Shown here piece after piece: positions 1 through 41,928 of a stretch of 41,928 nucleotides of DNA. Position numbers and translations under genes: made by a program. The notes under the pieces are model-generated. The model was not told where the DNA came from. It ran no database searches and was given only the letters and a program-made list of their open reading frames with translations. How positions within the stretch are numbered: the stretch's first letter is position 1; every line of letters begins with the position of its first letter. This stretch comes from Deltaproteobacteria bacterium (GTDB lineage: Bacteria; Desulfobacterota; GWC2-55-46; JADFVP01): the NCBI GenBank assembly GCA_029262515.1, contig JAJCZH010000028.1, forward strand, positions 1-41,928. The letters are read 5' to 3'.

Positions 1-909
1 CAGAATATACTATTCTTCCGTTTTGCCAACGGTATTTACGAACCTATCTGGAACCGCCGCTACGTAGACCACGTACAGATAACCGCAGCCGAAGCTATAG
101 GCATTGAGAACAGGGGCAAGTACTTTGAAGAGGCAGGAATACTTCGCGACATGGTGCAGAACCACATACTCCAGCTGCTCAGCCTGGTTGCCATGGAGCC
201 GCCAATCAGCATGGACTCTGAAGCGATAAGGTCGAAAAAACTCGACCTGCTAGATTCGATCAGGCCCATGAGTATCGAAGAGGTGAAGTTAAACACCGTT
301 AGAGGACAGTACGGACCCTCTTCTGACTCAGAGACCGGGTACAGGGACGAAACCGGTGTCAACAAGGACTCCCAGATAGAGACCTTCGTAGCGCTAAAGC
401 TCAAAATAGACAACTGGCGCTGGAGCGGCGTACCCTTCTACCTGAGAACCGGCAAGAAACTGAAGAAGAACCTGACTGAAATCGCCATCCACTTCAAGAG
501 CGTGCCGCACTGCATGTTCACGGACACTATCTCCGGCTGCCCCGAGAGCAATGTGTTGGTCTTGAAGATACAACCCGACGAAGGCATCACTTTTCAGTTC
601 AACGTAAAACGACCCGGATCGAGCAATTATATGGAGAGCGTGCCGATGGACTTTACCTACAAAGAGTCCTTTAAGACAATATTACCGGATGCGTATGAGC
701 GGCTCTTGCTAGACTGCATGCTTGGCGACCCTACCCTCTTTCCTCACAAAGCCGGCATAGAGTCTTCGTGGCGCTTAATAACAGCTATCCTCGACGGTTG
801 GAAAAAACTGCCGGCAGAGAAATTTCCTAATTACGCCGGAGGCTCATGGGGGCCTGATGCATCTGATCTGTTATTACAAAGAGACGGCAGGCAATGGAGA
901 AACCAGTAG
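1..909 (+). CDS. zwf: Glucose-6-phosphate 1-dehydrogenase, 5'-truncated by the window edge
   Basis: This enzyme oxidises glucose-6-phosphate to 6-phosphoglucono-lactone with NAD(P)+ in the cytoplasm, the first step of the oxidative pentose-phosphate pathway. The reading frame is open from base 1 ([15 protein letters not shown]...), so the first complete ATG at 151 is internal. The visible 302 residues are the C-terminal two thirds: the substrate-domain stretch RYVDHVQI, the helix around DMVQNH, and the family segment ending in [10 protein letters not shown]. The N-terminal Rossmann domain and the RIDHYLGKE active-site motif should lie just left of the window, because this sequence begins where that motif normally ends. 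It overlaps pgl by 16 bases, so the two are translationally linked. The family call is secure; cofactor preference cannot be judged. Confidence 0.97.
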
Positions 910-1751
910 CGCCAGGAAGCACCAAAAGCACCTCGGACGGTGCCCCTGGTGCCTCTTTTTCTGTTTCTAAAGAGAGCGACAAACGGAGCGCTCCTCTTAT
1001 TACCCTCTGTAAAGACCCGGAGGAGCTGGCGCTGAAAGCGGCAAACCGTGTAGTGGAGATTGCGCGCAATGCCATAGATAGTTCCGGCCGCTTTATTGTC
1101 GCGCTCTCAGGAGGTTCTACGCCGCGCAAACTCTATGACCTGCTGGCAACGGATAAGTTTAGTGAACAGATCGACTGGTCGGCAACACACCTCTTCTGGA
1201 GCGACGAGAGATGCGTGCCGCCTGAAGACGCCGAGAGCAACTTCAAAATGGTTAACGAAACACTGCTGAACCCCGACAAAGCCAAACCGGTGAAGATACC
1301 TAAAGAGAGTATACACAGGATACAGGCGGAACTTAACGAAGCCGGCGCCGAGGCATATGATGAAGAGATCAGGGATCTCTTCAGGACAGAGCAGAATAGA
1401 ACACCGGGCTTCGACCTCCTGCTGCTCGGCATGGGCGCTGACGGCCACATTGCCTCTATCTTCCCCGAGAGCCATACATTCAATAACGAGAATATGCTCG
1501 CTCAGCTTATCTACGCCGAGCACCTCGACTCATGGCGCGTAACTCTTACACCGAGGGTCATCAGGGCCGCAAAGCACCGCCTGCTGCTAATAAGCGGTAA
1601 AGAAAAAGCGGATATGCTCAACAGGGTTTTTTCGGACCTGGTGGAGGCACGCGAACTGCCGGCCCGAATGTTACTGCAAAAAGAAGCAGTGGACAATACG
1701 GAGTTACTTGTCGATACCGCTGCATACTCTAAACTGAGCTGTGACCTGTAA
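894..1751 (+). CDS. pgl: 6-phosphogluconolactonase (NagB/RpiA/DevB fold)
   Basis: It hydrolyses 6-phosphogluconolactone, the product of the upstream dehydrogenase, to 6-phosphogluconate. The 285-residue product carries the phosphate-binding segment [15 protein letters not shown] (about residues 70-84), the central [16 protein letters not shown] block and the [16 protein letters not shown] motif that define the family. The first ~30 residues are Ser/Pro/Gly/Lys-rich and longer than usual for a ~230-260 residue family, so they may be a disordered extension. The ATG at 894 lies inside the end of zwf after a weak GGCAGG, which implies translational coupling. A perfect-stem terminator follows within about 60 bases, so zwf-pgl ends here. 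Confidence 0.95.
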
Positions 1752-1810
1752 CTCTGATCTATAGAGGCATTACAACCGACGCCGCACAGGTAAAGTATAA
1801 AAGCCTTGAA

Positions 1811-1857
1811 ATAAAATAGAGGGTCTTTCCATTTTCAGGAAAGACCCTCTATTTTAT
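1811..1857. terminator. Bidirectional intrinsic terminator after pgl
   Basis: A perfect 20-bp inverted repeat (1811-1830 with 1838-1857) encloses a 7-base loop. The outer arms are A/T-rich, so a U-tract follows the GC-rich inner stem on either strand. It sits between the convergent pgl (+) and the YHS-like gene (-) and probably ends both transcripts. Confidence 0.9.
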
Positions 1858-1910
1858 TTACATCTAACCGAGTTCAAAACCGCCCGTAAAAATGACGGGG
1901 ACAACCCGGA

Positions 1911-2504
1911 TTACTTTCCTGACGAATAACCGTAAGCGGTGTCACTTGCGGCCTTGGCAAAGAAGTCCTTTACCGTCGCATCTGAGGCAAAGTAGTGGAT
2001 TCTGCCCGAAGCATCAGCCATGGCTACCGCACTCGACTTATCAACCTTTGCGCTGGTCATAGGGTCGATTGCAAAACGGTTAGAGGGGTTGCTCTCTATG
2101 GAGAAACTTCCAATACCGCCATTTACAAAGTAGGTCTCACCAGCAAGGCTGACCGTGGTAAGATCAGAATCCTTGCGGTTAGTAACCATGTTGACCTTAT
2201 TGGTATCTACTTCTGTCAACCAGGTCTCGATACTGCCCTCATCTACGGAATCTGCTGACTCACCTGCCTTAAGAGCCTCGAGGCGCGCACTCGCCATATA
2301 TGCCTCTCTGATGCTCTTCATCTTAAGAGTGGAAACATCCTCAGCGGGTGCAGCCTTTACCGGCGTAATCGCGTTGATAGCAACTGCCTTGATCGTCTCA
2401 AGGTTGATCTCTCCGGCATTTACATCCTTGGGTACTGCTACGCTAAAGACAACTGCAGTGCATGCTGCGGCAAGAAAAAACTTGCCTACAAAAAATCTTT
2501 TCAT
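1911..2504 (-). CDS. Secreted protein with a degenerate YHS-like C-terminal domain
   Basis: The 197-residue product begins with a clear Sec signal peptide (MKRFF..., hydrophobic 8-24, likely cut near VNA|GE at ~30), so it should be periplasmic. Residues ~144-183 follow the pattern of YHS domains: an IDPMT start, then a KVDKSSAV strand, then a (H)YFASDATVKDFF end. The metal-associated cysteines of classical YHS (DPVCGM and the later Cys) are absent. The middle is acidic and charged with no recognised fold. The start is well placed behind an AGGAG site. Function is unknown. YHS-like modules often accompany metal or redox proteins, and a c-type cytochrome is encoded nearby, but that link is inference. 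Confidence 0.75.
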   Translation of the reverse strand: MKRFFVGKFFLAAACTAVVFSVAVPKDVNAGEINLETIKAVAINAITPVKAAPAEDVSTLKMKSIREAYMASARLEALKAGESADSVDEGSIETWLTEVDTNKVNMVTNRKDSDLTTVSLAGETYFVNGGIGSFSIESNPSNRFAIDPMTSAKVDKSSAVAMADASGRIHYFASDATVKDFFAKAASDTAYGYSSGK

Positions 2505-2705
2505 ATCTTATCTCCTGTAAAAAGTCATTTATAATGCTTACAAAACAAGCCTATACATTAAGTTCGACCATTTTTATAATAACTAAAATCATTAGGCTCC
2601 AGCCGAACAACGGAGCACTACCCTCATGGGACAAGATTATGATCTATGAACATTATCATATTTTAGATTAAAAGAACATTAGAAAACGAATGGGAGTCGA
2701 AAAAA

Positions 2706-3284
2706 TCACTCTACCCAGAGGTTTTTATCGACAAATTGGGCTAGAATCTCTTGCATTCTATTAGGGAGGGGGGGGGTATAATGCGAATTTATCACTGCAT
2801 GAGCCACCTCGTGAGCCAGCACGCCGTCATTTAGCTCATCGAGGGCTATAAAGACCGAACCCGTACTCCTGGTGTAAAAAGCTGCCGGCACCTTGCCCGT
2901 AAAACCCATTTCACGGTACATTGCCTTCAACTCATCGGAATTATCGAGCAAGTATATATTGAAATGAAACCCGGGAGTATGGACACCGAGTATATTTCTT
3001 ACCCTGAAAACAATCCTGTCTACCGAAGAACCGATGGAGTTCGCATAACGGGGTTTACTCTCACCCTCTTTCAAAATCGCCATAAAACTCTCATGGGCCG
3101 CGGGATCGGAGTAGTGGATGGTTGCGTAATCGGTGCTGTAGTGGTACAGGTGATTAGTTCCGGCTGAAGCAACCGTGCCGAAAGAAGCAAAAGCTACGAT
3201 AATAAGAGCTGCAACTACAAAGGGAGTGAGCCGACAGAGCCACCCATCCAACACCCTACTATATACATATACCCTTTTCGCCAC
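2706..3284 (-). CDS. Exported HExxH (gluzincin-like) metallopeptidase domain protein
   Basis: The frame is open from a TTG at 3320 (204 residues). I prefer the GTG at 3284 (192 residues) because GGGGTGAG precedes it at good spacing and a standard signal peptide follows (MAKRVY..., hydrophobic PFVVAALIIVAFASF, cut near ASA). The mature part (~150 residues) resembles small peptidase-MA-like proteins: a FNIYLLDNSDELKAMY segment, then LAHEVAHAVI with His158, Glu159 and His162 (192-aa numbering) and a downstream Glu179 in QEILAQ, consistent with an HExxH...E zinc site. It probably acts in the periplasm on an unknown substrate. A run of nine C on the coding strand (2768-2776) lies immediately after the HEVAH helix. 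Confidence 0.75.
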   Translation of the reverse strand: MAKRVYVYSRVLDGWLCRLTPFVVAALIIVAFASFGTVASAGTNHLYHYSTDYATIHYSDPAAHESFMAILKEGESKPRYANSIGSSVDRIVFRVRNILGVHTPGFHFNIYLLDNSDELKAMYREMGFTGKVPAAFYTRSTGSVFIALDELNDGVLAHEVAHAVINSHYTPPLPNRMQEILAQFVDKNLWVE

Positions 3285-3345
3285 TTCGGTTCTCACCCCT
3301 ATAAGTACTGTACCGATCAAGTCTTTGATACCACTTCGGCGTACC

Positions 3346-3383
3346 GGTAAATAAAGACCGATAAGCTCTATTTAACTCATCGG
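3346..3383 (-). terminator. Possible intrinsic terminator downstream of the cytochrome gene
   Basis: On the minus strand CCGATGAG (3383-3376) can pair with CTTATCGG (3365-3358), with one G-U pair and a 10-base loop. TCTTTATTTA follows. It sits about 120 bases after the cytochrome stop and before the peptidase gene, so it would separate the two transcripts. The stem is short, hence moderate confidence. Confidence 0.4.
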
Positions 3384-3503
3384 CATTAAGGGAGAACTTC
3401 TTAAGCTATTTATGCAGAGTATATAGCATGCACCCCTACTAATTACAAATAACTACCTGTTCTATAAAGACAAATTGCTATTTCACAAAAAAGCTATCTC
3501 GAC

Positions 3504-3929
3504 TTACTTGTACTTATAAAATAGCTCCAGAATCTCCGATCTGAAGCCAGAGTGGCACCTGACGCACCCGCTCTGCACCCGTGCCAGGTTCTTTAAAACA
3601 CCGTCCATATCATGCTTTGCGGCAGCTTCGGCCATAGCGGTTGCAGAGTCGTGAAGCTCAACATCTACAGCCTTAAAGACCACCGCACGCTCTCCGAGCA
3701 TACCGACTATTCTCTTACGCTCCTCCATAGGCGCCCTTTCGTGACCTGCTATTGCGCGCCCTCCGGACTCAATAAGGGTAAAGTCCTCTCTCATAACGGC
3801 ATCCACAACTTTGATCGTATTGATGTTAAGCTCATTCATAATTGTACGGAGCCGCGTGGCTGCGCTTGCAGGCGCAACCGATATAAGAAGAACAGACAGG
3901 CAGAGTAATGCAGAAATACGTAACGTCAC
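3504..3929 (-). CDS. Class II c-type cytochrome (cytochrome c'/c-556-like)
   Basis: A soluble periplasmic haem protein, probably an electron carrier or gas-binding protein. The 141-residue product has a signal peptide (LLCLSVLLISVAPASA, cut ~23) and a predicted all-helical body. It has a single covalent haem motif, C122-V-R-C125-H126, close to the C-terminus, which is the class II layout. Met31 in the first mature helix is placed like the distal Met ligand of low-spin c-556 proteins; its use here is inference. The start is a GTG at 3929 behind a strong GGAGGAGG-type site. It is monocistronic in appearance. A partner enzyme is not evident, although a cytochrome c oxidase is encoded further right. 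Confidence 0.88.
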   Translation of the reverse strand: MTLRISALLCLSVLLISVAPASAATRLRTIMNELNINTIKVVDAVMREDFTLIESGGRAIAGHERAPMEERKRIVGMLGERAVVFKAVDVELHDSATAMAEAAAKHDMDGVLKNLARVQSGCVRCHSGFRSEILELFYKYK

Positions 3930-4077
3930 TTTATACCTCCTCCCACTTTATTTAGATGATAAGCTCAATTACCCCAATAGAATATGTTACTTACCATACC
4001 ACAACCCCAGGCCTCATTCTTGACACCGATAAATATGTCTAAAAAAGTACGCAAGTTACTGAGACAAAAGGCGAAAC

Positions 4078-4083
4078 TATAAT
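4078..4083 (+). promoter_or_regulatory. TATAAT -10 box upstream of the small membrane-protein gene
   Basis: A perfect TATAAT with only a weak TTACTG (4056-4061) 16 bases upstream. It lies about 95 bases before the 4176 start in the divergent region 3930-4175, where nothing else is recognisable. Confidence 0.3.
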
Positions 4084-4175
4084 TATGGCTTGAATTATTT
4101 GCCCCCAACGACTATTGTACTCAAGAGGGCTTCAACTAAGCACCTAAACGTAACCAGGTAGAGCATGAGGTTCGA

Positions 4176-4493
4176 ATGAATCTTCTTGAACTAAAGCAGG
4201 TTATAATAACAAGAGCAAAAAGATTAAAGACCTTCGATGTGCCGGGTGAGGCTCTGGACATGTCCGTTCTCCACCTCATCCCGCTCGTCTACAAGCTCGC
4301 CGGACTTTCCACCGCACTTGCAATAATCACGAACTTCCGCAGTACCATTATAAAATATCTCAACGGATCACAACTTTTTCTCCACGCCGCGTCGCTTGCG
4401 CCGAGGCTTATCATGGGTATAATTATACTACTAGGTTCCATCTTTGTAACACGCCTTTTTTTTTGCACTATTAGGCGCCACAAGACTGCATAA
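4176..4493 (+). CDS. Small hypothetical membrane protein
   Basis: An open frame of 105 residues starts at an ATG with GAGG 6-9 bases upstream. It has two hydrophobic stretches, around residues 31-50 (HLIPLVYKLAGLSTALAII) and 68-96 (ending in IIILLGSIFVTRLFF), framed by Lys/Arg, so it could be a two-helix inner-membrane protein. I do not recognise a family. It lies upstream of the trehalose operon in the same direction, 150 bases away, and a TATAAT (4078-4083) precedes it. An overlapping minus-strand frame (4289-4507) has no ribosome site and looks like its shadow. Confidence 0.45.
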   Translation: MNLLELKQVIITRAKRLKTFDVPGEALDMSVLHLIPLVYKLAGLSTALAIITNFRSTIIKYLNGSQLFLHAASLAPRLIMGIIILLGSIFVTRLFFCTIRRHKTA

Positions 4494-4645
4494 GGAGCCG
4501 CGGCCATTACAGGCTTTCGCCTGCTGAGTTTCAGAACTAATAAAGAGAGCTATTAACTAAACAGGTTGAGCTTCACCAGCTTCAAAGACGAGTAGATCAA
4601 AACTCCGTCTCTGCATAACACGGAACCTATTAGGGAGGTAGTAGA

Positions 4646-5383
4646 GTGGAAGATAGTGAGAGAACCAACCCGGAGCGCCCGGATGGAAGTGGTGGTCTCG
4701 GAAGCGCCGGAAAGTGCCTGCCCGGAAAGCCCTTCGCCTTCAACCAGTGTACCTCGATAATAAGGAGCACCGGCAAGAAGGCTCGCAACTTAAAAGAGCT
4801 GCGCAACCTGGTGACGGTGGTCACCACGGAGAGCATCTTCCACCACACCTATCAGTACTTCTTAAAGGGGCACATGCTCGAATATACCAACGACTTTGCC
4901 CACTGGGCAGGGGCAAACCTCGAAGAGAGCGCCCTTGCAGAACAGCTTGCCAACATAGACCCTTACGCGTTCAATGAGATAGAAGAACTCCGAACAGAGA
5001 TTCTGCGGGTTCTTGACAACTACCTGGCCATGTGTCCGGAGACCCGAAAGGTCTTCGTTGGCGACGAGTTCTACTTCAGCGAAGCGGTAACAATGATCTG
5101 TCCCGTAGGGGTTGTGGCGCGTAACATAGCCGAGTTTCTCATGGCGCTCAAATACATAGACTCGGGAGCGATCTACTACCACTTCTACGAGGCCAGAACA
5201 CGGCTCGGAGGAAACACGGACGACTTCTCCAAATGGTTTGAAGATGTGCACAACAAGAGCGAGCTTGCGGAACAGATACGCTCCATAGACCCCTTTATGC
5301 ACAATATAGAAGGAATAAGAGACAACCTTACAACACTGATAGAGGATGAACTGAGAAGAGATATGGAGGTAGTTCGTTTATGA
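4646..5383 (+). CDS. DUF5752-like protein with an internal tandem duplication
   Basis: A cytoplasmic protein of 245 residues (no signal peptide or TM segment) that starts at GTG 4646 behind GGGAGG. It matches my memory of the DUF5752 family, which is found beside TreT-type glycosyltransferases; function is unknown. After a ~40-residue flexible head it contains two similar ~65-residue halves. Residues 63-127 and 174-236 share the pattern (I/Y)xxHxYxx...T(N/D)DF..W, (A/E)LAEQ(L/I)..IDP and an E-x-(L/I)R helix. The halves are separated by a FVGDEFYFSEAVTM-type linker. It overlaps treT by 4 bases (ATGA), so the two are co-translated. A regulatory or partner role for TreT is inference. Confidence 0.85.
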   Translation: MEDSERTNPERPDGSGGLGSAGKCLPGKPFAFNQCTSIIRSTGKKARNLKELRNLVTVVTTESIFHHTYQYFLKGHMLEYTNDFAHWAGANLEESALAEQLANIDPYAFNEIEELRTEILRVLDNYLAMCPETRKVFVGDEFYFSEAVTMICPVGVVARNIAEFLMALKYIDSGAIYYHFYEARTRLGGNTDDFSKWFEDVHNKSELAEQIRSIDPFMHNIEGIRDNLTTLIEDELRRDMEVVRL

Positions 5384-6591
5384 TAGAACGGTACAGTGGC
5401 ATAGCACCTATGAACGACCTTATACTGCTCCAGAGGCTCGGTGAAATACTCAAGGGCAGATCGTTTCTGCATATCAACTCTACACGCAAGGGCGGCGGGG
5501 TCGCGGAGATTCTCCAGCGAATGCTGCCGTTGCTGGAACAGCTCGGCATAGAGGCGCGCTGGGACATAATAGAGGGCGACGCCCGGTTCTACGATACCAC
5601 AAAAAAGATGCACAACTCTCTTCAGGGAAACTTCGAGGAGATAACGGATAAGGAGTGGAAGCACCACCATGAGGTCAATATGGAGAGCGCCAAGAAACTG
5701 AACCTCGATGCCGATGCGGTTCTTATTCACGACCCCCAGCCCGCCCCTCTTATTGAACTAAAAAAACGGGGCACATGGATCTGGCGATGCCATATCGACG
5801 TCTCCAACCCCCAGAAGGATATCTTCGACAACCTCAGCAAGTACTGTAAAAAGTACGACGCCGGCATATTCTCCGTCTCAAAGTTCACGCGCTCCCTGCC
5901 GATCGACGAATTCGTAATCCCTCCGTCTATAGACCCTATCAGCGACAAGAACCGGGAACTGACCAATGAAGAGATCCACGAGACCATGGACAAGTTCAAG
6001 ATCCCGGAAGACCGGCCAATGATGTTACAGGTCTCGCGCTTCGACCGCTTCAAGGACCCTATAGGGGTTATCGAGACATACAGGATAGTTAAGAAGTACA
6101 ACGACTGTATACTGGTGCTCGCGGGCTCACCGGCAACAGATGATCCTGAAGGCGAAGCGGTCTTGAATGAAGTAAGAGAGTACGCGGCTGGCGACCCTGA
6201 TATCTATCTCCTTATGCTGCCCCCCTTTAGCGATGTAGATATTAACGCTCTACAGAGGGCGGCCACCGTCATACTGCAAAAATCCCTCAAAGAGGGCTTC
6301 GGCCTGACGGTCTCCGAGGCGATGTGGAAGAGCAAACCGATTATAGGGGGAGCGGTCGGCGGAATACCGTTACAGATAATCCACGGGCTCACCGGTTTCC
6401 TCGTCCATTCCGTTGAGGGCGCGGCCTTCAGAACACGTCAACTCTTCAATAACCCGGAGATGGCGCAAAGAATGAGCGCACAGGGTAAAGAGCATGTGCG
6501 TAATAACTTCCTAATAACGAGACAGATGCGTGATTACCTGATGGTATGGCACTCTATGGAGAACAGAGGACAAAATGTCCTGACGTTATGA
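5380..6591 (+). CDS. treT: Trehalose synthase TreT-type glycosyltransferase (GT4)
   Basis: TreT makes trehalose directly from NDP-glucose and glucose in one reversible step. The 403-residue protein has the GT-B layout. The N-terminal domain opens with SFLHINSTRKGGGVAEIL (residues ~28-45), the family's substrate loop. The C-terminal nucleotide-sugar domain carries MLQVSRFDRFKDPIGVI and the retaining-GT4 motif EGFGLTVSE (EX7E), followed by a GGAVGGIPLQI loop. Length and spacing match full-length TreT. The start overlaps the stop of the DUF5752-like gene (ATGA), and its own stop overlaps the next start (ATGA). A plain sucrose-phosphate-synthase-like GT4 is the alternative, but the head motif argues for TreT. 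Confidence 0.9.
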   Translation: MIERYSGIAPMNDLILLQRLGEILKGRSFLHINSTRKGGGVAEILQRMLPLLEQLGIEARWDIIEGDARFYDTTKKMHNSLQGNFEEITDKEWKHHHEVNMESAKKLNLDADAVLIHDPQPAPLIELKKRGTWIWRCHIDVSNPQKDIFDNLSKYCKKYDAGIFSVSKFTRSLPIDEFVIPPSIDPISDKNRELTNEEIHETMDKFKIPEDRPMMLQVSRFDRFKDPIGVIETYRIVKKYNDCILVLAGSPATDDPEGEAVLNEVREYAAGDPDIYLLMLPPFSDVDINALQRAATVILQKSLKEGFGLTVSEAMWKSKPIIGGAVGGIPLQIIHGLTGFLVHSVEGAAFRTRQLFNNPEMAQRMSAQGKEHVRNNFLITRQMRDYLMVWHSMENRGQNVLTL

Positions 6592-8837
6592 CATTAAACA
6601 GATTTAGCGCCTATATAAAGAAGAACCTCTCGAGCAGGAGACTTGTCATAGTCTCCTCCAGGGAGCCTTATGTCCATAAACAGACAAAAAGCGGTATAAA
6701 GGTAGAGGTGCCGGCAGGCGGGCTCACCTCTGCCATGGACGACGTGCTCAAACTAACCGGCGGAATATGGGTGGCATGGGGAAGCGGGTCCGCCGACAAA
6801 GAGACCGTAACCGACGACCGTGTACTGGTGCCTCCCGGCGACCCGGCCTACACCCTCAAACGCGTCTGGCTGAGCAGCACCGAGGTAAACAACTACTACC
6901 ACGGTTACTCGAACCAGGTTCTCTGGCCGCTCTGCCACATGGCCCTCGACAGAGTCTACTATCGGAAAAAATTCTGGGACAATTACATAAAAGTCAACCG
7001 CATTTTTGCCAGAAGCGTACTCGAAGAGGTTAACCACGACACCATAGTCTGGATCCACGACTACCAGCTCTGCTTGGTCCCTAAGTTTATTCGGGAGAGA
7101 AAATCGGGCCTCACCCTGGCCCACTTCTGGCACATCCCGTGGCCAAACTGGGGGGTCTTCAGGGTCCACCCCCAGCCACGTAAAATTATAGAGGGCCTGC
7201 TTTCAAACGACCTGATCGGCTTTCAGATACCCTTCTTCGCTAAAAACTTTCTCGAATGCATACATGAATGCTTCGGTACGGATGCCGAGATAGACTATAA
7301 GCACTCTACCGTCACCTACAGGGGCCATACCACAACCCTTCATGCCTTCCCTATAAGTATAGACTACGAAAAATTCAACTCAACGGCAGTCCTGAAAAAG
7401 ACCGACTCCGCCATAAAAAACATCAAGAACAGGTATAAGATAGTCGGCCATACAGGTATAGGGGTTGACAGGCTCGAGTACACAAAAGCGCTGCTGAAAC
7501 GGTTACAGGCCATAGAACTCTTTTTTGAGAAGTACGAACGTTTTATAGGCCGATTTACTTTCATTCAGATAGCCGTACCTACCCGGACTAAGGAGCCGTA
7601 CCTCAGTTATAAAAAATCGGTAGAGGCCCTTATTGGGAAGATCAATGAAAAATTCAGCACAGGGTACTGGTCACCTATTATCTACATAGACAAAAAAGTA
7701 GAACAGAAAGACCTTATTGCGTACTACAAGATGGCCGACGTCGGCATAATCAGCTCCATCAACGACGGAATGAACCTTGTGGCCAAAGAGTACGTGGCAT
7801 GCAGGAGTGATGAACAGGGGGTACTCATCCTAAGCGAACTTGCAGGGGCCGCAGAAGAACTTGAAGGGGCTATACTGGTCAACCCGTACAACATAGAAGA
7901 CTTTGCACAGAGCATACAAAAAGCCCTCAACATGGCCGACACCGAAAAGGCGCTGCGCATGGAGCATATGAGGAGACAAGTTAGCGAGAACGATATCTAC
8001 AAGTGGATTGCGGATATACTGAAGTCGATGACCCAGGTCTCTAAGCAGAAACAGAAGAAGTGCCGCTACCTCTTCGACCATATTGAGAACATCCAGAATA
8101 ATCTGGCCGGCAAGAGTCTACTTCTCTGCCTCGATTACGTCGGCACTCTCTCCCCTATAGTCGCCACACCAGACATAGCATACCTCGGCGCCGACGTCCA
8201 GGCTCTGCTTTTACAACTCAAGAAGGTTGTACGTTTAGCAATTGTATCTGGGCGACAGATCGAAGACATAAAAGGACTTGTCGGTATCAAAGACATAATA
8301 TACGTAGGCAATCACGGGGCAGAGATATGGGACGGAGAAAAGATAGCGGTAAGCCAGCACCTCTCCGCCGACAAGTTACTGCTTAACGAATTCCAGATAC
8401 GTCTCCAAAATGCGCTATGTGGTCTTCCGCAAATACTTATTGAGGACAAGGGAGCCACGCTTAGCGTCCACTTCAGAAACCTCAAGATCAGGGAACTGGC
8501 TGCCTTTCTCATTGTCTTTGAAGAGACCGCAAAGGACTTTAAGGACGTATTCAGAATAACTTCGGGAAAGAAGGTCTTCGAGGTACGCCCTAAAGAGCTA
8601 TGGAACAAAGGCGACGCAATCAACTGGATGCGGAAAAAGATAGCACCTGACGATTACATAATCTACGTCGGCGATGATACAACGGATGAAGACGCCTTCG
8701 GCGTTATCAAAAGCACTGGCATGCCTATTTCTATCGGCTGCATGCCTGAGGCCGACTACTACCTCAAGAGCCAGGGCGAGATAAAGGCCTTTCTGGAGCT
8801 TATACTTCTCATAAACACTCCTGTACCGCTACCATGA
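6588..8837 (+). CDS. OtsA-OtsB fusion: trehalose-6-phosphate synthase/phosphatase
   Basis: A bifunctional-type protein: the N-terminal ~490 residues are a GT20 synthase (UDP-glucose + glucose-6-P to trehalose-6-P) and the C-terminal ~240 a HAD phosphatase. Synthase signs are LVIVSSREPY, PAGGLTSAMDD, VLWPLCH, VWIHDYQLCLVP, HIPWPNW, GVDRLEYTK and DGMNLVAKEYVA. Phosphatase signs are IVSGR, VGNHGAEI, KGDAINW and YVGDDTTDEDAF. The nucleophile motif reads D-Y-V-G-T (codons 8133-8147), so the second Asp of DxDGT, the general acid, is Val (GTC where GAC is expected). I chose ATG 6588 because it overlaps the treT stop (ATGA) like the other junctions. An in-frame ATG at 6546 would add 14 residues. Phosphatase activity is doubtful. 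Confidence 0.92.
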   Translation: MTLNRFSAYIKKNLSSRRLVIVSSREPYVHKQTKSGIKVEVPAGGLTSAMDDVLKLTGGIWVAWGSGSADKETVTDDRVLVPPGDPAYTLKRVWLSSTEVNNYYHGYSNQVLWPLCHMALDRVYYRKKFWDNYIKVNRIFARSVLEEVNHDTIVWIHDYQLCLVPKFIRERKSGLTLAHFWHIPWPNWGVFRVHPQPRKIIEGLLSNDLIGFQIPFFAKNFLECIHECFGTDAEIDYKHSTVTYRGHTTTLHAFPISIDYEKFNSTAVLKKTDSAIKNIKNRYKIVGHTGIGVDRLEYTKALLKRLQAIELFFEKYERFIGRFTFIQIAVPTRTKEPYLSYKKSVEALIGKINEKFSTGYWSPIIYIDKKVEQKDLIAYYKMADVGIISSINDGMNLVAKEYVACRSDEQGVLILSELAGAAEELEGAILVNPYNIEDFAQSIQKALNMADTEKALRMEHMRRQVSENDIYKWIADILKSMTQVSKQKQKKCRYLFDHIENIQNNLAGKSLLLCLDYVGTLSPIVATPDIAYLGADVQALLLQLKKVVRLAIVSGRQIEDIKGLVGIKDIIYVGNHGAEIWDGEKIAVSQHLSADKLLLNEFQIRLQNALCGLPQILIEDKGATLSVHFRNLKIRELAAFLIVFEETAKDFKDVFRITSGKKVFEVRPKELWNKGDAINWMRKKIAPDDYIIYVGDDTTDEDAFGVIKSTGMPISIGCMPEADYYLKSQGEIKAFLELILLINTPVPLP

Positions 8838-8890
8838 AAAACCAGCACCGAACCCATCAACGGCTCTCTAAAGTCATGTATAAAGAAGAG

Positions 8891-8930
8891 GCCCGCAGAA
8901 ACCACCTCTGGTTGCTGCGGGCATTTTGAT
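8891..8930 (+). terminator. Intrinsic terminator of the trehalose operon
   Basis: An 8-bp GC stem GCCCGCAG/CTGCGGGC (8891-8898 with 8915-8922) is extended inside by AACCA/TGGTT and followed by ATTTTGATTTC. It lies 53 bases after the otsAB stop, as expected for an operon end. Confidence 0.85.
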
Positions 8931-9020
8931 TTCTAGTACTACTTCTTCAACTCAGGAAAAGAGAAACATCATAGAATAAGTGGGTTTGGGGGGTTGTGGG
9001 GGATAAAAACAGAACTCAAG

Positions 9021-9110
9021 GTCCATTTATCGATTAGGATACTAAACTTCCACTAGAATGCAAAACTTCCACCACAAAGCTTCAACCATAGCCCCCTTAG
9101 ATAAATGGAC
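9021..9110. repeat. Spaced 10-bp inverted repeat with an internal direct repeat
   Basis: GTCCATTTAT at 9021-9030 is exactly complementary to 9101-9110, which includes the last base of the DUF420 stop. Between them AAACTTCCAC occurs twice (9044-9053 and 9063-9072). The role is unknown; it could fold as a long-loop hairpin at the 3' end of the cytochrome oxidase transcript. The rest of the gap 8838-9109 holds only the trehalose-operon terminator. Confidence 0.35.
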
Positions 9111-9514
9111 TATCCATTAAACAAAAATATCGACCAGCCCGATGCCGCAACAAATATCCAGACTGCGGCCGTAAACGGCGCTATCTTCTTATGTCCTTTA
9201 AATCGGCCTTTTAATGCCAGAAAGACCGTTATAATAGCTAGCGGCAGATTTACCATCGACATTACGGTATGCGTGCCGAGTATCCACAAGTAGAGCTGCC
9301 TCCAGTCGCCGTGGTACTTCTCAGGTGGAAATATGAAATTACGCGCTACATAGAGCCCGACAAAAACAAGTGCCAGCATGCATGCTGCAATCATAATACG
9401 CTTATGCCACTCTTTGATGCCGAACTTAATCAGCACTACGCCGGTAATCACACTCAAACCGCTTAAAGCGATAGTAGTTCGGCTGCCGTTGTAAAGCCAC
9501 CACTCCAGCGACAT
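9110..9514 (-). CDS. DUF420-family membrane protein (CtaM-like oxidase biogenesis)
   Basis: A 134-residue integral membrane protein with four predicted helices: residues ~14-32, 39-57, ~78-98 and 112-131. Conserved DUF420 features are visible: a KRIMIAA segment before helix 2, a loop Arg/Tyr region before helix 3 (RQLYLWILGTHTVMS), and an HKKIAPFT segment before helix 4. In Gram-positive bacteria a DUF420 relative, CtaM, is needed to mature haem-copper oxidases. Its position as the last gene of a cox operon supports a comparable role here. The start overlaps the stop of the preceding small gene by one base (TAATG), with GGAGG just upstream. Confidence 0.8.
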   Translation of the reverse strand: MSLEWWLYNGSRTTIALSGLSVITGVVLIKFGIKEWHKRIMIAACMLALVFVGLYVARNFIFPPEKYHGDWRQLYLWILGTHTVMSMVNLPLAIITVFLALKGRFKGHKKIAPFTAAVWIFVAASGWSIFLFNG

Positions 9515-9657
9515 TAAAGCCTCCAGGAGAGTACCACACCCGCAACAACTATATTTGCCAGAATGAGTGCCGCAATAATCAGTACGCTTTTGTACTTTTT
9601 ACTCTTATCGACTCCACTCTCCATAACGTCTACTCCCGCTGAATCATTGCTATTCAT
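9514..9657 (-). CDS. Small single-TM protein in the cox operon
   Basis: About 47 residues from ATG 9657 (MNSNDSAG...), with a polar, acidic head followed by a KSKKYK patch and one hydrophobic helix (SVLIIAALILANIVVAGVVL). The frame extends upstream to 9699, but that part does not look coding. It lies between ctaB and the DUF420 gene with a one-base overlap to the latter. I recognise no family. By position it could be a small accessory subunit of the oxidase, comparable in size to subunit IV-like peptides that are otherwise missing from this operon. That is inference. Confidence 0.55.
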   Translation of the reverse strand: MNSNDSAGVDVMESGVDKSKKYKSVLIIAALILANIVVAGVVLSWRL

Positions 9658-9706
9658 ATTAACCAAACTCCATGCCGGTTCACCCAAAGGCGGGTACAAC
9701 TACGCC

Positions 9707-10624
9707 TCAGGCGCCGGTGTTTAAGACCATAGCCGTAAAGATCACGGTCAGGTAAATTATCGAATAAAAGAAGAGAAACATAGAGTAACTACGCTTAGAT
9801 AGATGAAACCGGAGCGAGAGCCCTATGTAGATTGTCCCCATCAGCAGAACAAGCCCCAGATATATAGGCCCGGACGTACCTAAAAAGTACGGCAACGTCG
9901 AGACAGGAAGCAACGCAATACAATAGAGCAGTATGCGAAGCTTTGTAGAGTCAACGCCGCAGGCAACCGGTACGACAGGTATCGATGCCTTCTTATAATC
10001 ATCCCTGTACTTAAGGGCAAGACTGAGCGCATGGGGTTGCTGCCATATAGCCATCATGAGAAATAAGGCCGAGGCCTCAAGGCCGAGCGTTCCGGTAACC
10101 GCAGTCCAGCCGAGCACGGGAGGAAGCGCTCCGGAAAGACCACCTATCTGGTTGGCAAAAGGCGTCGTACGTTTAAGAATCATACCGTAGAGCACCACAT
10201 AGGTAAATGTAGCAGTAGCTGTAAGCACGGCAGTCAAGACGTTAACCCTCGGTACCAGTATAGCCATGGACAAGGCAACAAGGACAAGACCAAACCAGAG
10301 CGCGTTAGATTCCGAAATAGTCCCGCGTGCAAGTGCCCGCCCCGAAGTACGCTTCATCAAGGGGTCTATATCCCTATCGGTATAGTTGTTGAGCACAGCT
10401 GATCCAGCGGTAGCACACCCGACACCAAGCAACGTCCAGATAAGCAGAGCCGGGTCAACCATGCCGCCAGAGGCGAGGTAGATACCAGACAAGGTACTTA
10501 CGAGCACGAGCCCGACTATACCCGGTTTCATCAACGTTATATAGTCTGAGAGTACGCCTCTGAACGGGACAGCCCTTATTGCCTCTGTTCCATCCGTTCT
10601 GTGATCAAGCGTTTCTATTCTCAT
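9707..10624 (-). CDS. ctaB: Protohaem IX farnesyltransferase (haem O synthase)
   Basis: This inner-membrane UbiA-family prenyltransferase adds a farnesyl group to haem B to make haem O, the precursor of the haem A used by the oxidase encoded upstream. The 305-residue protein has the catalytic Asp-rich segment NYTDRDIDPLMKRTSGRAL (~100-118) and a second conserved loop, WQQPHALSLALKYRDDYKKA (~190-210), with about eight or nine TM helices. It starts on the ATGA overlap with ctaA, so haem O and haem A synthases are co-translated. Length is normal for the family. Confidence 0.95.
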   Translation of the reverse strand: MRIETLDHRTDGTEAIRAVPFRGVLSDYITLMKPGIVGLVLVSTLSGIYLASGGMVDPALLIWTLLGVGCATAGSAVLNNYTDRDIDPLMKRTSGRALARGTISESNALWFGLVLVALSMAILVPRVNVLTAVLTATATFTYVVLYGMILKRTTPFANQIGGLSGALPPVLGWTAVTGTLGLEASALFLMMAIWQQPHALSLALKYRDDYKKASIPVVPVACGVDSTKLRILLYCIALLPVSTLPYFLGTSGPIYLGLVLLMGTIYIGLSLRFHLSKRSYSMFLFFYSIIYLTVIFTAMVLNTGA

Positions 10625-11559
10625 AACGTTTCAGCACTCCTTTCCTGTCCTACCTTCCGGCCAAACCTAAAGAGTTCGGGTGCCGACTGGTAAGCCACAT
10701 AACCGAGCAGCAGGAATCCGGTAGCCGCATGGAAAATTATCATAGGCAGGAACATCTGCGTGACCACGATTAAGATACCGAACGTAGCCTGGCACAAAAC
10801 GAGCCCAAGGGTTATTGCAAACCTTCGTGCGCCTATCCCGTCCGTAACTGCCCTGTAAAGAACAGACGCCGTAAGCACCAGAATCAGAACAGCCGTTACC
10901 CTGTGGATAAAGTGGAGCGCCACCATGTAGTTTGAAAAAGTCGGCAGAATCTCCCCGCCGCAAAGCGGAACGTCCGGACAGGCGAGCGTAGCACCTGAAT
11001 ACCTGACGAGTATTCCGAGTATTACCTGAAGATAAACAGCTCCGAAGATTAACCTGAAATATCCCTTGCTGTTAGCCTCGCCTTCTGTACTGCTACCCTT
11101 TGCACACAACACGTACCGAAGCGTAAAGAGCAGGCATATGAGAACCAGCGTGGCAATTATGAGATGCGAACTGATGATGGCGATATGCGCAAATGTAGAC
11201 AGAAGTGGCGCCTCAACTAAAACAGTCAACCCTCCTAGCAACACTCCTATTACGAGCAACGAGAGCATAAGGGAGGTAAGTACCCGCGGTAACCCCCTGT
11301 AGTAACGCCACACTACAAATGTGGATACCAGAAGAAGTACACTTGTTATACCGCCAAGAAGCCTGTGACTCCACTCGAACCAGATCGAAAGCTCAAGCGG
11401 AGGGGCTACGGTACCGTAACAGAGCGGCCAGTCGGGACATGCAAGGCCGGAGCCGGTACTCGTGACAAAAGTACCCATGACCATTAACAGGTAAGTAAAT
11501 AGAACGGTTGCGCCGAGCACAATTCCAATTCCGCGTCCAACTCTCTTTTTATTCAACAT
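10621..11559 (-). CDS. ctaA: Haem A synthase (COX15/CtaA family)
   Basis: It oxidises the C8 methyl of haem O to give haem A for cytochrome aa3. The 312-residue eight-TM protein has the internal two-fold repeat typical of CtaA. The first half contains STGSGLACPDWPLCYG and FEWSHRLLGGITSV; the second contains RYSGATLACPDVPLCGG and LHFIHRVTAVLILV, with haem-ligand His in each half and paired Cys in each extracytoplasmic loop. The open frame runs to 11646, but ATG 11559 is preceded by AAGGAG at correct spacing, whereas the upstream 29 residues look non-coding. It overlaps ctaB by 4 bases. Confidence 0.95.
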   Translation of the reverse strand: MLNKKRVGRGIGIVLGATVLFTYLLMVMGTFVTSTGSGLACPDWPLCYGTVAPPLELSIWFEWSHRLLGGITSVLLLVSTFVVWRYYRGLPRVLTSLMLSLLVIGVLLGGLTVLVEAPLLSTFAHIAIISSHLIIATLVLICLLFTLRYVLCAKGSSTEGEANSKGYFRLIFGAVYLQVILGILVRYSGATLACPDVPLCGGEILPTFSNYMVALHFIHRVTAVLILVLTASVLYRAVTDGIGARRFAITLGLVLCQATFGILIVVTQMFLPMIIFHAATGFLLLGYVAYQSAPELFRFGRKVGQERSAETL

Positions 11560-11610
11560 AATAAATCTCCTTCCACTTCCCTCAAAACCGTTACTCAAAT
11601 ATGATAGTAA

Positions 11611-11653
11611 GTAGCTTTTGCGGTGGCGTGTCGAGCGCCCCCGCAAAAGCTAC
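11611..11653 (-). other. Stem-loop between coxA and ctaA
   Basis: A perfect 13-bp inverted repeat (11611-11623 with 11641-11653) has a further GGCG/CGCC pairing inside (11625-11628 with 11636-11639). It lies 11 bases after the coxA stop on the transcribed strand. No U-tract follows, so it is unlikely to be a full terminator. More plausible roles are 3'-end protection or partial attenuation that lowers haem-synthesis genes relative to the oxidase subunits. Confidence 0.6.
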
Positions 11654-11663
11654 TCATGTAGAT

Positions 11664-13253
11664 CTACTCGCCGTAACCGTACGGGTCAAACTTCTCACAG
11701 TTCGGCACATCGGGCCAGTTACCCGGCCCAGGAGGTGTACTCGTTGTCCACTCAAGAGACTTCGAACCCCACGGGTTGTCCGGGGCAGGCTTGCCTGCAA
11801 AGAGAGAATGGAGCCACGATATAAGGGTAATAAGAAACCCTACCGCGAGAACAAACGCACCGTAAGTAACCAATCTCTGTCCGTCTTCAAGCTGCGGCAT
11901 CTGCGCATAATCGAAGTACCTTCTCGGCATACCTTCGAGCCCTACAAAGAACATAGTGAAGAAGGTTACGTTAACGCCTATGAAGGTCACGGCAAAACCG
12001 AGCTTGCCGAGCGTCTCGTTATACATCTTGCCCGTAAACTTGGGCCAGAAGTAGTAGATACCTCCTACGATCGAGAACGTTCCGGCAACTGCCATGACGT
12101 AATGGAAGTGCGCTACGATAAAGTGTGTATCGTGCACGTAGATATCGAGAGAGGCGAGTGCAAGAGGAATACCGGTCAACCCTCCGATAAGGAAGAGGAA
12201 GATGAAACCGATCGCGTACAACATCGGTGTCTTGAACTCTATCGCGCCCCTGTAGAGCGTGCCGATTATGCTCAACATACAAAGCCCGACCGGCACGCTT
12301 ATAAGTAGCGTACTCATCATCATACCTACTCTTATCCAGTTAGGCATACCAGAGGCATAGAGATGATGCACCCATACCTCTCCACTCACGAGTGTAATAC
12401 CGCCCACTCCGCCATACACTGCAACCTTGTAGTTGAATATCCGGTTGCGGGCGAATGTTGCGACTATGTCGAATATGATTCCGAGTACCGGAAGCAGTAT
12501 GACGTAGACCGCTGGGTGGGAGTAGAACCAGAAGAGGTTCTGATACAACAGCACGTCTCCTCCGCTAGTCGGCGAGAAGAACGTAGTGCCTAGATACTTA
12601 TCCATAGATACCATGGTTACAGCGGTTCCGAGTATCGGAACAAAGATGAGCTGTATGCAGAAAGCCGCCATGGTACACCATACGAACATATTGAGCTTGC
12701 CCCACCTCATGCCGGGAGCGCGCATGTAGATGATGGTGGTTATCAGGTTAACACCACCGGCTATAGACGCAAAACCCATGATAAGTACTGTAAACGTATA
12801 GAATGCCGTATTACCCGGACTCAAGATAGAGTACGGCGGATAACCTGTCCACATGATATCAGGCGGATTCGGCACCACGAAAGTTAGAAGCGCCAGAATA
12901 ATACCCATCCAGAAGAGCCACAGACTAAGCGCGTTAAGACGGGGAAAAGCAACATCCTTAGCCCCTATCTGAAGCGGTATCAACCAGTTGGCAAAGAAGC
13001 CCGTTAGAGCCGGAATCTGGAATCCGAGTATCATTGCAGCGCCGTGAAAGTAGAGCCATACGTTGTACGTATTCGGGTCAGTGATCGTTGGACCAACGCT
13101 CGAGAGCTCTACCCTTATAAGCATCGCCATCAGTCCGGCTACGGCAAAGGCCGCAAGCGATCCTATCAGGTATAGAATACCGACCCTTTTATGGTCGATA
13201 GTAAAGATCCACTCTTTTAAAAACTTTCCTACTCCTCCTCCTGATCCGCTCAT
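11664..13253 (-). CDS. coxA: Cytochrome c oxidase subunit I, A2-type
   Basis: The catalytic subunit of a proton-pumping aa3 oxidase that reduces O2 to water in the inner membrane; 529 residues and about 12 TM helices. Haem a ligands are His70 and His384, the haem a3 ligand is His382 (AHFHYV), and the CuB ligands are His246, His296 and His297. The His-Tyr cross-link pair is His246/Tyr250. The helix VI motif is Y244-S-H-P-A-V-Y instead of GHPEVY, so the Glu of A1 oxidases is replaced by the YS pair that marks the A2 subfamily. D-channel entry Asp100 (GAKDVAFPRLN) is kept. The start is 2 bases after the coxB stop. Confidence 0.97.
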   Translation of the reverse strand: MSGSGGGVGKFLKEWIFTIDHKRVGILYLIGSLAAFAVAGLMAMLIRVELSSVGPTITDPNTYNVWLYFHGAAMILGFQIPALTGFFANWLIPLQIGAKDVAFPRLNALSLWLFWMGIILALLTFVVPNPPDIMWTGYPPYSILSPGNTAFYTFTVLIMGFASIAGGVNLITTIIYMRAPGMRWGKLNMFVWCTMAAFCIQLIFVPILGTAVTMVSMDKYLGTTFFSPTSGGDVLLYQNLFWFYSHPAVYVILLPVLGIIFDIVATFARNRIFNYKVAVYGGVGGITLVSGEVWVHHLYASGMPNWIRVGMMMSTLLISVPVGLCMLSIIGTLYRGAIEFKTPMLYAIGFIFLFLIGGLTGIPLALASLDIYVHDTHFIVAHFHYVMAVAGTFSIVGGIYYFWPKFTGKMYNETLGKLGFAVTFIGVNVTFFTMFFVGLEGMPRRYFDYAQMPQLEDGQRLVTYGAFVLAVGFLITLISWLHSLFAGKPAPDNPWGSKSLEWTTSTPPGPGNWPDVPNCEKFDPYGYGE

Positions 13254-13255
13254 AG

Positions 13256-13996
13256 TTAGGCCCCCCCTTCCGTAAGTGCTGCCTGCTCAGAAGCGAGCCA
13301 GGAGTCGAATTCCCCTTGTTCCATCGCTATAACCTTACCAGACATGTTTGAATGAAGCATTCCGCAGTATTCCGCACATGTTATTAGGTGCTCTCCAACC
13401 TTTTTAGGGTGGAACCAGAGGTACGTTACCCTACCGGGCATAGAGTCCTCTTTCACCTTGAAGTCCGGAATAAAGAGAGAGTGGACGGTATCGCTGCTCG
13501 TCATCCTGACGAGTATAGGCGTGCCCACCGGAACCTTCAACTCGTTATAGGTCTCAACACCGCCCGGGTAAGTGAACTTCCAGGACCACATGGCGCTCTC
13601 TAACTGTATCTCGTAAGAACTTTCCGGCGGGGTACGGTAGCTGTTCCAGAGTGTCCAGCCCTTTGCACCGAGATAGAAATCGTCCGCCATAAAGATGAAG
13701 ACCGGAATGATCGCCCAACCAAACATTGCTGCTGTGGATAGTTTTACCGGCCTACCCTCCTGCCCTGCCCTCTTTCTTCTATACGTGATGAGAAGAAGGA
13801 TAGTAACCAAAGCAAACAGAATGCCTACTACGGTTATATCTATCATCACTTCACGCCAAAGATGATTGAACCCTGCAACTGGATCCGGTATCTCTCCAGT
13901 GGTCGGAAAGTGACCCTCTTCGCTTTTTGCCGAACTGATGCCGGCAGACACGAAGACCAGAAGAAGAGATATCAGAGGATAAAATCGCCTACGCAT
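13256..13996 (-). CDS. coxB: Cytochrome c oxidase subunit II with CuA site
   Basis: It accepts electrons from cytochrome c and passes them through CuA to subunit I. The 246-residue protein has an N-terminal signal peptide (LISLLLVFVSAGISSA), two TM helices (~50-72 and ~88-105) and a periplasmic cupredoxin domain. All CuA ligands are visible: His162, Cys197, Glu199 (backbone), Cys201, His205 and Met208 in ITCAEYCGMLHSNM. The MWSWKF aromatic patch that relays electrons is also there. The protein ends shortly after the cupredoxin, so no cytochrome c domain is fused (not caa3). GGAGGT lies upstream of the ATG. Confidence 0.96.
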   Translation of the reverse strand: MRRRFYPLISLLLVFVSAGISSAKSEEGHFPTTGEIPDPVAGFNHLWREVMIDITVVGILFALVTILLLITYRRKRAGQEGRPVKLSTAAMFGWAIIPVFIFMADDFYLGAKGWTLWNSYRTPPESSYEIQLESAMWSWKFTYPGGVETYNELKVPVGTPILVRMTSSDTVHSLFIPDFKVKEDSMPGRVTYLWFHPKKVGEHLITCAEYCGMLHSNMSGKVIAMEQGEFDSWLASEQAALTEGGA

Positions 13997-14000
13997 GACA

Positions 14001-14828
14001 TTACCTCCTTGCCCTTTTTTTAAAGACTAAGATTGAGAAAAAGATTGCTCCGGCGCTTAAAAAGAAAGAACCGGCTCCAATAAAAAGTGGATAATTAATT
14101 GTGTAGCTGCCTTCTTCAAAATTGTACGAGTAACATGCTACCAGGTACAGATCCGTCAGGTCCTTTATCTTCGACCTTCCGGTCTTGCCGATGTTGGCCT
14201 CGGCAATAGCTATGCCGAGATCCTTCTTCTCCATCTGCGCACCGTACAGATACCTCGTAATCCTGCCGTCAGCAGACAACACGATAAAAACGTTAGGGTG
14301 GGCGAAGACCTTGTCGCGATTGGACCAGAAGAAGTTGAAACCGACACTCTTTGTCAACGGTTCAATATCCTCCGGGTTCTTCATGATCGCGACCTTCCAG
14401 GCACCTTCAAGAGGACCCGGAAAACCGACCTTTTCTTCAAACATACCCATCTCCAACGGATCATCAGTCTTGTCGAATGAAAGGGTCAGAACCGAAAAAT
14501 CACGACCCGGAACCTGACCTTCTATAGCACTTAACATCTCCTTCATGCTCGCGTTAACTGTCGGACAGACACCGTCACATTCGTAGTATGAGAAGACAAG
14601 TATGAGGGGTTTGCCCAAGCGGCTACCGAGAGTAAACTCGCGTCCGGCTCCGTCGCGCAGAACATAATCCTCATTGACCTTTGCACCGAGAAATGAGGTC
14701 TCATCGATCTTGAGAATAGAAGGGTCGTGATTGGTCTCGGTTACCTTTATATACTCCGCAGTAACCGGACTAACTAAAACCGTTAGACTCAGAATTGATA
14801 AAAGAAAAAATAACCTCAACAAACGCAT
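14001..14828 (-). CDS. SCO1/SenC-type copper chaperone with C-terminal TM
   Basis: A thioredoxin-fold protein that delivers copper to, or reduces, the CuA site of subunit II. The 275-residue product starts at ATG 14828 behind GGGAG; the longer frame to 14975 overlaps coxC and is not credible. It has a signal peptide, then Cys-D-G-V-Cys (CxxxC) in YYECDGVCPTV and the third copper ligand in AHPNVFIVLSADGRI. Unlike most SCO proteins it has an extra C-terminal region with two Cys/Tyr-rich strands and a TM helix (FIGAGSFFLSAGAIFFSILV), so it is anchored at its C-terminus. It sits between coxC and coxB, its presumed target. Confidence 0.92.
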   Translation of the reverse strand: MRLLRLFFLLSILSLTVLVSPVTAEYIKVTETNHDPSILKIDETSFLGAKVNEDYVLRDGAGREFTLGSRLGKPLILVFSYYECDGVCPTVNASMKEMLSAIEGQVPGRDFSVLTLSFDKTDDPLEMGMFEEKVGFPGPLEGAWKVAIMKNPEDIEPLTKSVGFNFFWSNRDKVFAHPNVFIVLSADGRITRYLYGAQMEKKDLGIAIAEANIGKTGRSKIKDLTDLYLVACYSYNFEEGSYTINYPLFIGAGSFFLSAGAIFFSILVFKKRARR

Positions 14829-14853
14829 AAAAACTCCCGTACAGTAAAAGACC

Positions 14854-15618
14854 TTACCAGAAGTAGACCTGTGAAACGACGAAGAACCAGATGATATCGA
14901 CGAAGTGCCAATACATCGAGGCGCTCTTAACATACGTCTTGCTGACCGACCCGCTAAGCGCAGGGATAAGCGCAACGATGAACATACCGAGCCCGACTAT
15001 AACGTGTGAAGCATGGAAACCGGTTATAGAGTAGAAGGCCGAACCGTATATATTGGTACTGGTCTTAAAGCCGCTGTGGAGAAGATGCGACCACTCCGAG
15101 GCGCTAAGCCCGAGGAATATTGCACCGAGAATTATGGTAATTATAAGAAAAGAGATAAAACCGGAACGGTTGTCATGCTCTAACTTATGCTCGGCAATAT
15201 GCATGGTAACACTGGAAGAGACCAGAATAATGGTCATTATTATCGGAGTTGTATAACCGATATGCGGGCTTCCCTCCGGTGGCCAGGAATCAGCCGTAAG
15301 CCTCAAGACCCAGTAAGCAACCAGGAAGCCAATAAAGATAAAGGCCTCGGCAATAATCAAGAACGGCATAGCGCCGCTGCCAAATCCCTGCTCTTTAGTA
15401 TACAGGTTGATTCCGCCAATCGATTCCTTAGCCCAGCCAATAACGGCAATCAGGGTAAGGGGGACTCCAATACCGAGAGAAATGAAAGACAGCATAAGGC
15501 TGTCGTATACAAAGTACATGGAGAATGCGAACGGGGCAAGAAAGAGCACGCCGACGCTAAGCACAAGTGGCCATGGACTTGTCTCCCATTCATGATGTTC
15601 TACAGCATCTTCCGCCAT
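14854..15618 (-). CDS. coxC: Cytochrome c oxidase subunit III
   Basis: A structural seven-helix subunit of the aa3 oxidase; 254 residues. Helices III-VII carry the typical segments: FLIIAEAFIFIGFLVAYWVL, the ITGFHASHVIVGLGMF motif near residues 199-214, and the terminal YWHFVDIIWFFVVSQVYFW with the conserved HFVD. An acidic N-terminal tail and two extra helices precede it. It is the first gene of the operon, with GGGAGG before ATG 15618, and is followed 25 bases later by the SCO gene. Subunit III as promoter-proximal gene is a less common order. Confidence 0.95.
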   Translation of the reverse strand: MAEDAVEHHEWETSPWPLVLSVGVLFLAPFAFSMYFVYDSLMLSFISLGIGVPLTLIAVIGWAKESIGGINLYTKEQGFGSGAMPFLIIAEAFIFIGFLVAYWVLRLTADSWPPEGSPHIGYTTPIIMTIILVSSSVTMHIAEHKLEHDNRSGFISFLIITIILGAIFLGLSASEWSHLLHSGFKTSTNIYGSAFYSITGFHASHVIVGLGMFIVALIPALSGSVSKTYVKSASMYWHFVDIIWFFVVSQVYFW

Positions 15619-15690
15619 AACTATACCTCCCTATTTGGTTTTACAAACTAGCGCATTGATGTTCTATATGTAAATAAGACATGACTGCCT

Positions 15691-15724
15691 TATTATTACT
15701 CAAATAATACTTTTGTCCAGTCAA
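15691..15724 (-). promoter_or_regulatory. Candidate cox operon promoter overlapped by a 7-5-7 palindrome
   Basis: On the minus strand TTGACT (15724-15719) could be a -35 box. About 18 bases on, AGTAAT is a poor -10. The region between is occupied by TATTATT-N5-AATAATA (15691-15709), a perfect interrupted palindrome about 75 bases upstream of coxC. A palindrome covering a core promoter is a common repressor arrangement, and the adjacent Rrf2 regulator is the obvious candidate. Nothing else is visible in the 15619-15832 gap. Confidence 0.4.
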
Positions 15725-15832
15725 CAAGCGGCAAAACATGCTGCACATAAAATAACCTAATAGTTTCAGAAGCTTAAAGATCAAACAGACCAAAATAATC
15801 TTGTATGCTATCAAAAAAATAGAGACATCAAC

Positions 15833-16270
15833 CTACTCCCTTAACTCATTTTTCTTCTTAATACCAGCCTCTGACAGCTCCTTGAAGTTGCAGGAACTGA
15901 AGAAATCGAGCAACCGGCTCTGAGCCTCGCCCCAAACATCATGCACCGGGCATATCTTATCCCTGGAGCAGAAACCTTCATTTATCAGGCAATCATTTAA
16001 GAAGATAGGCCCCTCTACCGCCTCTATAATATTGAGAAAGCTGATCTCTTCCGGGCGTTTTATCAGAACAAAGCCGCCTTCATGACCACGTACTGAACGG
16101 ACATAACCTTTCTTGCCGAGAGTCTGAAAAAGTTTGGCAAGATAGGCCGGCGGTACGCTCTGGGCTCTGGCAATCTCCTCTATACCTGTCGGTTTGCTGC
16201 TCTCTTCCTTACCCGAGAGGTATAATACGCCCCGTATGGCGTATTCGGCTGCTTTACTCAATTTGAACAT
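15833..16270 (-). CDS. Rrf2-family transcriptional regulator with three-Cys cluster motif
   Basis: A 145-residue DNA-binding protein. The N-terminal winged helix has MFKLSKAAEYAIRGVLYLS and the recognition region PPAYLAKLFQTLGKKGYVRSVRGHEGGF, which is diagnostic of Rrf2 (IscR, NsrR, CymR, RirA). Cys94, Cys101 and Cys107 (C-x6-C-x5-C) follow the dimerisation helix and probably hold an Fe-S cluster; IscR and NsrR use a similar triad. That makes it a likely sensor of iron-sulfur status, NO or O2. It lies immediately upstream of the cox operon on the same strand, 214 bases away. Which of the Rrf2 subtypes it is cannot be decided here. Confidence 0.92.
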   Translation of the reverse strand: MFKLSKAAEYAIRGVLYLSGKEESSKPTGIEEIARAQSVPPAYLAKLFQTLGKKGYVRSVRGHEGGFVLIKRPEEISFLNIIEAVEGPIFLNDCLINEGFCSRDKICPVHDVWGEAQSRLLDFFSSCNFKELSEAGIKKKNELRE

Positions 16271-16327
16271 CTATGTGCACCCCAACAAAAGACAAAAAAG
16301 ACCAGTTAAGTCCTATATATAGCCACG

Positions 16328-16344
16328 TATTACTAAAAAATAAT
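16328..16344 (-). promoter_or_regulatory. Rrf2 autoregulatory site candidate
   Basis: TATTACT-AAA-AAATAAT (plus-strand reading) resembles TATTACT-C-AAATAAT at 15694-15708 in front of coxC. It lies between the rrf2 promoter and start codon, in the transcribed leader, where a bound repressor would block elongation. The spacers differ by two bases and the sequence is AT-rich, so chance is possible. Confidence 0.3.
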
Positions 16345-16382
16345 TTACAGACCGTACTTCGACTTTTAGATGAATTAGACCC

Positions 16383-16411
16383 TTTTTATCCTGTATAAAC
16401 CGGATTGTCAA
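16383..16411 (-). promoter_or_regulatory. Sigma-70 promoter of the rrf2 gene
   Basis: On the minus strand a consensus TTGACA (16411-16406), a 17-base spacer and TAAAAA (16388-16383) give a good -35/-10 pair. The predicted start is near 16376, leaving a leader of about 105 bases. The gap 16271-16540 holds nothing else recognisable, and no clear terminator for the antiporter operon that ends at 16541. Confidence 0.6.
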
Positions 16412-16540
16412 GTCTTTTATCAATTTTTTCTAATCAAACTCTAATTTTTTTTCTTATTTCCTGACAGAGAAACCTGAAAAAAAGGTCCGTTTTTGCGCTT
16501 AAGATACATATAATCACCTGACAAGCTACATACCATACTA

Positions 16541-18337
16541 TTACAGGTAGTAGATCAGCAGGTACGCGAGCAAAAAGACCGATACCCAGAGCACGGTAGA
16601 TCCAATCGGCCAGCTCTTTATAATATCCCCCGGGTAGATCAGCCTCTCCTTTTCGATACGGGCTTTTATTACCCCCTTATGCTGCTCCGAAGCGAAGAGC
16701 ATACGCGCCCTGTCGGCCGTGATTGCAATAACCGCAAGGGGATTGAGGCTCATTCGCGTCACTACTGCCGGTATGCATTCAAAGAAGAGACGGCTGCCCC
16801 ACTGCCCCACCCGCGTTGCCGGGTTATAGAGCAGCCACAGGAACAGGCGTGTGCCTTTTCTGTAGGACCAGTCGATATCGAGATTAATGGCCCTTATCTC
16901 CGCCGGGTAGATTCCGCTTCTTAAAAGCAGCGTAAAGGCGAGTGCAGAGAAGAGCAAGAGCTGGAGCTGCGACACCACATGCGGTGTCGTGTACGGAACG
17001 TAATCTACGGGGTACGGCAGTATAGAGTAGAGCACGTTAGGAAAGACGCCGATAAAGATACAGAGGAAGGCGGCTATGCCCATGGCTACCCTCATGTTCA
17101 AAGGCGGCTCGGTCGTCCTTATCCCGGAATCGTGCGAGAAGAAAGCGAAAAACGGTATCTTAATACCCGAGTGGTGAAAGACTCCGGCAGCAGCAAAAAT
17201 AAGCGTAAACCAGACGATTACCAGCCCTTCATGCCCTGCGGCGCTGACTATCATCGACTTGGTAACGAAACCGCTCGTCAGTGGGAAACCGGAGATCGAG
17301 GCAGCGCCTATTATGCAACAGATCGCGGTAAAGGGCATGCTCTTGTACAACCCGCCAAGATCCGTAGCGTTAATCTTCCCCGTCTGGTGGATGACCGAGC
17401 CCATACTCATAAAGAGGAGCCCTTTGTAGAGTATATGCACGAAGGCATGCGCTATTGCGCCGTTTATCGCCAACTCCGTGCCGATACCGACGGCTACGAC
17501 CATGAAACCGACCTGGTTTATGAGGCTGTAGCTGAGCACCCTGCGCAGGTTGTTCTCTATGACGGCGATAAAGATTGGAAAGGCCGTCATCACCGCGCCA
17601 ATATAGATCAGAAGATCGGTGCCGGGAAAACCCCGCGCGAAAAGATAGACCGCGCTCTTGGTCGTAAAGGTCGCCAGAAATACAGTACCCGTTATCGTGG
17701 ACTCGGGGTATGCGTCCGGCAGCCACGCATGCAGAATCGGAAAGGCGCAGTTCACGCCGAAACCGATAAAGATAAGAACGGATGAGAGGCCGCTAAGCCC
17801 TATGTAATCAAAGGCTATGGAGCCGGTCTCATGCGCGTGCAACAGTATGCCTGCAAGCAGGCATAACCCGCCGAGCGCATGTACGGCGAAGTACCTGAAC
17901 CCGGCGTAGTACGACGCGCGGTCCTTCTTGGCCCAGACCAGATAGGTGGCCGTCAACATCATGAGTTCTAGAAAGATAAAGAGCGTAATCATATCTCCGG
18001 CAAGCACAGCGCCAACAGCGCACCCGCCGTAGATTAGCGAGACCATCTTCTCTCCGTCGCCCTTCATATGGATACCGAATAGCGTGCCGATAAAACCCAT
18101 TAAAGTAAAGATATAGGCAAAGACAAGCGAAAGCTTGTCCACACGACCGAAGACCAGATCATGGCCGAGAAAAGCCGAACTGAGTGTCCAGTAAGTCCCC
18201 TCGGAGAGAGACAGCGCCACAAGAAATGCCACCGCGGTAAGGAGAAGCAGGTACGCCTGCTTTACCCTTCCGGAAAGGAGCGGGACAACAAAGGCTCCTA
18301 TGATGAGTATGGCTGCGGGGTGCAGACCGTTAATCAT
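16541..18337 (-). CDS. Antiporter-like (MrpD/NuoL-type) subunit, third copy
   Basis: A large inner-membrane subunit of the Mrp/complex-I antiporter superfamily; 598 residues, ~14 core helices plus extra C-terminal helices. Residues needed for proton transfer are present: the TM5 Glu (LFIFLELMML), the TM7 Lys (FTTKSAVYLF), the TM8 Lys (HILYKGLLF) and the TM12 Lys (SGFVTKSMI). After the core there is a ~150-residue tail with an INLDIDWSYRKG motif and a final TM helix, longer than in standard MrpD. It ends the operon and overlaps the 81-aa gene by 8 bases. Three such subunits in one operon exceed the two (A and D) of classical Mrp. Confidence 0.9.
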   Translation of the reverse strand: MINGLHPAAILIIGAFVVPLLSGRVKQAYLLLLTAVAFLVALSLSEGTYWTLSSAFLGHDLVFGRVDKLSLVFAYIFTLMGFIGTLFGIHMKGDGEKMVSLIYGGCAVGAVLAGDMITLFIFLELMMLTATYLVWAKKDRASYYAGFRYFAVHALGGLCLLAGILLHAHETGSIAFDYIGLSGLSSVLIFIGFGVNCAFPILHAWLPDAYPESTITGTVFLATFTTKSAVYLFARGFPGTDLLIYIGAVMTAFPIFIAVIENNLRRVLSYSLINQVGFMVVAVGIGTELAINGAIAHAFVHILYKGLLFMSMGSVIHQTGKINATDLGGLYKSMPFTAICCIIGAASISGFPLTSGFVTKSMIVSAAGHEGLVIVWFTLIFAAAGVFHHSGIKIPFFAFFSHDSGIRTTEPPLNMRVAMGIAAFLCIFIGVFPNVLYSILPYPVDYVPYTTPHVVSQLQLLLFSALAFTLLLRSGIYPAEIRAINLDIDWSYRKGTRLFLWLLYNPATRVGQWGSRLFFECIPAVVTRMSLNPLAVIAITADRARMLFASEQHKGVIKARIEKERLIYPGDIIKSWPIGSTVLWVSVFLLAYLLIYYL

Positions 18338-18575
18338 AGTAGTCCTCCCTGCGCTTGACTATAGGGCGCAATATATATTTGGCCACTAACACGAGAACAA
18401 CGCACGCAACAAAACCGTATACACCGTAGAAGGACGGATACTCCTCCCAGTAAAATTCCGGGTGCTTGGTTATGAAATAGTCTATAATAACAAGCAATGC
18501 TATGGAGCAAAAAAGCGCGCCCAGCAATATCTTTACGTTCCGGGGTTTGTCAAATAGGTACTGTTTCTCAGCCAT
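18330..18575 (-). CDS. Small two-TM protein of the antiporter operon
   Basis: Eighty-one residues from ATG 18575, chosen for its AAGGAG site; the frame extends to 18602 without support. It has two helices (~18-36 and ~50-68) joined by an aromatic, acidic loop (HPEFYWEEYPSFYG) and a basic, then acidic end (KRREDYYD). I recall similar uncharacterised small proteins in Mrp-like operons of other Gram-negative bacteria, but know no function. Its overlap with the third D-type subunit suggests that it assembles with it. Confidence 0.8.
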   Translation of the reverse strand: MAEKQYLFDKPRNVKILLGALFCSIALLVIIDYFITKHPEFYWEEYPSFYGVYGFVACVVLVLVAKYILRPIVKRREDYYD

Positions 18576-18604
18576 AACTCTCTCCTTGGTAAAAGGCGGC
18601 ACAG

Positions 18605-18778
18605 TTAATGCGCCGCTCCACCGGTCGGCCCCAGGCCGTGAATGTCCCCGCCTCCGCCATAGATGAGCACAACCGCCAGATAGATAATCGTAACGGCAAA
18701 GACCACGTAGAAGACCGGTCTGTACCCCGGCACAGAGTCGTGGCTCAACTCCATCACTTCTTCTTCATTTTCCTTCAT
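18605..18778 (-). CDS. 57-residue single-TM protein of the antiporter operon
   Basis: The frame runs from ATG 18778, which overlaps the stop of the upstream antiporter subunit (TGATG), to TAA 18605-18607. The product has an acidic head (MKENEEEVMELSHDS), a PGYRPVFY turn, one TM helix (VVFAVTIIYLAVVLIYG) and a short Gly/His tail (GGGGDIHGLGPTGG). The one-base coupling upstream and the ~30-base distance to the next gene make it a real operon member despite its size. I know no named family. Confidence 0.75.
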   Translation of the reverse strand: MKENEEEVMELSHDSVPGYRPVFYVVFAVTIIYLAVVLIYGGGGDIHGLGPTGGAAH

Positions 18779-20274
18779 CAGCCGCCCCCTGTTACGCTTG
18801 CCACCACTATACGGGCAAGATCGAGAAAAATCGTCGGTGCGAAGAAGAGCGCTAGCGCGCCTATACTTGTTAATACAAGCGGAACAACCATCATGCCGGG
18901 AGCCTCCTGCACTCCGGTAACAATACCGCCTGAGGCATCCCCGTACTTAGCCTTTTTGAAGAAAGCCGCATAGACAATAGGCAGAAAGTAAGCGGCGTTA
19001 AGCACGGTCGAGGCGGCGAGCATTATTATTATAGGTATGTGCTTCGCCTCTATGGCGCCGAGAAACATATACCACTTGCTTATGAAACCGCCGAGCGGAG
19101 GCACGCCGATCATTGAGAGAGCGCCGAGCGTAAAGGCTATCATAGTAAAGGGCATTGCGTACCCTATACCGTCAAGTTCGCTTACCTTTGTCTTGTGGTG
19201 TCTCACATAGATCGCGCCTGCAGCGAAAAAGAGAGTTATCTTACCGAAGGCGTGGATAACTATATGGAGCGCAGAGCCTGTTATGCCGCTCGGAGAGAGA
19301 AGCGCGACCGCAAAAACTATGTACGACAACTGGCTTATGGTCGAATACGCAAGGCGGCGTTTCAGGTTGTCCTGTTTAACCGCAACAATAGAGGCCGTTA
19401 TTATCGTGAAGCTCGCAAAGTACATCAGCACCGTGCCGAGCCCGAGTTCCTTCAAAAGATCGACACCGAAGATAAAGAGCACTACCTTTACCACTGTGAA
19501 GACCCCGGCCTTTACTACAGCAACTGCATGCAACAGCGCACTCGCAGGAGTCGGCGCGACCATTGCCGCCGGAAGCCAAGAGTGGAACGGCATCATCGCG
19601 GCCTTGGTTATGCCCGCCATAAATAGGATGAAGATTATCGTCAGCATCGCTTTCGACCCGGTGCCAGCCAGTATCCCGCCCGGAACAAAGTCGAGCGTGC
19701 CGGCGAGAGAGTAAGTCAGGAAGATAGCAAAGAGCTGGAAGGCTAGCGATGTGCCGAGCAGATAGATTATATACCTGCGCGCGCCGCTAATCGCCTCCTT
19801 CGTCTCCTTATGCGCAACGAGCGGGAAGGTACAGAAGGTTATTACTTCGTAAAAGATGAAGAGCGTAAACATGTTGGCGGCAAAGGCCACGCCGATTGCG
19901 GCTGATAGCGCACCGGCAAAGGCCATAAAATAGCGTGTTTGCTTCTTCTCATGCGTGCTCCTTACGTAACCTATCGAGTAGAATGAGGTTACTATCCAGA
20001 GAAAAGAGGCGGTTAGCGCAAAGAGCATGCCCATGGCATCGGCCCTGAAGGCGATCTCAAGTCCAGGGGCTACTTCTAGCAAACTGAACTCTATTACATG
20101 ACCGGCAAGCACCTCCGGCAGCATTGAGAGCACGATACAGAACTTCGCCACACCGGCCGCAATGGTCCAGAACTCGCGCAGGTTTGGCCTCTTGTACGAA
20201 AGAGCAATCAGCACCACCGCAACCGCAGAAGAGAGTATGGCCATGAAGGGCAATGGAGAGTAGATTATATTCAT
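18778..20274 (-). CDS. Antiporter-like (MrpA/NuoL-type) subunit, second copy
   Basis: An inner-membrane proton-translocating subunit of 498 residues. It reads like the NuoL/MrpA N-terminal type: TM5 Glu in LFIFYEVITF, the MPFHSWLPAAMVAPTPASALLHA signature, TM7 Lys in VAVVKAGVFTVVK, TM8 Lys in HAFGKITLF and TM12 Lys in GFISKWYMF. All pump residues are intact. I place the start at ATG 20274 because AAGGAGG lies 7 bases upstream; the GTG at 20277 is an alternative. The C-terminus lacks the long MrpA extension, which in this operon is encoded separately at 22750-23310. Confidence 0.92.
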   Translation of the reverse strand: MNIIYSPLPFMAILSSAVAVVLIALSYKRPNLREFWTIAAGVAKFCIVLSMLPEVLAGHVIEFSLLEVAPGLEIAFRADAMGMLFALTASFLWIVTSFYSIGYVRSTHEKKQTRYFMAFAGALSAAIGVAFAANMFTLFIFYEVITFCTFPLVAHKETKEAISGARRYIIYLLGTSLAFQLFAIFLTYSLAGTLDFVPGGILAGTGSKAMLTIIFILFMAGITKAAMMPFHSWLPAAMVAPTPASALLHAVAVVKAGVFTVVKVVLFIFGVDLLKELGLGTVLMYFASFTIITASIVAVKQDNLKRRLAYSTISQLSYIVFAVALLSPSGITGSALHIVIHAFGKITLFFAAGAIYVRHHKTKVSELDGIGYAMPFTMIAFTLGALSMIGVPPLGGFISKWYMFLGAIEAKHIPIIIMLAASTVLNAAYFLPIVYAAFFKKAKYGDASGGIVTGVQEAPGMMVVPLVLTSIGALALFFAPTIFLDLARIVVASVTGGG

Positions 20275-20347
20275 CACTTACCCTCCTTAAGTACCTTGAC
20301 CAAAGAGGATAATTTTGCCCTGAAGGATCGTGAATAATTTCTTATGC

Positions 20348-21880
20348 TCATCCTCCGCCCCCCAGAAGCATCTTGGCCGCGCTCGACGCGATTCCCGCCG
20401 GAATGTTAGCGGCTATACCGAAGAGGATACAGAGAACCGAGAGCACGAAAGTCGGTATTAACATGGTAAGCGGAGCTTCGAACCTTTTACAAGCACACCC
20501 TGCACCGTCCACTTCATACTCCGTAACGATCTCTTCAACTTCATCCGCCTTGTGGAAGTAGATCTTCTCAACGACGCGCCAGAAGTAAACCGCAGTAAGA
20601 ATGGAGCTTACCAGAATGACAGGCACCAGGAACCACATGCCGGCATTTATTGCACCGATCGCAAGGTACCACTTGCTTACAAAACCGACCGTAAGGGGCG
20701 CACCGATCATGGAAAGAGCTCCGAGCGTAAAGGCCGCCATCGAGATCGGCATCTTACGGCCCAGCCCCTTGAATCCGGAGATATCGTCTATGCCGGTCTT
20801 GTATACGACTATGCCTACGACCAGAAAGAGCGAACCCTTCATGAGCGCATGGTTGAATATATGAATTATGGAGCCGGTAAGTGCGAGTTCATTGGTGAGC
20901 GCAGCGCCGAGAACTATATAACCGATCTGCCCGATACTCGAGTAAGCGAGCATCCGCTTGATATTGGTCTGTGAAAGGGCGATCACCGAACCCATGATAA
21001 TGGCGACCGACGAAAAGAAGATCAGTAGATACGTTACCGGCACCACCGAGGTATCGAACTCGACGGTAAAGACCGTAAAGAGAATCCGGAAAAGAACATA
21101 AGCGCTGACCTTTGTGGCAGTAGCAGCAACAACGGCCGAGACCACGGAAGGTGCGTAAGAGTACGCATTCGGCAACCAGATATGGAGAGGAAAGAGAGCT
21201 AGCTTAAGGCTTAAGCCTACTGTAAAGAAGGCGAAGGCCGTGAGCACCGCACTCGACCCGTACAGCTCAGGAAGCAGCACCCTTAAATCCGCCATGTTGA
21301 GCGTACCGGTTACCATATAGAGATACCCGACGCCGATCAGAACAAAGGTACCTGCTATGGTACCGAGTATCAGGTAGTTGAAACTCGCGATCAAGGCCCT
21401 ACGCTTAGGGCCCATGGCTATGAGGGTATAGAGGCTAAGTGACGTTATCTCTAAAAAGACGTATAGGTTGAAGATATCACCGGTAATAGTAACGCCCATG
21501 GAACCGGTTATAAAGAGCAGGTAGACGGAATAGAAGAGCGGTACCTTACTCTTGGCAATCTCTTTTTCCACGCTCCTTCTGGCATAGATAGCAACCGCAA
21601 AGGCTATGAAAGAGACGACGAGCAGCACTAGTGCGCTGACCTTGTCTACAACGTACTCAATTCCCCACGGAGGCTTCCACCCGCCGAGCCAGTAGCTTAT
21701 ACGCCCGGCCTCCATTACATTGCAGACCAGAGAGAGGGCGATGAGAAATACCAGAAAAGTCACCACTACAGTGAAGTACCAGCACAGGCTCCGGTTAACC
21801 ACGCCGGTAAGCGGCATAATGACGGCAGCAAAGAGCGGCAAGATAATTATAAGAATAGGTAAATGTTCGGTTAGGGTCAT
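20348..21880 (-). CDS. mnhD: Na+/H+ antiporter subunit D (MnhD/MrpD)
   Basis: The canonical D subunit: 510 residues with about 14 TM helices. Key residues are the TM5 Glu in DIFNLYVFLEITSLSLY, the LFPLHIWLPNAYSYAPS signature, the TM7 Lys in VAATATKVSAYVLFR, the TM8 Lys in HALMKGSLFLVVG and the TM12 Lys in GFVSKWYLA. It follows mnhC, as in Mrp and Mbh operons. No ribosome site is obvious before ATG 21880, and 86 untranslated bases separate it from mnhC. A 70-base gap to the next gene is bridged by a 25-codon frame of doubtful reality. Confidence 0.93.
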   Translation of the reverse strand: MTLTEHLPILIIILPLFAAVIMPLTGVVNRSLCWYFTVVVTFLVFLIALSLVCNVMEAGRISYWLGGWKPPWGIEYVVDKVSALVLLVVSFIAFAVAIYARRSVEKEIAKSKVPLFYSVYLLFITGSMGVTITGDIFNLYVFLEITSLSLYTLIAMGPKRRALIASFNYLILGTIAGTFVLIGVGYLYMVTGTLNMADLRVLLPELYGSSAVLTAFAFFTVGLSLKLALFPLHIWLPNAYSYAPSVVSAVVAATATKVSAYVLFRILFTVFTVEFDTSVVPVTYLLIFFSSVAIIMGSVIALSQTNIKRMLAYSSIGQIGYIVLGAALTNELALTGSIIHIFNHALMKGSLFLVVGIVVYKTGIDDISGFKGLGRKMPISMAAFTLGALSMIGAPLTVGFVSKWYLAIGAINAGMWFLVPVILVSSILTAVYFWRVVEKIYFHKADEVEEIVTEYEVDGAGCACKRFEAPLTMLIPTFVLSVLCILFGIAANIPAGIASSAAKMLLGGGG

Positions 21881-21966
21881 TATCTAATCGTGAACAGGGC
21901 TCTACCCCGGTGCTCCTTCTTAATAAATTCAGGCAAACAATAAATAAGTACGGGGGCGTACCAGGG

Positions 21967-22338
21967 CTACTCGCCCTTACCCCCCTCTTTCTCTAAAACA
22001 AGAACCCTGTCCTCTTCAATCGATCCATAGGCCTTGTAAATTCTGATAATGAGCGCAAGGGCCACGGCGGTTGTGCTGACCGAGACGACGATGCCCGTAA
22101 GCATCAGGGTATGCGGCAGGGGATTATCATATAGGTGGGAGTGATGCCACTCTATCGGCGCGGTTCCTCCTTTTACCTTTGCAATAGAGACATAAAAAAG
22201 AAAGACTGCGGTCTGAAAGATACTCATACCGATGACCTTCTTTATCAGGTTCTCTTTAGCGACCATCGCGTAGAAACCGATCATCATCAGCGCGATATAG
22301 ATCCAGTAATTGTACTTTCCTAAGATAGTCTCAATCAT
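21967..22338 (-). CDS. mnhC: Na+/H+ antiporter subunit C (NuoK-like)
   Basis: A small three-helix subunit homologous to NuoK of complex I; 123 residues from ATG 22338. It has the typical helix I/II signature KENLIKKVIGMSIFQTAVFLFYVS and the PLPHTLMLTGIVVSVSTTAVALAL block of MnhC with its conserved His. The frame begins at a TTG at 22359, but the ATG overlapping the mnhB stop by 8 bases is more likely. It carries a charged C-terminal tail (IEEDRVLVLEKEGGKGE). Confidence 0.93.
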   Translation of the reverse strand: MIETILGKYNYWIYIALMMIGFYAMVAKENLIKKVIGMSIFQTAVFLFYVSIAKVKGGTAPIEWHHSHLYDNPLPHTLMLTGIVVSVSTTAVALALIIRIYKAYGSIEEDRVLVLEKEGGKGE

Positions 22339-22753
22339 CGTCCTGCTCTGCTGTTTCAAAGAATATCGTCACCAGCACTGCGGTGACCGTTATAAAGACG
22401 CCTATCTCTATTCCGTATATGCCGATACCGCTCGCGAGTTTCTTTGTGGGCAGTGGCAACGAGCTGTACTGTAAAAAAGCCCCGCCCGCGATCATGCACA
22501 GTACCCCGACGGTGGCAAAGATGAATACGCCAGCAGAGGTAAGAAAATCAAAAACCTTGCTCTTGAAACGCAACTTGGCCGACTTCATGCCGAAGGCGAG
22601 CACATACAGGACTATAGAGGCGCCGAAGATGGCGCCGGCCTGAAAACCTCCGCCCGGCCCAAGCTCTCCGTGCGCAAGCACATAGAGGGCATAGAGCTGG
22701 ATAAAAGGAATCAGAATCTTTGAGATAGTCTGTACTATCACATGTTCGTTCAA
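22331..22753 (-). CDS. mnhB: Na+/H+ antiporter subunit B
   Basis: A four-helix inner-membrane subunit; 140 residues. The family signature HGELGPGGGFQAGAIFGASIVLY (~28-50) is unmistakable, and GIGIYGIEIGVFITVTAVLV near the end is also conserved. It overlaps the MbhD/E-like gene by 4 bases (ATGA) and mnhC by 8. In archaeal membrane-bound hydrogenase the equivalent subunit is MbhF. Confidence 0.94.
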   Translation of the reverse strand: MNEHVIVQTISKILIPFIQLYALYVLAHGELGPGGGFQAGAIFGASIVLYVLAFGMKSAKLRFKSKVFDFLTSAGVFIFATVGVLCMIAGGAFLQYSSLPLPTKKLASGIGIYGIEIGVFITVTAVLVTIFFETAEQDDD

Positions 22754-23310
22754 CTCTTCGATCTCCTCAGAAGCATCATAAGGGCAACACCGGCGGTAAA
22801 GATAACAGAGGTCTCACCAAGCGTGTCATACCCTCTGTAGCTAGCCAGAATAGCGGTAACGAAGTTCTCTACATAAACCTCTTCGTGCGACTTCTCTATA
22901 TACCGGTCGGCAACATGATGGCGCGCCGGGGCGTCGGGGTCGCCGAAATTAGGCATATCCATAGTACCGTAGACTAGAACACCGAAGGTACAGAGCGTTA
23001 CTATAAAGAGGGCACCATTTTTTAACCTGCGTGCCTTTCTCGTCTTATACCGCTCCTCTATACCCGGCACGTACTCTCCGCGCGTTGTCCTTGAAAGCGC
23101 GGCAATAATAAGCACAGTCGTGATACCAGCGCCCACGGAAGCCTCGGTAAAAGCCACATCCACGGCATTCAAGTCCATCCAGATGATAGCCATAACGAGG
23201 CTATAGGCCCCGAGCACGACCGTTGAGCTCAGAAGATCCTTCATCCGTACCGCCGCAACAGAGCAGACGATGAGAATAAAGAGATATATGATTTCTATTA
23301 TGTCGACCAT
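22750..23310 (-). CDS. MrpA C-terminal-like subunit (MbhD + MbhE modules, DUF4040)
   Basis: The 186-residue protein joins two modules. The N-terminal ~75 residues are a DUF4040/MbhD unit of three helices with DLLSSTVVLGAYSLVMAIIW and VDVAFTEASVGAGITTVLIIAAL. The remainder has a charged linker, a TM helix, and an end resembling MbhE (SYRGYDTLGETSVIFTAGVALMMLL). In classical Mrp these modules form the C-terminal part of the large MrpA; in archaeal Mbh they are separate proteins. Here they are fused with each other but not to the large subunit, which is an intermediate arrangement. A 73-base gap separates it from mnhG. Confidence 0.9.
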   Translation of the reverse strand: MVDIIEIIYLFILIVCSVAAVRMKDLLSSTVVLGAYSLVMAIIWMDLNAVDVAFTEASVGAGITTVLIIAALSRTTRGEYVPGIEERYKTRKARRLKNGALFIVTLCTFGVLVYGTMDMPNFGDPDAPARHHVADRYIEKSHEEVYVENFVTAILASYRGYDTLGETSVIFTAGVALMMLLRRSKS

Positions 23311-23383
23311 AAAGACTTTCGCTAAATATTAGCTCTAAAACAGAAGAGGCGAAAGAGTAACCTGCCTCGCATCAAATAAGCAA

Positions 23384-23698
23384 CTACTGGCGCTTATCCC
23401 CCTTCTTCCACGGCTTAACGCCGGAGATGAAGGCCGCGTTCGCTAGAGCATAGGTCGCGGTCGGGTTAACCACAAGCAGGAATACTACTATTATCAAGAG
23501 CTTCAGACTTATAAAATCGAAACCCTCATAGAATATGAGCCCGATGAGAACACACGCCTGACCTAAAGTGTCGGTCTTGCCGGCAGGGTGGATTCTGGTA
23601 AAGAAGTCCGGAAAACGGAGTACCCCGACAGAGGCTACGAGAATGAAGAAGCAGCCTATAAATAGCAGCACGCCGCAAATTATGGTGCCTATATCCAT
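23384..23698 (-). CDS. mnhG: Na+/H+ antiporter subunit G
   Basis: A three-helix subunit of 104 residues with the family signature GVLRFPDFFTRIHPAGKTDTLGQACVLIG (~26-54), followed by two more helices. MnhG/MrpG is a structural subunit of the cation/proton antiporter. Its start codon follows the mnhF stop directly, so E, F and G are tightly packed and co-translated. Confidence 0.95.
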   Translation of the reverse strand: MDIGTIICGVLLFIGCFFILVASVGVLRFPDFFTRIHPAGKTDTLGQACVLIGLIFYEGFDFISLKLLIIVVFLLVVNPTATYALANAAFISGVKPWKKGDKRQ

Positions 23699-23956
23699 CT
23701 AATCGAGCCTCCCTGTCTCGCGGTACTTAAGGAATGCTATCGTACCGATAAAGTTAATGAGCGCATAAACGAGGGCAATGTCGAGAAAGTGGGGACGTTC
23801 GTACATATAACCGATCAAGGCGATCAGGATCACCGTCTTGGTTCCCATAGAGTTTATGGCGAGAAGGCGGTCGTAGACGCGCGGCCCCTTGATGCCCCTG
23901 TAAAGCACCATTATCGCCGCAACAACTATTGCCAAAGCCGCCAGACCGAACATCAT
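23699..23956 (-). CDS. mnhF: Na+/H+ antiporter subunit F
   Basis: An 85-residue three-helix subunit with the family pattern KGPRVYDRLLAINSMGTKTVILIALIG (~24-50) and ALVYALINFIGTIAFLKY. The conserved Asp of the DR(L/I)LA motif is present. It lies one base after mnhE and abuts mnhG. Confidence 0.94.
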   Translation of the reverse strand: MMFGLAALAIVVAAIMVLYRGIKGPRVYDRLLAINSMGTKTVILIALIGYMYERPHFLDIALVYALINFIGTIAFLKYRETGRLD

Positions 23957-23957
23957 G

Positions 23958-24425
23958 CTACTCTTCCCCCTCTATCCACTTGACCTTCGTTACCATCTCA
24001 GTCAAGTCGGCCCCCTTGGTAAGGGAATGGACCTTGAAGCCGCTCTTTTTTCCGGCCTCTATGGTAACGGTACCCGGCGTCAACGTAATAGAGTTGGCGA
24101 GAATAGTTATTCCAACGTCGGTCTTCAGGGCCGGGTCGAACTCTATGACTTCCGGGTCTATTTTCATTCCCGGATGGAGTGTTATATAGATTACTTCGAA
24201 GTTGGCGAGCAGTATCTCCCAGAAGAGCCACGGCAGATAAGCTATAAAACGGACACTCTTGATTATTAGTGATGACAGGCCGACGCCGCCGAGTAACAGG
24301 TCATGCGAAAGGTAGGCTACCAAGAGAGAGAAAATAACAGCCGAGACGACAAGAATCAGGCCGAAGTGCCCTGACAGCAGCACCCAGAATATTAACATCA
24401 GTATGAAGGTCAAGATGAAGCTCAT
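23958..24425 (-). CDS. mnhE: Na+/H+ antiporter subunit E
   Basis: The first gene of the antiporter operon; 155 residues from ATG 24425, which has GGAG 8 bases upstream. The frame is open to a GTG at 24461, but that stretch has no ribosome site. Two or three N-terminal helices are followed by a cytoplasmic domain with the family signature TDVGITILANSITLTPGTVTIE and a final VTKVKW. Subunit E scaffolds Mrp complexes. The order E-F-G first, rather than last, is the archaeal/Mbh arrangement. Confidence 0.94.
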   Translation of the reverse strand: MSFILTFILMLIFWVLLSGHFGLILVVSAVIFSLLVAYLSHDLLLGGVGLSSLIIKSVRFIAYLPWLFWEILLANFEVIYITLHPGMKIDPEVIEFDPALKTDVGITILANSITLTPGTVTIEAGKKSGFKVHSLTKGADLTEMVTKVKWIEGEE

Positions 24426-24649
24426 GAAGCTTTCTCCGTATCCCGCATATACATACGCCACAGTTTAACTGCCGTCACATCGAAAAAAGTCGGCATAGAA
24501 TAGATCGGCAGCCTGCACTCTACAACCTGTGAAGCGTCTAACAGATCGTTTCAGAAAACGAACATAGGCTCAAACAGGCCGGAACTCTACTCTTCCAGGG
24601 TCATCCCTGGATTATCTAGCGGTCAAATCAACTGTCTCAATGATGTGTT

Positions 24650-24678
24650 AAGATACTTGTTTTATATAAGGTTGTCAA
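24650..24678 (-). promoter_or_regulatory. Sigma-70 promoter of the antiporter operon
   Basis: On the minus strand a perfect TTGACA (24678-24673), a 17-base spacer and TATCTT (24655-24650) form a strong housekeeping-type promoter. The predicted start near 24643 leaves a leader of about 218 bases before mnhE, which is long enough for post-transcriptional control. Confidence 0.7.
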
Positions 24679-24741
24679 GAATTTTCAACCTGTTCCATTG
24701 TAACATGACAGTACCTAACAGCACAAAGAAGCGTATACATA

Positions 24742-24750
24742 TGCTATAAT
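24742..24750 (+). promoter_or_regulatory. Extended -10 promoter of the HEAT/glycosyltransferase operon
   Basis: TGCTATAAT is an extended -10 (TGnTATAAT) with a perfect hexamer at 24745-24750. No good -35 is found 17 bases upstream, which is usual for extended -10 promoters or those needing an activator. The leader to ATG 24942 would be ~185 bases. Confidence 0.6.
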
Positions 24751-24941
24751 AGTGTGCTGAGCGGCACAAGCCGACCGTAACCTAAGGCATTTTGGACACT
24801 CAACCTTACCCACCAATAGATAAAAACTATGTAATTTGAATGGTTGCAGCGGATATTGACTCCAGTTTTGGTAAAAAAAACCGATAAGGTAGGGTATGTA
24901 AACAGATTAACGGTAAAATCGACACTATTAACAGGCAACTT

Positions 24942-26270
24942 ATGATTCTGATTACGCATATTATCATCCTTACCATACTGGGACTCGACCTTGCCGCCTT
25001 CATCATTATTATCGGTAGAAGGTACTATATGGGAAGGTTCCACCGCCTTCTGGATATCGAACGGGAGAGGTGTCTTGAGATCAGAAGATCATTAGAAGTC
25101 AGCACCGATTTTACCGAGATCGCGCTCCTTAGAAGAGAGCCCGGTTCTATCGGCTGGAGGGCGGTCGAAGGCGAACTATTCAAGGCGCTCAAGAGTCCGG
25201 ACGCGAACAGAGGCTATATCCGTCTCTTCTTCGACCTGCTCGGTTATACGGACAGTTATATTAATACGCTGAACGCATCCAAGGAGTGGGAACAGGCCTC
25301 GGCGCTTGAAAAACTCAGCCGTCTCAAGTGCGCGAAGTGTTTGGCGCCTATAATTCAAGCCCTGGACTCACCGAAAAGGGACGTAAGAAACATGGCGGCC
25401 TACGCGCTCGGCGAGATCAGACGTAAAGAGACCGCTATCCAACTGATAAAACATATGAAAAGGGTTGCTCTGAACGATGAAGAGAGCTCTATCAGGATCA
25501 TAAAGTCGGCACTTATCTCATTTGGGAACTCTGCACTTCCGGCCCTGACACCGGAGTTGAAGAACAATAAATGGCGGGTACGGGCGGCAGCAGTAGACAT
25601 CTTATCGGAAATCGGCACGGATCAAGTCATTCAGCCGCTTATAGACACACTCACGGACCCGGAGCGCGACGTAAGAGCAAAAGCCGCCAAAGGGCTCGGC
25701 AAGATTAGAGATGTAGCATCCGTACCGGCGCTACCGCTACTATCAAAAACAACCGACCAGTTCTGGGTCGTGCGGCTCCACGTGGTCCGCGCCCTCGGAA
25801 TGATAAAGGACCCCATTGCGATAGAGTGTTTGAGCGTGAGGCTCGGAGACAACAAATGGCAAGTACGAAACGCCGCTGCCACGGCACTCGGCACAATAGG
25901 CGCCGACGCATATCTTGTGCTAATAGAGCAGTACCTTCGCAGCAACGACCGGTACACGAAAGAGCAGGCAAAAGAGGAGCTTGCAAAATCGAGGGTCATC
26001 GACTCTCTTGTTGACTTTATAATCAAAAACAGAGACCGGCTATCTGCAGAGAAACCGGTCTCTCAGCCCCTGATAAACGGAGGCACCATACCGCCAGCGG
26101 TCTACGTAAAGATGACGGACCTGCTGGTATCGAGCGGCAACGAGGTATCGGCGGAAGTTATAAGAAGCCTGACCTGTGAAAAGATGGGGTTGAAGGAGCG
26201 TTCCAGAGCTATAGAGATCCTTAAATCTTTCAGTAACGGGGCCGGGCATGAACCACGGCACAGCCATTAA
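24942..26270 (+). CDS. Membrane-anchored HEAT-repeat protein
   Basis: The 442-residue protein has one N-terminal TM helix (~3-24) followed at once by basic residues (GRRYYMGRFHR), so the rest is predicted to be cytoplasmic. Residues ~60-115 form an alpha-helical region. From ~118 to ~325 there are five or six HEAT/PBS-lyase-type repeats, with the recurring pattern P-L-I-x-x-L then (D/N)-x-x-x-(D/Q)VR-x-x-A-A-x-A-L-G-x-I. The last ~110 residues are helical and charged. HEAT arrays bind proteins. Being first in an operon with a glycosyltransferase and an outer-membrane barrel, it may be a scaffold or regulator of polymer synthesis (inference). The start has only a weak ribosome site. Confidence 0.85.
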   Translation: MILITHIIILTILGLDLAAFIIIIGRRYYMGRFHRLLDIERERCLEIRRSLEVSTDFTEIALLRREPGSIGWRAVEGELFKALKSPDANRGYIRLFFDLLGYTDSYINTLNASKEWEQASALEKLSRLKCAKCLAPIIQALDSPKRDVRNMAAYALGEIRRKETAIQLIKHMKRVALNDEESSIRIIKSALISFGNSALPALTPELKNNKWRVRAAAVDILSEIGTDQVIQPLIDTLTDPERDVRAKAAKGLGKIRDVASVPALPLLSKTTDQFWVVRLHVVRALGMIKDPIAIECLSVRLGDNKWQVRNAAATALGTIGADAYLVLIEQYLRSNDRYTKEQAKEELAKSRVIDSLVDFIIKNRDRLSAEKPVSQPLINGGTIPPAVYVKMTDLLVSSGNEVSAEVIRSLTCEKMGLKERSRAIEILKSFSNGAGHEPRHSH

Positions 26271-26281
26271 CGGAGTTAAAG

Positions 26282-27742
26282 TTGCTTGAGTACCTGCACA
26301 TAATAATAATATGGTTCAATAACCTGGTGATCGGTTACTATGTCTTTGCCAACATACTCTATCTCGTCCTCTTCAGTGCGGCGGTCTGGGGTATATTGAG
26401 GCACCTGATGCGCCTCGACTACGGTAACTATCAGGAATCGATCAACCCCGCTATCGCCCCGCCTGTAAGCGTAATAATATCCGCTTACAACGAAGAGGCC
26501 AATATAGTAGAGAGCGTGCGGTCGCTGCTCAGGCAGAACTACCACGACTTCGAAGTCCTGGTCATAAACGACGGCTCTACGGACTCGACCCTGAAGCGGC
26601 TGATAGACAGCTTCTCTCTTAGCCGGTCCGACCTAGTCTACCGCGACATCATCGAGACCGCCCCGGTAAGGGGTTTCTATATAAACCCTGAGAAGCCGAA
26701 CCTCATCATCGTAGATACGGTCCACTCCGGCAAGCCCGACTCGCTAAACGTCGGCATAAACGTCTCTCACACTCCGTACTTCTGTACCGTAGACGCCGAC
26801 ACGGTACTCGAACAGCATGCCATATTGAGCCTCATGCGCCCGATCATCGAAAAACCGGAACTTATAAAAGCAACGGGAGGAATCGTCCGTGTGGTTAACG
26901 GTTCTACGGTAGAGAACGGCAGGCTGCTCAAGGTCGGCCTGCCGAACGACTCCTTATCGCGGCTCCAGGTAGTGGAGTACATCCGGAGCTTCCTCTTCGG
27001 CAGAGCCGGGATGAGCGCCCTCAACTCCCTTGTAATCATTTCCGGAACCTTCTCGATGTTTCATAAAAAAACGGTGCAGGCAGTCGGCGGTTATATCCAG
27101 GCCATCGTTACCGAAGATATGGAGCTGGTGCTCAGAATCCACAAACATATGCTCGACACTGGACAGAAGTACAGCATAAACTTCATACCAGACCCTATAT
27201 GCTGGACAGAGGCGCCGAAAGAACTGAGGAACCTCGCAAGACAGAGGCGGAGGTGGCATACCGGGCTTGCGGAAACGCTCTATGCGTACCGCTCGATGTT
27301 CCTGCGCCCGCGCTACGGCAGAATCGGTCTCTTCGCCCTTCCGTACCAGTTATTGATAGAGCTGTTCGGCCCGGCTATCGAGATCTTCGGCTACGTGATA
27401 GTCACCACCTCATTCCTTGCAGGGGTGATCGACCTTGAGTTCCTAATGCTATTTCTCACCCTCTCCGTGCTGCTCGGTATCTTCTTCTCAACCGGCGCTA
27501 TACTGCTCGAAGAGATTACCTACAGAAGGTATCCGAAGTTAAAGAGCGTGCTTCTTCTTCTATTTTACGGGGTGATCGAGAACTTCGGCTACCGGCAGAT
27601 AATAAGCCTGTGGAGGACCCAGGCCCTGATAAATGCTCTCTTTAAAAGAAAAAAAGGCTGGGAGCACGTAACCAAACACGGCTTTAAGACCAAAGAAGAG
27701 AAAACAGAAGCGGATGCCACTATTGAAGCCACCAAAGGATAA
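26282..27742 (+). CDS. Processive family 2 glycosyltransferase (PgaC/IcaA/BcsA-like polysaccharide synthase)
   Basis: A membrane polysaccharide synthase of 486 residues. Two N-terminal helices precede the GT-A domain with PPVSVIISAYNEEANI, VLVINDGSTD, the DxD motif in TVDADTV, TED in VTEDMELVL, and QRRRWHTG (the Q/RxxRW motif of processive enzymes). Three or four C-terminal helices follow. All catalytic residues are intact. No PilZ domain is fused. The start is a TTG at 26282 with CGGAG 8 bases upstream, 11 bases after the HEAT gene. The polymer (poly-GlcNAc, glucan or another) cannot be told from the sequence. Confidence 0.93.
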   Translation: MLEYLHIIIIWFNNLVIGYYVFANILYLVLFSAAVWGILRHLMRLDYGNYQESINPAIAPPVSVIISAYNEEANIVESVRSLLRQNYHDFEVLVINDGSTDSTLKRLIDSFSLSRSDLVYRDIIETAPVRGFYINPEKPNLIIVDTVHSGKPDSLNVGINVSHTPYFCTVDADTVLEQHAILSLMRPIIEKPELIKATGGIVRVVNGSTVENGRLLKVGLPNDSLSRLQVVEYIRSFLFGRAGMSALNSLVIISGTFSMFHKKTVQAVGGYIQAIVTEDMELVLRIHKHMLDTGQKYSINFIPDPICWTEAPKELRNLARQRRRWHTGLAETLYAYRSMFLRPRYGRIGLFALPYQLLIELFGPAIEIFGYVIVTTSFLAGVIDLEFLMLFLTLSVLLGIFFSTGAILLEEITYRRYPKLKSVLLLLFYGVIENFGYRQIISLWRTQALINALFKRKKGWEHVTKHGFKTKEEKTEADATIEATKG

Positions 27743-27770
27743 AGCCAATACAGTAAAGGACACCCTGTTT

Positions 27771-29366
27771 ATGAATAGACTATTTATCATGCTTGTCAGT
27801 CTGGCCCTGCTGTTGCCGTCCGCCGTATTAGCTGCTGATTCCGAGGGCAACACAAAGGATACTGATAAAGACCTGAGTGTGGACAGTAGTATCGCCACAC
27901 CCGGCGCTTACACCTTAACTATCACCACAGAAGAATTTTATGAAGAGTTGATGAGCAGAGCTCGTGAATTCAAAGCGGATAAAAATTATTTCGAAGCCGC
28001 CAACAGCCTGCTAGGCGCGGCAATACTCTCCGAAGACTCAAAGGGCAGAGAGCTAAGGATAGAAGCGGCAAGGCTCTACGGCTGGAGCGGAAGGTACGAT
28101 ATTGCAGAAGCTATCTATGGGGAAATCTTAAAAAAGGAGCCCGAAAGCAAGAGAGCTAGGCTCGGGCTCGCTCAGATATACTCATGGTCCGGGCGGCATG
28201 CCCAATCTTTACAGGAGTACGCCAGGGTCTTGAAACTGCAGCCCGGAAACCCTTCGGCGCTTCTCGGGCAAGCACGAGTAAAGTCGTGGATGGGTGATTA
28301 CGATGGAGCCATAAAAGGTTTCTCCGCTCTGCTCAAAATAGATCCTGACAACAACGAAGCGAGAGAGGCTAAGGCGCGCACCCTCTGGTGGCAGGGAAAA
28401 CATGCTTCGTCCATAAAGGAATTGGAACGAATACTGGAGAAAAAACCGGACAATAAAGAGATAAAACGGCTAAAGAGGCGCGTTGAATGGGATGCGGGGC
28501 CGACACTCTCCGTAAAGGGCAGCCAGTCCAGCGACTCGGACTCGAATGAAATCAACTCACTCAAAGCAATAGTTTATATAAACCACAATACTGCCGGCAA
28601 GCTCCACTTCGAGTTCACGCGATACAACGTCAGCAGGAAGAAAGACAAAGGGCATGCAACGGTTCTGACTATAAGAAATTCAACCCGTGTTACCGGCAAG
28701 CTGAAGATAAAACCGACTATCTCACTAATAAACTCAAAGTCCGGCCCGGCTTCCAACTCTTACATGACCGTCGGGGTTAGAGCCGAGGTCAAAATAAACA
28801 AGAGACTCCGGGGCACAATCTCGGCACGCCGTTCGCCATACCTCGATACCGCGCAACTTATAAGAAACAATATCCGTGTGACGAGCTACTCCGGTACTCT
28901 TAGCTATGATATTAAAAAAAGAACGACTCTCAGCGCAAGCGCCGGTTTCAACGACTACTCGGACTCCAACACAAGTTATACTCTAAGAGGAAACCTCGCC
29001 CATACCGTTTTTAAAGAGCCGGACTACACAATAACGGCAGGTTACATACCAGAGTACAGAGAGTTCTCTAAAACAACATCGAGCGGGTACTACAACCCGC
29101 CTAGGCTCTTCTCAAACGACCTCTACTTGAATATAAAAGGCCTGCTCTACAACGACGACCTGGTATACAATGCAACAATTACGGCAGGTCTGCAAAACAG
29201 CAGTACAAAGACCGAATACACAGGAGCGCTCCGAATAGGCGCTACTTACTATATAAAAGAGAACTTCAATGTAGAGGCGGAGGCCAAGTGGAGCAAGTCG
29301 GCGCTTGAGACCTCAACAGGTTACAGGTCAGAGACCTACAAGGCCGGACTCAACTATCTCTTTTAG
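27771..29366 (+). CDS. TPR/beta-barrel outer-membrane protein (YaiO-like exporter candidate)
   Basis: Read from ATG 27771 (531 residues) because MNRLFIMLVSLALLLPSAVLAAD is a textbook signal peptide with AAGGA upstream; the frame to 27714 overlaps the previous gene. Residues ~55-200 are four or five TPR units with repeated LY-x-W-x-GR/Y-x-x-A and P-x-N/S-x-x-A patterns. The remaining ~300 residues alternate polar and hydrophobic positions and end in Leu-Phe, which marks an outer-membrane beta-barrel. The layout is that of YaiO-type proteins and reminiscent of PgaA/BcsC/AlgK-AlgE exporters. It probably passes the polymer made by the upstream synthase through the outer membrane (inference). Confidence 0.85.
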   Translation: MNRLFIMLVSLALLLPSAVLAADSEGNTKDTDKDLSVDSSIATPGAYTLTITTEEFYEELMSRAREFKADKNYFEAANSLLGAAILSEDSKGRELRIEAARLYGWSGRYDIAEAIYGEILKKEPESKRARLGLAQIYSWSGRHAQSLQEYARVLKLQPGNPSALLGQARVKSWMGDYDGAIKGFSALLKIDPDNNEAREAKARTLWWQGKHASSIKELERILEKKPDNKEIKRLKRRVEWDAGPTLSVKGSQSSDSDSNEINSLKAIVYINHNTAGKLHFEFTRYNVSRKKDKGHATVLTIRNSTRVTGKLKIKPTISLINSKSGPASNSYMTVGVRAEVKINKRLRGTISARRSPYLDTAQLIRNNIRVTSYSGTLSYDIKKRTTLSASAGFNDYSDSNTSYTLRGNLAHTVFKEPDYTITAGYIPEYREFSKTTSSGYYNPPRLFSNDLYLNIKGLLYNDDLVYNATITAGLQNSSTKTEYTGALRIGATYYIKENFNVEAEAKWSKSALETSTGYRSETYKAGLNYLF

Positions 29367-29394
29367 GATCGATAACTTTTTACAGGAATAGAAG

Positions 29395-29934
29395 ATGAGC
29401 ACAGAAAAGAAAGTCTGGATAATAGTCGTAGTCTCAATAACCCTCTTCGCCTTCGGACTCTACAACGTCTACAAGCCCGACACTCTGCCTATGAATTTCG
29501 TAAGGGGTGATGTACGGGAGATTACGCCCGGAGTGCTTATAGGCCCGTACCCGACAGAGCGGGAGATCAAGCGGTTAAAACGTATCGGAGTAGTGGCATT
29601 CGTCAACCTGATGGACTCATCCAACCCGCTCGAAAAGGATCTTTTTAAAGTAGAGCAGAGAGCCGCAGAGAAGTACGGCCTCACGGTTTTAAATTTTCCG
29701 ATGGGTTTTATAAAACTCGGCAGCAAGGCGAACACGGCTACTGTAGCAGAGGCCGTCAAACGGACCATGGAGATAACGACAGCCCCCGAAGAGTCTATCT
29801 ATGTCCACTGCTATCTCGGCAGGCACAGAGTGGGTGTCTTTGCAAAGGCGTATATAAAAGCGCTCGACCTGAAAAACAGAAAGACCAGAACTGTAACAAA
29901 AAAAGAGAACCCATCCGAGACCGTTCCTCAATAA
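29395..29934 (+). CDS. Membrane-anchored CX5R (dual-specificity/tyrosine) phosphatase-like protein
   Basis: A 179-residue protein with one N-terminal TM helix (~8-22, preceded by KK, so the domain is predicted on the periplasmic side). The domain follows the bacterial DSP-like fold: VLIGPYPTEREIKRLKRIGVVAFVNLMDSS and then the P-loop H138-C139-YLGRH-R145-V. Nucleophile Cys and phosphate-binding Arg are present; the usual Ser/Thr after the Arg is Val. The terminal ~25 residues are Lys-rich and polar. It is the last gene of the exopolysaccharide-like operon, 28 bases after the barrel gene with AGGAA upstream. The substrate may be a phosphoprotein, lipid or sugar phosphate. Confidence 0.82.
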   Translation: MSTEKKVWIIVVVSITLFAFGLYNVYKPDTLPMNFVRGDVREITPGVLIGPYPTEREIKRLKRIGVVAFVNLMDSSNPLEKDLFKVEQRAAEKYGLTVLNFPMGFIKLGSKANTATVAEAVKRTMEITTAPEESIYVHCYLGRHRVGVFAKAYIKALDLKNRKTRTVTKKENPSETVPQ

Positions 29935-29941
29935 ATAAAGA

Positions 29942-29967
29942 CCCCGCCGCTCTTTAGAGCGGCGGGG
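29942..29967. terminator. Terminator hairpin between convergent operon and htpG
   Basis: CCCCGCCGCTCT (29942-29953) and AGAGCGGCGGGG (29956-29967) form a perfect GC-rich stem. On the minus strand it is followed by TCTTTATTTATT, a proper U-rich tail for htpG. On the plus strand the tail is not T-rich, so it may end the phosphatase transcript less efficiently. Confidence 0.85.
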
Positions 29968-30000
29968 CCGACATAAATCCTGGTACAGCTATTAACTAAC

Positions 30001-31920
30001 TCAGCTCGGCTCTACCGGGTTCCCGGCCATGATCCTGGCCACCCTGTTGACGAATGCGGTCGAGTCCTTCGGTTTCGAACCCTCAAGAAGCAGAGCCTGA
30101 TCGTAAAGCAGCTCCGTGTACTCTTTTAAAAGCTCACTCTCGGCATCGGTCTCCAGAATAGCCGCCATCTTCTCAAAGAGCGGGTGGGCAGGGTTTATCT
30201 CGAGCGTCTTTTTATGCTCTGGCACCTCCTGGCCCATAGACTTCAACATGCGCTCCATGTTTGGATCCATCGCCCCCTCATCCGGCACAAGACAGCACGG
30301 CGAGTCTTTTAACCTCGACGACAACCGTACACCGCCGACACTCTCCTTTAACTGCCCCTCGATTAGACCTATCAGCCCCTTGAACTTGGCCTCAAGCTCC
30401 TTCTTCTCTTCAGTCTTCTCTTTATCTTCCGAGTCTACGTTGAGGTCGCCTTTTATAACCGACTTAAGCTTCTTGCCCTTATACTCCACGCTACCCATCA
30501 CCATGTCGTCTATCTCATCGAGCATTATTAAAACTTCGTACCCCTTCTCCTTAAAGACCTCCAGGTACGGGGAGTTCCCGGCCTCTTCTTTATTAGTAGC
30601 GGTTATGTAGTAGATATCCTCCTGCCCCTCAGCCATGCCCTCTATATACTGATCGAGACTCCTAAGGCTATCACCTTCGGACTTTGTGGAGGCAAAGAGC
30701 AGCAGCTCACTTATAGCCTCTTTTCTCTCGAAGTCGAAGTGAACGCCCTCTTTCAAGAGCCTGCCGTACTCGGTATAGAACTTGACATACCTGTCGTACT
30801 CCTTCTCCTTCAAATTCTTGATCCTGCCGAGCACCTTCTTGGTAATGCTGTTCTTTATCACTTCGACCTGAGAGTTATTCTGCAACATCTCGCGCGATAC
30901 GTTGAGCGGCAAGTCAGAGGAATCTACCACGCCCTTTACGAACCTCAGATACTGCGGCAACAGCTTCTCGCAGTGATCGAGTATCTTAACCCTCTTGACA
31001 TAGAGAGTGAGGCCCATCTGATACTCCTTGTAAAGTATGTCAACCGGCCTTGTTGCGGGTATAAAGAGAAGGCTGGTAAACTCCGAGGTACCCTCTACGT
31101 TATAATGAATAACATCGAAGGGGTCGGCATAGTCGTGAGAGATATGCTTGTAGAACTCATTATACTCTTCACCAGTTATATCGGACTTGCCCTTGAGCCA
31201 GATCGCCTTCTGCGAGTTGAGCGTCTCTTCTTCGGTAATCTTAACCTTCTCGCCTTCGGCCACCGTGCTATCGACCTCCTTCTCTACGTCCATGACTATC
31301 TGGTGCTCAATAAAGTCGGAATACTTCTTTACGAGACTCCGTACCTGCCAGTCGTCGAGGTACTCATCCTCGTCAGACCTGATATGGAGTATGATATCGG
31401 TACCCTTGCCCTCTTTTTTCACGTCGTCAATTGTAAAAGAGCCGTCCGCGGTACTCTCCCACTTAATACCCGTGTCGGCATCCGCACCGGCTTTTCTTGA
31501 GAGCACCGTAACCTTGTCAGCAACTAAAAAAGCTGAATAAAAGCCAACGCCGAACTGGCCGATAAGTTCCGGGTTGTCCTTCGCCTTGCTCTCCTGCAGC
31601 GCAGTTACAAACTCCTTGGTTCCGGAGTGGGCAATAGTACCTAGCTCGGTTATCGCCTCGTCCTTTGTCATGCCAATACCGTTATCGCTTATGGTCAGCA
31701 ACCCGGCCTCTTTATCAACCGCGATCTTGACCTTGAAACCGGTATCCCCCTCAAGAATGGACGTATCCGTCAGCGACTCAAAACGCGCCTTGTCTATCGC
31801 ATCCGATGCGTTGGAGATCAGCTCGCGCAGAAATATCTCTTTGTGCGAATAGAGAGAGTGAATCATCAGGTCGAGCAACTGCTTGGTTTCGGTCTTAAAC
31901 TCCATCTTCTTTTCGGTCAT
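30001..31920 (-). CDS. htpG: Hsp90-family chaperone HtpG
   Basis: A cytoplasmic ATP-dependent chaperone of 639 residues, the usual length. The N-terminal GHKL ATPase domain has SHKEIFLRELISNASDAIDK, TISDNGIGMT and GQFGVGFYSAFLVAD with all nucleotide-binding residues. The middle domain has LYVKRVKI, RFVKGVVDSSDLPLNVSRE and the catalytic Arg region. The C-terminal dimerisation domain contains RLKDSPCCLVPDEGAMDPNMERML and ends after a charged helix. It is monocistronic, with a loose AAGGAAGG ribosome site. No sigma-32 consensus or CIRCE element is visible upstream, so heat control is not apparent. Confidence 0.98.
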   Translation of the reverse strand: MTEKKMEFKTETKQLLDLMIHSLYSHKEIFLRELISNASDAIDKARFESLTDTSILEGDTGFKVKIAVDKEAGLLTISDNGIGMTKDEAITELGTIAHSGTKEFVTALQESKAKDNPELIGQFGVGFYSAFLVADKVTVLSRKAGADADTGIKWESTADGSFTIDDVKKEGKGTDIILHIRSDEDEYLDDWQVRSLVKKYSDFIEHQIVMDVEKEVDSTVAEGEKVKITEEETLNSQKAIWLKGKSDITGEEYNEFYKHISHDYADPFDVIHYNVEGTSEFTSLLFIPATRPVDILYKEYQMGLTLYVKRVKILDHCEKLLPQYLRFVKGVVDSSDLPLNVSREMLQNNSQVEVIKNSITKKVLGRIKNLKEKEYDRYVKFYTEYGRLLKEGVHFDFERKEAISELLLFASTKSEGDSLRSLDQYIEGMAEGQEDIYYITATNKEEAGNSPYLEVFKEKGYEVLIMLDEIDDMVMGSVEYKGKKLKSVIKGDLNVDSEDKEKTEEKKELEAKFKGLIGLIEGQLKESVGGVRLSSRLKDSPCCLVPDEGAMDPNMERMLKSMGQEVPEHKKTLEINPAHPLFEKMAAILETDAESELLKEYTELLYDQALLLEGSKPKDSTAFVNRVARIMAGNPVEPS

Positions 31921-32121
31921 CTCAACGTACCTTCCTTACTCTGTTGTTCTATTTTAATTATTTACTCTTGTCTCTTTTCAATACCAGTCGATAATATATG
32001 GCCGCAAAGTGGATATGTCCAGATTTTCGCTCGATTTTATTCGTTTTTTTGCATTTTTCTCTCCTTTGAGCCGATATTTCCCGTTCTTTTTAAAAACAAC
32101 TGATACGACCCACCAGAAATT
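31921..32121. other. Spacer between htpG and the tRNA-Asn remnant
   Basis: AT-rich DNA with no gene. On the minus strand a TTGAAA near 31974-31979 could be part of the htpG promoter, but no good -10 is found at 16-18 bases, so I do not call one. The plus-strand frame 32009-32218 runs through the tRNA remnant and is not credible. Confidence 0.5.
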
Positions 32122-32158
32122 AAAAAAGCTGGAGCCCGCAGTGGGGTCCAGCTTTTTT
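32122..32158 (-). terminator. Terminator of the former tRNA-Asn gene
   Basis: AAAAAAGCTGGA (32122-32133) pairs perfectly with TCCAGCTTTTTT (32147-32158). On the minus strand it comes 8 bases after the CCA end of the tRNA remnant and finishes in a T6 tract. It is the expected tRNA terminator and shows that the chromosomal side of the attachment site is to the left. Confidence 0.85.
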
Positions 32159-32166
32159 ATATATAT

Positions 32167-32213
32167 TGGCTCCCGGGGAGGGATTCGAACCCCCGACAAG
32201 GTGATTAACAGTC
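32167..32213 (-). other. Prophage attachment site: 3' part of a tRNA-Asn(GUU) gene
   Basis: Read on the minus strand, this stretch gives an anticodon loop CTGTTAA with a 3' anticodon stem TCACC, a variable loop, a complete T arm (GGGGG-TTCGAAT-CCCTC), a 3' acceptor strand CCCGGGA, discriminator G and CCA. The 5' half (D arm, 5' acceptor strand) is missing: upstream sequence is AT-rich and cannot pair. The anticodon is GTT, i.e. Asn. A tRNA truncated near the anticodon loop, next to phage genes, is the classic distal att site of a tyrosine-integrase element. The intact tRNA should lie at the other prophage end. Confidence 0.85.
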
Positions 32214-32249
32214 CTTAAAAATAATTTAATTTATACTGTTATATCAACA

Positions 32250-32280
32250 GCTTACAAATTCAATGTAAGCCCACTGTAAG
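32250..32280. repeat. Small inverted and direct repeats at the prophage end
   Basis: GCTTACA (32250-32256) and TGTAAGC (32264-32270) form a 7-bp inverted repeat, and TGTAAG recurs at 32275-32280. They lie between the att core and the last phage gene. Such short repeats beside a core are placed like integrase arm sites, or could be a weak terminator hairpin. Confidence 0.35.
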
Positions 32281-32296
32281 TAGGACAACAGTTTAT

Positions 32297-32647
32297 TTAT
32301 GACAGCGGCGTACTAACAAGAAAGTTTACGATCGCACTGTGGTGGGTCTTGCCTCCGATAACGACTGTACCCTGCCGCTGCCAAGTGCCTGCCATATCGA
32401 GAAAGCCGTCCTCGGTATCGTAGTAGGCCTTGCCGTCGGTACCTGTGTTCGTGAAGACAACCGTTCCACCGGTTTTGGTCTTCGAGGTGCCTGGCGTATC
32501 GTCCGGCTTTTTAAATAGAAAGGTAATCTCCGAGGCTCCGGAGATATCGAGGGGACCGATCAACGTAAGTTCCCCGTTTACGATCTCGTAGTCCTGGAAC
32601 TCAAGCTCAAGCCGTTTGTTCTGGTCTCCAACGAATAGAGTCGTCAT
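32297..32647 (-). CDS. Phage tail/baseplate protein, BppU N-terminal-like domain
   Basis: A 116-residue all-beta protein. It has the pattern of small phage proteins with a BppU/Ig-like domain: an N-terminal LELEFQDYEI strand, an ITFLFKKPDDT strand, a TDGKAYYDTEDGFLDMAGTWQRQGTVVIGG core and a final HHSAIVNFLVS strand. Such domains sit at the tail tip or attach receptor-binding proteins. It is the last gene before the att site and overlaps the next one by 4 bases (ATGA). The assignment is by resemblance only. Confidence 0.6.
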   Translation of the reverse strand: MTTLFVGDQNKRLELEFQDYEIVNGELTLIGPLDISGASEITFLFKKPDDTPGTSKTKTGGTVVFTNTGTDGKAYYDTEDGFLDMAGTWQRQGTVVIGGKTHHSAIVNFLVSTPLS

Positions 32648-32853
32648 GTCGTTTCCACTCCGTCTGTTATCTTACTGACCACAGGGGCCTTGTCTCTAAT
32701 AGCTCCAACCACCACGACCTTGTCGCGTATTGCAGTAACCACTCCGACCTTCTGAGAAAGTAGCTCATAGACCACTACCGCCTCGGTCTTTGCTGTAAAG
32801 GTTCCATACGGCCTGCTTGGTACCCCGAACAGGCCGAGTCTTGTGACGGCCAT
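32644..32853 (-). CDS. Small phage protein, valine-rich repeats
   Basis: Sixty-nine residues with no recognised domain. After an N-terminal RLGLFGVPSRPYGTF segment there are repeated Val-rich units (VGVVTAIRDKV / VVVGAIRDKAP / VVSKITDGVE). This suggests a short beta-strand or triple-stranded fibre element. It sits between the fibre gene and the BppU-like gene and overlaps the latter by 4 bases, so it is probably structural. Confidence 0.55.
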   Translation of the reverse strand: MAVTRLGLFGVPSRPYGTFTAKTEAVVVYELLSQKVGVVTAIRDKVVVVGAIRDKAPVVSKITDGVETT

Positions 32854-32863
32854 AGTGACCCCC

Positions 32864-34555
32864 TTACACTACTACAAACGTATCGGCTGCACTAGGTGCC
32901 TCTGTAGTGGCCGTAAAGGTGAACTTCTTCGATGCCCCAACATAAGCGGTTATATCTGTCGCCTGGTCCTTAAGCACGCCGGAAGTCCAGATTATAATAC
33001 GCCCTTTGTAATGATCGTCAGTCGCTTCGGTCAGGTTGGTCGTCATCTCTGTCGTAGAAAGAGTACCTGCCGCTGCAGCACCGGTGACTATAGCCCCTGC
33101 CGATGCTCCGAGATTTGTGGCCGCAATTGCAGAGCCAGCCATCTTGCCGACGTCTACCGTCTGAGTTGCAGGATCGAAGTCCTTGAGAGCCGCGACGTTG
33201 GTTGTCAGGGTATCCATTTTGCCGTCATGCGTGGCGAGATTCGTAGTTGTTGCGAAACCGACTGCGGTGAGCCATGCGGTATCTCCCTGATTTCTTATGG
33301 CCTCAAGAGAGTCGGTAGTGCTGCTGAATGTAGCGCCCTTAATATCGGTCAGGTGAGTATTTGCCGTATCGAGCTTTCCGTCGTGTGTGGCGAGAGCGCC
33401 CGAAGTGGCCGCGCCGTCCGTACCCCTCATGTCGGTATTGGCTGTCACCGTTCCAATAGTCACGGCACTCTGGTCGGGAGCTAAGCTAAAGCCCGTCTTG
33501 TCGCTCACCGTAACCGAGGTAGCAGTCAGCCAATTCCCCTGATTCGCCTGAAGGTCAGCGGTATTGGTAAGTATATCGTCCAGGTGTTCGTCTACAGAAC
33601 CAACAGAAGGTGCGCCGCCAGTAGGTGTCAGTTTCATAGCATCGCGTACCTGCTGCTGCGTGAGACTGCTTCCAGCCACACCGACATCATCAACCGTCTT
33701 AGTGGTAACAGCATCAGCGTTTTCAAAGAAAATATCGAAGTTACCCGCAATACGGCCAGCCGTTGTCTCTGTGATTAGAGTATTCAAATACCCCTGAACA
33801 AGCGCGTCTACCGCTCCCCCGGCAGTGATTACCATGCTGGCAAAATTGGTCGGGAATGCTTGCGAGAGAGAATAACCGGTTTTATCACTATTTGTGCCGA
33901 CAGTTACCGTATCAACAGCAGGATCGAAGTAAGCCGCCGCCGCTAAAGTCCTAGCATTGAACTCGGCAACAGTCGGTACGTTGGCTATGTCGGTCGGTAA
34001 GTTCGCTGCATCCAGTTCGGCAAGCCTTCCTTCCGTGCAGACAGTGGCAAGAGCTGCACTGTCCGTACCCCTCATGTCGGTATTGGCTGTCGTAGTATCA
34101 ACCAGCACAACGCCCTGAACCTTATTGGTTGCGGGGTCGTAACCGGCATCGGCAAAGTCTTTAAGGTCGGTTGCGGACTGCGCCACGCCACCCATCTCTG
34201 TAAGATTGGCTTCTATCGCACCGGAGCCCGGAGCCGCATAGAGCGCATCGTATGCAGGGGCACTCATAACCAGAGCCATTAGTCGAGCGGTTAAAGCTGT
34301 GGCATTGTTGAAAAACATGTCCATTGGACCGTAAGTATCTACGTCGGAAGTCAGGAGGGTCATGCAGTAAACACCAGACGAAACATGAGTAACACCGTCA
34401 ACAGTTTTGCCTACCAGGGTGGTACTGCCAGCCTTTTGGAACCGTATATCAGATGTCAAAAAGGTTAGACCGGTCATAAAGGTAGTACCCTCAAGACCCA
34501 TCATCGGGCCGAACATTACATACTGTTCTGTGTTATGCCTTAACGGTTTACTCAT
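32864..34555 (-). CDS. Repetitive phage tail-fibre-like protein
   Basis: A 563-residue Thr/Ala/Asp/Asn-rich protein without cysteine clusters or TM segments. The head (~1-100) contains FMTGLTFLTSDIRFQKAG and a GVYCMTLLTSDVDTYGPMDM region, resembling neck domains. The body is made of degenerate repeats (ANTDMRGTD..., LATHDGK(L/M)DT, SDKTG(Y/F)SL), and a ~75-residue C-terminal beta-rich domain starts at YKGRIIIWTSGV. The length and trimer-like repeats suggest a side or tip fibre. Start ATG overlaps the stop of the beta-helix gene (TAATG). Confidence 0.65.
   Translation of the reverse strand: MSKPLRHNTEQYVMFGPMMGLEGTTFMTGLTFLTSDIRFQKAGSTTLVGKTVDGVTHVSSGVYCMTLLTSDVDTYGPMDMFFNNATALTARLMALVMSAPAYDALYAAPGSGAIEANLTEMGGVAQSATDLKDFADAGYDPATNKVQGVVLVDTTTANTDMRGTDSAALATVCTEGRLAELDAANLPTDIANVPTVAEFNARTLAAAAYFDPAVDTVTVGTNSDKTGYSLSQAFPTNFASMVITAGGAVDALVQGYLNTLITETTAGRIAGNFDIFFENADAVTTKTVDDVGVAGSSLTQQQVRDAMKLTPTGGAPSVGSVDEHLDDILTNTADLQANQGNWLTATSVTVSDKTGFSLAPDQSAVTIGTVTANTDMRGTDGAATSGALATHDGKLDTANTHLTDIKGATFSSTTDSLEAIRNQGDTAWLTAVGFATTTNLATHDGKMDTLTTNVAALKDFDPATQTVDVGKMAGSAIAATNLGASAGAIVTGAAAAGTLSTTEMTTNLTEATDDHYKGRIIIWTSGVLKDQATDITAYVGASKKFTFTATTEAPSAADTFVVV
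33416..33446 (-). repeat. 31-bp direct repeat in the fibre gene, copy 1
   Basis: Identical to 34061-34091. Both copies encode the (A)NTDMRGTD unit in the same frame, 645 bases (215 codons) apart. Perfect DNA identity within an otherwise diverged protein repeat points to recent duplication or gene conversion. Confidence 0.85.
34061..34091 (-). repeat. 31-bp direct repeat in the fibre gene, copy 2
   Basis: Exact second copy of 33416-33446. Recombination between the copies would delete exactly 645 bases, which keeps the frame and would yield a fibre shorter by 215 residues. Confidence 0.85.
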
Positions 34556-35544
34556 TATATAAATCCTTCCCTTTGTCTATGGTGATGCAGGATAGCCATG
34601 TTGAGAGTTCCCCCAAGACCTGCGGCCACATACTCATCAAAGCCCGGATCGCAAGTGGTTCCCGACCTTGTATCGCCATCAATATCTGTAGTAGGAACGT
34701 TAGCATCTGATGTTGGTCCAATACCTTGCCCGATGCAAGACGCGCTCGACGCAAGGTGATAATCCGAGCCTACCGATGTGAAAATATCTGTAGGCGTTCC
34801 CTCGGTTATTGCAAAACTATTGGTACCGTACTCATAAGTATCGTCACCAGCATTATAATCAGAAGCTGCGTCAGGGCTTGAACTAAACGACCTGCCGGTG
34901 CAGTTTATACCTATACAATTGGTCCATAAAGTTTTACCAGAAAAGGAGAAAAATCCATCTGCGGTCATACCCTCAGCGGTACTATTGGTTACTTTAATAC
35001 CTCCAGTAGACGAGGCATTAGTATAATATCCATACGCCCAGCCGCCATAGGCAAGGCAGTTCTCAATAACGCAGCCATCCGTAGCCCCGGAATGAGCAAT
35101 AGCTTTACCCGGATTATTTCCGCCCCATAAAAAAATACAATTTCTGAACGTTATATTACCAGTATTGAGTCTTGCGCCATCTTGGGTGCTACCCGTAGTT
35201 GATGTATTTTTAAACAACACGCCATCTATAGTGCAATAAGCATCACTTACATCAAATATTCCCCCAAACGTATTGCCCAACTCTATTCTAAAAGAACTGG
35301 TACCATAAGTGCCGTTATGCTTTGCCGATGAATCTGTTTGAATTAAAATATTACGTGTAGCGTCAGTGGTGAAGTTGCTTATGTAGATATGACTGGTTTC
35401 TACAAAATTAAAAATATTGGCTATTACGTTTTCGTCGTTTGTGACAAGATCACCGGACGTGGCTCCGCCATTATTAGAATGCCACAACGCGAGAGTTGCA
35501 TAGTCTTTACCCGTTCCAACTGTTTTAGTAATGGCAGTAGGCAT
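34555..35544 (-). CDS. Right-handed beta-helix phage protein (tailspike-like)
   Basis: A 329-residue protein with the hallmarks of a parallel beta-helix: regularly spaced short strands such as YCTIDGVLFKNT, NITFRNCIFLWGG, GCVIENCLAYGG and GIKVTNSTAEGM, plus WTNCIGINC, each with Asn/Cys ladder positions. The N-terminus, TITKTVGTGKDYATLALW-like, is the opening common to polysaccharide lyase-like beta-helix proteins. In phages such folds form tailspikes that bind or cut surface glycans; no catalytic residues can be assigned. It starts right after the stop of the upstream gene and overlaps the fibre start by one base. Confidence 0.7.
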   Translation of the reverse strand: MPTAITKTVGTGKDYATLALWHSNNGGATSGDLVTNDENVIANIFNFVETSHIYISNFTTDATRNILIQTDSSAKHNGTYGTSSFRIELGNTFGGIFDVSDAYCTIDGVLFKNTSTTGSTQDGARLNTGNITFRNCIFLWGGNNPGKAIAHSGATDGCVIENCLAYGGWAYGYYTNASSTGGIKVTNSTAEGMTADGFFSFSGKTLWTNCIGINCTGRSFSSSPDAASDYNAGDDTYEYGTNSFAITEGTPTDIFTSVGSDYHLASSASCIGQGIGPTSDANVPTTDIDGDTRSGTTCDPGFDEYVAAGLGGTLNMAILHHHRQREGFI

Positions 35545-36348
35545 CTATTCGCTCAGTTTATCTATAAATTTAGAAAGCAATTGCGCTTTTGTTAGGGTGA
35601 TGTGACCGCCCTTTGCGAGCACAAAATCCACATCGGCAGCAGAAATATAAAACCGCCTTAAACATTCAACCCTATTTGCTTTAAATTCAATGTCTCTCTT
35701 TAACGCCTGAAAGACATCATCACGTCCAAAGGTTACTTGAGTTTTTTTTGTAGGAACGTCTGTAATAATAAAAGTACCGCCTCTGTCCGTTAGCGCCCCC
35801 TCTATAGCATCAACCGTATGTGCCGTAGCGGAGAAGTCTATTTCTACCCGGTGTTCGCCAGTGGCTTTAACATAATTAACCTCAGAGAAGACAATACCTG
35901 TACGATTGCGCCTTACGAAGCCGCCAGAGATTATAGTATTATAAATACTAACATCAAGAATCACTTCATTATCGGCTATGGAAAACACAGTGACATTCCA
36001 ATTAGTGAGAAGGGTTTCTATATCTGCGCGTGAGAGTTTGCCGAGACCGCTGACATTAAAGGAATTGGTATCATTCTTGACGCGTACTCTATACCCGTCA
36101 AGAGCAACATTATGTGCAACGATAGAATAGGATATACGACGCGCCCACATTTGAAAGTATGTGCGAGCAGCTGCCGTTGATAATTCAGGACAGCTTATCC
36201 TTATGAAATTCGGAGGAATAACCTCTTTCCCCGGATCAACACCATCGTCAAGCACATCAACAGGGTAGCCCTTTTTATAAGAACCAACCTTGTCTTTTGC
36301 CGGGTCGGTATGAACATTATCAACCGCTCTGAAAATCAGTTCTGACAT
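35545..36348 (-). CDS. Phage structural protein of unknown function
   Basis: A 267-residue protein without signal or TM segments. The N-terminus MSELIFRAVDNVHTDPAKDKVGSYKKGYPVDV is a type I associate with small phage-tail or capsid accessory genes. The middle has a mixed alpha/beta pattern, and the end repeats a short 'LTDRGGTFIITDVPTK' style module. I do not recognise a family. It abuts the beta-helix gene without a gap and lies between the lysis cassette and the fibre genes, so a tail-associated or assembly role is likely by position only. Confidence 0.55.
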   Translation of the reverse strand: MSELIFRAVDNVHTDPAKDKVGSYKKGYPVDVLDDGVDPGKEVIPPNFIRISCPELSTAAARTYFQMWARRISYSIVAHNVALDGYRVRVKNDTNSFNVSGLGKLSRADIETLLTNWNVTVFSIADNEVILDVSIYNTIISGGFVRRNRTGIVFSEVNYVKATGEHRVEIDFSATAHTVDAIEGALTDRGGTFIITDVPTKKTQVTFGRDDVFQALKRDIEFKANRVECLRRFYISAADVDFVLAKGGHITLTKAQLLSKFIDKLSE

Positions 36349-36371
36349 TTTACCGTTTTACCCCTGCCATG

Positions 36372-36470
36372 TTACTTTCCTATTCTCTTCGCTATCTGCT
36401 TAATAGCCAATATGGGATATAGGAGCAACAACAATATTACTGCTTTTATCTTCATGCCTATATTCTTCAT
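36372..36470 (-). CDS. 32-residue single-TM peptide next to the holin
   Basis: ATG 36470 overlaps the holin stop (ATGA) and the frame closes at TAA 36372-36374. The product is one hydrophobic helix (VILLLLLYPILAI) between short basic ends (MKNIGMKIK and KQIAKRIGK). Position and coupling suggest a holin partner, antiholin or other membrane peptide. It may also be noise because of its size. Confidence 0.45.
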   Translation of the reverse strand: MKNIGMKIKAVILLLLLYPILAIKQIAKRIGK

Positions 36471-36913
36471 TTCGGCTTAACCACCCTTTCTACGGTTCTT
36501 AAGGTACCGAGACCAAGCAGAGCGTAAAGAAGTTTCATAAGAGTCTCAGTGCCGACTACCGGCATTACAAACGGAGCGTTACCCGCTACTACAGGCATCA
36601 AACCCCTGATGATAGCTTCGAGGATAGGTGAGAGTAAAGCCGCATACGCTAAGCCGAAAACGCAGAGCCAACCAGTTGCAGGCCTCCAGCCCGATTTAAA
36701 GAACGAACCTGACTTGGCGTCAATCTCGTTAAGAGTCCCCTGGGCCTTGTCCATCTCACCGACAGCCTGGATGAGGACCTCTTTAGTCTTGGGTGGTAAT
36801 TCGCCTGTTAAGGCAGTTCTAAGAGCGACAGCCGCGTTACCCACCCCTTCAGCGGCCTCACTGACCCCGGCACCAGTAGCGGTGCCGAGGAGCTTTGCGA
36901 GAGAGAATCCCAT
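36467..36913 (-). CDS. 3TM-type phage holin
   Basis: A 148-residue protein that should form inner-membrane lesions so that the endolysin can reach the cell wall. A helical N-terminal half (~1-65, Ala/Glu-rich) is followed by FFKSGWRPATGWLCVFGLAYAALL, the diagnostic segment of 3TM holins, and two more hydrophobic stretches (PVVAGNAPFVMPVVG, LMKLLYALLGLGTLRTVERV). It lies in the same cassette as an M15 endolysin. Confidence 0.8.
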   Translation of the reverse strand: MGFSLAKLLGTATGAGVSEAAEGVGNAAVALRTALTGELPPKTKEVLIQAVGEMDKAQGTLNEIDAKSGSFFKSGWRPATGWLCVFGLAYAALLSPILEAIIRGLMPVVAGNAPFVMPVVGTETLMKLLYALLGLGTLRTVERVVKPK

Positions 36914-36934
36914 ATTACCTACCCCCTTTTATAC

Positions 36935-37312
36935 CTAAAACCCCCAACCTATACCGGCAGTAACCTCACCGACCTGTCCTATTGCACCAAAGTCGTTGAC
37001 CGGGAAGCGCGTCCTTGCGGACACTTCAAAATAGCCGGTCTGAAAGAATACCCCGGCAGAAAGGTCGATATCTTCTACTCTGTCGCCGGGATCGTAGAAT
37101 GCAGAGGTATCTATGCCGAAGCCTTTAAAGAGCTTCGCCTTCGCCCTGGCCTCTACGTTGATGTCCTGCGAGTTAAACTCAGGGTTGGTGAAATCTACGT
37201 CATGGGAAGCCTGAACATAAAGCTTCTGTACGTCTGCCGCGTTCGCGCTGAATGCGGTAAGACCAGCCACTAAAACTATTGCCAAAAACAGTGATACGAT
37301 AAGACTCTTCAT
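36935..37312 (-). CDS. Exported small beta-rich protein, possible outer-membrane barrel, in the lysis cassette
   Basis: A 125-residue protein with a strong signal peptide (MKSLIVSLFLAIVLVAGLTAFSANA|AD). The ~100-residue mature part has about six amphipathic strands separated by polar turns (KLYVQASHDVDF, INVEARAKAKLF, IDTSAFYD, IDLSAGVFFQTG, FEVSARTRFPV, EVTAGIGWGF) and ends in Phe. That is the pattern of an outer-membrane beta-barrel protein recognised by BAM. It overlaps the endolysin gene by 4 bases and precedes the holin. Candidate roles are superinfection exclusion, an outer-membrane lysis factor, or lysogenic conversion. I recognise no family. Confidence 0.6.
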   Translation of the reverse strand: MKSLIVSLFLAIVLVAGLTAFSANAADVQKLYVQASHDVDFTNPEFNSQDINVEARAKAKLFKGFGIDTSAFYDPGDRVEDIDLSAGVFFQTGYFEVSARTRFPVNDFGAIGQVGEVTAGIGWGF

Positions 37313-37794
37313 CCGTTACTCTCCTTCTCTTTAAACTTCGCCGTTGTGTATGCGTACACTTCAGCGAACCCTTCGAGGCCAAAATGTATAACCTCGCCTA
37401 TGTAACCCCAACGCGCCAACTCACCACGGCAATCGAGGTGAAATCCGGGGCTGTTCCAATCCGGGTATATCCCGAAACCTACTCTGTTAAAGACTTGCAG
37501 CTCCTTGAATATGTTAAGCAGATAACCGACCTGTAAATCGTATGGGATCTCCGTGACTATATGAAAATCGACGGCGTTCCCTTTGTAGTGCTGAGACCTG
37601 GACGTATGGCCACCGGTTGCGTACCCGGCATGGATTACGATATAGGCGTCCGGGTCGAGTTTTCTGATAGACTTCCGTACAGCCGACAATAGCAACAAAA
37701 TCAGCCCGTTCATTTCGTATGGCGTACTCCACGCATTTTTATTGTTATACTGTTCAGCCGGGCTAAAGCCTTCTATTGCTTCCCAGACGATCAT
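37309..37794 (-). CDS. Phage endolysin, M15 peptidase (D-Ala-D-Ala carboxypeptidase-like)
   Basis: A 161-residue zinc peptidase predicted to cut peptidoglycan cross-links. The M15_3-type metal ligands are visible: His69 and Asp76 in SRSQHYKGNAVDFHIV, and His119 in PGFHLDCRG. There is no signal peptide, so it needs the holin to reach the wall. Its start overlaps the upstream coiled-coil/TM gene by 4 bases and its stop overlaps the exported-protein gene by 4. A host-type M15 protein called HedgeHog/VanY-like is the alternative, but context favours a phage lysin. Confidence 0.85.
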   Translation of the reverse strand: MIVWEAIEGFSPAEQYNNKNAWSTPYEMNGLILLLLSAVRKSIRKLDPDAYIVIHAGYATGGHTSRSQHYKGNAVDFHIVTEIPYDLQVGYLLNIFKELQVFNRVGFGIYPDWNSPGFHLDCRGELARWGYIGEVIHFGLEGFAEVYAYTTAKFKEKESNG

Positions 37795-38063
37795 CCTCCC
37801 TGTCCTCCACTCGCAATAAACTTTTTTATGAAGTGTCCCACGAAAACTATTGCAAATGAGACACCTGCCGATATGCCTGCGACTCTCACCCTCGTATTAT
37901 TTAAGGTCTTCTCGATGCTCTCAAGCTTCTCCCATTGATCTTTATTAACTGCTTGAAGGTCTTTTTTTAGACTTTCCTGCGCCGACTTCACACCGTCAAC
38001 AGAGCCCTTCAATTCCCCGACTATTAATAAAACCTTGTTCATTACTTCACTATCAGGACTCAA
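37791..38063 (-). CDS. Coiled-coil/TM phage protein (XhlA-like lysis accessory)
   Basis: Ninety residues: an acidic/basic helical region with heptad character (~8-58, LKGSVDGVKSAQESLKKDL...WEKLESIEKTLNN), then one TM helix (VAGISAGVSFAIVFVGHFI) and a short basic tail. This is the architecture of XhlA/hemolysin-like lysis accessory proteins that act with holins. It overlaps the endolysin gene by 4 bases. Confidence 0.65.
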   Translation of the reverse strand: MSPDSEVMNKVLLIVGELKGSVDGVKSAQESLKKDLQAVNKDQWEKLESIEKTLNNTRVRVAGISAGVSFAIVFVGHFIKKFIASGGQGG

Positions 38064-38073
38064 GAAAGCCTCC

Positions 38074-38508
38074 TTACCAGGTTATATTGTCTTTCCGAGT
38101 AGACCGAATACTCAGTAAAGTGAAGTTACCCTTGTCGCCCCAACCTGCCCTGAACCTGAACCACCTGTTTATGTAACTGATATACGGCAGCGTCCATACC
38201 TTGCCGTGAAACGTGGTGTAGTGAATCCTGCACTTTTGCCAGCCGCCCTTTAAAGCAAAGCTATGTGCGGCGTCCGTTCCCGTTCTGAGCCAAGACCCTC
38301 GACCATTGACCCCTATGATCTTCCAAGTCAGGTTGTGAGCCGGGTTTCGGAGAGCCCACATAACTGTGCTGAGCCACATCGGTTTGCGCTTGAGCACGAC
38401 AACTTTGTACTTCCCTATCCCTATTCTTAACGGCCTCTCGCGGTACCATTTAGGTGGCGTAGGCTCTTCATCATTCCCGAATATCGCCCGTAACAATTTT
38501 ATAAGCAT
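38074..38508 (-). CDS. Phage protein of unknown function with RNPxHN motif
   Basis: A 144-residue basic protein, rich in Trp/Arg. A region with WALRNPAHNLTWKIIGVNG (~51-69) resembles a motif I have seen in small uncharacterised phage proteins near lysis modules. Other features are RERPLRIGIGKYKVVVLKRKP and a C-terminal FRAGWGDKGNF. There is no signal peptide and no clear TM helix. Function is unknown. Confidence 0.6.
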   Translation of the reverse strand: MLIKLLRAIFGNDEEPTPPKWYRERPLRIGIGKYKVVVLKRKPMWLSTVMWALRNPAHNLTWKIIGVNGRGSWLRTGTDAAHSFALKGGWQKCRIHYTTFHGKVWTLPYISYINRWFRFRAGWGDKGNFTLLSIRSTRKDNITW

Positions 38509-38525
38509 GGCGCTACAGCCTCTAT

Positions 38526-39386
38526 TTAAAATTGCTCAACCTCAATAACTCCGGCACCGCCAGCTGCGCCGTTGCCCGCGTTAGCAGTCCCTCCCGTCCC
38601 GCCGTTAGCCTGAACTGTGCCGTTATTTGTATAGGCTCCGGTATAAATCAAAACAGAACCACCGCCGCCGCCGCCGCCGCCTCCGCCGGGATTTGAGCCG
38701 TTAGTCGCATTACCGCCGTTACTTCTGACAACTCCAGAAGCACCAATCGTTACTATCGGGGCTATCAATATTATGCAGCCGCCACCGCTTGCCCCGGCAC
38801 CACCAGAAGCGTCTCCGCCGCCGCCACCGCCGCCGCCGACTCTAAATTGTTCAAGCAAGCCAAAAATAACCTCGTCTATACTATGTACGTTTCCCGCACT
38901 GCCATTGTTAGCGCCAATAGCACCGCCAGCGCCCCCTGCTGTTGTCCTTTTCAGGTAGGTAGTAGCTCCCCCGTTGCCGCCCGCCTGTGAAGAATGTCCG
39001 CCACCGCCACCGCCCGACCCTGCTTCACCGGCACCGCCTGTGCCGCCTGCGCCCGATCCGGCATTTTCTGCTGTGCCGTCAGAATGCAGAGTGCCATTGA
39101 TAGTAATAGAGGTCGACGCCACGATTACAATGACGGGTCCGTTAGAGACGTTAACAACGTGGCTCGTATTTATAATAAAAGCAGTATGTCTGTATATTCC
39201 GGAAGAAAGAGCACCCGACCCAACCGTAGAATAGGAAGAGTCCGAGCCATCACCGTAAACACCGAAAGAGGAATCTAGAGTTGCTTTGAGAAAATCGACG
39301 TTCTGGTTGAGCGTCTGCATATCGCTCGCTTTGAGGGCAGCATCGATTGCAAAGGCTATGGCATCGTTTATATTTACGTAAGGCAT
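38526..39386 (-). CDS. Glycine-rich tail-fibre-tip/adhesin-like protein
   Basis: A 286-residue protein. The first ~50 residues are helical (INDAIAFAIDAALKASDMQTLNQNVDFLKATL), as expected for attachment to the tail. From ~105 onward it is built of Gly runs (four of six or more Gly) interspersed with short hydrophobic strands (CIILIAPIVTIGA, SVLIYTGAY) and ends in VIEVEQF. Alternating poly-Gly motifs and strands recall polyglycine-II sandwich adhesins such as the gp38 type of T-even phages. The DNA has (GCC)6-like tracts on the plus strand at 38664-38681 and similar runs at 38814-38839. Its likely role is host receptor binding. Confidence 0.65.
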   Translation of the reverse strand: MPYVNINDAIAFAIDAALKASDMQTLNQNVDFLKATLDSSFGVYGDGSDSSYSTVGSGALSSGIYRHTAFIINTSHVVNVSNGPVIVIVASTSITINGTLHSDGTAENAGSGAGGTGGAGEAGSGGGGGGHSSQAGGNGGATTYLKRTTAGGAGGAIGANNGSAGNVHSIDEVIFGLLEQFRVGGGGGGGGDASGGAGASGGGCIILIAPIVTIGASGVVRSNGGNATNGSNPGGGGGGGGGGSVLIYTGAYTNNGTVQANGGTGGTANAGNGAAGGAGVIEVEQF

Positions 39387-39395
39387 AAAACTCTC

Positions 39396-41021
39396 CTATG
39401 CAAAAACTTTGGCTTCATCATTGGCAGCGCCGAGCTTGCCGTTGTTGTCAGCGAGAAATGCGTACTTGTTCTTCTCTTCATCCGTGGCGCTGTCGTAGGA
39501 CGGTACCGTGTCCGGAGCGTAAAGGGCGTAGCGGCGTCCGAAGCCGGTGAGCATCACATCGTAATGAACGGCGCCGCCCATGATATCGAAAGACTTGTTG
39601 ACGATCTCCGTTACCCTGTCCATGCCCCTGATGCCCTTTTCAGTGTCCGGTAGTTTTGGGTAAGAGAGGTCGACAAGCTCGCCAACATCGAGCAGGTGTT
39701 GCGAATAAAAGGCCTGCACCTTAACCAACGGTACGGGGTTCTTGAAACGCTGCTTGATCCGGTTCCAGCGTTCGAGCACGATGTTGTCGCCGTTGAGCTC
39801 GCTCCTGAGCCCCCGGCTCGATATCTCATGCCTTGCAGACTCGCCGTGGTCGGATATCGACTGTCCGTCCGAGTACTCGATGTTCTTCATGTACTTGTCC
39901 TGAATAAGGTCGTGGTCGTACTCGAAGAAGGCTATGTTTATTATCGCCGCGTGCCCGCCGTCCATGCTCTTGACCTTGGCAACCTTTTCATCAAGCTTAT
40001 TGAGGCTGGCAAAGGGTACCGGCGGAGCAAAGGCCTTGAAAGAGAGGGCGCCTGTTACCGTAATAGGCGCATAGGCATTGAGAACCGTGAGAATCTCGTC
40101 TTCGATGAACCTCTTGCCGTCTACCTTGCCGTCGTAGATAAAGCGGAACTGGTAGCCGTATGTAAGGTCAGCCTTGTTAAACCGGATCCAAGCCTCGGCA
40201 TCGTTCTCCCATTGAGTCACATCAACGAGACTCTGGCTAACCCCGAGGCTCCAGTGTGAGGGCAGGGTGTCGTACGTGCCGTTGGTACCGGCTCCGGTAG
40301 AGGTGAGAACCTTGAGCCCTATCGCTATCGGGTGCTCCTCGAAGACGATAAGCTCGGTGATGTCGCTATCTACCGAGTGCTGTACGTCCGTAGTACCGAA
40401 CTGAGCACGCGCAATAGTGAAGGTCGTAGCGGTCTTTGCGGTCCACTTGATTATCTCGTCTTCTATACGGATATAACCGCAGGTGCCGAGCTTCGGATGC
40501 ACTACCGTGAGAAAGGCGCTGGTATCGTCTACCGTGGCCGTAGTCGCTGCCGCGTTGAGCTGGGCCGTGAGGGTCGTTGTCTTCGGTTTGAAGATATCCT
40601 TCTTTATCGTGCGCTGGATATCGGCTGTCTTGAACATATACTCGATAAGGCTTTCGCCGATATCGAAACCATCGACCAGATTGGTTGAAAGAGGTATGTA
40701 CTCGCTCTCGTCTATCTCGTCGTACCCGCCCCAAAGCACGGCCTCTTTATTCTTTACAGCGCTGGCCACAAGAGCAGTTATGCGGTCGGCCTTATCCTGA
40801 AGGCTGAACCGGAGCGAACCGATAGAGGCTCTGCCTTCCTCCGGGGTTATCGTCTGAGAGATAGCCTTTATATTGCCGAGGCCGAGGATATACGACCTGG
40901 TCGCACCTTTGACAGGCTTAAAGGCGAACCAGCGGTCGGAACCGCCCCAGTTCTTGACCTGGACAAAGTAATTGGGTGACTTAACCCTTTTGGCTGTTTC
41001 GAGATCGTAGACGGTACCCAT
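39396..41021 (-). CDS. Large phage tail protein (tail-hub/baseplate candidate)
   Basis: A 541-residue soluble protein. It opens with a beta-rich domain (~1-120: YFVQVKNWGG..., FAFKPVKG, ASIGSLRFSLQDKADRITALVAS) and has a second domain around 145-240 with LTAQLNAAATTATVDDTSAF and a VHPKLGTCGYIRIEDEIIKWTAKTATTFTIARAQFGT motif, which is common in tail-hub-associated proteins. The C-terminal half is alpha/beta with FDIMGGAVHYDVMLTGFGRRYALYAPD. It follows the discoidin gene directly (one-base overlap). A hub or tail-tip role fits the position after the tape-measure gene; the exact family was not identified. Confidence 0.65.
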   Translation of the reverse strand: MGTVYDLETAKRVKSPNYFVQVKNWGGSDRWFAFKPVKGATRSYILGLGNIKAISQTITPEEGRASIGSLRFSLQDKADRITALVASAVKNKEAVLWGGYDEIDESEYIPLSTNLVDGFDIGESLIEYMFKTADIQRTIKKDIFKPKTTTLTAQLNAAATTATVDDTSAFLTVVHPKLGTCGYIRIEDEIIKWTAKTATTFTIARAQFGTTDVQHSVDSDITELIVFEEHPIAIGLKVLTSTGAGTNGTYDTLPSHWSLGVSQSLVDVTQWENDAEAWIRFNKADLTYGYQFRFIYDGKVDGKRFIEDEILTVLNAYAPITVTGALSFKAFAPPVPFASLNKLDEKVAKVKSMDGGHAAIINIAFFEYDHDLIQDKYMKNIEYSDGQSISDHGESARHEISSRGLRSELNGDNIVLERWNRIKQRFKNPVPLVKVQAFYSQHLLDVGELVDLSYPKLPDTEKGIRGMDRVTEIVNKSFDIMGGAVHYDVMLTGFGRRYALYAPDTVPSYDSATDEEKNKYAFLADNNGKLGAANDEAKVFA

Positions 41022-41779
41022 TACAGTTCCTCCAAGAGCGTGAACGGATCGGGGGTTCTGATGTTGCCTTTTATCGGTGCGCCGAGTTCGCGCTCTTTAA
41101 GACTGACGAAGCAGACCTCGTAGGTTCCTGTAACGTCCCATAAGCACCAGAAAGGCATGCCTTCTCTAACAGCATCGAGCCACGCAAGGTAGTCGGTCTC
41201 GGCTTGAGTATTGAGGTAGAGGTGACGAATAGCACAGGGAAAGACGCGCCCTTTATGGAAAGTCAGGCTTTCACGCTGACCGCCGCCGGAAGTGTTGACC
41301 TTTCCTGTTACCTTCGTTCTTTTGTTGTCGAAACCGCCATTGAAATACCGTGGCAGGGTATACCTGGAACCAAAGGCGAGCTGTCCGACTGTAACAATGA
41401 CACTGACTTGGGTTATGACTATTTGCCAGTACCTGGCGGATATAGGTGCAAAGAGACGGTACTCGTATTGATTATCGGCCGCTGGATAAAAACCGCCAAA
41501 AGCATCGAACCATGTGGTTCCATTGGTTGAGTATTGCAGGTATACCGCTGAACCTCCGGTCTTAAGAGTATGAACGGGCCCAATATTGAAAGAATCTACA
41601 GAGACAGGTGCCCCGGCATCTATACTTATGTACTGTGTTGCGGTAGACGTCGGCTTCCACAAGGTATGAAGCTGATCGTCGAAGAGGTTCTCTTTCGGGA
41701 AGCCGGCGGCCTCGGACGTAATTGTGACCGCGTACTTCTTCAGGAGGTTATCGTATAAGAATATCGGTTTGCCGTTCAT
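41021..41779 (-). CDS. Phage tail protein with F5/8 type C (discoidin-like) domain
   Basis: A 252-residue protein. Residues ~15-135 show a discoidin jelly-roll pattern: FPKENLFDDQLHTLWKPTSTATQYISIDAG, then VDSFNIGPVHTLKTGGSAVYLQYSTNGTTW, and ARYWQIVITQ near the end, i.e. the family's opening, core and closing strands. The C-terminal half (~150-252) has a Trp-rich tail-protein-like region (YLAWLDAVREGMPFWCLWD). Such domains bind glycans. The start overlaps the stop of the upstream gene (ATGA). Confidence 0.7.
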   Translation of the reverse strand: MNGKPIFLYDNLLKKYAVTITSEAAGFPKENLFDDQLHTLWKPTSTATQYISIDAGAPVSVDSFNIGPVHTLKTGGSAVYLQYSTNGTTWFDAFGGFYPAADNQYEYRLFAPISARYWQIVITQVSVIVTVGQLAFGSRYTLPRYFNGGFDNKRTKVTGKVNTSGGGQRESLTFHKGRVFPCAIRHLYLNTQAETDYLAWLDAVREGMPFWCLWDVTGTYEVCFVSLKERELGAPIKGNIRTPDPFTLLEEL

Positions 41780-41928
41780 CCCGTCGCCTTGGTAGCTACA
41801 AGTTTAACGTCGTAATTTTCTACCCTGTCCGAAAGTCTCGCGGCGAGACGATCAACAGAGTCTTCGTCAAGAAGCTGCATATTTTCAACCTGGAATACGA
41901 TCTGCGGCCGCTCGCGCGGCTGCTCGAC
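41776..41928 (-). CDS. C-terminal end of a phage gene, probably the tape-measure protein, cut by the window
   Basis: The minus-strand frame is open from the window edge for 50 codons and stops at TGA 41776-41778, overlapping the next ATG by 4 bases. The visible end (PQIVFQVENMQL...DSVDRLAARLSDRVENYDV) has the LA(A/E)RL helix often found at the C-terminus of tape-measure proteins. The gene order fits that assignment, but the evidence is only this short stretch. Confidence 0.6.
   Translation of the reverse strand, partial: VEQPRERPQIVFQVENMQLLDEDSVDRLAARLSDRVENYDVKLVATKATG

Follow-up and report, generated by a model that had tools for sequence, protein, structure and literature searches.

Four co-directional genes in the window, the whole 41,928-nucleotide stretch of Deltaproteobacteria DNA analyzed here, very probably encode an uncharacterized machine that makes and exports a sugar polymer. 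Judged by its gene content, motifs and barrel fold, the locus is likely to be synthase-dependent exopolysaccharide (EPS)-type machinery belonging to an uncharacterized family in which a HEAT-repeat protein accompanies a GT2 synthase (HEAT–GT2). The features of the locus are as follows.

24742..24750, + strand: extended −10-like TGCTATAAT, possible promoter
24942..26270, + strand: HEAT-repeat protein gene, 442 aa, ATG start
26282..27742, + strand: processive GT2 polysaccharide synthase gene, 486 aa, TTG start
27771..29366, + strand: gene for a TPR and 16-strand outer-membrane β-barrel exporter; the listed ORF begins at 27714
29395..29934, + strand: gene for a membrane-anchored Cys-based DSP/PTP-type phosphatase, loop HCYLGRHRV
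29940..29969, no strand assigned: hairpin separating the operon from its convergent neighbor, with a minus-strand T-rich tail

All four open reading frames are intact, and the family matches agree with the HEAT, GT2, TPR/barrel and phosphatase identities given in the initial annotation. The short gaps described there were also found, at 11–28 nt, with one correction. The barrel ATG at 27771 aligns with the start in locus L015 and yields a standard signal peptide; the gene probably begins there and not at 27714, which turns the listed 29-nt overlap with the GT2 gene into a 28-nt gap. The proposed promoter and terminator fared less well. The extended −10 exists, with one match to TGCTATAAT in the window, but 1.3 are expected by chance. 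The hairpin is possibly a bidirectional terminator; as its T-rich tail lies on the minus strand, it would serve the convergent neighbor htpG (30001–31920, minus strand) at least as well as the operon, which weakens the terminator claim. An Rfam search of the window returned zero matches.

The GT2 protein matches Pfam PF00535, PF13641 and PF13632 (E = 1e-13 to 1e-19). Its TTG start has GGAG upstream, and the orthologue in locus L010 begins with ATG at the equivalent position. The D, DxD, TED and QRRRW motifs reported previously were all located, as D97, D171xD173, E278-D279 and Q321RRRW325, and D97, D171, D173, D279, Q321, R322, R324 and W325 are invariant across 64 members of the HEAT–GT2 family. 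With these motifs and its membrane helices, the protein has the features of the processive synthases of synthase-dependent EPS systems. No PilZ domain was found among its Pfam matches. The nearest curated family is PgaC_IcaA, at 137.8 bits against a cut-off of 422.3, while the CelA equivalog profile gave 32.6 bits against 699.1. On the HEAT–GT2 family profile, PgaC scored 88 bits compared with 334–521 for members (plasmid loci); by these profile scores the family is set far apart from PgaC, since its members reach at least 334 bits. In the tree, long branches make the position of the reference synthases unreliable.

The exporter matches TPR and PgaA-like barrel families. Structure prediction of this protein gave an AlphaFold2 model with 16 strands (pLDDT 88), the top five PDB fold matches of which are all polysaccharide exporters: BcsC, which is the best, the PgaA barrel and PelBC. 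Polysaccharide export by the modeled barrel is well supported, the solved structures that match it best being those of BcsC, PgaA and PelB. The PgaA equivalog profile was missed (87.8 bits, cut-off 366.65), and Pfam PF19413 (YaiO) was not among the matches of the window barrel. A YaiO barrel match was present in the distant HEAT–GT2 loci L068, L080 and L086, and barrels of exporter type recur in Gram-negative HEAT–GT2 loci.

The HEAT protein matches Pfam HEAT_2 (E = 4e-36), as do all 27 of the upstream proteins tested. It carries a single N-terminal transmembrane helix (aa 7–25). K/R residues are richer after this helix than before it in 57 of 61 HEAT members, and this charge bias places the repeats probably on the cytoplasmic side. 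The protein is proposed to be a GT2 partner, acting as co-synthase or scaffold, and would contact the synthase. Its PADLOC matches were set aside, since they look like generic repeat matches.

The window's order of HEAT, GT2, barrel and phosphatase genes is kept in 16 of 71 GT2 loci, so that the set occurs in other genomes as well. With genomes tallied regardless of kinship in both the Fisher and the module-exclusivity counts, the phosphatase occurred in 15 of 23 genomes of the window's class that have the GT2 and in none of 40 that lack it, and the phosphatase module (20 loci) and a TPR/hydrolase-like module (20 loci) showed an overlap of 0. Each of the 15 strong phosphatase homologues in the class is encoded 1.3–1.7 kb downstream of the GT2 gene. 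The four genes thus occur together far more often than chance would give. That they are unrelated neighbors lying in one direction by accident is most improbable: the phosphatase is missing at some GT2 loci and the promoter evidence is no help, but the gene order is kept in 16 loci although the flanking genes vary among lineages, HEAT–GT2 adjacency occurs in two domains of life, and the phosphatase linkage is complete in the class.

The conserved core is smaller than the four genes. Of the 71 loci, 64 have a HEAT protein encoded upstream of the GT2; they come from bacterial phyla and haloarchaea, and the HEAT–GT2 pair forms the core of a far larger family spanning both. Two accessory modules alternate in this family: the phosphatase, as in the window, and, in sister operons, a TPR/hydrolase-like protein that is often accompanied by a NodB-type deacetylase. 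The phosphatase is not essential, as four related genomes (G016, G044, G045 and G047) have the GT2 without it. The initial view of an undescribed four-gene EPS system therefore holds for the EPS-type machinery but not for its stand-alone status, the set being an accessory variant of the HEAT–GT2 family. No catalytic domain was found by Pfam and PDB sequence searches in the partner protein of about 800 aa or in a 362-aa Bacillota protein.

In Bacillota versions, HEAT, GT2 and phosphatase are kept and the barrel is absent, as expected because these bacteria, like haloarchaea, have no outer membrane. The presence of HEAT–GT2 in both groups would also suit a product that stays attached to the cell, as an envelope glycan or glycolipid, in place of a secreted EPS. 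This is quite unlikely, given that the operon's exporter has EPS channels as its nearest solved folds and that similar barrels recur in Gram-negative loci.

The locus was further compared with described systems. It shares with PNAG systems (PgaABCD/IcaADBC) the nearest curated GT2 family, a TPR and 16-strand barrel exporter and, in sister operons only, a NodB-type deacetylase; it differs in having HEAT in place of PgaD, no PgaB, an added phosphatase and another gene order. Neither the PgaB deacetylase nor the PgaD subunit was found in the operon, and a deacetylase match is absent from all four genes. A divergent Pga system making poly-β-1,6-GlcNAc, in which HEAT stands in for PgaD and PgaB has been lost or is encoded at another site, would explain why the curated families matched best are PgaC_IcaA and PgaA and would fit the deacetylases of sister operons and the five polysaccharide-deacetylase matches elsewhere in the genome. 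It is nonetheless rather unlikely, because both curated cut-offs are missed widely, PgaC falls far below the members of the family profile, PgaB is absent and the intergenic gaps leave no space for PgaD. A survey of EPS operons describes environmental pga loci in which pgaB and pgaD could not be detected, and mentions neither HEAT nor phosphatase (PMC7112194).

The cellulose system BcsABCZ resembles the locus in its GT2 with QxxRW and in BcsC, the exporter's best fold match; it differs in that the window GT2 is without PilZ and that neither BcsB nor BcsZ is among the four genes. The claimed absence of the usual partners (PgaB, BcsB/BcsZ, PilZ) is accordingly correct for the locus itself, less so for the family, where sister operons have the NodB-type deacetylase. 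The HEAT protein and phosphatase were likewise found to be additions to the usual EPS gene sets, as claimed. E. coli YaiP/YaiO/YaiS also combines a GT2 with an outer-membrane barrel, of the YaiO type seen at some distant HEAT–GT2 loci; YaiP, however, scores only 32 bits on the HEAT–GT2 profile, and the YaiP/YaiO/YaiS stretch has no annotated HEAT gene. The aps cluster of Sinorhizobium meliloti, for an arabinose-containing polysaccharide, has a synthase gene beside UDP-sugar genes (PMC7902896). This layout loosely resembles a Legionella HEAT–GT2 locus, which holds UDP-sugar dehydrogenase/epimerase genes. As a described homologue, aps was rejected: the unannotated pSymB stretch profiled, presumably the aps location, gave no match to the GT2-family or HEAT profiles. 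Literature searches for HEAT with GT2, YaiO, PgaC or EPS yielded nothing relevant and, within the library searched, no described counterpart of the four-gene set; leads from Xanthomonas and lipocone papers proved false.

The phosphatase is of PTP-SAK/DSP type (PF22784, E = 1e-6). Its catalytic loop HCYLGRHRV (HCX5R), with Cys139 and Arg145 invariant in 20 loci, lies in a model (pLDDT 88.6) whose fold matches are DSP phosphatases, which identifies it as a Cys-based DSP/PTP enzyme. At residue 104, the candidate general-acid position, 10 of 20 loci have Asp; the window copy has Gly. Charge bias favors a catalytic domain outside the cytoplasm, and the enzyme, called periplasmic in the initial annotation, is probably so oriented. 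The top fold match is PDB 4kyr (E = 4e-6), which we take to be LSF2, and SEX4 is also listed. These plant glucan phosphatases set a precedent for a Cys-phosphatase acting on polysaccharide. Identity is only 16–21%, however, the window phosphatase has no carbohydrate-binding module, and the glucan-phosphatase fold scores resemble those of inositol-pyrophosphate and DUF442 phosphatases.

TpbA of Pseudomonas aeruginosa is not known to be encoded within an EPS synthase operon. It is among the fold matches too, with many other DSP folds equal or better. TpbA is an extracytoplasmic Cys-phosphatase linked to EPS, repressing Pel from the periplasm through c-di-GMP (PMC2691606). An enzyme of this kind, switching the synthase by way of a membrane diguanylate cyclase or kinase and leaving the polymer untouched, is a serious possibility, although not the expected one; the genome has 22 GGDEF and 15 PilZ matches. 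On the other hand, the window has neither a cyclase nor a kinase gene next to the phosphatase gene, PilZ is missing from the GT2, and the phosphatase swaps with the TPR/hydrolase-like and deacetylase genes instead of joining them.

In the mechanism proposed for HEAT–GT2 machinery, the GT2 would polymerize a nucleotide-activated sugar at the cytoplasmic face and pass the chain across the membrane by way of its own helices. The HEAT protein would sit against the GT2 on the cytoplasmic side and take the place that PgaD or a PilZ domain has in known systems, serving as co-synthase or regulatory scaffold. The TPR domain would lead the chain across the periplasm to the 16-strand barrel, through which it would be exported. 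At the outer face of the inner membrane, the phosphatase would fill the slot of the deacetylase/hydrolase-like proteins of sister operons; we infer that its substrate would be the nascent glycan, a glycan carrier or, as with TpbA, a membrane signaling protein. The sugar would most likely be an N-acetylhexosamine, because PgaC/IcaA is nearest, NodB or PIG-L deacetylases occur in sister loci and a GlmS gene adjoins the Halosolutus HEAT–GT2 pair. The UDP-sugar genes of the Legionella locus indicate that the sugar may differ among family members.

In known synthase-dependent systems, PgaD-like or PilZ/c-di-GMP partners regulate the synthase. It is suggested, tentatively and with more doubt than conviction, that HEAT–GT2 is an undescribed synthase class of bacteria and archaea with an obligatory cytoplasmic HEAT partner, and that the glycan of the phosphatase variant bears phosphate and, instead of undergoing deacetylase/hydrolase processing, is edited outside the cytoplasm by the Cys-phosphatase. 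The retention of a HEAT solenoid next to the GT2 across many bacterial phyla and in haloarchaea suggests a different, widespread control of polysaccharide synthesis. The phosphatase variant makes extracytoplasmic glycan editing by a Cys-phosphatase a testable idea. Moreover, recognition of HEAT–GT2 would let annotators spot EPS loci now labeled 'HEAT repeat protein' and 'glycosyltransferase'.

The four open reading frames of the initial annotation proved intact, co-directional and closely spaced on reading the window, and the identities proposed for them (HEAT repeats, GT2, TPR plus barrel, DSP-like phosphatase) were backed by Pfam and NCBIfam. The extended -10 promoter once assigned to them is a motif that occurs at chance frequency. 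A hairpin is present 3′ of the operon where a terminator had been claimed, but its T-tail lies on the minus strand, toward htpG. For the barrel gene, ATG 27771 is the probable start, since its orthologue in L015, a locus from another genome, starts there; this start yields a normal signal peptide on the barrel protein.

The exporter was modelled with AlphaFold2 as a TPR solenoid with a 16-strand barrel (mean pLDDT 88.0). The five best PDB fold matches of this predicted structure, BcsC, BcsC, the PgaA barrel (4y25), PelBC and BcsC, are the strongest evidence for polysaccharide export. In the GT2, D97, D171xD173, E278-D279 and Q321RRRW325 are conserved (64 members), and hydrophobic segments flank the catalytic domain on both sides. 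The HEAT protein has a single N-terminal TM segment with more K/R after it than before in 57 of 61 members, an excess that would probably place the repeats in the cytoplasm, beside the GT2 catalytic domain. The set is predicted to work like a synthase-dependent exopolysaccharide (EPS) system.

A clear GT2 orthologue was found in 7/20 genomes of the first search, the window's own counted, and fetching the surroundings showed HEAT–GT2–barrel–phosphatase intact in three relatives. Co-occurrence across genomes, which had been set as a check on the four-gene proposal, was found in 16 loci. The flanking genes vary among lineages:

Window and its nearest relative: Mrp-antiporter genes and htpG
L011 (fetched locus): large SMC-like gene
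L014 (fetched locus): other genes

Among 63 genomes of the window's class, 23 carry the GT2 (E<1e-60). All 15 strong phosphatase matches (E<1e-70) fall within these 23, on the same strand as the GT2 and 1.3–1.7 kb downstream, and none occurs in the 40 genomes lacking the GT2, in which two weak matches (E about 1e-17) were seen. The association has a Fisher p=4e-9, uncorrected for kinship.

With the GT2 alignment as query, a scan of genome contigs found 63 loci, in Deltaproteobacteria-type MAGs, Nitrospirota, Acidobacteriota, Campylobacterota, Bacillota, Bacteroidota, Balneolota, Lentisphaerota and others. An added plasmid search gave further loci in Mesorhizobium, Erythrobacter, Deinococcus, Legionella, Planococcus, Paenibacillus and haloarchaea. 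Of the 71 loci with a resolvable GT2, 64 have a HEAT protein upstream of it, and by RefSeq annotation the Halosolutus GT2 also has one. Because the profile behind this neighbor list was iterated on those neighbors, the list was checked independently with Pfam: HEAT_2 was matched by 27/27 diverse members tested, and only about four genes in the window genome exceed its cut-off. On the family profile, plasmid-borne GT2s scored 334–521 bits, compared with 88 for E. coli PgaC, 32 for YaiP and 19 for BcsA; NfrB was below threshold. The earlier proposal of an EPS-type machine, with an exporter matching BcsC, PgaA and PelBC, is supported in part, and its four-gene scope was too small: as delimited by these homology searches, the HEAT–GT2 family is larger than the set.

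The HEAT–GT2 pairs at L081:5235-7365 and L088:4871-7368, both on haloarchaeal plasmids, have a response-regulator gene close by, and one of them adjoins glmS and a sugar-phosphate nucleotidyltransferase. In another locus, L023:2461-5319 immediately precedes the HEAT gene and encodes a long protein rich in coiled coils that carries a LysM domain at its C terminus. ORFs of similar size occupy the same place in L018, L024-L026, L029 and L032, recurring in several deltaproteobacterial loci.

Three recurrent arrangements surround HEAT–GT2:

A: HEAT–GT2–barrel–phosphatase, the window type; 16 loci
B: HEAT–GT2, ~800-aa TPR/hydrolase-like protein, a NodB-type deacetylase in some cases, then barrel
C: Bacillota; HEAT–GT2, 362–411-aa protein, multi-TM phosphatase; no barrel

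Bacillota have no outer membrane. The multi-TM phosphatase is also found at one Lentisphaerota locus. Phosphatase and 800-aa protein each occur in 20/71 loci, with no overlap. In the tree, L028, a locus with a deacetylase, nests within the phosphatase-bearing clade, a placement by which accessory modules appear to have been swapped among operons. The label "hydrolase-like" is putative and comes from motifs noticed by eye; Pfam recognized nothing beyond the TPR part.

At its 20 HEAT–GT2 loci this ~800–960-aa protein combines an N-terminal TPR with a large conserved region new to Pfam; it is found also in Deinococcus, Paenibacillus and Planococcus, and may represent an undescribed glycoside-hydrolase-like family. 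The 362–411-aa family sits between GT2 and phosphatase in Bacillota; neither of two members scanned matched Pfam, and the one member searched had no credible PDB match. Examples are:

L031:8470-10887, L042:8361-10802, L055:8430-11303: ~800–960-aa protein
L043:8391-9479, L051:8305-9540, L053:8355-9449: 362–411-aa protein

The phosphatase was modelled with a DSP fold (pLDDT 88.6), and its loop, HCYLG[RK]HRV, is nearly invariant across phyla. The candidate general-acid position of this putative enzyme is Gly in the window copy. Multi-TM phosphatases of Bacillota and Lentisphaerota carry 3–6 K/R ahead of the last TM, which would place the catalytic part outside. Among its fold matches are 4kyr (from a plant, and presumed to be the glucan phosphatase LSF2), PFA-DSP1, DUF442, TpbA and SEX4; their TM-scores are broadly similar, so the fold does not single out a substrate. 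TpbA is not known to be encoded within a synthase operon. It is a periplasmic phosphatase that represses Pel through c-di-GMP, and offers a precedent for EPS control by such an enzyme (PMC2691606). With 22 GGDEF and 15 PilZ matches in the window genome, c-di-GMP control via a separate protein is possible.

The window set misses the curated cut-offs of the Pga, Bcs and YaiO families and is missing their partners, and is therefore not a member of them. No description of HEAT–GT2 was found in the literature searched, which contained no bioRxiv preprints and lacked the majority of subscription journals. An EPS survey (PMC7112194) reported pga loci from the environment in which pgaB and pgaD were not detected, so HEAT–GT2 may have been partly sighted before.

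Elsewhere in the window, two trehalose routes adjoin, and a prophage-like block includes several proteins that matched nothing in PHROGs:

5380-8837: TreT-type trehalose synthase gene, overlapping that of a fused trehalose-phosphate synthase/phosphatase
32864-41779, minus strand: prophage-like block; holin (phrog_3427, E=2e-17) and weak tail-fibre match

Three cues hint weakly at an N-acetylhexosamine polymer: the nearest curated family of the GT2 is PgaC/IcaA, sister loci carry NodB or PIG-L deacetylases, and the Halosolutus pair adjoins GlmS and a nucleotidyltransferase. The sugar may vary among family members, as the UDP-sugar dehydrogenase and epimerase genes of the Legionella locus would suggest. 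The window operon is the phosphatase variant of a predicted EPS machine whose conserved core includes a HEAT partner and whose accessory modules are interchangeable.
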